The notes below the pieces were generated by a model. The model did not search any database. It saw nothing but the letters and a program-made list of their open reading frames with translations, and was not told the DNA's origin. A stretch of DNA of 64,000 nucleotides, from positions 1,054,001 to 1,118,000 of the forward strand of contig NGZR01000006.1 of assembly GCA_002197995.1 (NCBI GenBank), in the 5' to 3' direction. Shown here piece by piece: positions 1 through 64,000 of this stretch (positions within the stretch are counted from its first letter, which is position 1; each line of letters begins with the position of its first letter). Made by a program: the position numbers and the translations under genes. Origin of the DNA: Gaeumannomyces sp. JS-464 (taxonomy: Eukaryota > Ascomycota > Sordariomycetes > Magnaporthales > Magnaporthaceae).

Positions 1-1143
1 GTAGACCAGCAAGCCGACGAGGAGCTCGACGCTGCGCTCGCCGCCAGCGACGAACTTGAGGCCGAGGATCTTGCGGAACTCCTCGTCGTACAGGCTGCCC
101 CTGCCGCCGCGCAGGGCGACGCGCGCCCCGCTGGCAGCGGCCAGGACGGCGAGCAGCACAAAGGGGCGGTCGCGGGCCAGGCCGGGCACGGTGTCGCGCT
201 CGCCGACGGCGGCCACGGGGAAGTACGGGTCCATGCCGCGGCGGAAGGCGGCCAGGAGCGCGGCGGCGCTGTCGAGGTTGAACTGCGGGCGGCGCAGGCC
301 CAGGGACAGCGGCGAGGCCGGCTCGGTGCTGGGCCGCGCGGACGAGAAGGTGGTGGTGGTGGCGCTGGTGGTGGCGGCGCTGTGGCCCGTCGACGAGGGC
401 GTGGTGGCCGAGGCGGTGCGGGTGCTGCTGCTCCCGACGCCGCCGTTGGCCATGACGCTGCCGGCGTCGTCGTCGAAGAAGTTGCCGTCGAAGGGCGGGG
501 ACGGCATGAGGCGGTCGAGGTAGGCCTCGTGCGAGTCCCGCAGCACGGCCAGCGGGTCTTCTAGATGCTCCTCCTTGGGCAGGGGGACGTCAATCGTGAA
601 GGTTTTGGAGGGGCCCGGTGGTGGCGGCGGTCTCTCTGCTGCCGATATTCTGTTTGGTGCAGCGGAGTCGAGGAGTTTGTGTTAGTAAAAGGGACAAGAA
701 GCCTACATACGTGTATACCCCCATAGCCGCCTATCTACAGAGATACCTATACACCTGGGAGTGTAACAGTCCAGGGGCAACGCACTGTTTGGATAATCTT
801 GGGCGCCTGGTACGCGGACCGGTCTTGAAGACGCATTCGCGCTTTGATTCTAAGCATCTATTAATTAGATGATAGATGGAGGAGGAGAAGTCAGCAGGCT
901 GGAAGGTCTACTGATAACCCAGGACCCGGGGAGAGTCGAGGCAGGGCCGGGAGGCTGCGCTAAGCACCCACCTGCGGCAAATGCCTGGCTGTCTACTCGA
1001 AGTGCACTTGACCTTGGCTGCGCGACAGCTTTCGCAAGCGTAGGTCATCTTGGTCTGCGGGCCCTGGGAGGCGCCACTGGCGCTGCCATCACCAGCGCAG
1101 CTGGGGCATTGGCATTGGAATTTGGGCTGGTGAAGTGATCCAT
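1..1143 (-). CDS. Zn(II)2Cys6 fungal transcription factor (3' end outside window)
   Basis: Sequence-specific nuclear regulator of the Gal4-type Zn2Cys6 class; target genes unknown. Exon 1 ends at 972 and carries CESCRAAKVKC (CxxCx6C). Exon 2 (857-747) supplies the second half, CLESKRECVFKTGPRTRRPR. Exon 3 starts at 649 and runs off the window edge, beginning with a proline run and PSKTFTIDVPLP, then an S/T-rich linker and the start of a helical region typical of the fungal-specific TF middle homology domain. Introns 858-971 and 650-746 have GT/AG ends, and the second contains ACTAAC. The best start is ATG at 1143 (CCATGG context, MDHFTSPN), but that frame reaches the zinc cluster only if one base is missing in the GGG near 1066-1068. 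The in-frame alternative is ATG 1258. The class is certain; the start is not. Confidence 0.88.
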
Positions 1144-1940
1144 GGTGTGCAGCCCACGTGTGGACAGGTGTGTCTTTCTCGCTTGTCAGCTCCACATGGA
1201 CCTTGGGAGGGAGGGATGGCTGGGGCAGATTGTGGATGGATCGAGGCTCCAGCGGCATCAGCAGGGCGCGATAGAGGCAGAAGCTGAAGCCGGGTCGGTC
1301 AAATCTCCGACTGGGTTCGGGCAGTCGCTTCCAGGCGCGGGCAGCCAGCTGCCTTGTGTCCGTGGGGATCTGGCGAGTTTAAGAAACCCCGAGGCAAACC
1401 GAGTCCGAAGCCTCCGACCCCCGTCGGTGTCTCAGGAGCCAAAGACGCCCGCGGGCGCCGTCAACTGATGCTGACCCCTGCAGGGCCGGCAGCAGGCCCA
1501 GGCAGCCTCCGGCACTTTGTCAGCAGGGCCTGGCAAGGTCCAGGCCCTGGTGGGTTGGGGGCATTTCGTTTGATGGGCCGTGGAGCCGCACGGTGCAGCC
1601 TGCCAATTGAGGATAAAAATTGGAAACATCGTCATAAGCCCGCGAGGATGGAGCTCGGAATGCAGCGTCATGATATGTGCCAAAGCCATCCGCCTTATTA
1701 ATACAAGCTCGACATCGTCTAGAAACATAGGCATGCTCAAAAGACGTGCAGGGCTCATGCGCCGCACACGAGGAATAGAGTTGCCCGAACGACGCCAGTC
1801 TCAACCGAATCGGTCTGATGGCGCTTCACACTGCTGTCAGCCGCCTCCCGGAAATGCGAGATGCAATAAACAATATCTCGCCGTCTTACAAACACCCAAA
1901 GCACCCCAAATAGAAACAGCACAAGCGGACTCCGAGCCCT

Positions 1941-4109
1941 TTACGGCAATCCCATAAACAGTTCTAGCATCTTGGGATAGTTGGCGTCCCCAGCCCTGTC
2001 ACGGGGTCCCATCCATCGACGGCCTCGAACCCGTCGGTGCCGCAGCCTGGGTTCTTGCCGTTGGTGATGTCGTTGAGCACTTCTGGGTGCTCGTACAGGA
2101 CCGCGTTGACAAACCCGACCGCCGACTTGCCCGCCGCGATACGCTTTTCGTTGATGAGCGTCAGCATCGACGCGAAGACGGGCGCCGATGCTGATCAAAC
2201 GCCTGATAGTCAGCAAATGGTAGATCAGGGAGCCAGAAACACCACGCTCGGCATACCGGATGTGCCATATGACAGGGTGAAGTTTCCATCGACGGCGACG
2301 ACGTAGTTGGCCCCGTTGGCGCCACGTCGGGGTACCCCCACACCGCCCTCGAGTTGTTGTACCTGTCAGGCCCATAGGGCGGCGCCGAGTTGGTAAAGTA
2401 CTCGCGCAAAGCCTTGGTCTGGTACGCCGGCGCCGCGAATACGTTCGAGAAGCCGCCGCCCGACCGGATCACCTTCTCGCACGCGCTCTCGGGCGTGTGC
2501 ACCGTCGACCCGTTCAGCACCTGCGTCGCCCCGACCGACGTCACCCAGGGGCAGGTGCTGGGGAACGAGGGGTTGAAGATCCCGGCGGTGCTGTTGCTTC
2601 TGCCCTCGATATACGCCCCCGTCGCCGGGTCCACGCACATGTTGCCATTACCCGCCACCCCCGAATCGCCCGACGAGAAAACAACCGATACTCCCCGCAG
2701 CCCGAGTTTCATGTACTCGAGGCACTGCCGCTGCTCGTATTTGTCGCCGAGGTCCGCCTCGTTGTAGCCGTAGCTGGTCGACAGCACGTTGGTGATGGCC
2801 GACGTGCCGCAGCCAACTCGAGGAGGGTACTGCCAATCGACGTTGGGGTCCTTGGAGCCGCCGCCGTCGAAGGAGCAGTAGTCGCCGTCGACGGCGTCCA
2901 AAAAGTTGTTGAAGCTCGCCGACTGCACCGGGTCGCCCACCTGGAACAGCGTCGCGCGCTGCGGGTGCACCAGCGCCATGGCGTACTGCAGGTCCAGAGA
3001 CGTCTCGCCGTCAAAGTCGAAGCCGCGGTCCTTGCGCTGCACCTCGCCGCCCGCCACTAGCGTCACGATCGGCTCCTTCCCCTTGAGCTGCGGCTCGAAC
3101 TTGGCGAACCACATGTCCATGTCCTCCTGTAGGAACGCCTGTGGCGAGTACTCGACCACGCCCAGCGAGTTGTTCCCCATGGCCGTCTCGCCCGGCGGGA
3201 GCGAGTACAGGGCCCGTAGGCACTGCGGCGTGATCATGGCGTCGCACTTGCTCAGCTCCACCACCAGGCTCGAGCTGTCGATCTTGTCGCCCTGCTTGGG
3301 GTGGAATCCCGAGTTCGGCTTCCCTAGCAGTCCGCGATGGCCCTCATCCTTCCCCTGCTTGTCGGCCATCACAAAACATGCCGGCGCCGCCGCCTCTGCG
3401 CTGCCACCCCTCCTCCGAGTCTTGCCGGCCCAGGAGAAGGTTCGCGTGCTCCTCCTCGGACAGCGCCAACCGCTTCCCCATCCTCCCTTCGCCCACCCGC
3501 CCGTCAAAGTGCACCGTCGGCGTCACGATGTCGACATGTCAACCACGTGTTCCGGCAGGTGGTACCCGTCGCAGGCAACGTGTCTCGCCCCGTGGTCCGC
3601 ATGCCGGTAAACGTGGTATTCGGTCCGCAGCAGGGCCTCGGCCTCGGCCGCCGTCGCCTCGAACGCGAGCCAGTTCCGGCCGCTGCTGAGCCGGACCCTG
3701 TCCCGCGCGATCCCGCCGTCCTCCTCGAGCCACCGCAGCACCGCCTCGACGCGGTGCCGCTCCGGCGCGAACGTCTCGACCACCCGCTCCGCGCTCCAGT
3801 GCTGCCCGTACCCGGGCGACGACGGGTGCGCCACGGCCGCCATGAACTCGGCCGCCCGCTCGAGGTTGCGCTGCGTCAGCCCGATCCGCATCGGGAGCGT
3901 CGCGCGCCCGTCCAGCCGCGAGTGCCGCCTCCAGGTGCCCCGCGCCGCTGGTGCCGGCTCGTGGAGGACGTGCCCTGCCGGCGGTGCCGGGCTGGCTGCG
4001 GGGTGTTGTCATGGCTCCGACTTTTGCGTTCGCTCCCTGCTGGGGCGGCTGCCGCTAATGACGCGACCGCGAGGACTGCGACGAGGAGGTTGAGGATCGC
4101 GGCTCCCAT
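1941..4109 (-). CDS. Sedolisin-family (S53) serine-carboxyl peptidase, secreted; several frame breaks
   Basis: Secreted acid endo/tripeptidyl-type peptidase with a pro-domain. It starts MGAAILNLLVAVLAVASLAA, a signal peptide. The pro-domain follows (VLHEP..., LPMRIGLTQRNLERAAEF, YGQHWS). The catalytic domain has GETSLDLQYAM (catalytic Glu and Asp), VVFSSGDSG (oxyanion Asp), YGTSASAPVFAS (nucleophile Ser) and GWDPVTGLGTP (calcium site). One intron splits YGTS/ASAP (donor GTATGC near 2263, acceptor CAG near 2190) and restores the active-site motif exactly. All key residues are present, but the reading frame changes at about 4000, 3537, 3390, 2321 and 1985, each time as if one base were lost. 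Full-length match with intact catalytic residues favours a real gene with consensus errors over a pseudogene, but five breaks keep that open. Confidence 0.85.
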
Positions 4110-4249
4110 GCTCGTGAAGCCAGAACTGGCGTCAATACAATGCGTGCAGAGAATGACAACGCAAACATGTGAATCGTTTTGATGCTACTTTTTGTCTGTC
4201 TCTGTCCTTCTTATGTGACCCCGGAGGACGGAGTACTAATAATACAGTG

Positions 4250-4284
<35 letters not shown>

Positions 4285-5261
4285 ACTAGAGTCTGTCATG
4301 TTTGCCGCGGCCCGGCTTCAAAAAAGTGGCCGTGGTGGTGTCTGTGTCTACGGTGCACTGCAGACAACGAGAAAAAGAACCGAATGACGCCTGCCCGGGG
4401 ATGCATCAAAATACCAGTCCTGCTCGCCGTGGATGCGTAGCGATGTGCGTGTTGTGGGTGAAACTCGTTTCAAAAAAAAAAAAAGACGGCTTTGACAGCC
4501 AGTTCGAACCGTGTTCCGACGGCGGAAGATGGGACCAATGGCCTGTCTACCCACCCACGAATGCCGTGACAGCCGTGACAGCCAACCCCATAACCCAGGG
4601 AAAGGAACCTGGCGTCTTTTACGTGCTTGAAGCGGCAGTGAAACAGTCTAGAACAGAGAGGCCGCTACATGAAAGAAAAAAAAAAAAGAAAAAAAAAAGC
4701 GCGGGCCGAATCACAGCGCTACTATTCCGTTGGCGTTCCTCACCATTGTTGTATTCCCCGACGGTCCCCCGTTGCCCTCGACTTGCGCGTAGGGGGCATG
4801 GTTGGCGTCTTCGGTCGAGCCGTGCCTAGTGCTTTGACCGGCAACCGGCACGTTTTTGGCTTTCAAATAGTCGCACGCGGCTTCAGATATGTGCCGGGGA
4901 GCAGAGTTGGCACTAGTGACAGGGGTGACTTGAGTTGGCGCGCAAAACATGGCGAATCGGGCCGGGCCAACCGAGGAGGGAGGGCTGTGTGGCGATGGTC
5001 TGTCTGGCCGTGATGTTTGATTCCACGACGGGGTCAGACAACCCAAAGGAGTGGGCTGGCTGGTCAAGGGCTTTTTTTTTTTTTTTTTTTTTTTCTTTTC
5101 TCTTCTTTCCGGAACCACACACTCTCGCTAGGTCGGCTACTGCCACAGCACAGCACGATAGTCGGCAAGCGAAATGATCTTCAGCGAGCTGTGGTGGGTA
5201 TCTTTGTCTATGAACTCGACTATCGAAAAAGAAGAAGCAAGAAAATGAATAGAAAGCAAAG
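4110..5261. other. Intergenic, no gene seen
   Basis: This lies between the sedolisin 5' end and the IPI3 3' end. It holds a TGCC tetranucleotide array (4248-4284), several A runs (4471-4483, 4676-4700) and a T run of about 20 at 5073-5094. No ORF with recognisable protein character was found. Confidence 0.6.
4248..4284. repeat. TGCC tetranucleotide microsatellite
   Basis: About nine uninterrupted copies of TGCC/CTGC lie upstream of the sedolisin start, in its promoter region. It is a likely length-polymorphic site. Confidence 0.95.
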
Positions 5262-6742
5262 CTATGGCTCCGAGGCAGCCTGCTTCTGCAGCACCTGCTT
5301 GTACAGCGCCCGCTGCTCGTTGATGATCTGCAGCAGCTCCTCATTCTGAAGCTGCAGGTTCACCTCGTTCTCGCTCGGCCCGCCGCTGCCACTCCCACTC
5401 CCACTCCCACCCCCACCCCCACCCGGGGACTGTTGCTGCTGATGCTGCTGGAACGCGAGCACGGCCTGCTCGAGCGCGTCCTGCCCGAACCCCGGCGTGG
5501 CGAGCAGCCTGTCGAACCTGCTCTGCCCGCCGCCCAAATCCCCCTCCAGCTGCGCCGTGAAGCTGTACCCCGCAGCGGCAGACGCGTTGGCGGCGCCGGG
5601 CTTCACGACCGTCGGGGTGCTCGTCAGCCTCGCGCGCGGCAGCGGCGGCACGAAGACGACGTTGCTCACGGCCGCGTTCAGGTCCGCCAGCTCCACGGGC
5701 GGGCCGTTGCCGCCGTCGGCCGCCAGGCTCCACTGCAGGATCTTGCCCTTTGCGTGGCCCGACAGCAGCACCGTGCCGTCGTAGCTGGTCGCCAGGCAGC
5801 TGGCGGGGCCGTAGGCGTCGAGGGGCGCCAGGCCGAAGGGGTTGGACGAGGACACCTGGACCGCGGTGGAGGCGGCCTCGGGGGCGTGCGCGCCGAGCAG
5901 CGGGGGGCTGCCGAACAGCTCCACCAGGTAAAGGCAGCCGTCGTCGGTCGCGACCGTCAGCGCGCGCGCGCAGGGGTCGAGGGCGGCGCAGAGCGGCATC
6001 GCGGGGAGCAGGAGGGTGCGCAGGGCGTGGCCGGTCAGGGGGTCCCAGACGACGCAGGTCTTGTCCCTTGACACGGAGACGCAGAGGGCGCCGCCCGAGG
6101 TCGGCGAGGCCGAGGCGGCGGACGGGTCGGCGGCGAGGGCGACGACGGCGGCGCGGTGGTTGGACAGGGTGCGCTCGGGCTCGTGCTCCGACGCCGGCTC
6201 CAGGGCCAGGAGCGAGGCGAGGGACCAGACGTGCACGTTGGAGTCGTCGGAGCCGCTCAGCACGTGGTGGGCCGTGGTGGCCAGGCAGGTCACGGCCTGG
6301 ACTGGCAGGCGGGGGCGTGGAGACTAGCCTTCCCGTGCAGTACTGTGTTTGGTTCGTGTTAGTGTGTATGAGACACATTAAACTACAGGTATAGCACACA
6401 ACATACCTCCCACAGCATGATCCGCCCCTCCGCGGTGCCCAGGACCAGGACATCGCCGGCCAGGGCTAGGCAGCGGATCCTCTCGGGGAAGGGCACGTAG
6501 GCCTCCTGGTTGCCCCTCAAGCGCGAGTAGACGTGCAGGGCGGCCTTGCCGTCCTGGGCGGCGAACACGTGACTGTCGTTGACGGCCAGGCAGTTTGGCG
6601 GGGCCGAGTTCTTCTTGAAGGTGCCTTTGACCGAGTAGGCCGGGCTGAGGGTGTGGACGTAGATGCCGACGTCCTTGGCGATGCTGGTGTTGCTGGTCAG
6701 AGGGGGACCACAGATGGCCGAGACGAACTCCTCGGACAGCAT
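5262..6742 (-). CDS. IPI3: Pre-rRNA processing WD40 protein Ipi3 (Rix1/rixosome complex)
   Basis: WD40 propeller subunit of the nucleolar/nuclear Rix1-Ipi1-Ipi3 complex, which acts in ITS2 processing and 60S maturation. Exon 1 starts MLSEEFVSAICGPP (6742) and contains IAKDVGIYVHTLSP and PERIRCLAL; it ends LWE at 6407. A 64 nt intron (6343-6406, GTATGT...CACAG) leads into YCTGRLVSTP. Downstream WD motifs include SGSDDSNVHVWS and SRDKTCVVWD. The C-terminus is a Gly/Ser linker and a coiled-coil (NLQLQNEELLQIINEQ), as in Ipi3 homologues. The frame between STPP and PVQAVTCLA closes only if the G run at 6311-6315 is one base short. An upstream in-frame ATG at 6769 would add nine residues; the shorter start fits the family better. 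Confidence 0.92.
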
Positions 6743-9736
6743 GTCGCCTGCCTCCTCGGGCGTATGCACCGGACGTGTCCTATCCCTTGCTTTCCCAGCC
6801 AGCCCCAGACACCGTTTTTTTCGATGTCCGTCGTTTCGGCCGTTTCAACGGACTGGGCTGTATGCGTGTTCCAGGCTATTTTTCAACGCCGCCCTGCATG
6901 AACCCTGCCACCAACGGGGAGGTCTCGGGGTGCCTCGTGGGCAAGATGTTTCGTTGATCTGCTGTGGTATGGAAGCTGTGTTCGTCAAGGGCCTCACGTG
7001 GCTGCGTGTGCTGCCGTCAATCTCAACTTGCAGAGAAGAAAATTTCCTGGCAGGGAAGGGGCTCCGTGCGGATTGTGGGGTGCAAACACAGTGGGAATTC
7101 CAAGCAGCCACACAGGTTGGGTCAAGCACGGGCTCCTTCGAACTGTGTGGATCTGTGCCTCGTCGACTCGGTTCGCGCCCAGTGGGTGTGCTGAATGGAC
7201 TTCCACAACAAGACACAGCTGCTGCCGCCACCATTCCAACAACAAGCGACAAGACAAACAAAAGCAATCAGTGAATGCGCCAAACCAACCACCACCCGGC
7301 ATCCACCTGCGCCCATTGCCATCTATTTGTCAGGTCAATGCAAAATTATCGTCGATCAAAGGAGCTATTGGGGTCTCGGACTCGCGTGAAAAGCAAGGGC
7401 GAACGCCTCGTGGGGATCAAAAAAGCAAGCTGGAGCGTCGTGTTCCAAGACCTGCAGCAGCGCGTTTGGCGCGTTGGTTCGGAGGCGTTGAGCTGTCCGA
7501 TCTTGACAGCAAGACATTCGAGACAAGACGGCACACCATACTTTGCTCTCTGTCGGTTGATCTGCCCGGAGGTCAAGGCCTCGACCAGAGCGACTGTCGC
7601 CTCGCCAAGCTGCAGTCTGACCATCACCTCTGGGAATCCCCAAAGGAGAGAGCGGTGCGCACAGGCCCCGAGATCGTCAAGCCGCATGAAATATTTCATC
7701 CTCCTTGCTTTTTCTTTTTTTCTCTTTCCTTTTTTTTCTTTTCTTTTTTCCCCCTTCCTTTCTCCTCCTTCTACCTTTCTTTCTTTTTCTCCCTTCCCTG
7801 CTGCCCTCGGTATCGTTTCCCATTTCCCCACTACCGTCGGCTAGAGCTGTTTGTCTTTCGTTTTGTGCTCCCTGAGCTCGAGCCTCTTCCCCCTCCCGAG
7901 TGGCGTGGCCATCTTCCGCTGCCTCCTCGGTCTGATTTGGCAGGGCCCGCGCGAGCACCGAGGTTTCGAGTGAACACCCGCATGCCAGTCGCACTGATGG
8001 CCTTCCCGAGAGCTTGGCATACTCTCTCTCCTTTTCTGCACATGTGCCCTCCATTCTTGTGACTTCTCGCCCGCTGCAGTGCAGCCGTGTACGTGCAGCA
8101 GCACCATGCCAGGCCCAAGGGGAAAACGAGAAAACTGTCCACAATGCTCCTAGGCAGCGTCGCACGTCGCACATTGCAGTACCCTCTCGATGCGGCTATC
8201 CGTCCGTCGCCCGCCTCGACGGCGCCCGCGGGCCCATCTGCCTCGCTCAGTTTTCCGTTGCCGAGTTTCGGACCATGCTGGACTCCACCATCTCCATCCA
8301 CGCGTTTCGCAGCGGGCGAAAAGAAAGAAAGACGCAGGGGGTCGGTGGCTGCCCGGCGTTGTACAGACGCAGCTCGAGCCCAGAGACATGATCCCATCTC
8401 GATCCGATGAAGCTACCACGCACATAGTACATGGTTTCCCTGGGGAGCACTGCTGACCACGTAGTACTTGGCTTGCCGCCGTCGTATGGTGCGAGAAATG
8501 GTTCGCCTCCTTTCCGGCCATCAAACAGAGTCAGACGGAAGTCCTTGCTGAGCCGTGTGCCTGTTTGCCCGTCACCGGGGCAGCACCTCCCTTCTCGACC
8601 TCCCACACATTCCTAGCGCCCGCCGTCGCCCTCAACGTTTTGTCTGCTAGCCTCTGGCGTCAGCTTTTAGCTGCAGCCCGTGACTGGCAGACAGCCACTG
8701 AACCACGCCTAGTGGACGCAAGCCAACCGGCGGCGTTATGCCCTCCCTCAGCGTCGCTTTCGCACTTGCTTTTCGACTTGGAGCCGTCTTTGCTTTTCGC
8801 TGTCCACCAAATTAGACCCCTGTTTTTTTCTCCCCCCTTCCTTTTTACCCCCTCTCCCCTTTGCGCCTCCGCCCATGGCATCCACCTTCTCTTGGACTGT
8901 ACGACGTTGTCTCAGCCAGCCGACGCCGCACATCCCCTCGACTGATTCGCGAATCGACTACAACTAGGGCGGTGCCACCCCGAAGCTGGAGGGACCGAGG
9001 CGTCGTTGCAATGGAGGTCAAAGCAGAGTACAGAGCTGTGCTGCTTGTGGTTGTGCCTGTGTATTTTTGGTGTGCCTGTGGCCGCTAGCGTGAGGGATAT
9101 GGATGGCATCGCGTTGCCTGCTTTGGCTTGGCAACTCGTTGCGTTGCAACCATCACGACCCCCTGCCTTGCCCTCCATCCCCAACTCGGGCAGGTCACCA
9201 TCCGGAGAATTTAAGAATACCAGTATAAAGTCTAAGCGCCACCCTTGCCTTCCATAGCGGCACCGAGCTCCATTCCTGCCGGCCTTCTCCCCTCCCGTCC
9301 GCACGTACATCTACTAGCACATACCTGTACCTACTCAGTGTTCGCATCAGGACACCTACATATCGAGCCACCCGCTGGCCCGAGTTCCTTGGCTTTTCCT
9401 GGCCAGCGCCCTAGTTGTACAAGAACCTCTTACTCGTGCGAGGCGCGGTAGGGATCCGTGTTTATATTGACCTCGCATCGTGCACCCAGTCTCCCAGCAG
9501 AGGAGCAAGAAAAAGCCACCCTGCGTGCGACGTGAGCGCCGCGTGCGAGTGGAACAAAACGAAGGAAAAACCAGAGGGTCGAGGGATGTGCACAGCGTCC
9601 GGTCCAGGCCCCCAGCCGCAAGCGTTTGCTCCACAGCCGTTGCTGGACTGTTTCCAGCCGATTAAATCCCGCCCGCTCTGCACTCGTTTCGTGCGTCCAC
9701 CTCTCCCGGTGGAGGCCAGAGCAGTGCCTCGACAAT
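6743..9736. other. Long intergenic/5' regulatory region, no gene seen
   Basis: This interval separates the divergently transcribed IPI3 (-) and the hypothetical gene starting at 9737 (+). It contains a long pyrimidine tract on the plus strand (about 7700-7800, C/T only for long stretches), a shorter one at 8820-8860 and pyrimidine-rich stretches nearer 9300, typical of filamentous-fungal promoters and 5' UTRs. The ORFs here are overlapping and show no recognisable domain. I see no supported gene. Confidence 0.5.
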
Positions 9737-12233
9737 ATGGGGTGCAACTTTCCCGAAATTCTTGCATGGGACCTCGAGAAATCCGAAGCCATCTTCACCT
9801 CCAGGCACATGACATCGGGCACCCCAAGCTCGGCAGTGGCCGCCGTCGACCGGGATCTTCACTACAACCTTCACGACATGATGCCGAGTTCAGACGAGCC
9901 CTCTTCCCCCTGCCGACCGCGCGACCTCAAAAGGGTACGTTCCTTTCGGGGGCTTAGAGACCTCGCCGAGGAGAGCGAGCCCGAGCTGCCATCGCCGCCC
10001 CTGTCTCCCACGGCGCTGGAGAAGCGGCCACAACAGCCACAACGACTGCAACAGCAAGAACACCCACGACCTCGGCTGGCCCTTGTGGCTCAAGCTGACC
10101 GCCGGCCCTTCATGGACGATGTTGAAGACGCAGTCGTGCTGCCCTGGCTGTCAGAGCACGGCCCAGGCAGTTCCTCCAGCAGTGAGTCTTCACCGTCGTC
10201 GTTCGAAATGGAGCCCATTCCGATGCGGCGGCGCCACCAGTCAGTGGCGACGGCCGCCACCTCGGTGACGTCCGGCAGGCGCTCCTCCACCACCTCCGGC
10301 CCGCAGGCGCTGACGTCGCCGGGTCACGGCCCTGCAGAGAGCTGGGTAGACCTGGAGCCCGACTTTGCCGACACCCATGCGGCAGACTCTGGATTCGGCA
10401 TTGCGGCTGGCCCCATTGGCCACGCCTACGCGCCCACCAGCACTCTCGAACCCGCTCCGTCTATCTCCGACGTGGCATCGCTAGTCCAGGGTGGCCTCTC
10501 GGTCCCTCGGCGTCGATCGTCCCTTCGCCATCGCCGCTCGCCAAAGCAGCTTGAAGACTATCATTTCATCGCAGATAGTGCCGCAAGGCCATCTCTCGGC
10601 TATACCAGGAGCGAAACACCTCGCTCCCCCTTGTCTCCCACATTCAACGACAAATCACACTATACCGTAGCTCCTCGCCCTCGGAGTGGCCAGCAGACGG
10701 ACGATCAGGTTTCATCTGTCTACAACTCGGGAAGCCCGCCAGCCTCCGACTCCGGCGACGGCGAGAAACGCTCGGGCGAGTACCGCGGCAGCTTCGATGC
10801 AGGCCGCAAGACGGGCAGCAAGAGCCCCAAAGCCGTGCGGTGGAATGGCCCCGCCGACACCGATGTCAGCCTAGATCCCACCGTCGGCATGGCCTTTACA
10901 TCACCGCTTCGCTCGGCCCCAGACCTGGGAGCCCCGGCACCACCTATCCCCTGCCGCCCGATGTCATCGAGACGCTCATGGTATCGACGGCGTGCTTCCC
11001 AGAGACGATGCTTCTTTGCTCGAGCCTCTCGATCGAGACCATCAGAGCCTATTCACGAAAGTTGCGGCGACTCAATTCTCAAGAGAACGCCGAGGCCCGC
11101 TCTCTTTTGCTCGCAACGCCAAGCCCGTCGTCTGCGTCGCTCCCGACATGCACACAGTCACCAACGTCGCCCCACAAACGTTGGCGACTGGCAAACATCC
11201 TGCCCAAAAAGTCGTCGGCAAGCCTGAGTTCCCACCGCGAGGGCTGGTCATATCAGTCTCGCCACGACCGCCATGGGCAGCATCACCATGCTCTTCGTGG
11301 TGACCTCCCTACAAACAAAACGCCGGCAAGGACACACTACCAGGGCTCGCTGGTCTGCCCAGACTTTGCCCGCTTTAAAACAGTGTTCCCAGGAGCCGCC
11401 GACTACCTCTGCGACGCGCTTTACGCCCACATAGTAGCGCACAACTACATCGTACTGCTTTGTGACGCCGCTGCCGCTGCCGCATTGGCGAACATGTCAT
11501 CCGCCCCTGATTACTACCCCCGCCCTTCCTTCTCCAGCAGCCCCTCGTTCCCCTTGCGCCGCGGGAGCGCTACCAGTAGTAGCAGTGGTGGTGGCGGCAA
11601 CGACGACAGCAACCGCAGGATACCCAAGAAGGCGGCACATCTCCTTGGCCTCAGCAGGGCGCCGCCGGGTCCGCCACCGCCCCAGGGAGACCAGGCACGG
11701 CAACCTCGACGCCGCCCGGCACCGGGACGGCGACTCAGGCGTCCATCGTCCGGGTCCACGCAGCCGAGCTCGGAATAGTGGACCTTGGTGGGACCGCCAG
11801 CGGCGCTGCCAGCATCGCCAGTGGCCGCCACCGCCGGGCGCTGACCATGGGCAGCGGCAGCGGCGGGAACAGGCTGACGTCTAGACGCCGCGGGCGCGAT
11901 GGGTCCACGGTCTCGGCGCCGCCTCCGTCACGAGGCGGCGGCGGCGGTGGTGCTGTCCCGAGCGGCGGCGGAGGCAACAAGGCGCAGAACGGCCCCGAGT
12001 CGGAGGCCTCGCTTCGTGGCTTGCGGGATGCGCTGGGTCGGTGCGTCATCAACCTCATCACGACGGTCAAGCTGACGACGGAAGGTTCTGCCGCGAGCCC
12101 GGCGTGCGGCGTAGGGGCAGGCAGTGGAAGTAGCATCCGCGGAGCGGCAGGCGTGATGAGGCAGGATGAGGTTGACCCTTGGCTTGTCCGCGCGCTGTGT
12201 GAGATGGTCCGGTGTTGCGAGGACGCCGCTTGA
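9737..12233 (+). CDS. Conserved-looking fungal hypothetical protein, long and mostly disordered
   Basis: Function unknown. The start at 9737 (MGCNFPEILAWDLEKSEAIF) has A at -3. The N-terminal half is low-complexity and rich in Ser, Pro and Arg, with RSFRGLRDLAEESEPELPSP and many SP/RS sites. More ordered segments are PPDVIETLMVSTACFPETML, VCPDFARFKTVFPGAADYLC and, near the end, SLRGLRDALGRCVINLITTV and EVDPWLVRALCEMVRCCEDA. The product is about 830 residues if read as one protein. Three frames must be joined: one lost C in the run at 10948-10951 and one lost G at 11667-11669 restore continuity without introns. The hydrophobic segments suggest a scaffold or regulatory protein, but I assign no function. 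Continuous protein-like character across all three frames supports a single gene. Confidence 0.7.
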
Positions 12234-13724
12234 GCTCCGACTTCCTTGAGGCCTACCCTTCCCGGCCCCCAAATCGGCCTCACTGGTCTGGGACCGTCTT
12301 TTTCTTCTGCTACCCTTCATGTTTAGTTTATGCGCAGATTTGCGGTCTTTGTTTTAATGACAGCCTCGCTTGATGCTTTTTTTTTCCTCTACCGTTTCCC
12401 GTTGGAATGGGCTTTTCACTCTCACAAAATTATACGATGAAAATTACCTGCCTTGGTTTTCTTGTCGTGCGTCATGCCCTTTGTTACGTGTTCTTCGGCG
12501 CCAACGGTCGTCTTTTTCGTTTCACACGAAAACTTTCATGGACCTATCGTATAGCTCTCGTTCTGCTTCCCGACAATAAAAAAAAAGGTGCAACGTCGTC
12601 TTGGTGCTCCTAGATATGTAAAACAACCCCATCGAACACCTCGGAGCCAGCCCTACAGTTTCCGACCCGTCCTCCCACCCAGCACACCATGCCGCCCAGC
12701 GGCGGCTTTCGGGTCCGCGACGTTAGCGTTCCCCTCTGTAGTTTTCCGCATCGCGCGGCGGCGAGCCTCGCGCCACTGGGCCGCATCTCCGCAGGTAGCT
12801 AGCGGGAGTGGCGCAACACGAGCCCAGCAGTGTGGGTGCGGCGCGATGTGATTTGATTGAGAGGCCGAGGGCATAGGATGCATCCTTGAGTTCGACAAAT
12901 TAAAGCGCGCCAGCGTCTTGGAGCCCCCGGAGGAGCTGAGAAGGGATTATGAGGACTGCAGCATCCATGGGCATTTGAGGGGTGATCTTCCTTTTCTGTG
13001 TCGATCTTCTCCAACTCTTTTTTTCTCGGCTCTTCTACTTCGGAACCAAGGTACCAAACGCAGGCACAGCCTGACCGATCCACAGAAGGAAGAAGTCCTT
13101 GAGATAGATGCGACTATATTTCCACTATGGTATGTTGTCCCCATAACCTCGATTCGTGGGCTTTCTCGCTGACTATCGCCGAATGTCCACTGAACGATAT
13201 CGACGCCGTCCCCCTGTCTTTTCCTTCACCTGCACAACACTCGAGCCCCTCCTAATTCGGGCTGCAGGTCCTGGGCACCTACCGAAAACGTGGGCACGAC
13301 TCGCTATCTGGCCTTTGAGAGCCGCCCGATTTACGAGGGCCAGGCGCCAAGCTACTGCAATGGTTGCTGCCTTGGGCTTCGCTCGATAGGGAACAGGCCC
13401 TAAAATTAGTTGGCGTCTGTTTCTCGGCATTCATTCAGCCCCATGCAGCCAGAGCCGGCGAGCTCGCAATATTAGCGGCCGTGGTCGGACTTGGGCTGTT
13501 TAACCGACTTTCGATGGAATTGCTTTTCTGAGGTGCGGGAGTGCGGCTGAACAAGGATGCTGGATTTTATATTTCTATCCGATTCCCAATCGTCTCCATA
13601 TAGTTTTCTGCAAAATTAACCGAGAGTGAAGGAAACGAGGTTCGAAAAGAGGCCTTCGACAGTATTCTCAGAAAATTATCAACTACAAGGCCACGACGCC
13701 CTCCACCCAGGCTCAGGACCAACC
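12234..13724. other. Intergenic, no gene seen
   Basis: It contains the probable 3' UTR of the upstream gene (T-rich around 12300-12600) and the promoter of the SDR gene. No ORF with family features on either strand. Confidence 0.5.
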
Positions 13725-14913
13725 ATGGCCGCCCTAGCCCCCGAAAACACACACCGCCTCGTCGAGGAGATCCTCCAATCCGCACCCGTCGACGTCAACC
13801 AGCCCTACGACGCTTCGCGGCTCACGGGCAAGACCATCCTGATCACGGGCGGCGCGTCGGGCATCGGTGCGGCCCTGGCCCGGCGCTGGGCGCGGCACGG
13901 CGCCTTCCTCGCCATCGGCGACCTCGACGCCGCCGCCGGCGAGGCCCTCGTCGCCGAGCTCCGGGCCTCGTCGGCGGGGGGCCGCGCGCACTTCTTCCAG
14001 CGCTGCGACGTCACCGACTGGCAGAGCCAGGTCGCCCTGTTCCGCGCCGCGGCGCGGGCCAGCCCCACGGGCGGCATCCACGCGGTCGTGCCGGCGGCCG
14101 GCATCGCCGAGCTGGCGTCGACGGCGTCGGGGCGCGGGTTCGAGAACCCGTCCGCCACCCTCAGTGGTGACGACGACGGCCCCGTGAAGCCGCCGTCGCT
14201 GGCCGTCATCGACGTCAACCTCACCGGCGTGCTGTACTCGGTGCACCTGGCGCTGCACTGGCTGGCCCGCAACGCCCCCGCCGCCGCCGCCCAGCAGCAA
14301 GGCCCGGACCGGGCACATCCTGCTCGTCGGCTCCGCGTCCGGCGTCTTCCCGCTGCCCGGCCAGCCGCTCTACTGCGCCGCCAAGCACGCGCTGACGGGC
14401 CTGTTCCGCTCGCTGCGCTGCACGGCGTGGCGGCACGGCGGCGTGCGCGTCAACATGCTGTGCCCTTACTTTGTCGACACGCCGCTCATCCCCGCGGGCG
14501 GCATGACGCTGCTCGCGGGCGCCGGGCTGGCGTCGGTCGAGGACGTGGTCGAGGCCGGCACGCGGCTCGCCGCCGACGAGGGGATCCGCGGGCGGGCGCT
14601 GACGATTGGGCCGCGGATCAAGATCAGGGACGACGGCGAGGCCGTCGAGTATGTGGAGGAGGAGGCTGACGATGACGCGAGGAGGGGAGGCGGGTACAGG
14701 CAGGGCGGCGGCGGCGGCGGCGGGCAGGCGGTGTGGGAGTGCTACGCGCACGACTACGACAGCGTCGAGGCGTTTGTGTGGAGGTACACGCGCCTGCTCA
14801 ACACGATCGAGCGCATCAGAGGATGGACTGGCTGGGTTAGGGATATGGTTTATATCTTGTTCTACCGGAACAACCCAAAGAAGGGCGAGAGAAATGCAAA
14901 GAAGCAGAGGTGA
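13725..14913 (+). CDS. Short-chain dehydrogenase/reductase (15-PGDH-like SDR)
   Basis: NAD(P)-dependent oxidoreductase with a classical SDR fold; substrate unknown. The start at 13725 has a CAACCATGG context. LTGKTILITGGASGIGAALA is the TGxxxGxG cofactor loop, CDVTDW the adenine-binding Asp, VVPAAGIAEL the NAG-like strand, VIDVNLTGVLYSVHLAL helix 4, GHILLVGSASG the catalytic Ser region and YCAAK the YxxxK motif. Adding the C-terminal part, the protein exceeds the usual ~250-300 residues because of an acidic and Gly-rich insert (VEEEADDDARRGGG) and a charged tail. The frame changes between the Ala/Gln-rich stretch and KARTGHILLVG (about 14280-14305), as if two bases were lost or one gained. 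No splice signal there explains it. Confidence 0.85.
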
Positions 14914-15174
14914 AAGCCGTGCTTTCAGCTCGGGGTCGTCGAAGCAGGTTGACCACCTGTTCTGGATAGCTTCAGCGTCATAATACCGGTTCATTACTAT
15001 TTGCTCTGTCTATTCCGCGCTAGCCTCGCTATCACAAGTATTCAGTAGCCACCCAGCTAAAATCTCATTGTCTTGTCAAATTCCGCCAGCAGCTACTCTG
15101 CCGCTTCCTCGTCCCTGTCAGGTTCTGTTGGCATGTTGTACGGATTTTCATATACAAAACATTTATCATCTTGC

Positions 15175-18100
15175 CTAAAACCGTGCGAAAGTGAGGTCAA
15201 ACTCCCGGATCCCGTCTGGCAGGTCCTTCCGCCCACGCAAAGCTTCTGCTGCGGCAACCCTAACGTTCCCGTCCTGGTTTTTGAACAAAGACACTATACT
15301 TTGGAGGATCGCTTTTGGCAGGTCCTCCCGCTTTCGCAAAGCCTCCGCTGCGGTAAACCTAACGTTCCCGTCCTGGTTTTTCAACAAAGACACTATACTT
15401 TGGAGGATGGCTTCTGGCAGGTCCCGCTTTCGCAAAGCCTTCGTTGCGGTAAACCTAACATCCCCGTCCCGGTCTTTTAATAAAGACACCATATCTTGAA
15501 GGATCGCTTCTGGCAAGTTTGGCAGGTTATCCAAAACACGATATGCATAGGATTGGGCTTCTGGGTCCGGATTTTTGAGCAATACCACGAGTTCCCGGAG
15601 GATCGCCTTTGGAAAATCCGACTGCTTACGCAGTATTTGGAATATAAGTTCCTTAGTTTGTAGATCCGGATTTTTAAGCGATTCCACGAATTCCCGGAGG
15701 ATCGCCTCCGGCAGGTACGATCGTTTGCCAAGGGCGTCTATTGTTGTCTCCCTAACGTGCGGGTCCGGGTCTTTTAACAATGACGCGATGTCCGGGAGGA
15801 TTGGCACGGGCAGGTCTGGCAAGTCCGAAAGGATTTCGCTCAGATGATATCCAAGGGCGTAGGATGTCGGCTGAACGTCAGCGATGACTTCCCGGAATGA
15901 CCAGATGGCTTCCTTCAGGTCTGTCGTCTCTCCAGTCCGAAGCCATTTGGCTCTCAGGAGAATTGCGAGACTGCCTAACTGTCCAGGCCGGCGCGGATCA
16001 CGCAACGGGGCGTTGTGCACGGCGTCCTGTACGGTTTGGATTGCCTTGTCGAGGGTCGCCATCGGCATGGTTCGCAAGGGATCGTTTCGTGTATGCTCAG
16101 TCTGCGGCCGGGTGGCAGGCCCGCCCTGACACGCGAGCGTCAACGCGAGGTTGGCCAAGCTTGTCAGAGTATCTGCTCCTCTCCCAGCATCCCCCTCTTC
16201 GTATTCATAACTCTTCTCTCGAGCAATTCAGCTTTTCCCCACCGGCTCTGGGCCCTGTGCACTGACGCCAGGTTGGCCATGCTGGTCAATGTATCGGGAT
16301 GCTCCTCTCCCAGCAACCACCTTTGATACACCGTCTGCGCCAGTAGCCGTTCGGCTTCTTCGAAGCGGCCCAGATTCTCGTATGTCCACGCGAGGTTGGC
16401 CATACTAGTTAGAGTATCGGGATGCTTCACTCCCAGAATCCTGTCTCGCGTTTCCATCACCTTCTCCTCGAGCGATTCAGCTTGTTGCCATCGGCCTAGC
16501 TCCCTGAATCCCGCCGCGCGACGAGCTAGTCGGTCGACTCTAGCCAGCTCCTCGACCTCCGCCTGTAGCAGAGTAGCGGGATGGGTTGCGCGGGCCGCAC
16601 TGGCGGTGCCACTTGGTTTGGATTCGGAGGGGTCTGACTTGGCAGCGCCAGCCGGCATTTTGGAGAATATCTCGCTGGACACGGCTCCCGCCTCAGGTTG
16701 CCGGTCTGGGGCCGGTATGCCTTGCTGTGGCTGGTTGTTCTCGCCGATGTACGTTATGTCGCCTGATTCTGCATCGGGCCTCTGGACTTCCAAGTCTCGA
16801 CGCTGGGCCTCAAGAGCCTGAGAAGCGCTCCATTCGAGACGAAATTTCTCTTCCTCAGGCTCGAGAATGTCCCGTGGCTTTACCCGTCGCAAGACTTCAT
16901 CCCAGTCAGGATACTGGTGTGTCGAGAGTTCACCCCCGTCATCCTCAGGCGAGACATTTGTGTTGTCAAACGCGGCAGCCGATAGGTCGTGGTCCATCTC
17001 CGATCCATCGTTGGGACGACAGTCGCAGCTTTGCCGGCCGCAAACCGAAACGGCTGGGGCGCCGGAGCCACCCGACCCCTTCCTGCTCCTTGCCTCATTT
17101 CTGGCCCCTGGACCCGCGGCGCTGTTGCCGTTCTCGCTATCTTCTTCGCCAACTAGATCGTCGCGGTCCGGTGGGAGAAACAGTGCGATGTCGTGCAAGT
17201 GCTTCTTGATGTGTTTGCGCAGCTTTTCTTGCGCGCCCGGCATGCTCGGATTTGGGAACTCCTTCTCGATGACATCCGGATAACCGCCACAGAAGGCGCA
17301 GCGGTCGAAGACCAGCGCCTCCCTACGCCGGGCAAACTCGGTCATTGTAGGCAGCAGCGATTCGGGTATGTCTCCTTGGTTCCGGATGTAGCGCTCAAAG
17401 TCGCTCTTGTCATCAAACCCTTTGTGCCCTTCCGCTGTTTCGATGTGCCACTGCTCAGGCAGATGGGCCGTCTGCATGTGACTGAGAAGGCCCTCGAACG
17501 TGTTCGGTACGTCAAACGGCGCTTCGCACTTTTCGAAAATGCAGAAGTAAGGCTCGAAGTCTTGGAGAACATGGTGACTGTTTTTTTTTCCTCCTCCGGA
17601 GTTAGTAATCGCTCTTTTTGCTCAATGGAGTCGTCTTGATTTGGGGGAGGGCCCATGAACACACCTCCAGCGATCCATGCGCGATTCTCGGGCGGGGAAG
17701 TACAGGCGGCAATACGGGCACACGAAGCCGTCCCTGCCAGCGACATCGGGCGGCCTAGGAAAGCCATGGTGGCGCAGAGTAGCCGACGCCACGCTCTCCG
17801 GCCGTTCAGGCTGGCGCATCTCGGGTGTGTCTCGGAGTTTGGTGTTCTGGGTCCTGGTGTAAATCGTGCCCCCGTCCGGTGGGAATGTTACGTGAGCCTG
17901 GGGCAAAGCGGCTAAGCCGCCGCCCGTGTGCTGGGGCGCCGGCGCCGGGCCTGTCTGGTCGCGCTTGTGACTTGGTGGACACACTGCGGCCGGTCCTGGA
18001 AACGGATCGGCCGGCGGACCGGTGACTCTCCTTGCTTCATGTGATTTTAGATAGGCAAACTTCATCCGCCGTCGGGCGAAGGATTCCGCAATTCTTTCCT

Positions 18101-18821
18101 TGACGACCTCTGTGGCTCGCTTCAAGTCGTCACCCCGCTGGAGCTTCTCCGCCGCGATCCTGAGAAACAGGTCGTACACCTGGTTAGGCCCTGGTTTCCT
18201 GCGGTAGCGGTCAATACGCTCCTGGCGATCCTTGGCGCCGGCGTCATGAACCCGTCTCGCAAGCCCATGAAGCCGGTCGATCGTGTCTTCGATATGCCTC
18301 CACAGTGTAGCGGCACCGGATGTCGGGCCCGCCGATTTTTCCTCCTCGTCCACCGAGCTCTCGGGCGAGGACAGGCTAGCAAAAGACAGTGACGACGTAT
18401 CACTACCTCTACCGCCACCGCAATCACCCTCGCTTTCGCCTGATCCGGTGGGAATTCGCTCCGCTGCCACTAGGTGATCGCGGCCTGGCGATTTCCCGGG
18501 CATCACGACGGGCGTGGCTGCCATCGCTGATACCGTAGGGAGGCGGCCGAGGTCGAGTCTCAGCGATTGCAGCAGTAGCCCGATGGCGTCGCATATCTGT
18601 GGAACGTCCTTGAGCCGAAAATCGATCGACCTGTGGCCGTGTTCATTTACGCCAAGCCTGGCGCACCAGATATTGAACTCGGCCATCTGACGGCTGGCCC
18701 GTTCGTTGGCTTCGTGTTCATCTTTCTCGTTCTCCTCTTGAAGCTTCCGCATCAATATCTGACAGTCGGCTGCCTGAAGAGCAAGGCTGCCCGAAGGCCT
18801 GGATAGTTTCACGGTAGCCAT
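15175..18821 (-). CDS. C2H2-like / TPR / HEAT-repeat protein, NLR-like architecture without a visible NTPase
   Basis: Probable intracellular sensor or scaffold. Domains in order: an N-terminal helical region with FNIWCARLGV and SIDFRLKDVPQICDAI; a Ser/acidic linker; FVCPYCRLYFPARE; then, after an 87 nt intron (17578-17664, with TTACTAAC), a Cys/His segment FEPYFCIFEKC...LLSHMQTAHLPEQW and FDRCAFCGGYP. A disordered stretch follows, then kinesin-light-chain-type TPRs (ILGVKHPDTLTSMANLAWTY, LLGEEHPDTLTSMANLASVH), a different TPR segment (LDKAIQTVQDAV...RTGETTDLKEAIW), and finally seven or more HEAT units of about 33 residues (LPEAILQSIVSLLKNQDGN). The third TPR lacks 4 bp relative to its sibling repeats (near 16170), which shifts the frame; downstream coding stays protein-like. 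No NACHT or NB-ARC domain is visible. It is divergent from the adjacent protease gene. Confidence 0.75.
15190..15800 (-). repeat. Tandem HEAT-repeat coding units (~33 aa)
   Basis: Successive units of about 96-99 nt encode LPxAILQxxVSLLKxxDGxVR. The three most C-terminal units (about 15230-15480) are almost identical at DNA level, while the earlier ones are diverged. One unit is 3 nt shorter. Near-identity of neighbouring units implies recent duplication or gene conversion, as seen in repeat domains of fungal incompatibility NLRs. Confidence 0.85.
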
Positions 18822-19363
18822 TTTCCTTCAATCTTAGAGTTGCAAGCTTTCCGCGGCGTTACTTTCCAAATACTGGACGTGGAAATGCCGAGGTCGATCT
18901 TTGTGGAAATTCAGCCCGGCCGGGGATGCGGCGTATGTCTTGTATTGGGTATCAATCTGCCCGCGAATGCAATATGCCGAGCATATCTGTGCCGCGGCAG
19001 GCGCGGTCGGATATGAGTAGCAGCAGATATAAGTGGCCAAGAACCATGGAGGGCCACATCAACATATTTGATGTAGGTACTAAGGTGCAGTGGGTATGTC
19101 AGTGGTGGGCTAGGTACCATCTACCTACCTAGGCGCAGATACAGATGTATGTGCTATCCAAAGACACCTCCTCAATACCACGTACAGGCACATGCAGAGC
19201 GGGGGAGCTGAAAGGCGGCCCAACCGTCCTGGCTGCCCAATAAAAACAGGCAAGGCTGGGCATACCCAAGGTGAAATATTGCGCAGAAGGCAAAACGAAG
19301 CTCAAAATAAACACGTTTTATTTGAAGCGGCCCTTCTGAAATCACCTCCAGTCCAATACACCC
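18822..19363. promoter_or_regulatory. Shared divergent promoter region
   Basis: These 542 bp separate the start codons of the TPR/HEAT gene (-) and the DUF7580-subtilisin gene (+), so both promoters must lie here or overlap it. A CTACCTACCTAGG stretch sits at 19121-19133. No core promoter element was assigned. Confidence 0.5.
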
Positions 19364-22300
19364 ATGTGGCAGCTTCAGTTGCTTTGCGATGTTGTTCCAG
19401 TGTTTCACATGCTGGCGCTGCAGCTGCGGCGCGAGCGGGAGGAGGGCGGGGAAGACGACGACGACGCACAGCTAGTGCCGAAGCAATGCCTAGGCGACTG
19501 CTACGTTGATATTATGAATATCGAGGCGGCCGTGTTGGCATCTCGCGGGGAGTGGAAGCCCGGCCTGGATGAGGCTGTTGTAGCCCAGCTACTGAAGGCA
19601 TTGGAGAGCCGCATCCGGAAGAGATTCAGCTTATTTGAACAAAAGGTACGCGCGCAATCCGCTATACTTATTGTGTCGGGATATGACCAGATGACGGCCT
19701 GCTAAATGGTAGAGGAGGATACCCGCTTATCAGCCCCCGTTTCCCTGGCCGTTTTCGACTGGCGCCGCCAATGCCGACGGCCCTGCGGAGAAGTTCCCAG
19801 AATTATATGCGCTCCAGGCCCGAGCCTTGGCGATTGCGCAAAAGGTTGATCTCGAGCGGGATAAGGCAAGCGGGGTGGAGAGTGACGACGACGAAGACGG
19901 CGCCGGAGGCGGGGCAACGCAGACGGCAGACGAAAAGAAGGCGCAACTTTGCTTGGCCGAGATGGCTGGTGCCATTCGCCTCTTCCGCCGCGAGAAGACC
20001 TCGAAGGAGACGCATGAGCGGGAAAAGTTCCTTAAGATCGTCAAGAAGGCGAGCCGCCACCTGTTGAAACTATACTTCGAACCACCGCAGGCAGGAAACA
20101 GACCCCCGAACCTGGCAAGACACCCGAGCAATGGCGTTAAGAAGCTGGCCGATGGCGCGCATGGCCTTCTGGGTCAGCATTGGAACTGCGGATGTCGCTG
20201 GCGGCGGCCCCGAGTGCCCGGGAGGCCCGCCTCAGCCTAACCCGTCACCGCCAGTTCCTGCTGGAGGCTGTTGCGGCGCCACAGCCGGAACGTGCCCTGC
20301 AAAGGATCGACGCCAAATTCGAAATCCTTCTTCCCGTCTGTAAGGATCGCGTCACTTGGAAGGTGACAGACGTCCGTGTCATGGCCTACATGTGAGCGAA
20401 ATCTTTTTGTTTCCCGTTTGCCGCGCCAGGCTGCCATGAACAAATAACTTGGTAACTTACCAAGCCGTGTGTGTAAACGTGGGCCGGCATCGAAAACCCC
20501 TAAATCCCCGGTCAACAACAATCTCTGCCCCCTGATGCTGAAAAGCGACGCGGTGAAGGTCAATCTGTGGGCCGAGTACGAGAAACGGATTCTCTGGGCC
20601 CTCCATCCACCGGCGCCTGGAGAGGCCTGTGAACACTCTGTCATGGAGTCGCTCCACGAGCTCCTGGGGATGACCCTGCCGCACCATCCACGGCACGCAT
20701 CTCGAGGTACGACTACAGGGACAGATTAGCGTTAGCCTACGTCTTGGCCACGTCCGTCTTGTATCTGTACCCAGGTATTTGGCTTCAGACGGAATGCTGC
20801 TGGAGCAGCGACAAAATATTGTTCACGCGGTGCGCCCGCGGTGAGGGCCGCCTGCTTGCAATAAAGCGGCCGTACCTCTCGGCCGACCTACTGCGCCGGC
20901 AAGAAAAGCCCAAGGCCGATCCCGTAACAGTGTCTCGGTATCACCTCCACCCAGCAGTGCTGGCTCTCGGCATCATGCTCCTAGAGATTGCCACCAGTAC
21001 CAAGTTCGATGCGCTGTGCGGAAAGAAACGGTGCGACAGAGATCGGCTGAACGAAGCATGTCGGACAGCGATGGCTCCCAGCAACGCGGATGGCGCCATG
21101 GCACTCAACGCGCTTGAACAGCTTGAGAAGCAGCCGTCGCGAGATGTCCCTTCCTCTCTCTGCGAAGCCATCCGCGCCTGCCTAGTCCTCCGCCCGCCGA
21201 GCGCCCTGCCAGACCAGCTGCTGTCTGAGGAGGGGCCCCTGCGCTTCTACGTGCTCACATGCGTGGTGGCTCCGCTGGCGACCGCCTTGGAAAAAGGACA
21301 TGGTATACAACTGGCTAGCCTGGTGGACGACGAGGACATTCGTCCGGAGACAGCCCCAGATCCGCTCCCGCTTCGAGTTGAGCCTCCCAATGCCCTCGAT
21401 GGAACGACGAGAAATCAGGGTAAGTATACATTCCTTTGGAAAATTGTTTCGTAGAATCTCTGACTAACGACTACCGGCTCCCATAGCGCCGAGACGGGAC
21501 GACACGCAACATCAACGTCAGGCTTGTCTTCGAGGTGGCAAAGAGGATTTCATAGAAGGCGCCAAGTATGAATACGCCACAGTCCCTTTGCTGTTCTTTT
21601 CTTCCCCCAGCCCACGATTTTGCAGTATCGTGCTAACAATAAGACCAGGATAAAACAAACTGAACAATGGTTTGGGTTTTATAATGACATGCTGAACCGG
21701 GTCTATCGCGACAAGCGAAGTATCTACCGCCGCAACCAGAAGAAGGTGGCCATCGCGATACTTGACAGCGGCATCGAGCTGTCCGAGACGCAGAAGGATC
21801 AATATCTCCCCAGACGCAAGGTTGTGTATCGAAGCTGGGTCGACGGCGAGGCCCTGGGAGGCAACCCGTCCCAGGACTGGAAGGATAACGTCGGCCATGG
21901 CACCCATCTCTCCACCCTCCTGGCCAGAGTTGCGCCCATGGCCGACATACACGTTGCCCGAGTGTTTGAGCGGCCGCGACCAGATTTGCACACAGAGACA
22001 GAGAATGTCGCCCAGGTAGACCGGCCCCCACCCCCTTGTAGCACTGTGTCGTGCTATGCCAGTCATGCCATTTCCATCACACTGGACGGAGGAATCAACA
22101 GAGCTGACTTTTTTCAGGCGATTTGGCACGCAGTTGATAAGTGGAAGGTCGACATCATTGTCATGTCGTTTGGCTTCGCCGCGGCTCAGGACGCCGCAGA
22201 CCCCAAGGACTCCATGCTCCAGGCGATCAGGCACGCCGCGGCCCAGGGCGTGAGCCTGTTCGCGGCCGCATCCAACGACGGCAAGAACCGGCCGGACGAA

Positions 22301-22734
22301 GTGGCGTGGCCGGCCCGGGCGCCCGAGGTGATATGCGTTCACTCGTTCGACGGCGCGGGGAACCCGTCAGACTTCATACCCGGCGCCGACAACGACCAGA
22401 CCCTTGCCGTGGTGGGCGAGGCCGTCCTGTCTGCATGGCCTGAGAGGCTAGGGCGCGGCCAACGCTACATGAGCGGCACGTCGTGTGCGGCCCCATCGCG
22501 GCCGGCATGGCCGCCGTCGTTCTCGACTACGCCCGTGCCTTCCTCACCAACGACGACTGGCTGGAGCTGCGCAGAGTCGGGGGCCTGCGCCGCATATTCG
22601 ACAGGCTGAAGCACTCTCGGACCCCCAACTACTCTTACATCCGGCCGTGGGATATATTTGGCGAGCAGCGGACGGATGAATGGATCAAACAAGAGATTAA
22701 GATAGCCCTTGGACCGCTGAGAAGGTCAATCTGA
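19364..22734 (+). CDS. DUF7580-like domain fused to subtilisin-like serine protease (S8)
   Basis: Intracellular-type protease with no signal peptide. The N-terminal half resembles fungal DUF7580 proteins: MNIEAAVLASRGEWKPGLDE, KKASRHLLKLYFEPP, then YRDRLALAYVLATSVLYLYP and HPAVLALGIMLLEIATSTKF. The C-terminal S8 domain has AIAILDSGIEL (Asp), VGHGTHLSTLLARVAPMADI (His), AASNDGKN (oxyanion Asn) and MSGTSCAAP (Ser); all catalytic residues are present. Introns: 19646-19733, 20392-20464, 21420-21486 and 22016-22117 (phase 0, CTGAC branch), plus probably one between 21560 and 21645 whose borders I cannot fix. Frame breaks near 20200, 20705 and 22491-22494 (CCCC just after the catalytic Ser) each look like one lost base. 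It converges on the gasdermin-like gene 157 bp away, as in known fungal protease/gasdermin pairs. Start and the middle junction are the weakest points. Confidence 0.82.
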
Positions 22735-22891
22735 GCCTGATATCGGATACCTACAGCGATCCTAATGTTGTTTTTGGATGTATCGACTAGCATAGCCTGC
22801 ATACCCAATCTCATTGACTTTGAGAAATTGTTTTGAATAGCACGACTGTAGACAAGGTAGTTGATCCAAGAGGCATCTGCCGGCCTACCAT

Positions 22892-23719
22892 TTAATGCTG
22901 AATTGTCACAATCTCCTCCGCGTCCGGGAACTCATCAAGTATGTCCTCCTCGCCCACCGGCTCCGCGTCCCAAGACGGAGGCTCCTCATCCTCGCTATCG
23001 TCGCCAATGCCGTACTGGCCGCCACTGAGGTCCTTGTACCGGACCTCGTCGTGCCCCTTGGGCCGGATCTTGATGGCGCGATAACGCAAACACGATCTTT
23101 CCGACGTCGGGCCGTGCGAGACCTCGCGCGAGGAGCCAAACGCCAGCTCGAACTTGGGCCCGCGGAGACGGGCACGCCGAGGCCGGTCGCATCCACGGAA
23201 ACCTCGAGCCCGGGCGCGTGCTCGGCGCTGCTGCTGCGGGAGACGGCGAAGCCCGTGGCGACCTTGAGGCCCGTGATCATGTAGACGCGCCTGGCGCGAA
23301 GAAGGAGGAGATGGCGCCGCCGCCGCCGCCCGGAAGAAGTCCTGCACGCGTGGCGACGCCGTGATGCTGTCCCGGATAAACTGCTCATCGGGCTCGAACT
23401 CGACCGTCTCGAGCGCGGCGCATCGGTACGTGTCGTGCCGGTCGCTGGCGAACGCGTAAGTCATGCCGCCGCCGCCGGGCCCCTGGGCGAAGCTGGACGA
23501 GAGGCCCACGCTGCCCGCCACGCTCTCGCCGGCCTTGTCCTGGAATCCGACGACGCTGACTTGGTTGACGAGGTTTGTCGGGATCGAGAGCGTCTCGTCC
23601 TGGTTCAGCGGTGCCGTCAGCCGGCTGAGGTTGGAGAAGATGCTGCCCAGCCTCGGTGCCGTGGGGCTCTCGGACGAGATATCGAAGCGTGGGGCACGAA
23701 AATACAGCAGTGTCGTCAT
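22892..23719 (-). CDS. Gasdermin-like protein (RCD-1/HET-Q1 family), predicted membrane-pore former
   Basis: About 275 residues, no signal peptide. The N-terminus reads LLYFRAPRFDISSESPTAPR followed by LGSIFSNLSRL and APLNQDE, the layout I know from Neurospora RCD-1 and Podospora HET-Q1. Then come VEFEPDEQFIRDSI, RRVYMITGLKVATGF, DATGLGVPV and LRYRAIKIRPKG. The last ~45 residues are acidic (IGDDSEDEEPPSWD, EEDILDEFPDAEE), matching the short C-terminal inhibitory tail that proteases remove in fungal gasdermins. Family knowledge: the cleaved N-terminal part inserts in the plasma membrane and kills the cell. The middle needs frame changes at about 23325, 23290 and 23158; each fits one lost base and the three together return to the starting frame. 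The gene faces the subtilisin gene, its likely activator. The cleavage site is not identifiable by eye. Confidence 0.8.
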   Translation of the reverse strand: MTTLLYFRAPRFDISSESPTAPRLGSIFSNLSRLTAPLNQDETLSIPTNLVNQVSVVGFQDKAGESVAGSVGLSSSFAQGPGGGGMTYAFASDRHDTYRCAALETVEFEPDEQFIRDSITASPRVQDFFRAAAAAPSPPSSRQARLHDHGPQGRHGLRRLPQQQRRARARARGFRGCDRPRRARLRGPKFELAFGSSREVSHGPTSERSCLRYRAIKIRPKGHDEVRYKDLSGGQYGIGDDSEDEEPPSWDAEPVGEEDILDEFPDAEEIVTIQH

Positions 23720-24777
23720 TTTGCTGCTTTAGGGCGAGGGGTGTATTGACGACGGCCCAGCGAGGCATTTCGCTGTGCAGAGTATGCCCGAATCAAAGGC
23801 TCATGGGCCTCGTTTGCCCAAATTACATGGCACAAACCGGGCAAACAGCACGCCGCCGGGCGGATGCTTACCTAGGCAACTGGGCCAATCAGGATGCGAG
23901 TGTCAAGAGTTTCGCGCAAGGCTGACTTGTGTCTGAGGCTGGCGCGCCGAAACGTCTGAATATGCCGAGGTGGAGGGAAAGCGAGGGCCAGACACAGACT
24001 TGTGGCAAATCGAGGCCCTTCCCATATCCTGGCAGCACCGACAACGTCCCGGCCCATGGCGCAGGCCGCGTAATTCGGTGTCGATAGAATTGGAGGAAGA
24101 TCTACGAAAATTTTCATCAACGTCACATCGTAGTGCGTTCCAGGGAAAGAGGTGGTGCTGTGGAGGATTTTGGCCTTAGTATCCTGAACATGACGCAAGC
24201 CTCATCTGGGGGGACGCCGCGATAGGAGCTGACCCGGTTCGAACGCTTGCAAAAATTGTCGAGACCATCAGATAACAGGAAATTCACAGGGTCGAGCAGG
24301 CCTTCCAAAAAGTGAAGAAGAGAAGTAGGGGATTCAATCTATCTTGGTTCCGGTGGACAGGCCCCGGGCTGCAAAGAGGGCATAGCTAAGAGCGCGTGTG
24401 GCAGAGCAATCGGCGTGGCGAGGGCTCCTAGCATGGGATTCCGTCATGAGCTCGCCTTTGTGGTTGGCCTCAGGGGGAACCACATGGTCTCGAAGGTCGT
24501 TTCGTGGTGTCGTCTTCACATAACGGGCACTGCCACCACGGTGGGTGGCTTTTTTTTTACCTGTTTTCCCCACTCCCTTCGTGAGCCGGAGGGGATATGG
24601 GGTGTGGGCACTACTTGGTAATTCATGTATAAGGGCAAAGATCCTCAATGAGCTGCTACCTGAATGGATTTAGTGTTACTTACCTGACGTGGTGCTATAA
24701 CACGACAGCAGGGTCATGTCTAGCAAACCCGCCATCCCGGCCGGGACCGTTCCGCAACGCCGCCGAATCCCTGACTA
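23720..24777. other. Intergenic, no gene seen
   Basis: It covers the promoter of the gasdermin-like gene and the stretch downstream of the HEAT relic. A plus-strand T run is at about 24548. No supported coding sequence. Confidence 0.5.
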
Positions 24778-25693
24778 TCACTCCCGGCTGGTTCTTTCGC
24801 GGACCGAGAGCATCACCCGCAGCGTCGCTTCTGGCAGGTCCTCCCGTCGACGGAAACATCAGCCGCAGCGGTCCCAACCTCCCAATCCGGGTCTTCTAGT
24901 AGCGTCGCCATATCCTGCAGCATCGCTTCTGACAGGCCAGGCTGCCGACCGAGAGCGCCGACTGCAGCGGCCTTAACGAGCTCATGCGGGTCTTTCAATA
25001 AGGCCGCCATATCATGCAGTATCGCTTTTGACAAGCCCGGTTGCTGACCTATAGCTAAAACCGCTTCCTTCCTAGTGGGCCAGGTCGGATCTTCGAATAG
25101 CGCCACTATGTTTTGGAGGATCGCTTTTGGCAGGCCCGATCGGTTAGATAAAACGGCCGATGCACGACTTTGACCTCCCGGTCCTGATCCTTAAGCAATG
25201 CCACGATTTTTTGAAGGACCGCTGTTGGCAAGTCTGGCTGCTCGTTCAGGATCATAAGTGCGCGGCGCTTGACTTCCTCTTCTGGATCTTTAAGCAATGC
25301 CGCTACATTATGGAGGATGGGCTCTGACAGGCCCGGCAGATCCAGCAAGACCTTCATTGCGGGGAAGGCAAATTCGAGGCCTGGATCCTCGAGCAATGCC
25401 ACGAGTCCCTGGAGGACCACTTCTGGCAGGTCACGCAGCCCGTGCAGGGCTGAAACAGCGCTGCGCCTGATGGCCAGGCATGGATCCCCAAACAGTGCCG
25501 TTATGTCTTGGAGGACGGCTTCTGGAATGCCCGGCTGCATTCGTAGCATTAAAACCGCAGCAGACCGAATTTCGTGGTCCGGGTCTGCGAGCAATGCGAC
25601 GAGATCCTGGAGCATCACTTTTGGCGGGTCCGACTGCCGAGAAAGGACCGCCCCTGCAAGGGTCTTGATTCCTATGTCAGGGTCTTTGAGCAA
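24778..25693 (-). pseudogene. HEAT-repeat array relic, 5'-truncated
   Basis: Nine or so HEAT units of the same family as those at 15.2-15.8 kb (MLQDLVALLADPDHEIRSAA, VLQDITALFGDPCLAIRRSA, ILHDMAALLKDPHELVKAAA), ending LPEATLRVMLSVRERTSRE and a stop at 24778. The array opens directly after an in-frame TAA with no ATG and nothing recognisable upstream: no TPR, NACHT or N-terminal effector domain. Two frame changes occur (near 25157 and 24860), each consistent with one lost base. Units are diverged from one another, unlike the nearly identical ones in the 15 kb gene, which suggests an old fragment. It is most likely the tail of a former HEAT-type receptor gene; an unrecognised upstream exon is the alternative. 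Confidence 0.7.
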
Positions 25694-25959
25694 TGGAGGT
25701 TAACGATAGGGAGATAACATGCGCCAAATATCTTGTGACTCCTAACGGCTTTGATCTGAACGGACCCCTAGCAGTCGCCCACTCGCCCGGTTCATGCCAG
25801 CCATCATCAGCCTACTTGGCATCTCAAGAAGTACCTAGGTACCTAGTTAGGCCGGGGAGGAATGTGAGGGTTCACCAACGAACACCAAAGGTCCAATGGC
25901 AGCAGCGAACAGGTTAAGGGGAGAGAAAGGGCGGGGGAAGGGTGGGGATGGAGAGATGA

Positions 25960-26933
25960 TTAGAGAGAACTTCCGTCATATCCCGCCTCCGGAACAGAAC
26001 GCGTGACAACGTAAAACTCCGAATCCTCGCCCTCCAGCTTCTGGTCCTCGCTGAACGCGTCGTCCTCCAGTTCCAAGTCCTCGCGGGCTACCGCGGCGTC
26101 CACGGCGACCAGCTCCATGTCCTCCTCCGCGTCATCTCCCCCCTCCCCGGTGAGGAAGGCCGTTCGGTCCGAAAACAACTCGCCCTCGGCCGCCCCGGAC
26201 CATTTCGGCCGAATCACATGCAGCCGGTACGCGAAGACGATTCCCGGCGCCGTGGTGAACGCCCTGGCCCAGCCCCGCCCGCCGCCCCCGGACAGGCCGC
26301 CCTCCAGCTCCACAGGCGCCGCGGCCGGGACGGGGCCGGACGCGCCGACGGACGGCCCCGCCTTCCTCTCCTTGCCCTCCGTGACGGTGACGGGGTCCAG
26401 GGCCACGCGGAGGCCGGTGATGACGTACGCGCGCCGCCGACCAAAGATGCCGCTGTCCATGTGCCGCCTCACCTCCTCCAGTTGCGTGATGGCCCGCAGC
26501 GCCGCCGGGGTGAAGACGCCGTCCAGCGTGCGCACCTCGTGGCGCGCCGCGCTGTAGGACTTGTTGGCCGACCACGAGACGCCCGCCTCGCCGTCGGCCG
26601 AGGCCAGCTCGAGCACCCTGGCCAGCAGCTTGGAGCCGAACCACCGGCTCTTGTGCGCCGAGAAGGTGCGGTCGCTCTCGACGAGGGTCTTGGCCTCCGG
26701 GATCGGGATGGCCGCGTTCTCCAACTGCGGGCCCAGGGAGGCGAGCGTGACGGTCGGCCGCCGCGGGTCGGGGATCACCCGTCCCAGGGCGATGACGCCG
26801 TCGGGAAAGAACGTGAAGTCGGGTGGGAGGAACTGCGTAGCTCACCCAGGGGTTAGCAAACACGACGCTCTGCCTGATGGATGTCGAACCACGAGTAAAA
26901 CTTCAGGAGTCGTACCCAGGTTTTGCTCGACAT
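25960..26933 (-). CDS. Second, diverged gasdermin-like protein
   Basis: About 297 residues from two exons. Exon 1 (26916-26933) encodes only MSSKTW; an 83 nt intron (26833-26915, TGCTAAC branch) follows; exon 2 begins FLPPDFTFFPDGVIALG. It shares its segment order with the gasdermin-like gene at 22892: a start region with LG, a long middle with VSWSANKSYSAARHEVRTLD and FTPAALRAITQLEEVRRHMD, then RRRAYVITGLRVALDP (compare RRVYMITGLKVATGF), then APGIVFAYRLHVIRPKW (compare LRYRAIKIRPKG), and a strongly acidic tail (EEDMELVAVDAAVAREDLEL). I recognise it as a conserved family of uncharacterised fungal proteins. Membership in the gasdermin fold is my inference from this colinearity. The exon 2 frame is intact throughout. 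Confidence 0.65.
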
Positions 26934-28411
26934 GTTCCCGGCTTGTCTTGTTTCTTCTGTTTTGTTTGCGTAGGTAGTCAGGCCGGCGGCTCGCTTTTGG
27001 ATACCGGTGTTCGCCAGTTGGTCCACAGCAAACAGCGTGGTCGGGTGGTCCACGCCTCCGGATCTCGTTGGAACAAACGGAGCTCTGTGCAGAGCTAGAA
27101 GAATAAGATCCACCTAGATCAACAAAACGTGGCTGGGGCTGCCTCATTTACCACACCCGCCCACTGTCAAACGCGCAGAGCGCCATTCCAAGCACCTCTG
27201 TTCCAGCTCCCTGCAGCGTTGGGAGCGGCATCCGGCATCCGGCATCCGGCGCCCCGAGTGGCGGCCAGAGTGGCTCAGAGCCATTCAACTAACGGGAGGC
27301 AAGGTCCTCAAGCGGGTAAACGCAAGCTTAGAGGAGCTTCAGCGACTCCATGGCGCCCCTGCCACTGATAGATTAGGACCTTGCGTCAGCCTTGCGGGCC
27401 TATCCGACGGGATGGGAGAGATCTGTCTACCACGCTGTTACCGATTTCCTCGTTTGACATCCACCGGCCCTGCCAGAGGCATGCCGGCAGTACTTGATGT
27501 AAGGAGCGTGTGTACTTATATACATCCTCCCAGCCGACCTGGGGTGCGTTTGAGGTATTTCAGCCAGTACAGACAGGCCACTGCTCCAAGGGAGACTCAG
27601 CGGGGCTGGTAATAGATTAATCACAACACGACCAGGCAGGCCTTCAGCCTGTCAGCCTTGGTGCCGTGCACCGAGGAGGCCACAAACGCCAACGGGCTCT
27701 TCTACCCAGCATACCTTGGCCACAAGCGCCGCAACGCCCACCCCGACCTGCATGACGCACATCAAGACCTGCCCCAGGGCCTGGCCACACGGGGTTTTCC
27801 TCCCCCATGATAGGCTTATTTGACAATTTAAATTGGCAAGTTGGCTCATAGACATTGCGGCTGTTCCCCGGTGTCATGAAGGCTCTTTACCCCTGAGCAA
27901 TATCCACTGGGCCGTGCCCAGCAGCGGGCACCCATATCTCTCACCGTGCGCCGTGCGAGATTTGTGACGTGTCATGTCACCTAAGGCCGTCGCCCTACAC
28001 CCAAACTGCTTGCCCGCTTGACGGCTACTTTGGATATCCGTGGGCCGCAACGTTTGCTCGTAATCCATGGCGTGGCGCTCCTGACCTCAGCCTGCCAGAA
28101 ACAAGCTCGATGATTTCTTTTTTTTTTTTTTTTTTTTCGCATCCAAATTGGCCGCCGCAGCTGGCCTAGCGACTGTTCGCGGGCGTCTGCCCTGGGAGAT
28201 CGTCCAGAGTATTCAATATATCACTGTGCGGCATATGCTCTGGCGCTAAAGCAACGTTATGGATGGCGCCAGTCTAATTTTAGGGGCTGGGATGGGAACT
28301 CACACAAAACTATTCAACAGTTAGACGGCTTGCCAAAAAAAAAAAAAAAAAAAAAGGGCCTATCAAAGAGGCACTATCAAGTTATATATCGCTCCATACA
28401 TGCACAAAAAC
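26934..28411. other. Intergenic, no gene seen
   Basis: It contains a T run (about 28116-28137) and an A run (about 28335-28356) facing each other 200 bp apart, and a small GGCATCC repeat near 27230-27250. No ORF with recognisable protein features. Confidence 0.5.
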
Positions 28412-31400
28412 TCACTGCCCCTTCTTGGGCGGCACCCCACCAGACCGCTGCCTCAGGATCGACGGCCGCCCCAGGTCCCCGACCTGCCTCTTCAGCCGGC
28501 TCAGGTGCGCCGCCGCCACGGACGGGTGCCCCAGCAGCCTCGACGGCCCGCCGCCACCGTCGGCGGCGGGGGAGAGGCTGCCGGGCCCGCCGTCCAGCGA
28601 CATGCGCCCGCTCGGCGGGCCCGACGACGGCGCCGACGGCTGTGGGTGCGGCCCAAACGCCGGGCCCGCCGAGCTGGCCGACGGCAGGTGTGCGCCCGGC
28701 GCGATCTTCTCCCACCCCTCGCGGTCCATGTCGTCGCCCCCGATGAGGGGCGTGGCCGTGCCGGCCGTGGCCATGGCGAGGACGTCTCGCGCGACGGCCC
28801 CGCCACCGCCGACGCCAGCTACGTCGACCACGGCGCTCTCGCCGCCCTCGGTCCCGGCCCAGCTGCTGCCGCTGCCGGAGCCGCCGAACGGGATGTGTCC
28901 CGGCGTCGACCGCCGCCTGGGCCGCGCCACGTTGGGGGACGCGGCCGGCGGCCCGTGCACCTTGACCCTCGTCTCGGGCGCCCCCGTGTTTATCCGCACA
29001 ACCCTCCCACTCCCGGCGCCCCCACGCTCCGCCTCGTCGCCCGGCCCCCACTCTCTCCCGCGGCCAGGTGCTGGTGATGGTGGTACGAGGCCGAGACGGC
29101 GCGCGCGGCCGCGAGCGCCGACTGGATGGCCGTCCAGCTCTCGACGGTGCCGCGCGACGCCTCGGCCGCGCAGTCGCACTCGTCGCCGGCCGGGCACATG
29201 CGCTCGCCCGCGGCGTGCCACTCGGCCAGGCAGCTCTCGTGGCTCGGGCAGCCGCAGCCTAGACAGGCCGGGTACAGCGCCGCCACGGGCTCGGCACAGA
29301 ACACGCATCGGAGCTGCGCCTGCAGCGTGTGGCACCGGTCGCACGTCCCCACCGCGCCGCCGATGGTCGTTGTCGCAGCAGGCGCGCCACCGTCCCGGAT
29401 GGTTCCGCTGCCCACGCTGACGGAGCCGCCACTAGGCCCAACGGGTGTTGCCGAGGACGAGGGATGGCTGCTGGGGGCGGTGGCTCCCAGGGGTGAGCCG
29501 TAGTGGCGGGGCAGTGGGCGTCCCGTGCTCTGCAGCGGCTCCAAGTTCGTTTCGTGTATCCTGCATATGCCCGTCACGTCGAGGCCTCGCCCAGACGTCA
29601 GGACCGTCTCGAGGTACTCGCGTTTGCCCGACCAGTAAAGTAGGTGACGAAGTGCCCGTGCTCCCCGTTGCACCTTTATGTGTTATATGTATGCTCTCGT
29701 GGAAGCTGCCGCCACCATCTGAGGTATTGCTGTCGAGGCCAAACATGCCCGAATCCTCCAACCCAGCGCCATCCCCGTTCAGCACGTTAAACTTCATTAT
29801 CTCCAGTCGGGCCAGCGGTTGACCCCATATTTGTAGCATCTCGGCGTATGCGTATCGGTAGCTCGCATACAGCGTGCTGCGGTCTGGCTCGAGGAAAGGC
29901 GCGATCATCCAGCCGTCGTCGTCAAACTGTCGCTCGTTCCACAGTTTGACAGACACATCCACGGCTATAAGCGTTGTCACGACCGCTTCGTCTTTACTCC
30001 GTCGTTCCTCCACGATAGACGGCGCGCGCGTAGACGGGGGCGCCGTGACGTCCGTAGATGAGGCACCAAACACGGTCGATGCACCCCAGGTCACAGCCGG
30101 CCCAAACCCTCCAAAGATGGCCTCGGCTGGACTGGGTCGCTTACGTGTGGCTGGTGGTGGCTCAGGGGGTGACGACGACACCATTCCCTGGAGCGTCCGG
30201 GGAAGGCTGGCGGCCAGCGCCGACGCCACGGCCGAGTTGGCTCGACGGAAAGTGCGGTTACTAGGAGAGGTTGACAGGCTCTGTGTCTGGTCTATCTCGC
30301 TCGAGTGTTCGCGGCCAGACCTCAGGTGCAGAGGCGACGGCTCGCCGCAGGAATATGAGTTGGACTCTGGGTCACCCGTCCAGACGCCCGCCTCCTCCGA
30401 GTTCACTGAGCTGGAGTAGACGTTAGGGGTATGAGAGGTGCGGGGTGTAGTGATGGCAGAGCTCGCCTGGCTTTTATTCTTCTGCCAGTTCTGCCACAGC
30501 TGGGGTTGGTGGGAAAGTACTCGAGGGAGAAGGAGGGCGCCTTCATGGGCAGGGGCGTCTGCGGCTGCGTGAGATGCGATTCTGCATACGCCACGCTGTC
30601 CTCGGCCGACGACGCGCCAAAGATGCACGACAGCATAGCCAGCATCTGGATATCGGCGAGCCGCTCGAAATAGTCAAATAAGTCGGCGATGAAGTCGTGA
30701 GCGAGCGGATGGCGACCCCACTTGACAGTCCCAAGGAAGCCGCCGTCGTCGGTTACCGCGCTCTGGTGGAACCTCGAGACGGCGTCGCGCGCAATGACGA
30801 GAACAGACTTGCGCCTAGGAGCCTGCTCGGCAAGCCGCAGCGGTATGTCGGAGCGTAGCAGCAGGGCCGAGTATCGCCAAATGTCGACGAGGTCGTGATG
30901 GCCGTACTTCTCAGCGACCCGCGCGTTGTGCTCGCACACCTCGGTTCCATTGCCAAAAATCGCATACTCCTGAGCAAACTCGCGCTTGGATGGGAGCAGG
31001 TTCCGCATATCACGGACCGAGACGATGTTCTTGGACCTAGCCCCGCGCCTCCTTCCGGCGCCAACCCCGGTTCCCGTTCCTGTCCCCGTCCCGGTGCCCC
31101 CGCCGCTAGAGCGCACAGATCCGTCGTTGGCGCTCCACGTTTTCCTAAACTTGCGGCCTGGTCGATACCAGAAGCTGATTCGGTTCGCCGTCTCTATCTC
31201 CGAGTCGCTCGAGGACGAAGACGAGTCGTCCGAGTCGCCCGATCCTCCAGACGCGTCCTCTGTTGCCGACGCCTCTTCGTCGCGGTGCCGCTGCCGAGGC
31301 GGCGGAGAGTCATGGGCCAGACGGCCAAAGCCCGCGAACCGCGGCTCGCCCTTGGTCTTCTCCTTGGCCGACTCGGTCGACACAAAGAGCAGCTTGGCCT

Positions 31401-33671
31401 TCTCCTCCTTGGAGGGAAAGAAGCAGGCCAGCTTGCCGTCATTAGAGAAGCGGGCACCACATGTGCGCTTAACCGGAATCACCGTCTGGCGGAACCCACC
31501 ACCGAGCACTGTTGGGACCTCGGCACCTCCCGTCGCCGCCTCTGGTAGCTCCTGGGACATGGAGGCCGACCCTCCGGGCGGGATCTCACCGTCGTCGTCG
31601 TCATCACTAGAACTCTCGTCGGCAATGCCGCTGATGTCGTCATCCAGGTCTCGGACGTTCCTGAATAGCGTCGTGCTCGTCTCAAGATCCACCTCGCCCA
31701 ACAGATAGGAGAACGCCGCATCGAGGCAGTTTTTCTTGCACTGAACAAGCTGGCCCGCCAGCTCTTGCACTTCCCGCTCCAACTTCGCGTGCGTTGCGTC
31801 GGGCATAAAAGAGCTCTTTTCGATGAGGAACTTTGGCGGCTTAGTCTTGGGATAGGCGCTCGGAATGTCGACATTGACCTTGATGAATATGCTTTCTCCG
31901 CCCACACCCCATGGACCCTTGAGGCTCGCTTTGATCACGAGGCTGTCCATGTCGATATGCTCCCATTTCACGTTGGGAAGCTGGCTACTGATGCGGACGA
32001 ACTCGTCCTGTATCGTTTCGGGCTCGGCCCATTCGCTGTCTTCGTATTCCGACTCGAAAATAGAGCCCTCCTTGGCCGAAGGCCCCCCCGCTTGGGTGGT
32101 TCGAAAGGGGCCTTGCGCTTGTTCATCGTCACGCCCCGCATCCATCCGATCTGGGCAAGTCCCCTGTCTGCATCTTTTGACGTGGTCTTGGCCTTCATGG
32201 ACGGCGGCCGCCACGTCGTGACTGTCTTATAGTAGGGCGTCCGGATGCCGGTGGTGAGGGCGCTGCGGCGGACCAAGTTGCTGCTGCTTGGTCGAGGGTC
32301 AGTCATAGTCGCGCTCCGCCTCTCGCGGTGTACGCCGTCGTCCACGGTCCGAAACGTTTTGTACGTCGCGCCCTTGCGCGTGATTATGAGCCCGCTCGGC
32401 GCGGGCTGGCCCTTGCGGTAGCCGACGGACGCCAGCACATCATCCTCGACCCTCTGCAGGCAAGCTCCTTGTCCTCGCCCCAGGACACTAGCTGAAAGTC
32501 GCGGCTGTCGAGGCCGGCATCGTCGACACCACCGCGGCCCCTCGGGAATTCCTTGGCCTTGTGGTTTCCGTGGTGCGAAGATGGCGACAGGCTCGGCGGT
32601 CGTCATGAGGCACATCCTCGCCACAGCGCCATCATAAGGTGCAGATGGCCCGGCTCGTTCTGGGGCATGGCGAGCACGCCCCAGCCGAAGGGGGTGTGAC
32701 GGGCGCGCCAGACGGGGAAGCCAGTACGAATGACAGCTCGAGTTCCTCTCCATCACGGCTGTAGTCCCAGAACTTTGATGCTTTTGTCAAGCGAACAAGT
32801 GACAAAGGGCAGATGGTCGTGTGCGGTTCCAGTCTAGGCCGTAGATCTTAGAGGAGTGAGCCATAAGGGTCTTGACGGGTTCGGTGGGTCGCCTGTCATC
32901 CCAGATGTGCAGGAGACGGTCGTGAGACGAAGCCAGAATGTGGGGTCCTGGCGGCTGTATTTGACCTGGGTGGCGCCAGCGGTCCAGTCGCAGAAGCTGA
33001 GGGCCGGCTGCCGCGGCCGGCGCAGATCCCAGTTATGGACATAACCGTCAACGGCACACGTGGCCAGGAGGTCCGGATGATGACCGAGAAGTTGATGTCG
33101 GTGATGGCCCTGCTGTGGCCCTGCAGCGAGTGCTCGATGGGTCCCGAGGTCGAGTCATCCCGGAAGTTCAGGTTCCAGACCAGGCAGCGTGGTGGCTGTC
33201 GACGCGACCCAGTAGTCGCGCGCGGCGAAGGGTGACCACTGCACATCCACTACGAGCCATGGCAGCCCGCGACTGCTGAGCCGCCGCGGCGGACTGTAGG
33301 GAGAATCGAGGTCGATGATTGCCAGCCCCTCGGGTCTGCGGGAATCAGCACATGCTCATCACGTGGGCCGCCTGTGTGCCGGTCCTGGCTTATCCGTGGT
33401 ACTCACGACGCAAGGGCGACGTCTCGGCCCGACGGCGAGATGGTGGCCGAGCCTACCAGGCCTTCAACGTGGATGGTCCAGTCGGCATCGTAGCTCTCGC
33501 TCTCAAAGGCCGACTTGATGGACTTGCCCTTTTTCAGGGGCTCTTTTTGCTGTTCATATGCCGAAGGCATCTTCGAGGGGCGCAAGGGGGTCGGCGACAC
33601 GAGGCTCCTGTCATCATTCACGCAAGGCTCGGCGCGGGCTCCGAATCGCTACCAATATGGGCCTTGTTCAT
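28412..33671 (-). CDS. MTC5: WDR59/Mtc5 (Sea3)-like SEA-complex (GATOR2-type) subunit
   Basis: Vacuole-associated regulator of TORC1 in the SEACAT/GATOR2 complex. N-terminal WD40 propeller: IHVEGLVGSATISPSGRDVA, then a 71 nt intron (33336-33406), [57 protein letters not shown] and GHSRAITDINFS. Next an RWD domain (EDSEWAEPETIQDEFVRISS, AYPKTKPPKFLIEKSSFMPD), a long acidic/Ser linker, ISFWYRPGRKFRKTW, helical repeats (EVCEHNARVAEKYGHHDLVD, IWRYSALLLRS), then YWSGKREYLETVLTSGRGLD. The C-terminal zinc domain has CDRCHTLQAQLRCVFC and CGCPSHESCLAEWH. A Pro/Gly-rich tail ends VPPKKGQ. Many frame changes (for example the G run at 30502-30505 and positions near 29670 and 29050) each look like one lost base. 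Start is uncertain (33671 or 33570). Confidence 0.87.
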
Positions 33672-34484
33672 TTGACCTGTTGGCCGTCGTCGCCTCTGTC
33701 TAAATGACGCGCCGGTCAGCTGCGATGTGATGGGTGGGCGTCGGTTGATGGAGAATGCTGGGCTGAGCAGCTCTTCTTGGCCTGCAATCTGGTCTGCCAG
33801 AGTCAATCACGCGCGTGGAGTTTGCGTCGCGACGGGACTAGGCTGAAGTGGAGCTTGTTGGACCAATGTACCTCAGCCAGCACTCACAGCAGATCGCTTC
33901 AGCCGTCCGTATTCCCTCGAGCGTCCTTTTCTCCAGATGATCCTCCAGCTCTTTGTCGCATCTCTCACAACCCCTCCCCAATCCTAGCGTATCCCGCACT
34001 CTAGGGTTGTGCGTTCTCTGGGCTTTCGGTTCGCGAAGCATGACCAAAGCACATCTGTCGTCGTCTAACACAGCCCAAATTGGGCGGCGCAACTTATGTG
34101 GGAACGACCTTCCATGCATCCCCGCAACTGGAACCCCTGCCCGCGCCTTATCTTATCACCTGCAGCCTTCCTCGCGCTCGCCGCCGCCCTGGTCCCGTCG
34201 TCCCTGGCTTGGTCGTCACAGGGCGGGCGCACGACAGCGCTTTCCCAACGACTCACGTCAGGCGCCCACTTCAACCCCCACCACGCATGCCCGCAAAACA
34301 TCCTCCCGCTCTAGACTGGCAAAAAAGAAAAAAACATCTCCAAAGCATCTGCAAGGCGTTTTTTTGGGCGACTGGGATTTGGCTGCGATTCAACTTTCCG
34401 CTCGTTCAGCCGGGCTGTACTCGGCGCTGCTCATTGACGGAGGAATATTGACAGACGAAAAGACACCACACAGAAACCCAAACC
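33672..34484. promoter_or_regulatory. Divergent promoter region between the MTC5-like gene and UBC13
   Basis: About 810 bp between two divergently transcribed housekeeping genes. No specific element was assigned. The ORF covering 33953-34585 is not supported because it runs through the UBC13 start and intron 1. Confidence 0.45.
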
Positions 34485-35311
34485 ATGGCCTTGCCCAAGA
34501 GGATCGTCAAGGAGACAGAACGGCTGATGGCCGAGCCGTACGTATTTCTGCGCCTCGACCCTGCCTCGCCCCCGCTTCCCGTTGAAGGCTCCCACCACGA
34601 CCACCTGGTCGCGCGACAGTTTATCGACAACCTTTCGGGACCCCGAAGCTAACCAGAGCGCTTTTGGCCTCCCACAACAGTGTCCCTGGCATCAGCGCTG
34701 TTCCCCACGAAGATAACCTCCGCTACTTTGACGTCGAAATCCATGGCCCCTCTCAGTCCCCGTATGAAGGTCAGCCACCTCTGTCGCCACGACCGAAGCC
34801 CCCGACGATTCTGGCGGGCTGCAAGACCCCTCCGTTCAGACCCCCTCTCCATGATGGAGCGGCCCCGATGTCGGCTCCTGAGAGCTTCTCTAACATGGTG
34901 CAACCCACGCGACGACAGGCGGCGTATTTAAGCTCGAACTTTTCCTTCCCGACGACTACCCTATGACGCCCCCCAAGATCCGCTTTCTTACCAAGATTTT
35001 CCACCCGAATGTGGACAAGTTGGGCCGTATTTGCCTTGATGTGCTCAAAAGTTAGTACCTGTCGGCTCGTCATCGGCTTCCCCCGCGCATGCCAGGGCTC
35101 GTCGCTGACAATGGGTCCGTCCCCACCGCCAGACAACTGGTCGCCTGCCCTGCAAATCCGAACGATCCTGCTCTCTATCCAAGCCCTCCTAGGCGCCCCG
35201 AACCCGGACGATCCGCTGGCTCCCGACGTTGCAAAGACATGGAAGGAGAATGAGCAAGCAGCCATCCAGACGGCCCGCGAATGGACGCAACAGTATGCCG
35301 TCCCGAAATGA
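34485..35311 (+). CDS. UBC13: Ubiquitin-conjugating enzyme E2 Ubc13
   Basis: E2 that, with a Uev1/Mms2 partner, builds Lys63-linked ubiquitin chains in post-replication repair (PCNA polyubiquitination). Four exons: 34485-34537, 34681-34769, 34919-35050, 35134-35311, all GT/AG. The protein starts [18 protein letters not shown], continues [40 protein letters not shown] (HPN motif), [10 protein letters not shown] with the catalytic Cys, [20 protein letters not shown] and [18 protein letters not shown], and ends QYAVPK. Length (~150 residues) and every family motif are normal, and no frame correction is needed, unlike most longer genes here. Confidence 0.97.
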
Positions 35312-38300
35312 TGAGCGGTTGTGTGGCGGAAGTAAACGGGCGTGGTAGATGTTGGAGGACGAAGCGCGGCCTCTTCCTTTTTTGTTTTGCGTGTTTCTCT
35401 CCATTCTCCATTTTCTTATTCACTCTCTGTCGCTCGATTCCCGATGCGCCCATTCTCAGCAAAATACAACACGGGAGATATGGGGACCGGGACCGGGACT
35501 CTCGGCGCAGGTGCGGTGTGTATATGGTTCATGATACCGGCTCAGCGAGTTGTCAGGTAAATGCATTGCCATGTATCTTTCTCTTGAGATGTTGACTTGA
35601 CGTGCCCCTCTGGGCTAAAAGGGTCGGTTTGAATCGGCAGGGTTATTTCCTGGCTGTATCGGGTCCCCCAGCCGAGAGAATACGACTTCGAGAGATGTCT
35701 CGATCCAAAACGCCGAGCCTGCGATAATACGTGCGTAAGTTGTAGGGAAGGCAGAAGGTCTCAAGTCAAGCACAGGCCATATATCAGTAGGACTCGAGCC
35801 CAGGCCCGCGAGAGTGGAACGCTTCCGGGGTCCGGGAGAGCTCAACTACCGTCGGATGTCTCTTTGCGCGGGCCATTAAAGCCATGATATAACCCCACTC
35901 GAATTTGTTTTTGTCTCTGCTCTGCCCATAGTAGAGTGGTGTTGACTCCAGTCGACCGTTTTGTTTGCGCCACTGCTATGGGTACCAGCGTTTTTGCTGT
36001 GGTATCCGAAAGCGTGGTGGATGGCAAAACAATTAGTCGCTTGCTTCTTATGACCCGGGATGTGGGACACACGGTCGTCTCAGGACACTCGAGATGGGAA
36101 TGGCAAACGAGGTTGGTGAAAGGCTTTACCATTTCGCATAAGAAATGCTCGCTGGTTGTCCTTCTTTTGCTGCGCTCATTTGTCGCATTTCTTGCCCTGT
36201 CAAAGCGGTTATGTTTGGCCCCAGCGCTCCGTTTGTTTTTTCTTGAGTTTGGGTCGTCGGCCTGTGCTGATTGCGTGCGTTCTCCATCTTTTTTGCATGT
36301 GGTGTCGGATTCTTTTCTTCTTTTTAGAACCGGGAATCCGGATCATGATCCAGCCGGCCCGTTTATGATTGCCTACCTAGCGAGATGATCCTTCGAGCCA
36401 CGATGCAGGTGGATTTGGGCTCGCTTCAATGAGCGTCGCTCGTTCGAAGGCGTCGCGGGTGTTTTCTTGCATGCTTGCCCTTGCTTTTCGACTGCAACGC
36501 CGAGCGGAATGGTCAAGCCATCAATCAATCCTAGAATCCCGATGCCTTTCAATGGGAGGCCGCTGGCAAGCGGGAGTGGGATTGCGCCATCCCCGCCACG
36601 CGACACGCGCCCATCCTTGTTGTCTTTCCCCATTGAGAGCGCTGCATGATTGACTGCAGAAAGATTCTCGACCTGGGGCCACCAGCCAGCCAGACAAACG
36701 AATGGTTCATGCTGGACGACCATTTTAGGAACACAGGGTACTCCGTCTCCATGCTGTGTGCGCGATCGGGGAGCCACAGTGGCTGCGCCGAAGCTCCGAG
36801 ATCTTGCATTGCATCTCTCCGCAAGGCTGATGCTGAGGGTCAGCGAGCGGCCTTGGTGGTCCTCCTAGCTGCACCATCCAATGTTCACGCAAGCGGGGGA
36901 AGTCGGTGATTTCATGTGATGTTTTCTGATGCTGACTGTTGGAGCGAGGAACTGCGCGCAGGAAATAGCCCGCTCACCTGTTTGGGCCCCAATAGCTCCA
37001 AATAGCACTATGCTATTACGCAAGGAAGCTCTAACCTCTGCTCTTGCGTGATTCCTAGCATGATTTTCTTGCTGGCATTGGCCTGGAAATCCTGGGGGGC
37101 CATGGGACTGTATCCAATGCCTTTGCTCTTCCTCTGAGACGTCTGTAGTAGGCTGGATCTGTGGAACCCGATGCTGTGAGGCGAGCCGACCTTGTGCGAC
37201 ACGTGTGATTATTCTTGGTGATAATTTCAGGTAGGTACCGCAGTGCCACCGCGGAACGGGACTCGAGAACACCAAAATGCCTGCATCATGGAATTGCTCG
37301 CCTGTTGGGCCCAGACCCAGAATCCGCCAGCCGGCAAACAGCCACGCACCGTATTTTGATCCATGGCGGCCCAGATTCGGTGGCACTTGATTTTGGGAAA
37401 CGTTTTTTTCTGTCAAATCCTCCCGCTGCCGTTTCGTTTGTCTGGCCCAGCCGTCTCCACAGACTCGGATCGCCTTCCATGCTGGCGCAACCTGCCACCG
37501 CCGACCACCAAGACCTACCGCTTTGGGCAGTCCATCACCCCACTGCGGGCGAGGCACAGCGTTGTGAATGGTCGATTCCGCGATGTCTGTGGGGCCGGTC
37601 ATCTCCATCATCAAGTCGCGACGGCACCGGGAAAGACCCTCCTTTATTCCGTTCGTCTCAATTGCGTAGGATTCCCGCTCGCTCTAATCGAGGAAGGGGC
37701 GGACCACGCCCCCATTTATCAAGTTTGCCTGCCGTTTCTTCTCCATGTCATTTGCCGTCCCTGGATTCGGTTCCCAGCCATCTCATCTTGGGCCCACCTA
37801 TCTCCTCTGTCTGTGCCGTGCTGTGCTGTGCTGTGCTGTGTGCTGCGCTGTGCGCCCAAGGACCTGACAGCGGACATTTGTTTTTATGTTTGCACATCAC
37901 CCACCATAACTGCAGGCCATCTGCATTCTTTCCTTTGTGAATAGCCACGCGAGGAGATCAGCCCAGGCCTGCCTCCGCCCCCTCGCCGCAGCAAGGCCGC
38001 ATATTGCCAGGCCCGTCGCCATTGGCTCCCCTTCCCCCAGAAGGCTCTCGTCCTGCAGTGATCTCCCGCGCGCCGACCACCGACGCCAGCGGCGGCTTTT
38101 CGCCCGACCCCATCTCTCCCAGGACCCCAACTCTTGAAAAGTGAGCCAACCACCCTGGTCGACAGAGACCGAGCGCAAAATCCACCTTGCCTTGCTGGGG
38201 GTGCCGCTTTCTCCTCGCGCTCGTCCGCACAAACCCCGTCGCCTTTCGCTCAGACCATCTCTTTTCTTGTTTGCTCCAATTCCCATCCATCTCCAGTAAT

Positions 38301-38753
38301 CCTCACTGTTTGTTTTTGCCTACCGAAGCCTGCCCGAACAAGAAAAGTCGCTATTCGCTTGCCTTGTCAGCTCCAAGTGTCATTGACCTGACAAGAAGTA
38401 CCTTGCCTGCCCCAAAGGTACCTACCTAATCCCAAAGAGGTGTCAATCACCCCAGGCCCGGCGACGACCTGCCTCCCCGATAGCTAGGAAAACGCTTAGA
38501 CACAGGCTACCAGCTTGTTCTCAGCATTTCATCTTATTTTTTTTTCCCTCCCTCTTCCCTGCATAAGGTCACCTGCAGAGAACAGGCACATTTCACCAGT
38601 ACGCCCCGTTCAGACGCTCGACAGGCCCACGCGTGGCATCCCCGTTGGCTCACCACACAAAGGAGGAATATCTCTTCCGGCTAGCGAACGCCGAACCACC
38701 ACCACCACCACCACCCCCCTCCCCCTCACGACCCCCCAGACGGTCAGCCCGCC
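35312..38753. other. Long intergenic region, no gene seen
   Basis: 3.4 kb between the UBC13 stop and the next supported start. It holds the probable UBC13 3' UTR, a GTGCT pentanucleotide run (37808-37840) and T/C-rich promoter-like sequence from about 37800 to 38700. ORFs of up to ~250 codons occur (for example on the minus strand at 36865-37614 and plus at 37215-37940), but they overlap one another and lack any domain or biased composition. Confidence 0.5.
37808..37840. repeat. GTGCT pentanucleotide microsatellite
   Basis: Five or so tandem GTGCT units followed by degenerate copies, inside the long intergenic region. Confidence 0.85.
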
Positions 38754-39446
38754 ATGCCCTCCAGAACGCAGAATAATGGCGCCACGCCCCAACCAGGCGC
38801 CAAGCGATTCGAGCTCCCGGCCCTCGATTTCAAGTTCACGCCATTGACCGAGGGCACCGATATCCCGCCACCCCTGCCGTCGCCCACCGAAGAGGCACCT
38901 CCGCCATCCGAGACGCCCGTCGCCACCGACGAGACCAGGCAGCAGAACGGCACCGCGGCGGCCAATGGAGGGCACGACGTCGCCATGGAGGACGCCTCGC
39001 CGATCTCTACCGCCAAAGCCGGTACGAAACGTCCCGCCGACCAGCCAATCTCCCCGGTCTCGCCCACGTCATCAAAGCCCGGCAGTATCCGGCGGCTGTT
39101 CAGCCGCTCCCTCCTCAATACATCGTACACGGAGGGCGAGGGCGGCAACGCCAACCACTTCACCGTGGGCAGCACCAACAGCCTGGACGGTAGGCCCGAG
39201 AGCCGGAGCAACTTCAGCGTCATGACGGACGGCAAGAGGTCGAAGCGGTCGAGCTCGTGGTTCCGCCGGCTGCGGGGCGGCGGTGACGACGGCGTCAACA
39301 GGAGGGCCACTGTGCTGTTCGAGGACGTCAAGCAGCCCGCCGGCCCGCCACCGCCCATGATACCCGAGCTCAGCGCTCTCGACTCCAAAGTTGACCTCAA
39401 CGCGGACACCGAATTCGGCGCGGACCTGTTTAAAAATATCAAGTGA
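38754..39446 (+). CDS. Conserved-looking small fungal protein, mostly disordered
   Basis: 230 residues, single exon, intact frame. Pro/Glu/Thr-rich N-terminus (RFELPALDFKFTPLTEGTDI, PPPLPSPTEEAPPP), then TKRPADQPISPVSPTSSKPG, a basic patch SIRRLFSRSLLNTSYTEGEG, RPESRSNFSVMTDGKRSKRS, SSWFRRLRGGGDDGVNRRAT and the terminal ADLFKNIK. The SIRRxxSRxSLN, SSxWFRRL and C-terminal FKNIK pattern is one I recognise from uncharacterised proteins in many filamentous ascomycetes. Predicted nuclear or cytoplasmic; no signal peptide or membrane segment. Several S/T-P sites suggest phosphorylation. Function unknown. Confidence 0.82.
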   Translation: MPSRTQNNGATPQPGAKRFELPALDFKFTPLTEGTDIPPPLPSPTEEAPPPSETPVATDETRQQNGTAAANGGHDVAMEDASPISTAKAGTKRPADQPISPVSPTSSKPGSIRRLFSRSLLNTSYTEGEGGNANHFTVGSTNSLDGRPESRSNFSVMTDGKRSKRSSSWFRRLRGGGDDGVNRRATVLFEDVKQPAGPPPPMIPELSALDSKVDLNADTEFGADLFKNIK

Positions 39447-39815
39447 TGGTTGGCTCTGGGTCAATCACCCACGCATGCCTTTTTGGTGGCAATTGCGCCT
39501 GTTGTTTCTCCTTTTTTTCACCGTTTGATCTTCTTAACGGCATATCTATTGCCCCCTTTACGCTTTCTACCGCTGTGGCGGAACCCCCTTTTTGCCATTG
39601 CTTCTTCCCTCAGGTCATCCTTTTTTGCACGTTTTTATTGGCATTTGTTCATTTCTTTGAAGATTGAAGCGCATGGATGAGGTACGAACCTTCGCATTTC
39701 CCCCGAGCTGAGATCGACCGCGGCAGGGTCCCTGATGGAATCCCCGCGGGTCTCTTCAGCTTTGCTGCGTCGCCTTGTCTTTATCTGGAAACAGAGGACA
39801 TTGGCATTGAGAGAG

Positions 39816-39849
<34 letters not shown>

Positions 39850-41414
39850 CGTGAATCGAGATACCCCAGCTCAACATCTGAGCTCTACATTCATTTACAC
39901 TGTACCGCTTCCTTCACGTCCCCCTCGGTTTTTTATTTTTTATTCTTTGCTTGGCCTCCTTTTTTGTCATGACTTACCGCATTCCCCAGGGCTGCCACCT
40001 GCTTTAACTCCCCTATGTCCCCGCGCCTGCTCTTGGGTCCCGTTTAGATAACTTCCACGGCCTGGCCCTGTCTGTTTTGTTTTGAATATTACTCTTGATC
40101 CCCACCCGTCACCACTGCATCTCCTGTCTCACGTTTCCCCACCACTATTTAATAGCTAGCCATATAGGATAAGGATACCAAACCTCGCTGCTGGAGCGGA
40201 AGATCCTTGGGGATTGGGTCCGTTGGGCGTCCATTTTATGCCGCATGGCTTGCCCCTATCCACAAACCTCTATTAATATAGCGAACCTTGGCGGCTTCAC
40301 CCTAATTGCCTGCAGGACTAAACTACCCATAGCAGGCATTTGGGTTTGAAAAGCGTCAGACAATGACAAGCTTTTTTTTTTTTTTTTTTTCTTTTTTTTT
40401 TTGTGCTTGCGTGTACTTTTCCCGCGGCGATGCTCCATTGACGGGCTGGAAAATGGACGCGTGACTGGACGGCAAAGCGAATGACCAAGTTCAAAAAGCC
40501 GACTGCAATGCAGAAGCGTCCTTGGTTTCTTCTCAAACGCGCATTACCACCCACCTTCATCATGTCCGGGTGAGAGGTTGGGATGCCATCATTGGCAGGC
40601 CGCCGTATCGGTTTGACCTATGGGTGGCGGCCCGTAGGCTGTCATTGATTGAGCTGCCATTCAACGCGCCACACACACACCGCCGTGGGGCGCATGTGCT
40701 TGGCAATCGTGTGCGCCGCTACCAGCGAAGCCAGCGCACATTGGACAACGTACTATCGATTTTTTTTTTTTTTTTTCAGTGGGCTTTAGATCTCGCGTCA
40801 CGCAATTTCACCGCACCGTATAGAGTAGCGCAGGCCGGAAGGGCCGGAGCTTACCGCGGGCGACCTATGATGCCCACGCCGGGCCTGACGAAGTCAATGT
40901 CTAGACCAGCCACGTCGCTGGGCGGCTAGCCTTCTCGGTTGCCATGGTCTTGGCTTCGTCCGTTGTCTAATCTCTACTTGCGCTAAACGGCCTGCAACAC
41001 TTATACTTGGAACGGCACACATAATGGTCTCTCCAGCCTTTCCCCTCCCGTTTTCAACTCCCATCTCCACGATTGATTGATCACGTGCAATTACCCCTTT
41101 ACCCGGCTGTGAAGAGGATCGGAAACATGGGAGACAGGGGTGTGGATGTCTGCGGGGCATGGGCGTCCTGGGACGCGCAGGCTATTTTGATTGGCTAGAG
41201 CTTGACGGAGCTTCAACGTCATCGCCGCTGAGCTGTGCATGAATCAATTGACTCCGACTGCGGCTCCTGCTCAACTACGACGAAGTCCAACGGCACGCTT
41301 CTCTGGACACAATCTCGAAGCCACCGCCGCAAAAGACGCAAACTCTGCGCCGAGTACCGACGATATCGAGGACCAATTGAGCCGCGACCCCTCCTACCAG
41401 GCAATCAGCCGACA
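39447..41414. other. Intergenic, no gene seen
   Basis: It contains a GA dinucleotide array (about 39816-39849), long T runs at 40372-40402 and 40760-40777, and the ETR1 promoter. No supported coding region. Confidence 0.5.
39816..39849. repeat. GA dinucleotide microsatellite
   Basis: A nearly pure GA array with one early A-rich interruption, about 370 bp downstream of the stop at 39446. Confidence 0.9.
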
Positions 41415-42763
41415 ATGGCGACAGCCCCGAGGCTGGCGCCCTCGCCCCTCCTGACCCTCACCAGATCGATCCCCAAGGCGCCCAGGAGGACAGCGGCGAA
41501 ACGCTTGCCTCTCACGGCGAACAGGTTCAAGTCTGGCCCGTACGGCTACATCCAGACCAAGGCCCCTCGTGTTTTCTAAGTTCGGGGAGCCCGGCGATGT
41601 TTTTTGAAGTATGCTCCCTGCCCTTCTATTCTACTCGCGCCACAAAAAAAAAGGGCCATGCTGACGCTCACATCTCTCGCTGCACAGGCTGCACACCCAC
41701 TCGATATCCCCCTCGATCCCCAGCACGCCGCCACCCTCCGCGCGCTCGCGGCGCCCATCAACCCGGCCGATGTGAACCTGATCCAGGGCACGTACGGCGT
41801 CAAGCCGGCCTTCGACGCCATGATCGGCACGCCCGAGCCGTCCTCCATCCCCGGCAACGAGGGCTGCTTCGAGGTGCTGTCGGTCGGGTCGGGGGTCAAG
41901 ACCCTGAAGCCGGGAGACTGGGTCATCCCGGCCTCGACGGGCATGGGTACCTGGCGCACGCACGCGCTCGTCGACAACGCTGACAGCGCCCTGATCCGGG
42001 TGCCGGGGGGCGAGGGCGCGGCGCTCACCCCGCTGCAGGTCGCGACCGTCAGCGTCAACCCGTGCTCGGCGCACCGCATGCTGCGTGACTACGTCGACCT
42101 CGTCGACCTGAGCGTGCAGGCGTACCGCAGGGGCGGCGCCGACGGCGGGGCCTGGTTCATCCAGAATGGCGCAAACAGCGGCGTCGGGCGCGCGGCCGTC
42201 CAGCTGGGCCACCTGGCCGGGCTGAGGTCCGTCAACGTGGTGCGCGAGCGCGACACGCCCGAGGCGACGGCGGCGCTCAAGCAGGAGCTGGCGGACCTCG
42301 GCGCGACCGTCGTCGTGACCGAGGCCGAGTTCCTGGACCGCGGGTTCTCGAGCCGGATGCGGGACGAGTGGACGCGCGGGTCGGACGTGATGCTGGGGCT
42401 CAATTGCGTGGGCGGCAAGTCGGCGACGCAGATGGCGCGCGTCCTCGGCGCGCGGGTACCATGGTCACGTACGGCGCCATGTCCAAGCAGCCCGTCACGC
42501 TGCCGACCGGCCTGCTCATCTTCAAGGACATCCGGTTTAGGGGGTTCTGGCTTAGCAAGTGGGCCGATGGGGACAGGGAGTCGAAGCGCAAGACGATCGA
42601 GGAGATACTGGGCCTGATCCGCGCGGGCAAGTTCCGCGACGCGCCCGTGGACGAGGTCAGGTGGGACTGGGACACGAAGGAGGAGGTCCTCAGGTCAGCC
42701 GTCCAGGGCACGCTGCAGGGGTTCAGGAAGGGCAAGGGGGTTTTCATCTTTGGGGATACTTGA
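41415..42763 (+). CDS. ETR1: Mitochondrial enoyl-thioester reductase (Etr1/MECR)
   Basis: NADPH-dependent 2-enoyl-ACP reductase of mitochondrial type II fatty-acid synthesis. Exon 1 (41415-41608) starts MATAPRLAPSPLLTLTRSIP, a basic presequence, then FKSGPYGYIQTKA. A 79 nt intron (41609-41687, GTATGC...CAG, CTGAC branch) is followed by exon 2 starting KLHTHSISPS. Motifs: INPADVNLIQGTYG (with the catalytic Tyr), PGDWVIPASTGMGTWRTHAL, NGANSGVGRAAVQLGHLAGL (NADPH loop), LGLNCVGGKSATQMARVLG, TMVTYGAMSKQPVTLPTGLL, ending GKGVFIFGDT. Frame changes occur at the exon 1 end (about 41565-41607, homopolymer C/T runs), at CCCC 41718-41721 and at GGG 42454-42456; the last two each fit one lost base. Family motifs are complete. 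Confidence 0.93.
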
Positions 42764-45700
42764 TCTGTGGTTCTTGTGTTTCCGGATCCGGTGCTATATT
42801 CGCTTGTATAATTCTCTAGTTCTGTGTGGCTAAATATCGGTAATGGTGTTTGAGATTTGGCCGCCCACGTCGATCCTACGGACATACCGCCAATCGGCCT
42901 CCCTGGCTCTCGCCCTGGGTGTGAAAAAGGCCACCTAAGAAAGAGCAGAACCGCAACCAGGCAAACCTCGTGCAGTCTGTCCGCGAGCTTGTGATTGGTC
43001 TCCCTGTCGCCATCGGTCAGGCTGTGAGTGGGGCTCGTCGCGTCGCCATCGTGCTCTGCCGCGTCCCAGCGCCGTGCCAGAAAGGCCACAAGCAGTGTGC
43101 TCGCCTCAACACCGAGTACGCTCAGAGCCCTGCCCTGCGCCGCGCCTTCAACGACATGGCCTCGCTCACCTACCGCGATTGGTCACGTTGTCGCGCCTGC
43201 CCGCTCTAAGGTCTGCGACACCCCGGGTCTCTTGGCTAACCCTGTCCCATGCCTTCATTGATGCGCATGACCATTGGCTCCGGGCCCTGGGCCCAGCGGC
43301 CTTGTCGAAATAGAGCAGTTCGAGGTCCCTCTTAACTTGGCGGTCTTGTCTCCAAAGCATCTCCAGGCGGTACAGGTCGCCCAAGATGTGACGCTGGAGG
43401 AAAGCTTGCATGGCTTTTGCAATACCATTTTGATTCTGGCTCAGATTTTGGCGCAGATTTCTTGGGTGTTTGCGATGTGAAAGCGGGATTGCCACAAAAA
43501 CAAAACGACCGCCCAAAGCCTCCTGGATGAACGCATCGATAACTTCTGAGGGAGCGCCTAAGACAACCTAGTGGGAGATGGATCCCGCTCCCCGCGGGCC
43601 TTTCCCCGGCGAGGGCTGGCGCGACAACCGCTCGTGCTGGTGGCTGCCTCCAGCTGCCAGCCGGCTTTAGCCCAGGGCGGTGGACCCCACGGCCGAGCAG
43701 GAGCGTCGGTTCGTGTTGCGGGAAGAACGATTGGGCCCTGCCAGCTGCACGCATCCGAATCCTGTCCCTTTTTAATTCGCTTGACCTCTACGATGATCAT
43801 GGCCTTGCCATACATCTTGAGGTAACCGTCGACTCTTGCCTCGTAAACATTGTTGTGGTTACAGTCCCTAACGCCAAAGGGACGGCAATGTGCGCCCAAT
43901 TTCCCTTTGACCTTGTCGCACCTGGATGTTACGGCTACTGGCCTGTCCGTGAAGGGTTGGTTGACGGTTTGTTCGTCGCGGCATGCTGGAAACTAATACG
44001 GCTACCCGGGCGGTTTGGAACGAGAAAATACGACGACGAGGTTAAAAAGGCTGATAAACTGGTCGTTTTCCAGCGGAGCCAAAGTATGAACACATGGGAC
44101 GCACGTCAGGGCTTCCACGATGATTATCCTAGGTATTAATACATAATTATCGCCAGCATACCTGGCTTTCGATCAGCTTCATGGCAGGATAGCCAAGCCG
44201 CTGGAGACACCATTAGCTCTCCGAAAAGCGATACACCAGCGCGCCGAGGCCAAAGCGCCAGGAGCAAAACGGGCAGAGAAACTGGCTCTTGTTGAGGAAA
44301 TCGAAGTGACGCCACGAACGAGGGCAAGTCGAAAGAGCCCTCGAGACTACCTGTGGTTATAATCACTGACTCAAGGCCGCAGTGGTAGCCGACAGCCCTT
44401 CTACCAAGCGCCGCAGGCTCGTACAGGCCGTTTTCTTAGGGCGGACCACATCGAAGGCTTGTACTTGGTGTTCTGGCCTGGGCCTGGCGCTGGCTGTTGC
44501 TGGGGCTGGTTTGCGTTTGGGTCTGCTTGGTGATTCCCAAAGGGGTAGGACAACGGCCGGGCTCGCGAGGTTGCTCGCCTTCCAAACACCACCTCTGGCG
44601 GACTGGCCCCGCGGGGCGTTGCTTTAAATACCCTTCAAGCCCGCTCAGATCTTGATGGGCTTTGGAGAGACGCTCTTGAGAAGGGGAGTTGCCTTCGGTG
44701 ATCACGCGCCTGGTGGAGCGATACGTTGAGCTCAAAATGGAGGAGGAGAATATGGGTGTCTTGGAGGGATACCGGATGAGCACCAGACTGTGGGACAAGG
44801 TCAAGGAGGAGAACTGGGTGCATGTTCGGCCGGATGGGGGGTCTCGGGAGAAAGAGGTATCGATCCGAGAGATTTGTTTTGATGCCAGAGAATCCCCCCG
44901 CTTTCGATCCGATTTCCCCCCGCTGGAGAGAACCCCTTTATCTTTCGTTTCCTAGCGGTGCTTTTGCTTCTTTGATTTGCCCGTTCGGAGGGCTTACTTT
45001 CTTTAGTGTTGCTGTCACCAGTTCTCAATGCGGGCACCATAGGGTGGCATCGGGATGGTGCCGTGGCTGGGTCGAGTGCGTATGCGCTGGAATCGACGAA
45101 ATGCGTCATGGTTCGAGCCAGGTCTGCAAAAACTTCAGCTGGGCAGCAAAAAGCGACGCTGCTGCTAAATTCCGAGGAAGGCGAGATCAATTATGGGAAC
45201 CTGAAAGGCTGCTTATACCCGTGCCACCCAGATACTTCGGTGTTCGTCGACGTCCGTACCGGACAAGATCGCGCCCTCGTGGCAGCGGGGAAGGACTTAC
45301 TCAGGCCCGAATGGCAAGGAGCCAAGGGTTCGATACCTCCAGGGCAACCTTTTAGAAACGGAACGGAATGGAGGCGCGTCATTGAGTCCGGGAGATGGCA
45401 GCTTCTGAGACTCTGTCAAGATTATCACGAACTCGCTTGGGCGGGCAAGAACGACCTGGGCGTGTTGTGATGGTGGTGGTAATTTCTATCCATCGATGCA
45501 GGTGGGCCTCTATGCGGGAGGTGATGGACATTGGAAGCACCTCGGTTCATCTGGGCGGCACTGGGGCTCCTGCTTTAGGTGTATTGATGTTAGGTGGTCT
45601 CTCACAGGTGTTCCTTCCCCGGCGGGGTCGAGACGACTCTCGGGCAGGCAGCGCCACGATCCACGGCAATCGAGCCCACGTAGGCAGGTACTCACCGGTC

Positions 45701-45950
45701 CTGTTGGCTAGGTACCTAGGCTGCTTTGCCCACTCTGCATCCTAATCGCCACAGGAACTTCGTGCTCGACAATACTCTGTCCCTCGTCTGGGTTTCGCAG
45801 CCATCCACTCCTTTCAGACTCGCATCATCGCAAGCAACAATCCTTTGGATCCTATCTGCATTGTATTTACAACGTCATCGTTATCACTCTACCCCTAGAA
45901 CCTTGGACACGCCCCACGAAATCTTCTACTCCTTTGTTACTCTCTACAAG
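42764..45950. other. Gene-poor stretch with ORF fragments of unknown origin
   Basis: No complete gene is supported. Protein-like but unrecognised plus-strand fragments occur at about 43855-44139 (GYWPVREGLVDGLFVAACWK), 44150-44370 (LALRKAIHQRAEAKAPGAKR), 44674-44955 (VERYVELKMEEENMGVLEGY) and 45006-45470 (LLLNSEEGEINYGNLKGCLY). They lie in changing frames, without starts or splice sites I could join, so they may be remnants of one degraded gene or chance ORFs. The last ~250 bp is the GH55 promoter. Confidence 0.4.
43332..43899 (-). pseudogene. Fragment of an uncharacterised fungal protein
   Basis: The minus strand reads ARVDGYLKMYGKAMIIVEVK followed, in a shifted frame, by RIRMRAAGRAQSFF. 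The VDGxLK..., VEVK...RIRMxxAxxxxxF pattern reminds me of fungal proteins with a PD-(D/E)XK-like IVEVK core, but the flanking parts do not continue in frame. It could be a decayed gene or part of one with sequence errors. The assignment is tentative. Confidence 0.3.
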
Positions 45951-48900
45951 ATGCGCCTCAAGACGCTCTCCCTCCTGGCGGCTGTGGTTTCGTCAGCCGC
46001 CGCATACTGGATGGAGGATATCCCGCACCGTGGAATCTCGCCCTTCAACCCGGACAAGTCTTACACGGTCTTCAGGAACGTCAAGGATTTTGGTGCCAAG
46101 GGGGATGGCGTCACCGACGACACCGACGCCATCAACGCGGCCATCAGTTCCGGCAACAGATGTGGTGGCGACAGCCCCTGCGCTGGAACCACCATCACCC
46201 CTGCCGTCGTCTACTTCCCCAAAGGCACCTACCTGATCTCCTCCTCTATTGTCTCTTATTACTACACCCAGATGATCGGCGACCCAACCTCAATGCCCGT
46301 CATTAGGGCTTCCCAGGACTTTCGGGCAAACGGTCTTGGGCTCATCGAGGCGAACCCGTACCAGAGCACGGGATATCTCAGATACGGAGCCACGAACACC
46401 TTCTTCCGCCAGAGTAAGCCAAATTTTCTACGCAATCGCTCGCCGTCTGTCCAGTCTTGATTTCTAACAGGCTGTGTAGTCAGAAATCTCGTTCTGGACA
46501 TGCGACAGGTTCCTGGCGCGGTTTGTGGCATCCACTGGCCTTCCTCGCAGGCGACCTCGATACAGAACGTCGTCTTTCGTATGTCCTACGACTCCAGCCG
46601 CCATCATTCGGGAATCTTCATGGAGGAAGGCAGCGGAGGCATGCTCAACGACCTTGTCTTTTATGGCGGCGAATACGGAGCACAGGTGAGTCCACTCTCC
46701 GTTCGCACATGTCTATTTGGCCCATTTCCCCTCGATCAGGTTACTCGCTAATGTGGGGTTGTTTTCCACCACGCAACGAGTAGTTCGGCAACCAGCAATA
46801 CACGGCCCGAAACTTCACGTTCCACGGCTCCCAGACCGCCATCCTCCAGATCTGGACTGGGGCTGGACCTACAAGTCATTGACGATCAACAACTGCAGGA
46901 CCGGAATTAACATGACTAGCTCGTCTGTCGGCTCTGTTACCCTGCTTGATTCCCACTTCAACAATGTCGACGTCGGCATTATCACTGGCCGAGATCCCGC
47001 AATCAAGGAGAAGCCGGGTGCTGGATCTCTCGTCATTCAAAATGTCCAGTTCAGGAATGTCAGCACCATTCTCAGGGGAGCCAAGGGCGACATAATCCAA
47101 GGATCTCCTTCGGCGACAGTCATCAAGCGAGGCTTTGGTCATGTAAGTTCTGCCCAGCGAGCACCATACTACCAAGACTCTGTCGCGGCGAGCTAACCAG
47201 TCTCTAGGGTAATGCATACGCGCCATTAGGCCCTAGCGTCTACCAAGCCTCAGACGTGTCGTACTTCCCCGTACCGCAGGCTCTCACAGCAGGCGAGAAG
47301 TACTACGAACGATCCAAGGTATATTTCTTACATTACCAGGGCCGGCGGTCGTCGCAAAGTATTCTAGTCGTCGACCTGTCACCCCTGAATGCCTACTGAC
47401 TACCACATCACAGCCGCAATATCACGATACCCCTGCTAGCTCGTTTCTCTCTGCAAGGAGCTACGGCGCCCGCGGCGACGGTGTCACAGATGATACCGAC
47501 GCTTTGAATGGACTGATGAGGATGCGTCCAAGAGGTACTCCGAGGGAGCCGTCGCCTTCATTGATGCGGGGTACTACAAGGTCACCGATACGGGTGGGTT
47601 TTGTGATATTTGTCTGCCCGAACCCTCACTCGAGCCCGCGTGGCTAACTCTCGATTCACAGTGTTCTTCCCTCCGAATCTCCGTGTTGTCGGGGAAGCCA
47701 TGTCGTCCGTTATCATGGGTGCTGGTTCCAAGTTTTCGCACATCGATCGACCACACCCAGTGGTCCAGGTTGGTAAACCAGGGACAAGGGCTACCTGGAG
47801 TTTTCAGACGTCTTTGTCTCTACGCAGGGAGCCACAGCGGGCGCCGTGCTGATCGAGTACAACCTTGCAACCTACACCGGCAGCACATGCAAGCTGACTT
47901 CACAGAGCACGCCCCCGTCTGGCATGTGGACGTACACACTCGAATCGGTGGCTTTGCGGGCTCTGGATTGCAGGTGGCCGAGTGTCTCAAGACACCCGAG
48001 AAGGCCAACGGCGTCAACCCCGAGTGCATTGCTGCCTACATGTCCTGCCACATCACCAAGTCGGCCCGCGGCCTGTATATGGAGAACAACTGGTTCTGGG
48101 TCGCCGATCATGATATTGAGGACTACAACAACACCCAGATCTCAGTCTACGCTGGGCGTGGGCTGCTTATTGAGTCCAAGGCTGGCCGAATATGGCTGGT
48201 CGGGACATCTGTCGAACACCACACGCTATATCAATACCAGCTTGTCCACACCAAGAACATATGGATGGGTCAGATACAAACCGAGACGGCGTACTATCAG
48301 CCAAACCCACCTGCGCCGTTCCCATTCACTACACTGAACGAGACGATCCACGACCCCAACTTTGCGCTTGACTGCCGAGCCAGAACGGGCAACGGCACCA
48401 GCGCAGTACAACCCTCTGCGGATACGCCACCGGTGCTCACCCTCGCAGATAGCCTGCCAGGAAAGCCTCCATGCGAGATGGGGTGGGGCCTGAGAATCAT
48501 CGGAAGCAAGAATGTGGTCATCTATGGCGCCGGGCTCTACTCCTTCTTCAACAACTGGAGCACGTCGTGCTGCCAGGAGGGCTTCAGGACACACGATGGA
48601 GTCTTGGGGAAGTGCCAAGCCCGGATTCTCTACATCGGTGCTGATCCGGTCAGCCAGTCGGCAAGCAGTCAAGGCAATACCAAGAGTGACACTCTCGACG
48701 TCTCGCTCTACAACCTCAACACCGTTGGTGTGGTCAGCATGATCAATCGCCAGGGTACTGACTTGGCCTACTGGAAGGAGAACAAGGCTGGGTTCACCGA
48801 TACCGTTGCCGTGTTCAAGTTTCAGAACGGCCGGAGTGCCGGCAACGTTCAGAGGAGGAATTCACGTGAACCTGAAGACCCATATGATGGATACGGTGAC

Positions 48901-49725
48901 GGAGACGATAGCTCAGGTGGCACCGGAACGGCTGGCAGCGGTGACTCGGGTGGCTCTGGACCCGGAAGTGAGGGCCCCAGCGGGGGTTACGGTGCGGGTT
49001 CTGGCATGCCTGTCCTGTCCTGGGGTGGTCCTAGAGGATTTGCCGCCACAGAAGGCGAAGCTGGTTACCTCTGTTTCGGAGACTGGCAACAGCTCTGCGG
49101 ACAGCCGCCGCAGTTTGCCCAGAGCTCGAGCCCATTCAGTCCGCCCTTGTCGTCGCCATTGGTCCGGACGTCGTCGCCATTGCCACCTCCTGGACCAGTT
49201 CCGACTACTGGAGGTGGTCGCATGTCAATCTTCGGGCCCGGAGATCACTTGACACTGAACCGCGCAAGCTCCCAGTCATCACTTTCAGCTTCATCTTCAT
49301 CATCTTCAAGGCGGCAGAGAACGACAGTGACAGTCACTGTCGGTGGCAGCAGCTTCTCGATCTCTCCCTATTCGTCGCGGAAGACCGTTACGGTCACTGT
49401 TGGGGATGATATATCGAATCCTGCTCCCTCGAAGCCTACCTCATCGGCTCGCGAGAGCACCGTCACGGTGACAGCCGGGGGCGGCGCCAGTGACAGCGGC
49501 GGCTGGAGCTTCCTGTCGACGGAGCCCGAGGCTACACATGGCCAACTCTCAACCTCAGAGGAACACAGTTGGACAAGCCGAGACACGTCAACCAAAGCAA
49601 CAGCGACCTCGACACCCCCAACGAGCCGCGAATCCGACGACACCAATACGTCCACAAAGTCTGGGTCACCAGCGCTTCACAGCCAGGCACCTTCTGAAAC
49701 GGACGATTGCGACGAAGATGACTGA
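45951..49725 (+). CDS. GH55 exo-beta-1,3-glucanase with long Ser/Thr-rich C-terminal extension
   Basis: Secreted glucan-degrading enzyme. Signal peptide MRLKTLSLLAAVVSSAAAYW. Two pectate-lyase-like beta-helix starts: DFGAKGDGVTDDTDAINAAI and SYGARGDGVTDDTDALNGLM, the twin-helix layout of GH55. Further motifs: VVYFPKGTYLISSSIVSYYY, CGIHWPSSQATSIQNVVFRM, DAGYYKVTDT, FFPPNLRVVGEAMSSVIMGA, GLYMENNWFWVADHDIED and WLVGTSVEHHTLYQYQL, whose Glu I take as a candidate catalytic acid. Exons: 45951-46413, 46480-46685, 46784-47142, 47208-47318, 47414-47593, 47662-49725. Frame breaks at about 46855, 47520, 47782 and 47928 each fit one lost base, mostly a G. After the catalytic part come a Gly/Ser linker and about 290 residues with three TVTVT-type repeats, ending in an acidic DDCDEDD. 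Confidence 0.92.
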
Positions 49726-52124
49726 TTTAAGGAGATGAACAAACAGGATCGAGCTGAAAATGGTGTTTGATGGTTTCCTGTTTGATCTGTTCGTCTAGGA
49801 AGGGAAAAGGGTTGTTTCCTCGCAAGTACCCCCCACTATGTATACATCAAGACGGTAACGGAGTGCAGTATCGTGGGCAAGAAGATTGGTTCGTCAGTGT
49901 CATCACTACCTAGACACCTACATTTAGCCTAGAAGGGTACAACCGACTACGTTTTTACTGTTTGCCAAAACGTTCTCACCTATCGTGCAGTCTTGCAGAG
50001 AAGGCATCCCGCAAGGCCTCTAGATTGGATGGATGTATTGGTGCTGATTGTCGTGGACGTCATCGGCGCAATTGAGGGGCCAGCTGTCAGCGCCTTGGCC
50101 GGTCCACATGTGGCCTCGCAGCCAAATGGGCAGACCCGGTTCGCGCGCGTCTGACAAAACCGCGCCGGGACGGGCGGTGTAGGAAACTAAGTCCATGCAG
50201 TTTCATTGTAGATTTATAATACATGCGTAGGCTGGTCATCAGTTCCGTGCACGGAAGCCGCTTAGGGGCACGACCAGCGGCCGATGCAAGGCCACCACAG
50301 CTTGGGCAGGGGTCGGGTCGCCCGCAGGCAGGCAGTCTGGACCAGATTTTTAGGCTTGGACGGGCCATCAGATTTTTCTTTTGATTCTGGGCTATTCTGA
50401 GCGTTCCGGATGCTGGATGCACAAACCCTTGCCGTCTTTTCGGACGAGGACGCTGGGAGTTGGACCGAAGAGGGGAAAAAAAAAAAAAGCGGGTTTGCAG
50501 GGGTAACATGGAATTTACGGATCAGCAACAGCCGTTTTCTGCCATTGTCCCGTGTGATGGATGATTCCCGTTCAGCCGCCCCAGCCCCCAGTGGGTGCGC
50601 ACGGCCGGGACCATACATGACCTGTGAGCCAGGGGTATGTCATATTCTTTCCGCGTGGCGTCGCACTCTTGGCAGATGGGTGCGGCGGGCAACGGCGGAA
50701 CGCGGTGACGGGCATCTAGTTGGAAGTTGCCCGCCGTCGGTCGGGTATACCTCCCGCATGCGGCTTGGGCGATGCTACAGTGATGATGAGGCAGGTGTGT
50801 AGGTAGGTACCTAGGTAGTCAGAGGCTCAAACTGGCGATGCCAGCAGAAGTTGGCGCCCGCCGTCGATTTGGATTTGATTGGCTGGGCGCATCTTTTATG
50901 GGGCGGGTGGTGTGATTGGTTGGATTTAGGTGGGGTACTTGGGTGGGGAAAAAGGTACATGCGCGATTCCGCTCCATGCATAAAACCCGCACGGCACATG
51001 CTTGTCTCCCGAGGCTAAATGAGTTTGGTCAGGCTGACACCGAAACACAAAAAAAAAAAAAAAGCACAGCCGCCCTCGGCACGCACGCCGAGTGCCGATA
51101 GCAGCCCAGATTTGAATTGCAAGCCGCAAACATGTTGCGAAGCTAAATCTTTTCAATACTTTCATATCCAAGTTCTTTTTCGCCATCTTAAAACCCTGGC
51201 AAAGTAAAAGTGCCAAACTATAGAAAGGAAATAATAACGGCTTTTTTTTTTAAATTTTTTTTTTTAAAAAAACAAAAAACAAAAAACATACGGCGTTTAA
51301 AAATTTGTGGCTTTAGCTGTGTGCGAGTGGACGTGGAAGGTGTAAAGCTTCGGCTACGACGGAGACGCGGCGGTGGGCGGGGACCGGGTTTCGGGGACGG
51401 CTCGGAGACGACATGCAGACGGCGGCCCCCAAAAACGGCCATTGCTGGAATATATCGTGAAGCCCGCACATCCCTGCCTTTGCAACCTCCTCCTTTTGGC
51501 GACTTTCCGCCGCGCCACACGCCATGCCTATTCTTCCTTCATAAGCACGTTCTCCATTTTCAAAATCCTTTATCGTTGTCAGCCGCTGCGTTTGCGGACC
51601 TTGTGGGACTTGGGGAAATGCCCAGGTAGGCATTTTCCCGCTCAGCCCATATCAGGCTTACTTACATCCTGTCGACACGCATGAGCGGTTAATGCAAGGG
51701 ATTTTCCCGCTCTTGCATCGAACCGAGCTTACGGTGGGATAAACATTGAGTGGCCGGCCTCTTTTCAGTGGATACCTCCAGTCCAGCTGCTGCTGCTGCT
51801 GCTGGCGGATGACAAAGGTGGGTACCAACGGTGAACCTCGTTATTTGGTTCACGCGCAGGAAGGGAATCCTTTGAGACAAGATCTATGATGGCTTGCAAG
51901 ACGGGGGTTGTTTAACCCCGAGGGTGAGGGTGCAGGACTACTGCGTCTTTTCAGTGCCTCACCACTTGCCGTCCAGTTATAAAACCACGCTTCCCCAAGC
52001 CCGTTCTTTACCATTCTGTTTTCCCACTCCGTAGGCATCGGCAGCTGCTCTCCCAAACGCCAGACACACAGACACTCACAAAAGCCACAAGCCAAAACAA
52101 GCCTTGACAGCGACCGGCAACAAG
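49726..52124. other. Intergenic, no gene seen
   Basis: A TAGGTAGGTACCTAGGTA stretch lies at about 50800-50817, an A run at 51050-51063 and T/A runs at 51241-51290. A CTG/CAG run is at 51790-51803. No ORF with family features. Confidence 0.5.
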
Positions 52125-52730
52125 ATGCTTTTGCCGACTGCACTCCTCGTTTCTACCCTCTCCGTCGCCTCGGCCTTTAAGGCACCGGAGGGCCAGGCCA
52201 ACGGAGTTTACCGCGCCTACTACAACGCAGAGGGCCACGAGGTTCACGAGCTCCTCACTCCTGACATGCTCATCTCGTCGCCCCCCCAGGGCGCCGCCAT
52301 TCTGCAGTCGTCGGCCCCCGCCGTGGCGCCCGTGACGCCGCGCTACGCCGGCGACAACCCGCTCCTCTCGAAGCGGCGAGACAACATCTACTGCGGCTGC
52401 GGCTTCACGCTCAACCCGGGCGACTGCGACGCCGTCGTGGCCAACCTCAAGTCGCAGTTCGGTTCGGGCTACACCTTTATTAGCCCGCGCATGTCGTACT
52501 ACTCCATCATGGGCCGCTCCGTCGTCGCGTTTGTCTGCAACTACTCGGACAGGGCCTACCTCGGCGTCACGGCCCAGACCTACGGCGAGTGGCTGGCCGT
52601 CATCACCAACGAGTGTGGCAGGTACATCGCCGGCTCCGAGGGCACCCCCGGCTCCTCCTCGCAGGGCTACATGAGGTCCGGCGGCGACTTCTGCGCCGCG
52701 GCCCTGAGTTCGCCCGCCCATCACTGTTGA
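52125..52730 (+). CDS. Small secreted cysteine-containing protein, candidate effector
   Basis: About 201 residues, single exon, intact frame. Signal peptide MLLPTALLVSTLSVASA. A pro-region follows, up to NPLLSKRRDN, where a KR (Kex2-type) site precedes the Cys-containing part: IYCGCGFTLNPGDCDAVVAN, SYYSIMGRSVVAFVCNYSDR, GEWLAVITNECGRYIAGSEG and GGDFCAAALSSPAHHC. I count eight Cys after the KR site, compatible with disulphide bonding. The VAFVCN...ITNxCGRYIAG...DFC pattern resembles small secreted proteins of plant-associated sordariomycetes that I cannot name with certainty. It lies about 700 bp from the AT-rich transposon block, a common setting for fast-evolving effectors. Function and host target are unknown; an ordinary extracellular protein is equally possible. 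Confidence 0.75.
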   Translation: MLLPTALLVSTLSVASAFKAPEGQANGVYRAYYNAEGHEVHELLTPDMLISSPPQGAAILQSSAPAVAPVTPRYAGDNPLLSKRRDNIYCGCGFTLNPGDCDAVVANLKSQFGSGYTFISPRMSYYSIMGRSVVAFVCNYSDRAYLGVTAQTYGEWLAVITNECGRYIAGSEGTPGSSSQGYMRSGGDFCAAALSSPAHHC

Positions 52731-53156
52731 GGTCGGTTGCTGCCCAACCTCTCCCCCTCGGCGAGCAGCAGACCGATTGCCGATAGAGCTCTCCCGCTGG
52801 TTCTGGATGGAGGCTGCAAAACTCATCCTTCAGTCACCGATGGACGGCACCGCGCGACAACTTCAGCAGAGAGTTGCTGGGTGTTAAGTCTGAACGGTCC
52901 TTGATTAGCCTCTCCCTACCAATATCTATTTCTAAAGGCCGACAGGAAAAAGGACACGTATTATCAATTAGCTGATAGAAAATAAACCCTTGATTATAAG
53001 GATGTTCCGGGGCACGCCCCTTTTTGCTCCGGCACGCACCCTTCCACACTTTTGGCCCGTGCAACGCCTGTGGCTTCCGGTTTCGCAGGCCACGTAATTT
53101 CGCCTGCAGATTGAACTTGGTGTCACTTTTGATCCATTTTCTAACAACCGCCACCA

Positions 53157-53266
53157 TGAACGAAGTGATTACGATCTCGAGCGACGACGAGGCCGGGCCG
53201 GCCTCCGGCGAGGCTGCAGCCTTCCAATGGTCTGGTGTTACAATCAGGCTTCTGCTCCTAGGGTAG
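53157..53266 (+). pseudogene. Truncated N-terminus of an acidic SIM-containing protein at the repeat border
   Basis: ATG at 53157 in a near-perfect context (CCGCCACCATGA) begins MNEVITISSDDEAGPASGEA. VITISSDDE is a typical SUMO-interacting motif (hydrophobic core plus acidic tail), often found at N-termini of nuclear or transposon-encoded proteins. Coding ends after 36 codons, where a TGTTACAATCAG sequence begins (about 53235) and AT-rich repeat DNA follows. I read it as a gene start cut off by an inserted repeat. It could also be the N-terminus of a repeat-encoded protein. Confidence 0.45.
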
Positions 53267-54237
53267 GGCCGCCTAGGGGAGGTGTTCCTGAACAGTACGT
53301 CTGAAGGGGATCTGGTGAACTTGGTGACAATAGTCTAGATTGCTTGCCCAAGGGGGTGCCTTGGAGCTAACTTAGGTTAACTGATGCCGAAGCCTCAGTT
53401 AAAACTACCTAGGGCAGGTGGGAAACTCCCTTTAATATACTGGCTTTTTTCTTTTGTTTTTTTTATTTGAGTTTGTGGCTTTATTTTAAGTTTCCACAAA
53501 TTTATAAATCCCTTTTGGATTTATCGTTTTATTTTAAGTTTCCACAAATTTACAAATCTTTTTTAGATTTATCGCTTTGTTTGAGTTTTACAAATCCATA
53601 AATCCTTTTTAAGTAATTTGTTTAGTTACGTAATTTCCGCTTTTCGTTTATAAGGGAATGGGGTAAAGTATCGTATGGACCCTTTTTTTTTAAGGTTTTC
53701 GTGCTGGTCGTAATATTAAATTTCCTTTTTTAAGCCAAATCTTTTTAACTACGTTTTGCTATCTTTTTTTTTGTTAATAGTAAGTATTGTTTTACTAGCT
53801 TTTTTTTTTTATTTTATTTTAATTTAAATAAAATGTTTAACCGGGTGTAAAAACGTTTTTTTTTTGCAAAAAAAAACTTTTAACGTAAAAACCTGCTTAT
53901 TTAAAAAAAAAATATTATTAAAATGCTTTTTTGTTTTTTTTATTACGAGGTTTTAAAACGTAAAAAGTGCAAAGCTTTTTTTTTTTTTAAAATTTATCGC
54001 GGTGCGTGAAATGCTTTAATTAAAACCGCTTAAGTTGCGATATTTTAGGTTTTCTTTTAACCAATTGTGGAAAATTAGTAAACAGCACGTAAAATTAAAA
54101 GCCGAATTAAAAGTTAGGAAAAAACGCCGTGCTGTAAAACGGGAACTGCTTGCCGTAAATGCTTGAATTAAACGTTTGCGAAAGCAAAAAAAAAAAAAAA
54201 TATGGTTTAAAAGGAAAATGCGCGCGATTTAGCGCGA

Positions 54238-54301
54238 TATTAACGCCGTAAAGGAATTGGAACGAGTCGAGCGAAAGGAAGCTAAAAAGGCTGCCAGTTA
54301 A
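54238..54301 (+). pseudogene. Charged C-terminal coding relic, probably transposon-derived
   Basis: The plus strand reads RDINAVKELERVERKEAKKA and ends in TAA, preceded by a TAG that a C-to-T change from CAG would explain. Lys/Glu-rich tails like this end many fungal DDE transposases, but there is not enough left to assign a family. Confidence 0.3.
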
Positions 54302-54989
54302 GCGTTTGCCGCTTTTTCGAGTTTGTTAATTCCCGACCTTCCTTCGTTATTTCCGAGCTAAGCCGATTTCGAAATCGCGCACGACTCGAGTTTTTTAGCT
54401 TTATTTAACTCCGGTAAATCCTTTACTTTAATACGGGTGTTCCAAATCGAAGGCCGAGTTTTAGCATAAGGGTTAACTTTTTTTAAAGCTTTTTAATAGT
54501 ACTTTTTAAAAGCTTTTAGCGTTTTTTTAAAATTGGTTTTCTTTTTTTAAATGCTTTTTTTTAATTTCGTATTTTACCCATTTAACCGAGTGGTACTTAA
54601 TTCCGTTAATTACGTTTTCGTTTAGGATTTTTGCGATTTTAAATTTTTATTTCGGGTTAACTTTTATTAATTTATTACTTTTCGTAATAAAAAAATGCGG
54701 GTTTAAATAAAAAAACGTAAAAACTAAATAGGATTTTATAATTAATAATAGTTAAAATTCGTAATTAACGTTTAAAACCTTTTTTTAGCATTTTAAAAAG
54801 TCCTAATTTTATATAGTTTAATTTATCGTTAATCGTTTGGTTTTAATATTACGTTGAAAAAATAAGCGTTAACGTGGTTTACAAGCTTATGCTACAAACA
54901 AAAATATGTTACACCCACACCCGATTTTCGGTTAATTAACGTGCATATTAACCTAATAACGCTAGGAATTTATTTAAACTATTTGGAAT

Positions 54990-55480
54990 TGTATATATCG
55001 AGCGTTTTTATTTCCACCTAATAAGTGCGCGCATTATGTCCGGTTTCGCCGCAAGTGTTATATCGCCGACGAGTCGTCGTTACCTTCCTTTTTTAACCTT
55101 TATAATCGCTTATTTTATTATAGCTATTTATTTAACTCTTTTTAATTTAAAGCATTTCGTATTTTTTTAATAATATAAAACCCTTTTTATTAAACACGTG
55201 TTTTTTTAGCCTTTCGGCGTTTGCTAAATGTTCGTTCGCCTTTTTAAACGTAAATATTTCAGTTTGGAAAAGGGCCACTTTATGCATTATCGCTTTCGTT
55301 CCTTTTGCAATTTTGGTTTATAACCGTTAGCATAAGTATTAAATAATTGCTTTAGTAATTAGCGATTTGAGTTTTAATATGTTCGGATTGCGAAATTGCT
55401 TTTTTAACTATCCACGGCGTTTTAAAGGTTTAAAGTTCGGGGTTGTTTAAAAGCGTTTTTAAAAAAGTTAAAATTTGTAA
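54990..55480 (-). pseudogene. Relic of a pogo/Fot-type DDE transposase (C-terminal part)
   Basis: The minus strand at 55293-55195 reads AIMHKVALFQTEIFTFKKAN then EHLANAERLKKHV, a coiled region with the spacing seen after the DDE domain of fungal pogo-like transposases. At about 55072-55020 it reads YNTCGETGHNARTY. If both Tyr codons were Cys before G-to-A mutation, this is a perfect C-x2-C-x4-H-x4-C zinc knuckle. Several TAG/TAA codons follow where CAG/CAA is expected. The catalytic domain is not recoverable by eye. Confidence 0.6.
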
Positions 55481-55509
55481 CTTTACATTTAGCTTTTCTA
55501 AAACCGAAT

Positions 55510-55690
55510 TCGAATTAAAAAAAGTAAAGCTAACCTTTTAAAAACCTTTTTAAATGTTTTTTTTTCCCTTTATAAAGTTAAAAAATGCCGTTTTAAACGT
55601 TAAATTTTTTTTAACTTTAATTACGTAATTAACGTATAATTTTATTACGTTTTCGATTTATTAACCGTACGTTTTTTAACAAGTTAAAGC
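55510..55690 (+). repeat. Left arm of an inverted repeat (with 63839-64000)
   Basis: The reverse complement of this segment matches 63839-64000 over its length, including GTTAATAAATCGAAAAC and TTTAAAACGGCATTTTTAAC, with mostly transition differences. It lies just left of the copia element and belongs to the same unit as the pogo-type relic. Confidence 0.85.
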
Positions 55691-55821
55691 TATTACGGGA
55701 TTAAACCAAAGTAGTACCCGTTATATTAAAGCAAAAGGGAACGTTGTTATATCGAGGGTTACAACCCGCTAGGTTTTTATATAAGCGATCGTACTATAAC
55801 AAAAGCATTTAACGTTAAAAA

Positions 55822-56053
55822 TGTTGGTAGGAGTGGTACTCCTGTAAGCACGGAGATCTCCTAAAGGGAAAGAACAAAGATTTATAAATTTGGAATTGGT
55901 GTTTGTAGTGATGCATGTTTTCAGAAGGAATTTAATACAGGAAGGGGATCGCAAAATCCTTTTTGTAAGCTCGTGGGAGCGCACGGCCAGTGGGCTTGCG
56001 GCTTTACGAAGCGGCCCTTCCTGGATACACGCGCTAAATTACGTGGATTAACA
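55822..56053 (-). repeat. LTR (3' LTR of the copia element)
   Basis: Starts TGTTGGTAGGAGTGG and ends GGATTAACA, so it has TG...CA borders. It aligns end to end with 63139-63362; differences are largely C/T and G/A, for example CTCCTGTAAG versus TTTTGTAAG. Conserved cores include AAAGAACAAAGATTTATAAA and GGCTTGCGGCTTTACGAAGC (one or two differences). Confidence 0.9.
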
Positions 56054-57538
56054 TTGGCAATTTTTTCTTTAAACGCGTGCACCGGTAAATGCTCGCCTTT
56101 CAAATCCCAGGATTTTACAATACTAATAACAAAGGAATCCGGATTTGGTAACCTGTTTTAAAAACAAAGGAAAAAAGGGCAAAAGGATTGTGCTGGATAT
56201 CGGTAAGGACTGTGAATAAGGACTGTGAAATAGAAATAATAGGAAGTGAGGCAATGTTTAGTTAAGCGCTCGTGGAATTAGGTAATGCCGGATTAAGTGC
56301 GTACAATAGCAGTGAAATAGATTTAATAGAGATTTATTGGGCCGTATGCGTGCTAATCGGTGTAATAGGCAGGAGCAAATCGGAAGTATAACTTAAAAGG
56401 TTTGGGATATTTTAAAAGCCGTAGGCTTTGATCGTTGTGATTTAACTTGATTTTTACAACCACAAATATTAATATCCCTATTGCTTGCTTACCTGTTTGC
56501 CGATTTTTGCTTTATTGTTTTACTGCTCGACTAATTACCCGATAGTGTCCACTCGCTTTAAGGAGCTGGTAAGGGCAAATCCGTTAAAAAAGGTTAAATT
56601 AGCGTTAAAACGGTCCCAAATAGTGGCGTTAAAAAAACTCGTGCTAAAAAAGGAAAAGGTAAATCTTTGCTCGCCCGCGCTTTGCAAAAGGCAAACAAAG
56701 ATCGTTTTTATGCTTAAATTGCTTTAACTTTCTTTTGGCCGGCAAGTTTATAAAATTAGGTGCTTTAACACCGAGCCGGCCGGCAACCGTTGCTAATCTT
56801 GTGCTTTTGGTTATTCGTGCTAGCCGGTGTAAGTAATCTTTTAAGCTTTGGTTTGCTAATCTTTTGCGCTAACGATTGGTAGTTTTAAAATCGCAATAGC
56901 TCCAGCCAAAAAGTTTATAATAAATATTTCCGCGAAATTACTATTAATAAGGTATAATGGCTAATTTTTGTTTTAGCTGCTTTAATGCTTTGTTAACCGT
57001 ATTTTCGCTATTTTTAGGATTTCGCGAAATGGCGTACCACTATTAAATGCATAATCCTTTTTAAAAAGGAGGAATAGGTTGGTAAGGTTAACGCTAATCT
57101 TATTAAAATAAGTGCTGCTAAGCGGAAGCGGCGGGCCGCGCTGCCGTTTAGCGTATGTTCGATGCGGCGTTTTTGGGAGCAGGGACAGCCTATTTGGAGC
57201 TTTTAACGATAACGAGGATAAGGACGAAAAGATGGCCGAAAAGGAAAAAAAGGATAAAAATGCTAGTAATATCGACAAATAAGCTGGTAATATGTCCGGT
57301 AATAGTGGAGATTTTTTTAAAGCTTAGGATGGTTGTTCGTGGGATCGTTTTCCGGTTGTTTTGGCGTTTTAATGATTTCGTTTTTTTTAGTTATATTGTT
57401 AGCCATTTTTAGGTTATAATAAATCGATTTTAATTGCCTTCCTTCGCTTTTTTTTATTGTTTTTCGCGTTTTATTTAACCTTTGATTCGTACCGTTATCG
57501 TATTGCTTATAACCAAATTTTCCAAAGTTTTGTTTAGC

Positions 57539-57720
57539 TAATCTTTGGTTATCGCGTTTGCCGGATTATTTAATCCTACGATCCAGCGGATTTCGTCGAT
57601 TTCGCGCTTTTCGTAGGATTTTTTAAATGCTATAACATCGATTATAAGCCTTTTTTTCGCTGTTATGCCTAATTGTACGAGGCATTAATATAGCGAAAAG
57701 CTATCGGTGCAAATTATTAG
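57539..57720 (-). pseudogene. Copia RNase H C-terminal remnant
   Basis: Minus-strand reading: ICTDSFSLY, stop, then CLVQLGITAKKRLIIDVIAF, KKSYEKREIDEIRWIVGLNN and PANAITKD. This matches the conserved end of fungal Ty1/copia polyproteins. The internal TAA sits where CAA or a Glu/Gln codon is expected, so a single C-to-T change explains it. Confidence 0.85.
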
Positions 57721-60055
57721 TTTCGGGGCTTTTAGTTTAGCTTTTTAAAAATCGTTACGAGCGTTAAATTAAAAACGTAAGCTATATCGAACCGTTAACC
57801 ATCCTGTAAATTTCACTTGTAAAAACGCTTTTCGTAACCCTTTTGCATTTAATTAACGTTTAATGCAAAATGTTCCCGATTAGCTAAAAATGGTTTTTTA
57901 ATCGTCGGATTTTTTATTGCCTAATATAATTACGAACTTTATTTGTAAATTTAAGTTTGGATTATTTGCGAATAATTCCGTTTACAAAAGCGTAAAAGTT
58001 GGTTTTTTGCAAATCCAATGGAACGTATTTTAGCCTTTTTATGCGTTGTTAATTTGCTATTTAATTTTTTTATTTAGTTAACCACGTTTTTTATCCCGGG
58101 TTTTTGGTTACGCCGTTACGGAATAGTCGAATGCGGTTTCCGGTTGGCATATGGAATTAATATATGCGTTTCGAGCTTTTTAAACGATATATTTATAACT
58201 TAAGCTTTTTAAATCGGTTTTTATTAATTTAAACCTTTTACTTTATTTCTTTTGTTAAATTTCGAGCTTATAATTTTATTAAATTTTGCACCCGTTAAAG
58301 TCGGCTTCGTTTCCCGATTTAAAAATCGATTTCGGTTTTGTACGAAAGCTTGCTTTTTAAATCGCTAATTTTTTTTATTAAAAAGTCCGGATTTCCAAAA
58401 TTTAAAGTGTCGTTTATTTGCATGTTACAATCCCAAAGCTTTATCCGCTTTCCAAAATAAGCAAATAAAAATCGTAGTTTAACGTTTAGCAATTTAAGCG
58501 CTTTTTATAATGCTTTTAATAGGTAACGAACTAATGCAAACTTAATTCCGCGATTATAAAAGGATTAATTATTTTAAATAACGTGCTTAATTTAAATTAT
58601 ATTAATAACTTTTTAAGTAAGCGTAAAAAAACGTTTTTTGCAGTTTTAATTCCGATTAGGTGTACGTTTAGCTAATATTTCGGATTATTAAATTAAACTT
58701 TATAAGCGTAAACGATAGTACATCGCTAGGATTAATTGTTAATTGCATTTTATAATTGTGGGAAATTGCGTAAAAATATTGTGTTTTTCCTTGTCGTTAT
58801 ATCCTATGGTTACGAGTTTCGATTTTTTAAAAGGTTTTAAAGTTTGCCTTTTTACCTCGTTTACAATTCGTAATCCAAAAATCGTGAGTTCCGTTAAATT
58901 TTTCTAGTATCGGTTAATTATTTTAACGCGATAAATGCGTCCAGTTTTTATTAGGTTAATTGCTTAAATGTGGACCGGGAGCTGTAATTTTGCCTTTTTG
59001 TTTAAGTCGAATCGCTAATTGATAAAATTAGTGCTTTTTAACGCTTAAAAACGTCGTGTGCGTTTGTTAAAAGCTTCGTTTTATTGCAATTATTAATTAT
59101 GCGTTTTTGCAAAAGCGACCTCGTTTATTAGGACTTTAGTAATACCGTAATTTTAAATAAAATGGCTATTTAATTTTAGGGCTTTTTGTTTTGCTATTTT
59201 GCGGCTTTTTTTTCGGGGGTTTTTTTCGGCGTTTTAGCTATTCGGGCTTAAAGTATTCGAAAAGTGCTGGCTGCTTTTCGAATTTTTGCACGATAGGTTT
59301 TTTTGTTTTATAATAAGGTTTAATTACCGTGCTTTTAAAAGTCGCGTTACTGTTAATCGTTTCCACCGTAACTAACGTATTTATTATGGATAAAACTTTA
59401 TACGGGCCTTATTATCCGTTTTTTTTCCGGAATATAAAACCTCGCTTCCTAAAGCTAAAAAGCTTGGAAACACTTGTTTTATGTTTAGTTCGTTACGTAT
59501 AGCTAGTGCTTTTTGCATACGTCGTTTATCGTATAGGATTCGGATTTTTACTATGGTTTCCTAATTGCGGCGGCTTTTTATATTGGGTTTGTAAAGGTGG
59601 CGATTCGTTATTAATTTAAAGCATTGCTTTAAAAACGAGCAATATAAAAACAAATTCGTCGGGGCCGGCCGTATCGTTTACGGCTTTTACTGCTTTTTAA
59701 AGCATCGATTCGAAGTGCATAATTAGGCATTTTTATCGGATAATATTAAAAGCCCGGCGTAAAAAGGCGTAATATTTTTTAATTTTGCCGATTAACTAAT
59801 GCGTTTCGATTGGGACTGCTTATAAGTAATTCCAAAAAGCTTTATTTCGTTTAAAATTCGCTCGCGGCGAAGTTAGTACCGGCATTATGAAAAATTACGT
59901 TAAAAGGCCTTAAATAAACGTCGATTTAGCACCGTTTAAAAGCTTCCCACGTTTTTTTTGCCGGTATATTTTTAAAAAGCGTTATAGTATTAAAAGCTGT
60001 GTTTGTATCGATTACATAAAGATTGGCTTATAATCGATATAAAACACGTTTGTAA

Positions 60056-60247
60056 TTATTTCGTGGTTAAAATCGATATCGTTTTAAAGTTTAAATCGAA
60101 AGCGTTATAATATAGGACTTTTTTTTTTAAATAAAAATGGCACATTCGGTTAATTATTGCGAAAGCGTCGCGATTAGCCTTGTGCTTTGCACGTTTTAAA
60201 ACGTTCCAAAGTTTATCGATAAATGGGTGTTTAAAGCGCTTATACAC
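60056..60247 (-). pseudogene. Copia integrase-like remnant
   Basis: 63-codon open piece with RDAFAIINRMCHFYLKKK and ILTTK, resembling the region around the first catalytic Asp of copia integrases (AFAIIDRxxxF...KKKSDA). The expected Asp reads as Asn (AAT from GAT), a G-to-A change of the kind RIP makes. The assignment is moderate because the rest of the domain is not readable. Confidence 0.5.
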
Positions 60248-63138
60248 GCGTTTTAATTTAGCTTTCGTAAGGAAAACTGCTCCCGCGATTTTTATTTCCG
60301 TTATAAAGCTAATTACCGTTGTAACGTGAGTAACGTCGTCGAAAAAAAACCAAGGGTAGCCGTGCCTTTTTATAATCGGGACGCGCGTACCGTCGTTTTT
60401 ATAAGCTCGTTACGCGTATTATTTAAATAAACGTGCAATATATTTATATTTGTAAAGCATAGCAAGAAAAGGGTTAAAGTTGGAATTATAAAAAACGTAA
60501 TTTGGCCGATTAAATCGGAATAGTAATTTTTCCGGTGCTGGAAATAGCTTTTCCTAATCCGAAAATCACGCGTTTTTTATGCCTATTTATATTAACGACG
60601 AATTTGGCTTATAGCGTTAAAATGCGTAAATTTAATCCTTTCCGGCCGTAAAAGTTATTATTGCACTTGTATTTGGAAGGATTTTTTGCTATTGCTTAAT
60701 GCTTCGGATTTTATGTTAAATTAATACTTAATCCATAAAAATATAAAAATAAGGCTTATTAAATCCCGAGTTTTAACGCTTATAAATGCGGTAGGTAAAA
60801 GCCTTTTTAATTAGGTATGCGGCCGTAACGGAGGTTATAAAATAGCTGTTTTTTAATCCTCCTTTTCTTTTGTTTTTTAATCGTTAAAATTACAAAAAGC
60901 TGTTTTTTTTCGTCGGTGCTTTCGGGCTCCATTAATGCGAGGAATTGGGTGTACCTTTTGCGTGGTTTGTTTTATGCTTCTTTTTATGCTTTTTACTGCT
61001 TTTTAAATCGTTGTTATTTTTTAAAAAAATGGCGTGTTAATTTGCAATCCAGCCTTTTGCAAATTTAATAACCGCGTATATATAAGCGTAAACGGGGGTT
61101 TAATCGAAAGGATTTAGGTTTATATGCTCGGTTTCGATTTTTTATCCTTTTTGCGATTTTTATAATTTTTAAATTTCCGTTTTATAAAATAAATGCCGGG
61201 GGTGCGTGCGTTTTCCTCCATTTGCAAAATGCTTTTTAATTAAAAAAAATAAGCTTTTAAAAGTTCGGCTGGGATTTATAAAAACGGTTTTAAATTCCGG
61301 CACGCTTTAAATTGCCCGTAAAATGCTCGCAATAAGCTGGTTTTCGTTTTGGTAAAACGGGCCGAAAGCGCATTAACAGGCTTATAATTTATTTAAAAAG
61401 GTTTGCAAACTTTTATATTGGATTTGCCTATGTTAGCGATTTTTAAACGGATTATTTAAAAAGTAATCGAATTTTAATCCGTATGGTATAATAATCGGTT
61501 AATTTCGGTATTAAAATGCTTTTTAAAAATTATATAAATCTTTCGAAAAGTAAGGCCAATACCGATATATCGGGTATACCATTATTTAGTTTTGCTTTAA
61601 AATGCGAAGGGAAAAATCGTATGGAGTTGTGGAAATAGTATTTCGAAAGTTTCGCATATGGTTGCGAAAAACAAAATTTTATCGTTTAAAATATCGTATA
61701 AATTACCGGAATAATTGTATTTTTTATCCTACGCGTTTTAAAATGCTTTTATTAAGCTTTTATTAACGGTGGCGTTAAACACCTCCTTAAAAGGGAATTG
61801 CTTATACCGGGACTTTATACGTATCGATGTCCCGTATTAAAAGCGTAAAGTTATTACAGTTTGTGCTTTTTCGATCGGTGGAATGGATTTTCCGTAATCC
61901 TTTTATTGCATGTATTGGTCGAAATAGGATCCTAATATAGCGGTGTTTTAGGGATCGGCAAAGCTAGAAATTAATTAACCGGGGGCGCTTATAAATTTGC
62001 AAATTGGTTAGTTAAAGTGCAAATTAGCGGGCCGGGGGTGCTTAGGGAATGCCGATTAATTAAGTGGTAAAGGCCGCCGATTTAATAAAAGGATAATTGG
62101 GGGATCGATGCGCTTTTTAATACGAGTGTTTTTATAAAAAGGGGAAATGGGCATCGTATTCGTAAAAAAGGTTAAGAAGTATTTTCGAAAGCGTAACGGA
62201 TTTTTAAACCGCCGGTTTAATAATCCCTGGATTTTATCTCGGCTAATTTCCCGTTTAACTATGGTTTTATTTGGGAAAAAAACGCGGCGTATTCCTTTAA
62301 AGGCATTCGGAACGTCGTTTAAATAACTGTTTAGTTTAAAATTCGTGCGATTTTGGGAAAAAAAGGGCTGTAATCCGGTTAATAGGGTTATTTTAAAAAT
62401 TAACTTTTATTATATAACCTGTATAAGTCTTTCGTTAAGCTTCCCTTTTAGCGGACCGGGGATTAATATCCCGTAATTTTCCAAATGCTTGCGGAAAATT
62501 CGAGCGATCCGCTAATTAAGGTTTTCAAAGTGCGTTGCTTTTCACCTTTCGTAATTTTCGAGTACGTCGCTTAGGAGGTTGTTGCTATGCGTGTTTTCGT
62601 ATAAAAGCAGTGTTTTAAACATCCATGCGTTCCGGCGAGCAATGGAAATTTCGTTGGGTAATTTTCCGAAGTTGTAAAAAAGGCTTGTTAAAAGGGGGAT
62701 GTTAATGTTTTATGCTAAAAATTTAAAAAGGTTGTATAATAAAAGCGTACTTTTTGTAATTATACGTTGCTTATCGCTAAGATTTTCCGCTTATTATTTC
62801 GAGGTATCGGATATGTTATTAGTAAGGGTTAACGAGCAATATCGTTTAGGTAATCGATTTAAAAGTCCAATCGCCTGCTTTAGGAAAGTGCTTAAAAGAA
62901 TTACGTAACGCCCTTTTTACAGTTGTTTAAATCTTATAAATAAAAGTCCAGTCGCTTGTTTAAAAAGGTGCTTTTGTTATTCGATTAACTCGTATGTAAC
63001 GCGTTACCGAGCAGTGGAATACAATTCCTTTGCTTTTAGGCTTTTCCGTTTAACCCAATCGCTTTAAAAAAAAGGTATCGAACGGTTAAACCTTTTACTT
63101 TGCTTATTTGTGTTGCCTTTTTAAGCAATACTAATTAG

Positions 63139-63362
63139 TGTTAATAGGAGTGGTACTTTTGTAAGCACGGAAATCTTTTAAAAGGAAAGAACAAAGATTT
63201 ATAAATTTGGAACTGGTGTTTATTTATGTAGGAATTTAATTATAGGAAGGGGATTATAAAATCCCCTTTTGTAAGCTCGTAAAAGCGCACGGCCCGTAGG
63301 CTTGCGGCTTTACGAAGCGTGGGCTTTTTTTGGATGCACGCGTTAAATTACGTAGATTAATA
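63139..63362 (-). repeat. LTR (5' LTR of the copia element)
   Basis: Starts TGTTAATAGGAGTGG and ends GTAGATTAATA; the terminal CA of the other copy reads TA here, a C-to-T change. It is slightly shorter than the left LTR because of small gaps. See the left copy for alignment cores. Confidence 0.88.
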
Positions 63363-63838
63363 ATATTTATAATTTCGATAAAACTGGCGGTTTTATAATT
63401 ATAATCGCCGCTGTTATAATTATTATAACGTTAAAAAACCGTGGTAAAACAAAGCTAATCCGGTTTAACAACCGGAAATGAGCTACGGTTATTTAAAAGG
63501 TTAATTGCTACAATTAAGCGATTTTTTTTATTATCGTTAAAAAGTAATACCACTTAGCGAATTGGTATTTAAAAACCAACTTTTTACACGATTAAATTAT
63601 TTTAATAAATTTTAACGGGTAAATTACGAACAAACTCGGCTTAAAATGGATTTAACATTTTAATAAACACATTGCATCGCGTATAAAAAGCACTTATTTT
63701 TATTAATACTAAACGAATATAAAAACTAGTATTTAACGAATTTTAAACTTTATTATTAAAAATATAACCTTATTACGTTTTATATACTTTTGCATTTGTA
63801 TTATTATTTTTTAACCTTTTAATTTTAAATGTTTTAGC

Positions 63839-64000
63839 TTGTTAAAAAAAAGCGTACAGTTAATAAATCGAAAACTTAATAAAATTATACTTTAATTAGG
63901 TAATTAAAGTCGAGTTTTTCAGCGTTTAAAACGGCATTTTTAACTTTATAACTAAAAAAAACATTTAAAAAAGGTTTTAAAAAGCTAGGTTTACTTTTTT
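63839..64000 (-). repeat. Right arm of the inverted repeat (with 55510-55690)
   Basis: Reverse-complement match to 55510-55690, running off the window end. It shows that the repeat family left of the copia element is also present to its right in opposite orientation. Confidence 0.85.

Follow-up and report, generated by a model that had tools for sequence, protein, structure and literature searches.

A gasdermin-protease gene pair with a recurrent, divergently transcribed C2H2-type partner in Gaeumannomyces sp. JS-464

Introduction

Fungal gasdermins are cut by neighbouring proteases. In Podospora anserina, the gasdermin HET-Q1, which has a C-terminal tail, adjoins the gene for the subtilisin-like protease HET-Q2. 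What fires such a protease is, to our knowledge, still an open question. The 64,000-nucleotide stretch of Gaeumannomyces sp. JS-464 DNA analysed here (the window) contains, at positions 15175-26933, a gasdermin gene, a DUF7580-S8 protease gene and a divergent C2H2-like/TPR/HEAT gene (Table 1). Is this a cell-death module of the HET-Q kind, and does the third gene belong to it? Related loci elsewhere in the genome are designated by letters.

Table 1. Features of the window locus (strand as + or -).
Feature	Position	Strand	Basis
Partner gene, HEAT-repeat end (frame differs from TPR part as assembled)	15175..16227	-	HEAT_2 4.4e-22 (Pfam)
Partner gene, exon 2: C2H2-like region and TPR repeats	16164..17577	-	TPR_12 1.3e-21 (Pfam)
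Partner gene, exon 1: N-terminal region, first half of C2H2-like motif	17665..18821	-	RIP-mutated copy, intron signals
Upstream region common to both divergent genes	18822..19363	.	Start codons of partner and protease genes; 542 bp
DUF7580-S8 subtilase gene	19364..22734	+	Pfam; alignment with copy A
DUF7580 domain, N-terminal	20696..21295	+	PF24476, 9.4e-17 (genome search), 3e-18 (Pfam on open frame)
Peptidase S8 domain	21740..22495	+	PF00082, 3.2e-15 (genome search), 1.2e-16 (open frame)
First gasdermin gene (GSDM1), convergent on protease	22892..23719	-	34% identical over 297 aa to intact locus-B gasdermin
HEAT-repeat relic	24813..25699	-	Two overlapping frames; HEAT_2 1.5e-14 and 4.1e-10 (Pfam)
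Second gasdermin gene (GSDM2), two exons, intact frame	25960..26933	-	40-52% identical to locus-C gasdermin

Results

The gasdermin genes

An earlier note on this DNA had called two minus-strand genes gasdermin-like. A profile of the window gasdermins and their relatives in the same genome (A2) matched five PDB sequences at E ≤ 10, all of them RCD-1 or HET-Q1, with a best E-value of 2.4e-7. Among these were 8jyx, 8jyy and 8jyz, entries for RCD-1 of Neurospora crassa, and 9uv9, a HET-Q1 pore. As a control, reversed ORFs from 21 sources were searched with A2 and gave no match at E ≤ 1. Two profiles with no row in common, A4 (rows from the window, B and C) and A5 (rows from D and E), each had an RCD-1 chain as their best PDB match (1.3e-5 and 1.9e-4, respectively). 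GSDM1 is a row in A2 and A4, and GSDM2 in A2, A4 and a profile made from the window gasdermin rows alone, for which RCD-1-1 was the best, weak PDB match (E = 0.024). The profile relation to the solved RCD-1 and HET-Q1 proteins supports the identification of both genes as fungal gasdermins. The proposed identity was not recovered by other routes: nothing meaningful was matched when GSDM1, GSDM2, the gasdermin of locus B and a piece from locus E were each searched against the PDB as single sequences, Pfam gave no gasdermin match for the window gasdermin genes, and NCBIfam gave none for the three gasdermin sequences submitted. An AlphaFold2 model of GSDM2 from four window rows was too poor for use (pLDDT 41.9).

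The second gasdermin gene lies where it had been proposed, and its start was placed at 26933 because of a short first exon and an 83-nt intron (26833-26915). Beyond the last matched strand, the gasdermins considered extend into acidic tails. The six tails considered (GSDM1, GSDM2, B, C, D and part of E, with A left out) comprise 54-80 residues, by cut points set by eye, and carry a net charge of -6 to -21. The GSDM1 tail has 54 residues and the GSDM2 tail 80, with a net charge of -21.

The protease and its divergent partner

The subtilisin-like protease that the note had claimed is confirmed by the PF00082 match, and the gene encodes a DUF7580 domain in addition. The motifs AILDSG, GHGTH and SGTSCAA in the S8 domain are those of the catalytic D, H and S. 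A subtilase domain with catalytic motifs, as expected of a HET-Q2-like protease, thus adjoins the gasdermin gene (22734/22892), and the two genes converge as described earlier, with 157 bp between the protease stop and the end of GSDM1. Profile matches, domain content and adjacency at five loci uphold the pairing of gasdermin and subtilisin-like protease.

The divergent repeat gene was likewise found as claimed, with strong TPR and HEAT matches, 542 bp from the protease start. Its first exon has a 73% identical RIP-mutated copy at C12:1402034-1403239 and a weaker relative at locus B (28% identical, 2e-7), and the intron (17578-17664) shows GT, TACTAAC and CAG, read by eye. The C2H2 motif of the protein was also recognised by eye; searched against Pfam, the window protein had no zinc-finger match, and one paralogue had sub-threshold matches only. 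No NACHT or NB-ARC domain was among the Pfam matches listed for the window partner gene (25 of 28 for the HEAT part). The shared upstream region is 83% identical (131 gap columns set aside) to that of copy A, a duplicate of the window locus.

The HEAT relic was present where it had been proposed, and a search for its start codon found none. It is 32-38% identical to the HEAT part of the partner gene, although HEAT repeats look alike anyway. The note had grouped the genes into a four-part arrangement. The genes stand, but they are probably better grouped as one three-gene module followed by the remnant of a second (the HEAT relic and the second gasdermin).

Integrity of the window locus

The gene positions given earlier were correct, but their end points silently spanned breaks in the reading frame. 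As assembled, the protease, GSDM1 and partner genes are not open, whereas the GSDM2 frame is intact. The protease frame changes near 20665 and again near 22490, just behind the catalytic serine; the middle part of GSDM1 (about 23310-23155) is in a different frame; and the partner gene changes frame between TPR and HEAT (16164-16227). These places were set partly by eye. We considered introns as the cause of the GSDM1 changes, and by eye none was seen that would keep the conserved residues. Frame changes also occur in the gasdermins of C, D and E and in the partner gene of E.

Because three of its genes are broken as assembled, the window copy of the module may be non-working. The breaks could be real frame-shifts in a dying copy in which GSDM2 alone survives, with working modules elsewhere, for example at locus B. 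We regard this as a serious possibility, somewhat short of an even chance. The number of genes affected, the HEAT relic and a RIP-mutated duplicate of the locus on another contig (one of the five DUF7580-S8 loci described below) are all consistent with decay, as are the position of the TPR/HEAT break, by eye away from any base run, and an uncounted impression that the gasdermin-module genes are more broken than their neighbours. Errors in the consensus would account for other features. Both protease breaks coincide with short runs of G or C, and on either side of them the similarity at protein level carries on in the other frame. By eye, breaks also seem to affect a short-chain dehydrogenase gene (window 13620-14913) and, at C1:11500.2-11501.7k, a coiled-coil gene. 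Furthermore, G/C runs of six or more number 15 in window positions 1-52000, about threefold fewer than the 47 given by first-order expectation, and 39 in 12 other loci, where 84 are expected (twofold fewer). This deficit suits consensus errors and equally suits selection, and the base-run statistics are suggestive only.

Recurrence of the three genes

In a genome search, S8 and DUF7580 matches coincided at five of 19 DUF7580 loci, both lists being lower bounds. At all five, a gasdermin gene lies beside the S8 domain and a divergent C2H2-type gene lies upstream of the protease. Conversely, a protease gene or its remnant adjoins five of the six gasdermin loci. The C2H2-like region of the window gene (query 17145-17600) matched seven further places in the genome at E ≤ 1. 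Overall, a DUF7580 partner in divergent orientation accompanies the C2H2 match at 12 of 14 C2H2 loci, the matches being 1.5-3.1 kb apart; the weakest C2H2 match among these pairs has an E-value of 0.34, and three pairs were taken from match coordinates alone. Of the pairs without S8, the four read at the DNA level (F, G, H and L047) had no gasdermin by profile. The C2H2-type gene is a recurrent partner, since it is found at all five DUF7580-S8 loci and, at most C2H2 loci, is paired with DUF7580. The pairs are paralogues, so the recurrence is not a tally of independent events.

The C-terminal part of the partner differs between loci. At locus E, Pfam matches to NPHP3_N (2.5e-13 and 1.3e-9) and Ank_2 (8.5e-19) are spread over several frames in the order of an NLR, a NACHT-type domain and then repeats. 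With these frames joined, the C2H2-type gene appears to continue into segments of NACHT and ankyrin type. The repeat-protein partner proposed for the window would thus have an NLR-like counterpart at this locus. A PNP-like part of locus E, which had no Pfam match, was read by eye from locus G, where PNP is matched at 3.3e-7; the C2H2-type gene of locus G is apparently likewise joined to NLR-type parts. At locus F, the C2H2-type part is joined to ankyrin repeats in a single open frame. The locus-B partner matched neither TPR nor HEAT, and inspection by eye showed no NACHT in it.

Discussion

A proposed mechanism and its alternatives

We consider it fairly probable that these genes make up a HET-Q-type gasdermin module for cell death that includes a third, recurrent component and acts in the order sensor, protease, pore. 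Gene order, domain content, the gasdermin relationship, the acidic tails and the recurrence of the trio are observed; the sequence of events itself is our deduction. The C2H2-type protein would recognise a trigger through its variable C-terminal part (TPR-HEAT in the window, apparently NACHT-ankyrin at E) and would act on the divergently encoded protease, probably via the DUF7580 part. The activated protease would then cut the acidic tail from the gasdermin encoded next to it, and the freed core would insert into membranes, form pores and kill the cell.

The C2H2-type protein might instead be no sensor at all but a regulator that binds DNA and works through the upstream region common to the two divergent genes, or else a protease inhibitor. 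The zinc-finger-like motif seen by eye, the head-to-head arrangement at 12 of the 14 C2H2 loci and the locus-B partner, with neither repeats matched nor NACHT seen, would fit such a role. However, C2H2-type parts seem to be joined to NLR parts (at E and apparently at G), to ankyrin repeats (F) and to TPR repeats (window), which suits recognition better than promoter binding, and we think a regulator or inhibitor unlikely. It is less likely still that the gasdermins act uncleaved and that the protease has a different substrate. RCD-1 is not known to need cleavage, and RCD-1 proteins are the nearest PDB sequences by E-value, but the six acidic tails reach well beyond the last matched strand and all but one of the gasdermin loci have a protease gene or remnant. 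Repeat-protein genes are common in fungi, but that one merely happens to adjoin a gasdermin-protease pair is very improbable, given the divergent C2H2-type gene at all five DUF7580-S8 loci and the divergent DUF7580 at 12 of 14 C2H2 loci (a count with a random-placement probability of 4e-28, common descent ignored); with this recurrence elsewhere in the genome, the gene arrangement exceeds chance.

Comparison with known systems

The proposed sensor-protease-pore module resembles HET-Q1/HET-Q2 in that a tailed fungal gasdermin adjoins a subtilisin-like protease gene. Compared with HET-Q1/HET-Q2 as a gasdermin-protease pair, it apparently differs in the two gasdermins at one locus, in the third, divergent C2H2-type gene and in the DUF7580 domain on the protease. 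Among solved proteins, those of the RCD-1 kind score best as relatives of the gasdermin core, whereas the gasdermins described here carry acidic tails and have a protease gene or its remnant next to them at five of six loci. Bacterial gasdermin operons also place a protease next to the gasdermin; the genes here are eukaryotic, with introns, RIP, DUF7580 and C2H2 parts.

The mammalian inflammasome consists of an NLR, caspase-1 and gasdermin D. If the order receptor, protease, gasdermin is right, the module would be similar, and locus E has an NLR-like gene. However, a subtilase replaces the caspase, and the window partner has TPR and HEAT repeats with no NACHT match; we do not claim common descent of receptor or protease. 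Some fungal NLRs carry a protease as their N-terminal effector domain. The likeness is that NLR architecture is tied to proteases and gasdermins in fungi, whereas here two separate genes, transcribed divergently, encode the protease and the receptor-like protein. Tentatively, and with more doubt than confidence, fungi may encode a modular counterpart of the inflammasome acting in trans, a divergently encoded pair of C2H2 receptor and DUF7580 executor. The receptor would swap its C-terminal sensor (TPR-HEAT, ankyrin, PNP-NACHT-ankyrin or kinase) and the executor its effector (S8 with gasdermin, PNP or none), with receptor, protease and gasdermin inherited as a three-gene cassette.

Conclusions

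The gene content of these loci suggests that a third, divergent C2H2-type gene beside the gasdermin-protease pair may be an addition to the HET-Q scheme. Recurring head-to-head with the protease, and NLR-like at one locus, this gene is a testable candidate for the missing receptor, and DUF7580, so far a domain with no assigned function, may be the coupling part. If true, this would show how a chain of receptor, protease and pore can be packaged as exchangeable genes.

Gene Content of the Window Locus

The genome containing the window (C31:1054001-1118000) comprises 53.0 Mb in 34 contigs (C-numbers; L-numbers denote stretches retrieved from it), and its introns, gene content and RIP signature point to a fungus. 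The features of the locus are listed below. The C2H2 motif of the repeat gene is split by an 87-nt intron (17578-17664, read by eye), and the first exon of GSDM2 consists of six codons, followed by an 83-nt intron. The far end of the window, 53000-64000, is rich in AT (GC about 0.31-0.36), and RIP indices are strong from about 52-53 kb onward.

Features of the window locus (15175-26933)
Feature	Position	Strand	Content
Partner (repeat) gene	15175-18821, leftmost	-	TPR (1.3e-21) and HEAT (4.4e-22) repeats; C2H2-like motif by eye
Protease gene	right of partner gene	+	DUF7580 (3e-18) and Peptidase_S8 (1.2e-16)
GSDM1	22892-23719, 157 bp beyond protease stop	-	gasdermin-like
HEAT relic	between GSDM1 and GSDM2, end at 25699		
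GSDM2	25960-26933, rightmost	-	gasdermin-like

Identification of the Gasdermins

The earlier note had called the minus-strand genes gasdermin-like and proposed an HMM search. Pfam and NCBIfam gave no gasdermin match, and PDB searches with single gasdermin sequences returned nothing meaningful; fungal gasdermins were found when profiles were matched to the PDB. The profile of alignment A2, made of eleven pieces, all from this genome, matched five PDB sequences at E ≤ 10, every one a fungal gasdermin: RCD-1-1 (2.4e-7), RCD-1-2 (7.2e-7), the HET-Q1 pore (4.2e-6) and two more RCD-1 chains. As a control, the same profile was run against the reversed ORFs of 21 sources, with zero matches at E ≤ 1. 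Alignment A4 contained rows from the window and from loci B and C, and A5 rows from loci D and E, with no row in common. The A4 profile matched RCD-1-1 (1.3e-5), three more RCD-1 chains (to 0.0045) and HET-Q1 (merely 5.3), and nothing else in the PDB. The A5 profile matched RCD-1-2 (1.9e-4), HET-Q1 (0.0057), three more RCD-1 chains and one unrelated protein (0.95). These two subsets agree with the A2 result, and the profiles support the gasdermin assignment. With the window rows alone, RCD-1-1 was still the top match, but at only 0.024; one unrelated chain was listed as well (6.5). An AlphaFold2 gasdermin model was too poor for use.

Recurrence of the Module

Four gasdermin queries, together with a reading of the locus E DNA, gave six gasdermin loci: the window, A (C12:1407-1411k), B (C12:8122k), C (C33:371k), D (C12:654k) and E (C1:15269k). 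A further match at C1:4889k (E 0.52) was left out of the six. Genome-wide, there are at least 48 S8 matches and at least 20 DUF7580 matches at E ≤ 0.001, the latter representing 19 loci, with two under the Pfam cut-off. The two domains occur together at five loci (window, A, B, C and E), and at all five a gasdermin adjoins the S8 end, convergent in the window, A and E and head-to-tail in B and C. The sole gasdermin locus without adjoining S8 or DUF7580 is D.

At locus D (C12:653764-657544, L020), the gasdermin is convergent with a gene in which HEVGHTFGADHD was read by eye as a metalloprotease motif of ADAM-like type, across a gap of about 700 bp, and an AT-rich RIP region lies upstream. The ADAM-like gene is possibly a different protease partner, or else is there by chance.

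The C2H2-Type Partner Gene

With the window C2H2 exon as query, eight places were found at E ≤ 1, each with an adjoining DUF7580 match. The C2H2 relative from locus G gave 15 matches at 14 loci (weakest E 0.34), 12 of which are divergent from an adjoining DUF7580 match at a spacing of 1.5-3.1 kb; the other two are C23:710k and C29:1943k. The 12 pairs, three of them known by coordinates only (C1:740k, C1:3543k and C12:8217k), include all five DUF7580-S8-gasdermin loci, while 7/19 DUF7580 loci have no C2H2 match. The probability of 12/14 under random placement is 4e-28, which excludes chance but not common descent, since these are paralogous pairs, two of them (window and A) copies of each other.

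The C-terminal part of the partner varies by locus: TPR-HEAT in the window, ankyrin at F (1.5e-12, within the same open frame) and PNP at G (3.3e-7), while the locus B partner has no TPR or HEAT match. At H (L042:2607-5226), the C2H2-type gene, divergent from the DUF7580 gene, overlaps a protein-kinase domain (2.8e-9) in another frame. The locus E partner appears, over several frames, to continue with a PNP-like part, followed by a domain of NACHT type (NPHP3_N, 2.5e-13 and 1.3e-9) and by ankyrin repeats (8.5e-19). A single open frame (L031:1936-3021) holds the second half of the C2H2 part and the linker toward the PNP-like part, which itself matched no Pfam family; the remaining frame jumps must reflect introns or consensus errors.

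The effector following DUF7580 is S8 at five loci and PNP at G (3.7e-11). At locus G (C1:11502694-11512203; L039, L040), the DUF7580-PNP_UDP gene, one 870-residue open frame, is divergent from the C2H2-PNP gene, in which NACHT-like and ankyrin parts were seen by eye; this pair has neither gasdermin nor S8. The gasdermin profile found none within the stretches retrieved for four of the S8-less pairs (F, G, H and L047). At L047:4687-6977, a frame beginning MSGFEVAGVVLGAIPLVISALEHYR immediately precedes the DUF7580 frame, divergent from a C2H2-type gene; it resembles an N-terminal domain that many NLR-type proteins of fungi carry.

Duplication, a Possible Remnant and Frame Breaks

Window 16823-24701 aligns with C12:1401237-1409388 (copy A) as four segments whose DNA identity is 71-79%, and there is an extra segment at window 26072-26184. 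In 2-kb bins, TpA/ApT is 1.17-1.46 across C12:1398-1422k and 0.53-0.73 in the window locus; a second index is 0.77-1.07 and 1.08-1.38, respectively. Copy A contains many stops, and, with the window as reference, 472 of 648 protease differences (73%) are G-to-A or C-to-T. We read these changes as repeat-induced point mutation, judged by index thresholds, although the C-to-T changes (167 before T, 151 before A, 90 before C and 80 before G) are not concentrated before A and so depart from the textbook pattern. The window locus was thus duplicated, with one of the copies silenced.

Setting copy A aside, the nearest relative of GSDM1 is the locus B gasdermin; that of GSDM2 is the locus C gasdermin (40-52%). 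By sequence, the two belong to different lineages. The position and orientation of the HEAT relic fit the partner gene in a second module that ends in GSDM2, supposing its protease lost; the relic's 32-38% identity to the partner gene's HEAT part is weak evidence, since HEAT repeats resemble one another. We infer that the window holds one module and the remains of a second.

As assembled, the protease has two frame changes, both at short G or C runs whose lengths are unlike those in copy A, and there is one in the middle of GSDM1 and one between the TPR and HEAT parts of the repeat gene. Frame changes also occur in gasdermins C, D and E and in the E partner gene; the locus B gasdermin and GSDM2 are intact. 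Possibly, the breaks in the window module are real and the locus is dying. It is also possible that they are consensus errors, as two unrelated genes are apparently broken as well (both by eye): a short-chain dehydrogenase gene (window 13620-14913, 2.2e-13), in a GC-rich stretch, and, at locus G, a gene for a coiled-coil protein. The dehydrogenase break suggests that some frame breaks of this assembly may be such errors.

Proposed Mechanism

HET-Q1 is set free by loss of its tail when the subtilase HET-Q2 is present. An acidic tail lies past the last matched strand in all six gasdermins examined (GSDM1, GSDM2, B, C, D and part of E). By analogy with HET-Q1, the DUF7580-S8 protease would remove the tail of the neighbouring gasdermin, whose core would make pores, leading to cell death; a rival view is that the gasdermin works independently of cleavage. 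The C2H2-type protein would act on the protease via DUF7580, or might, as a rival reading, regulate the shared promoter. Sensor or trigger is the likeliest role for this divergently encoded protein, given that it recurs and that its recognition-type ends are exchangeable.
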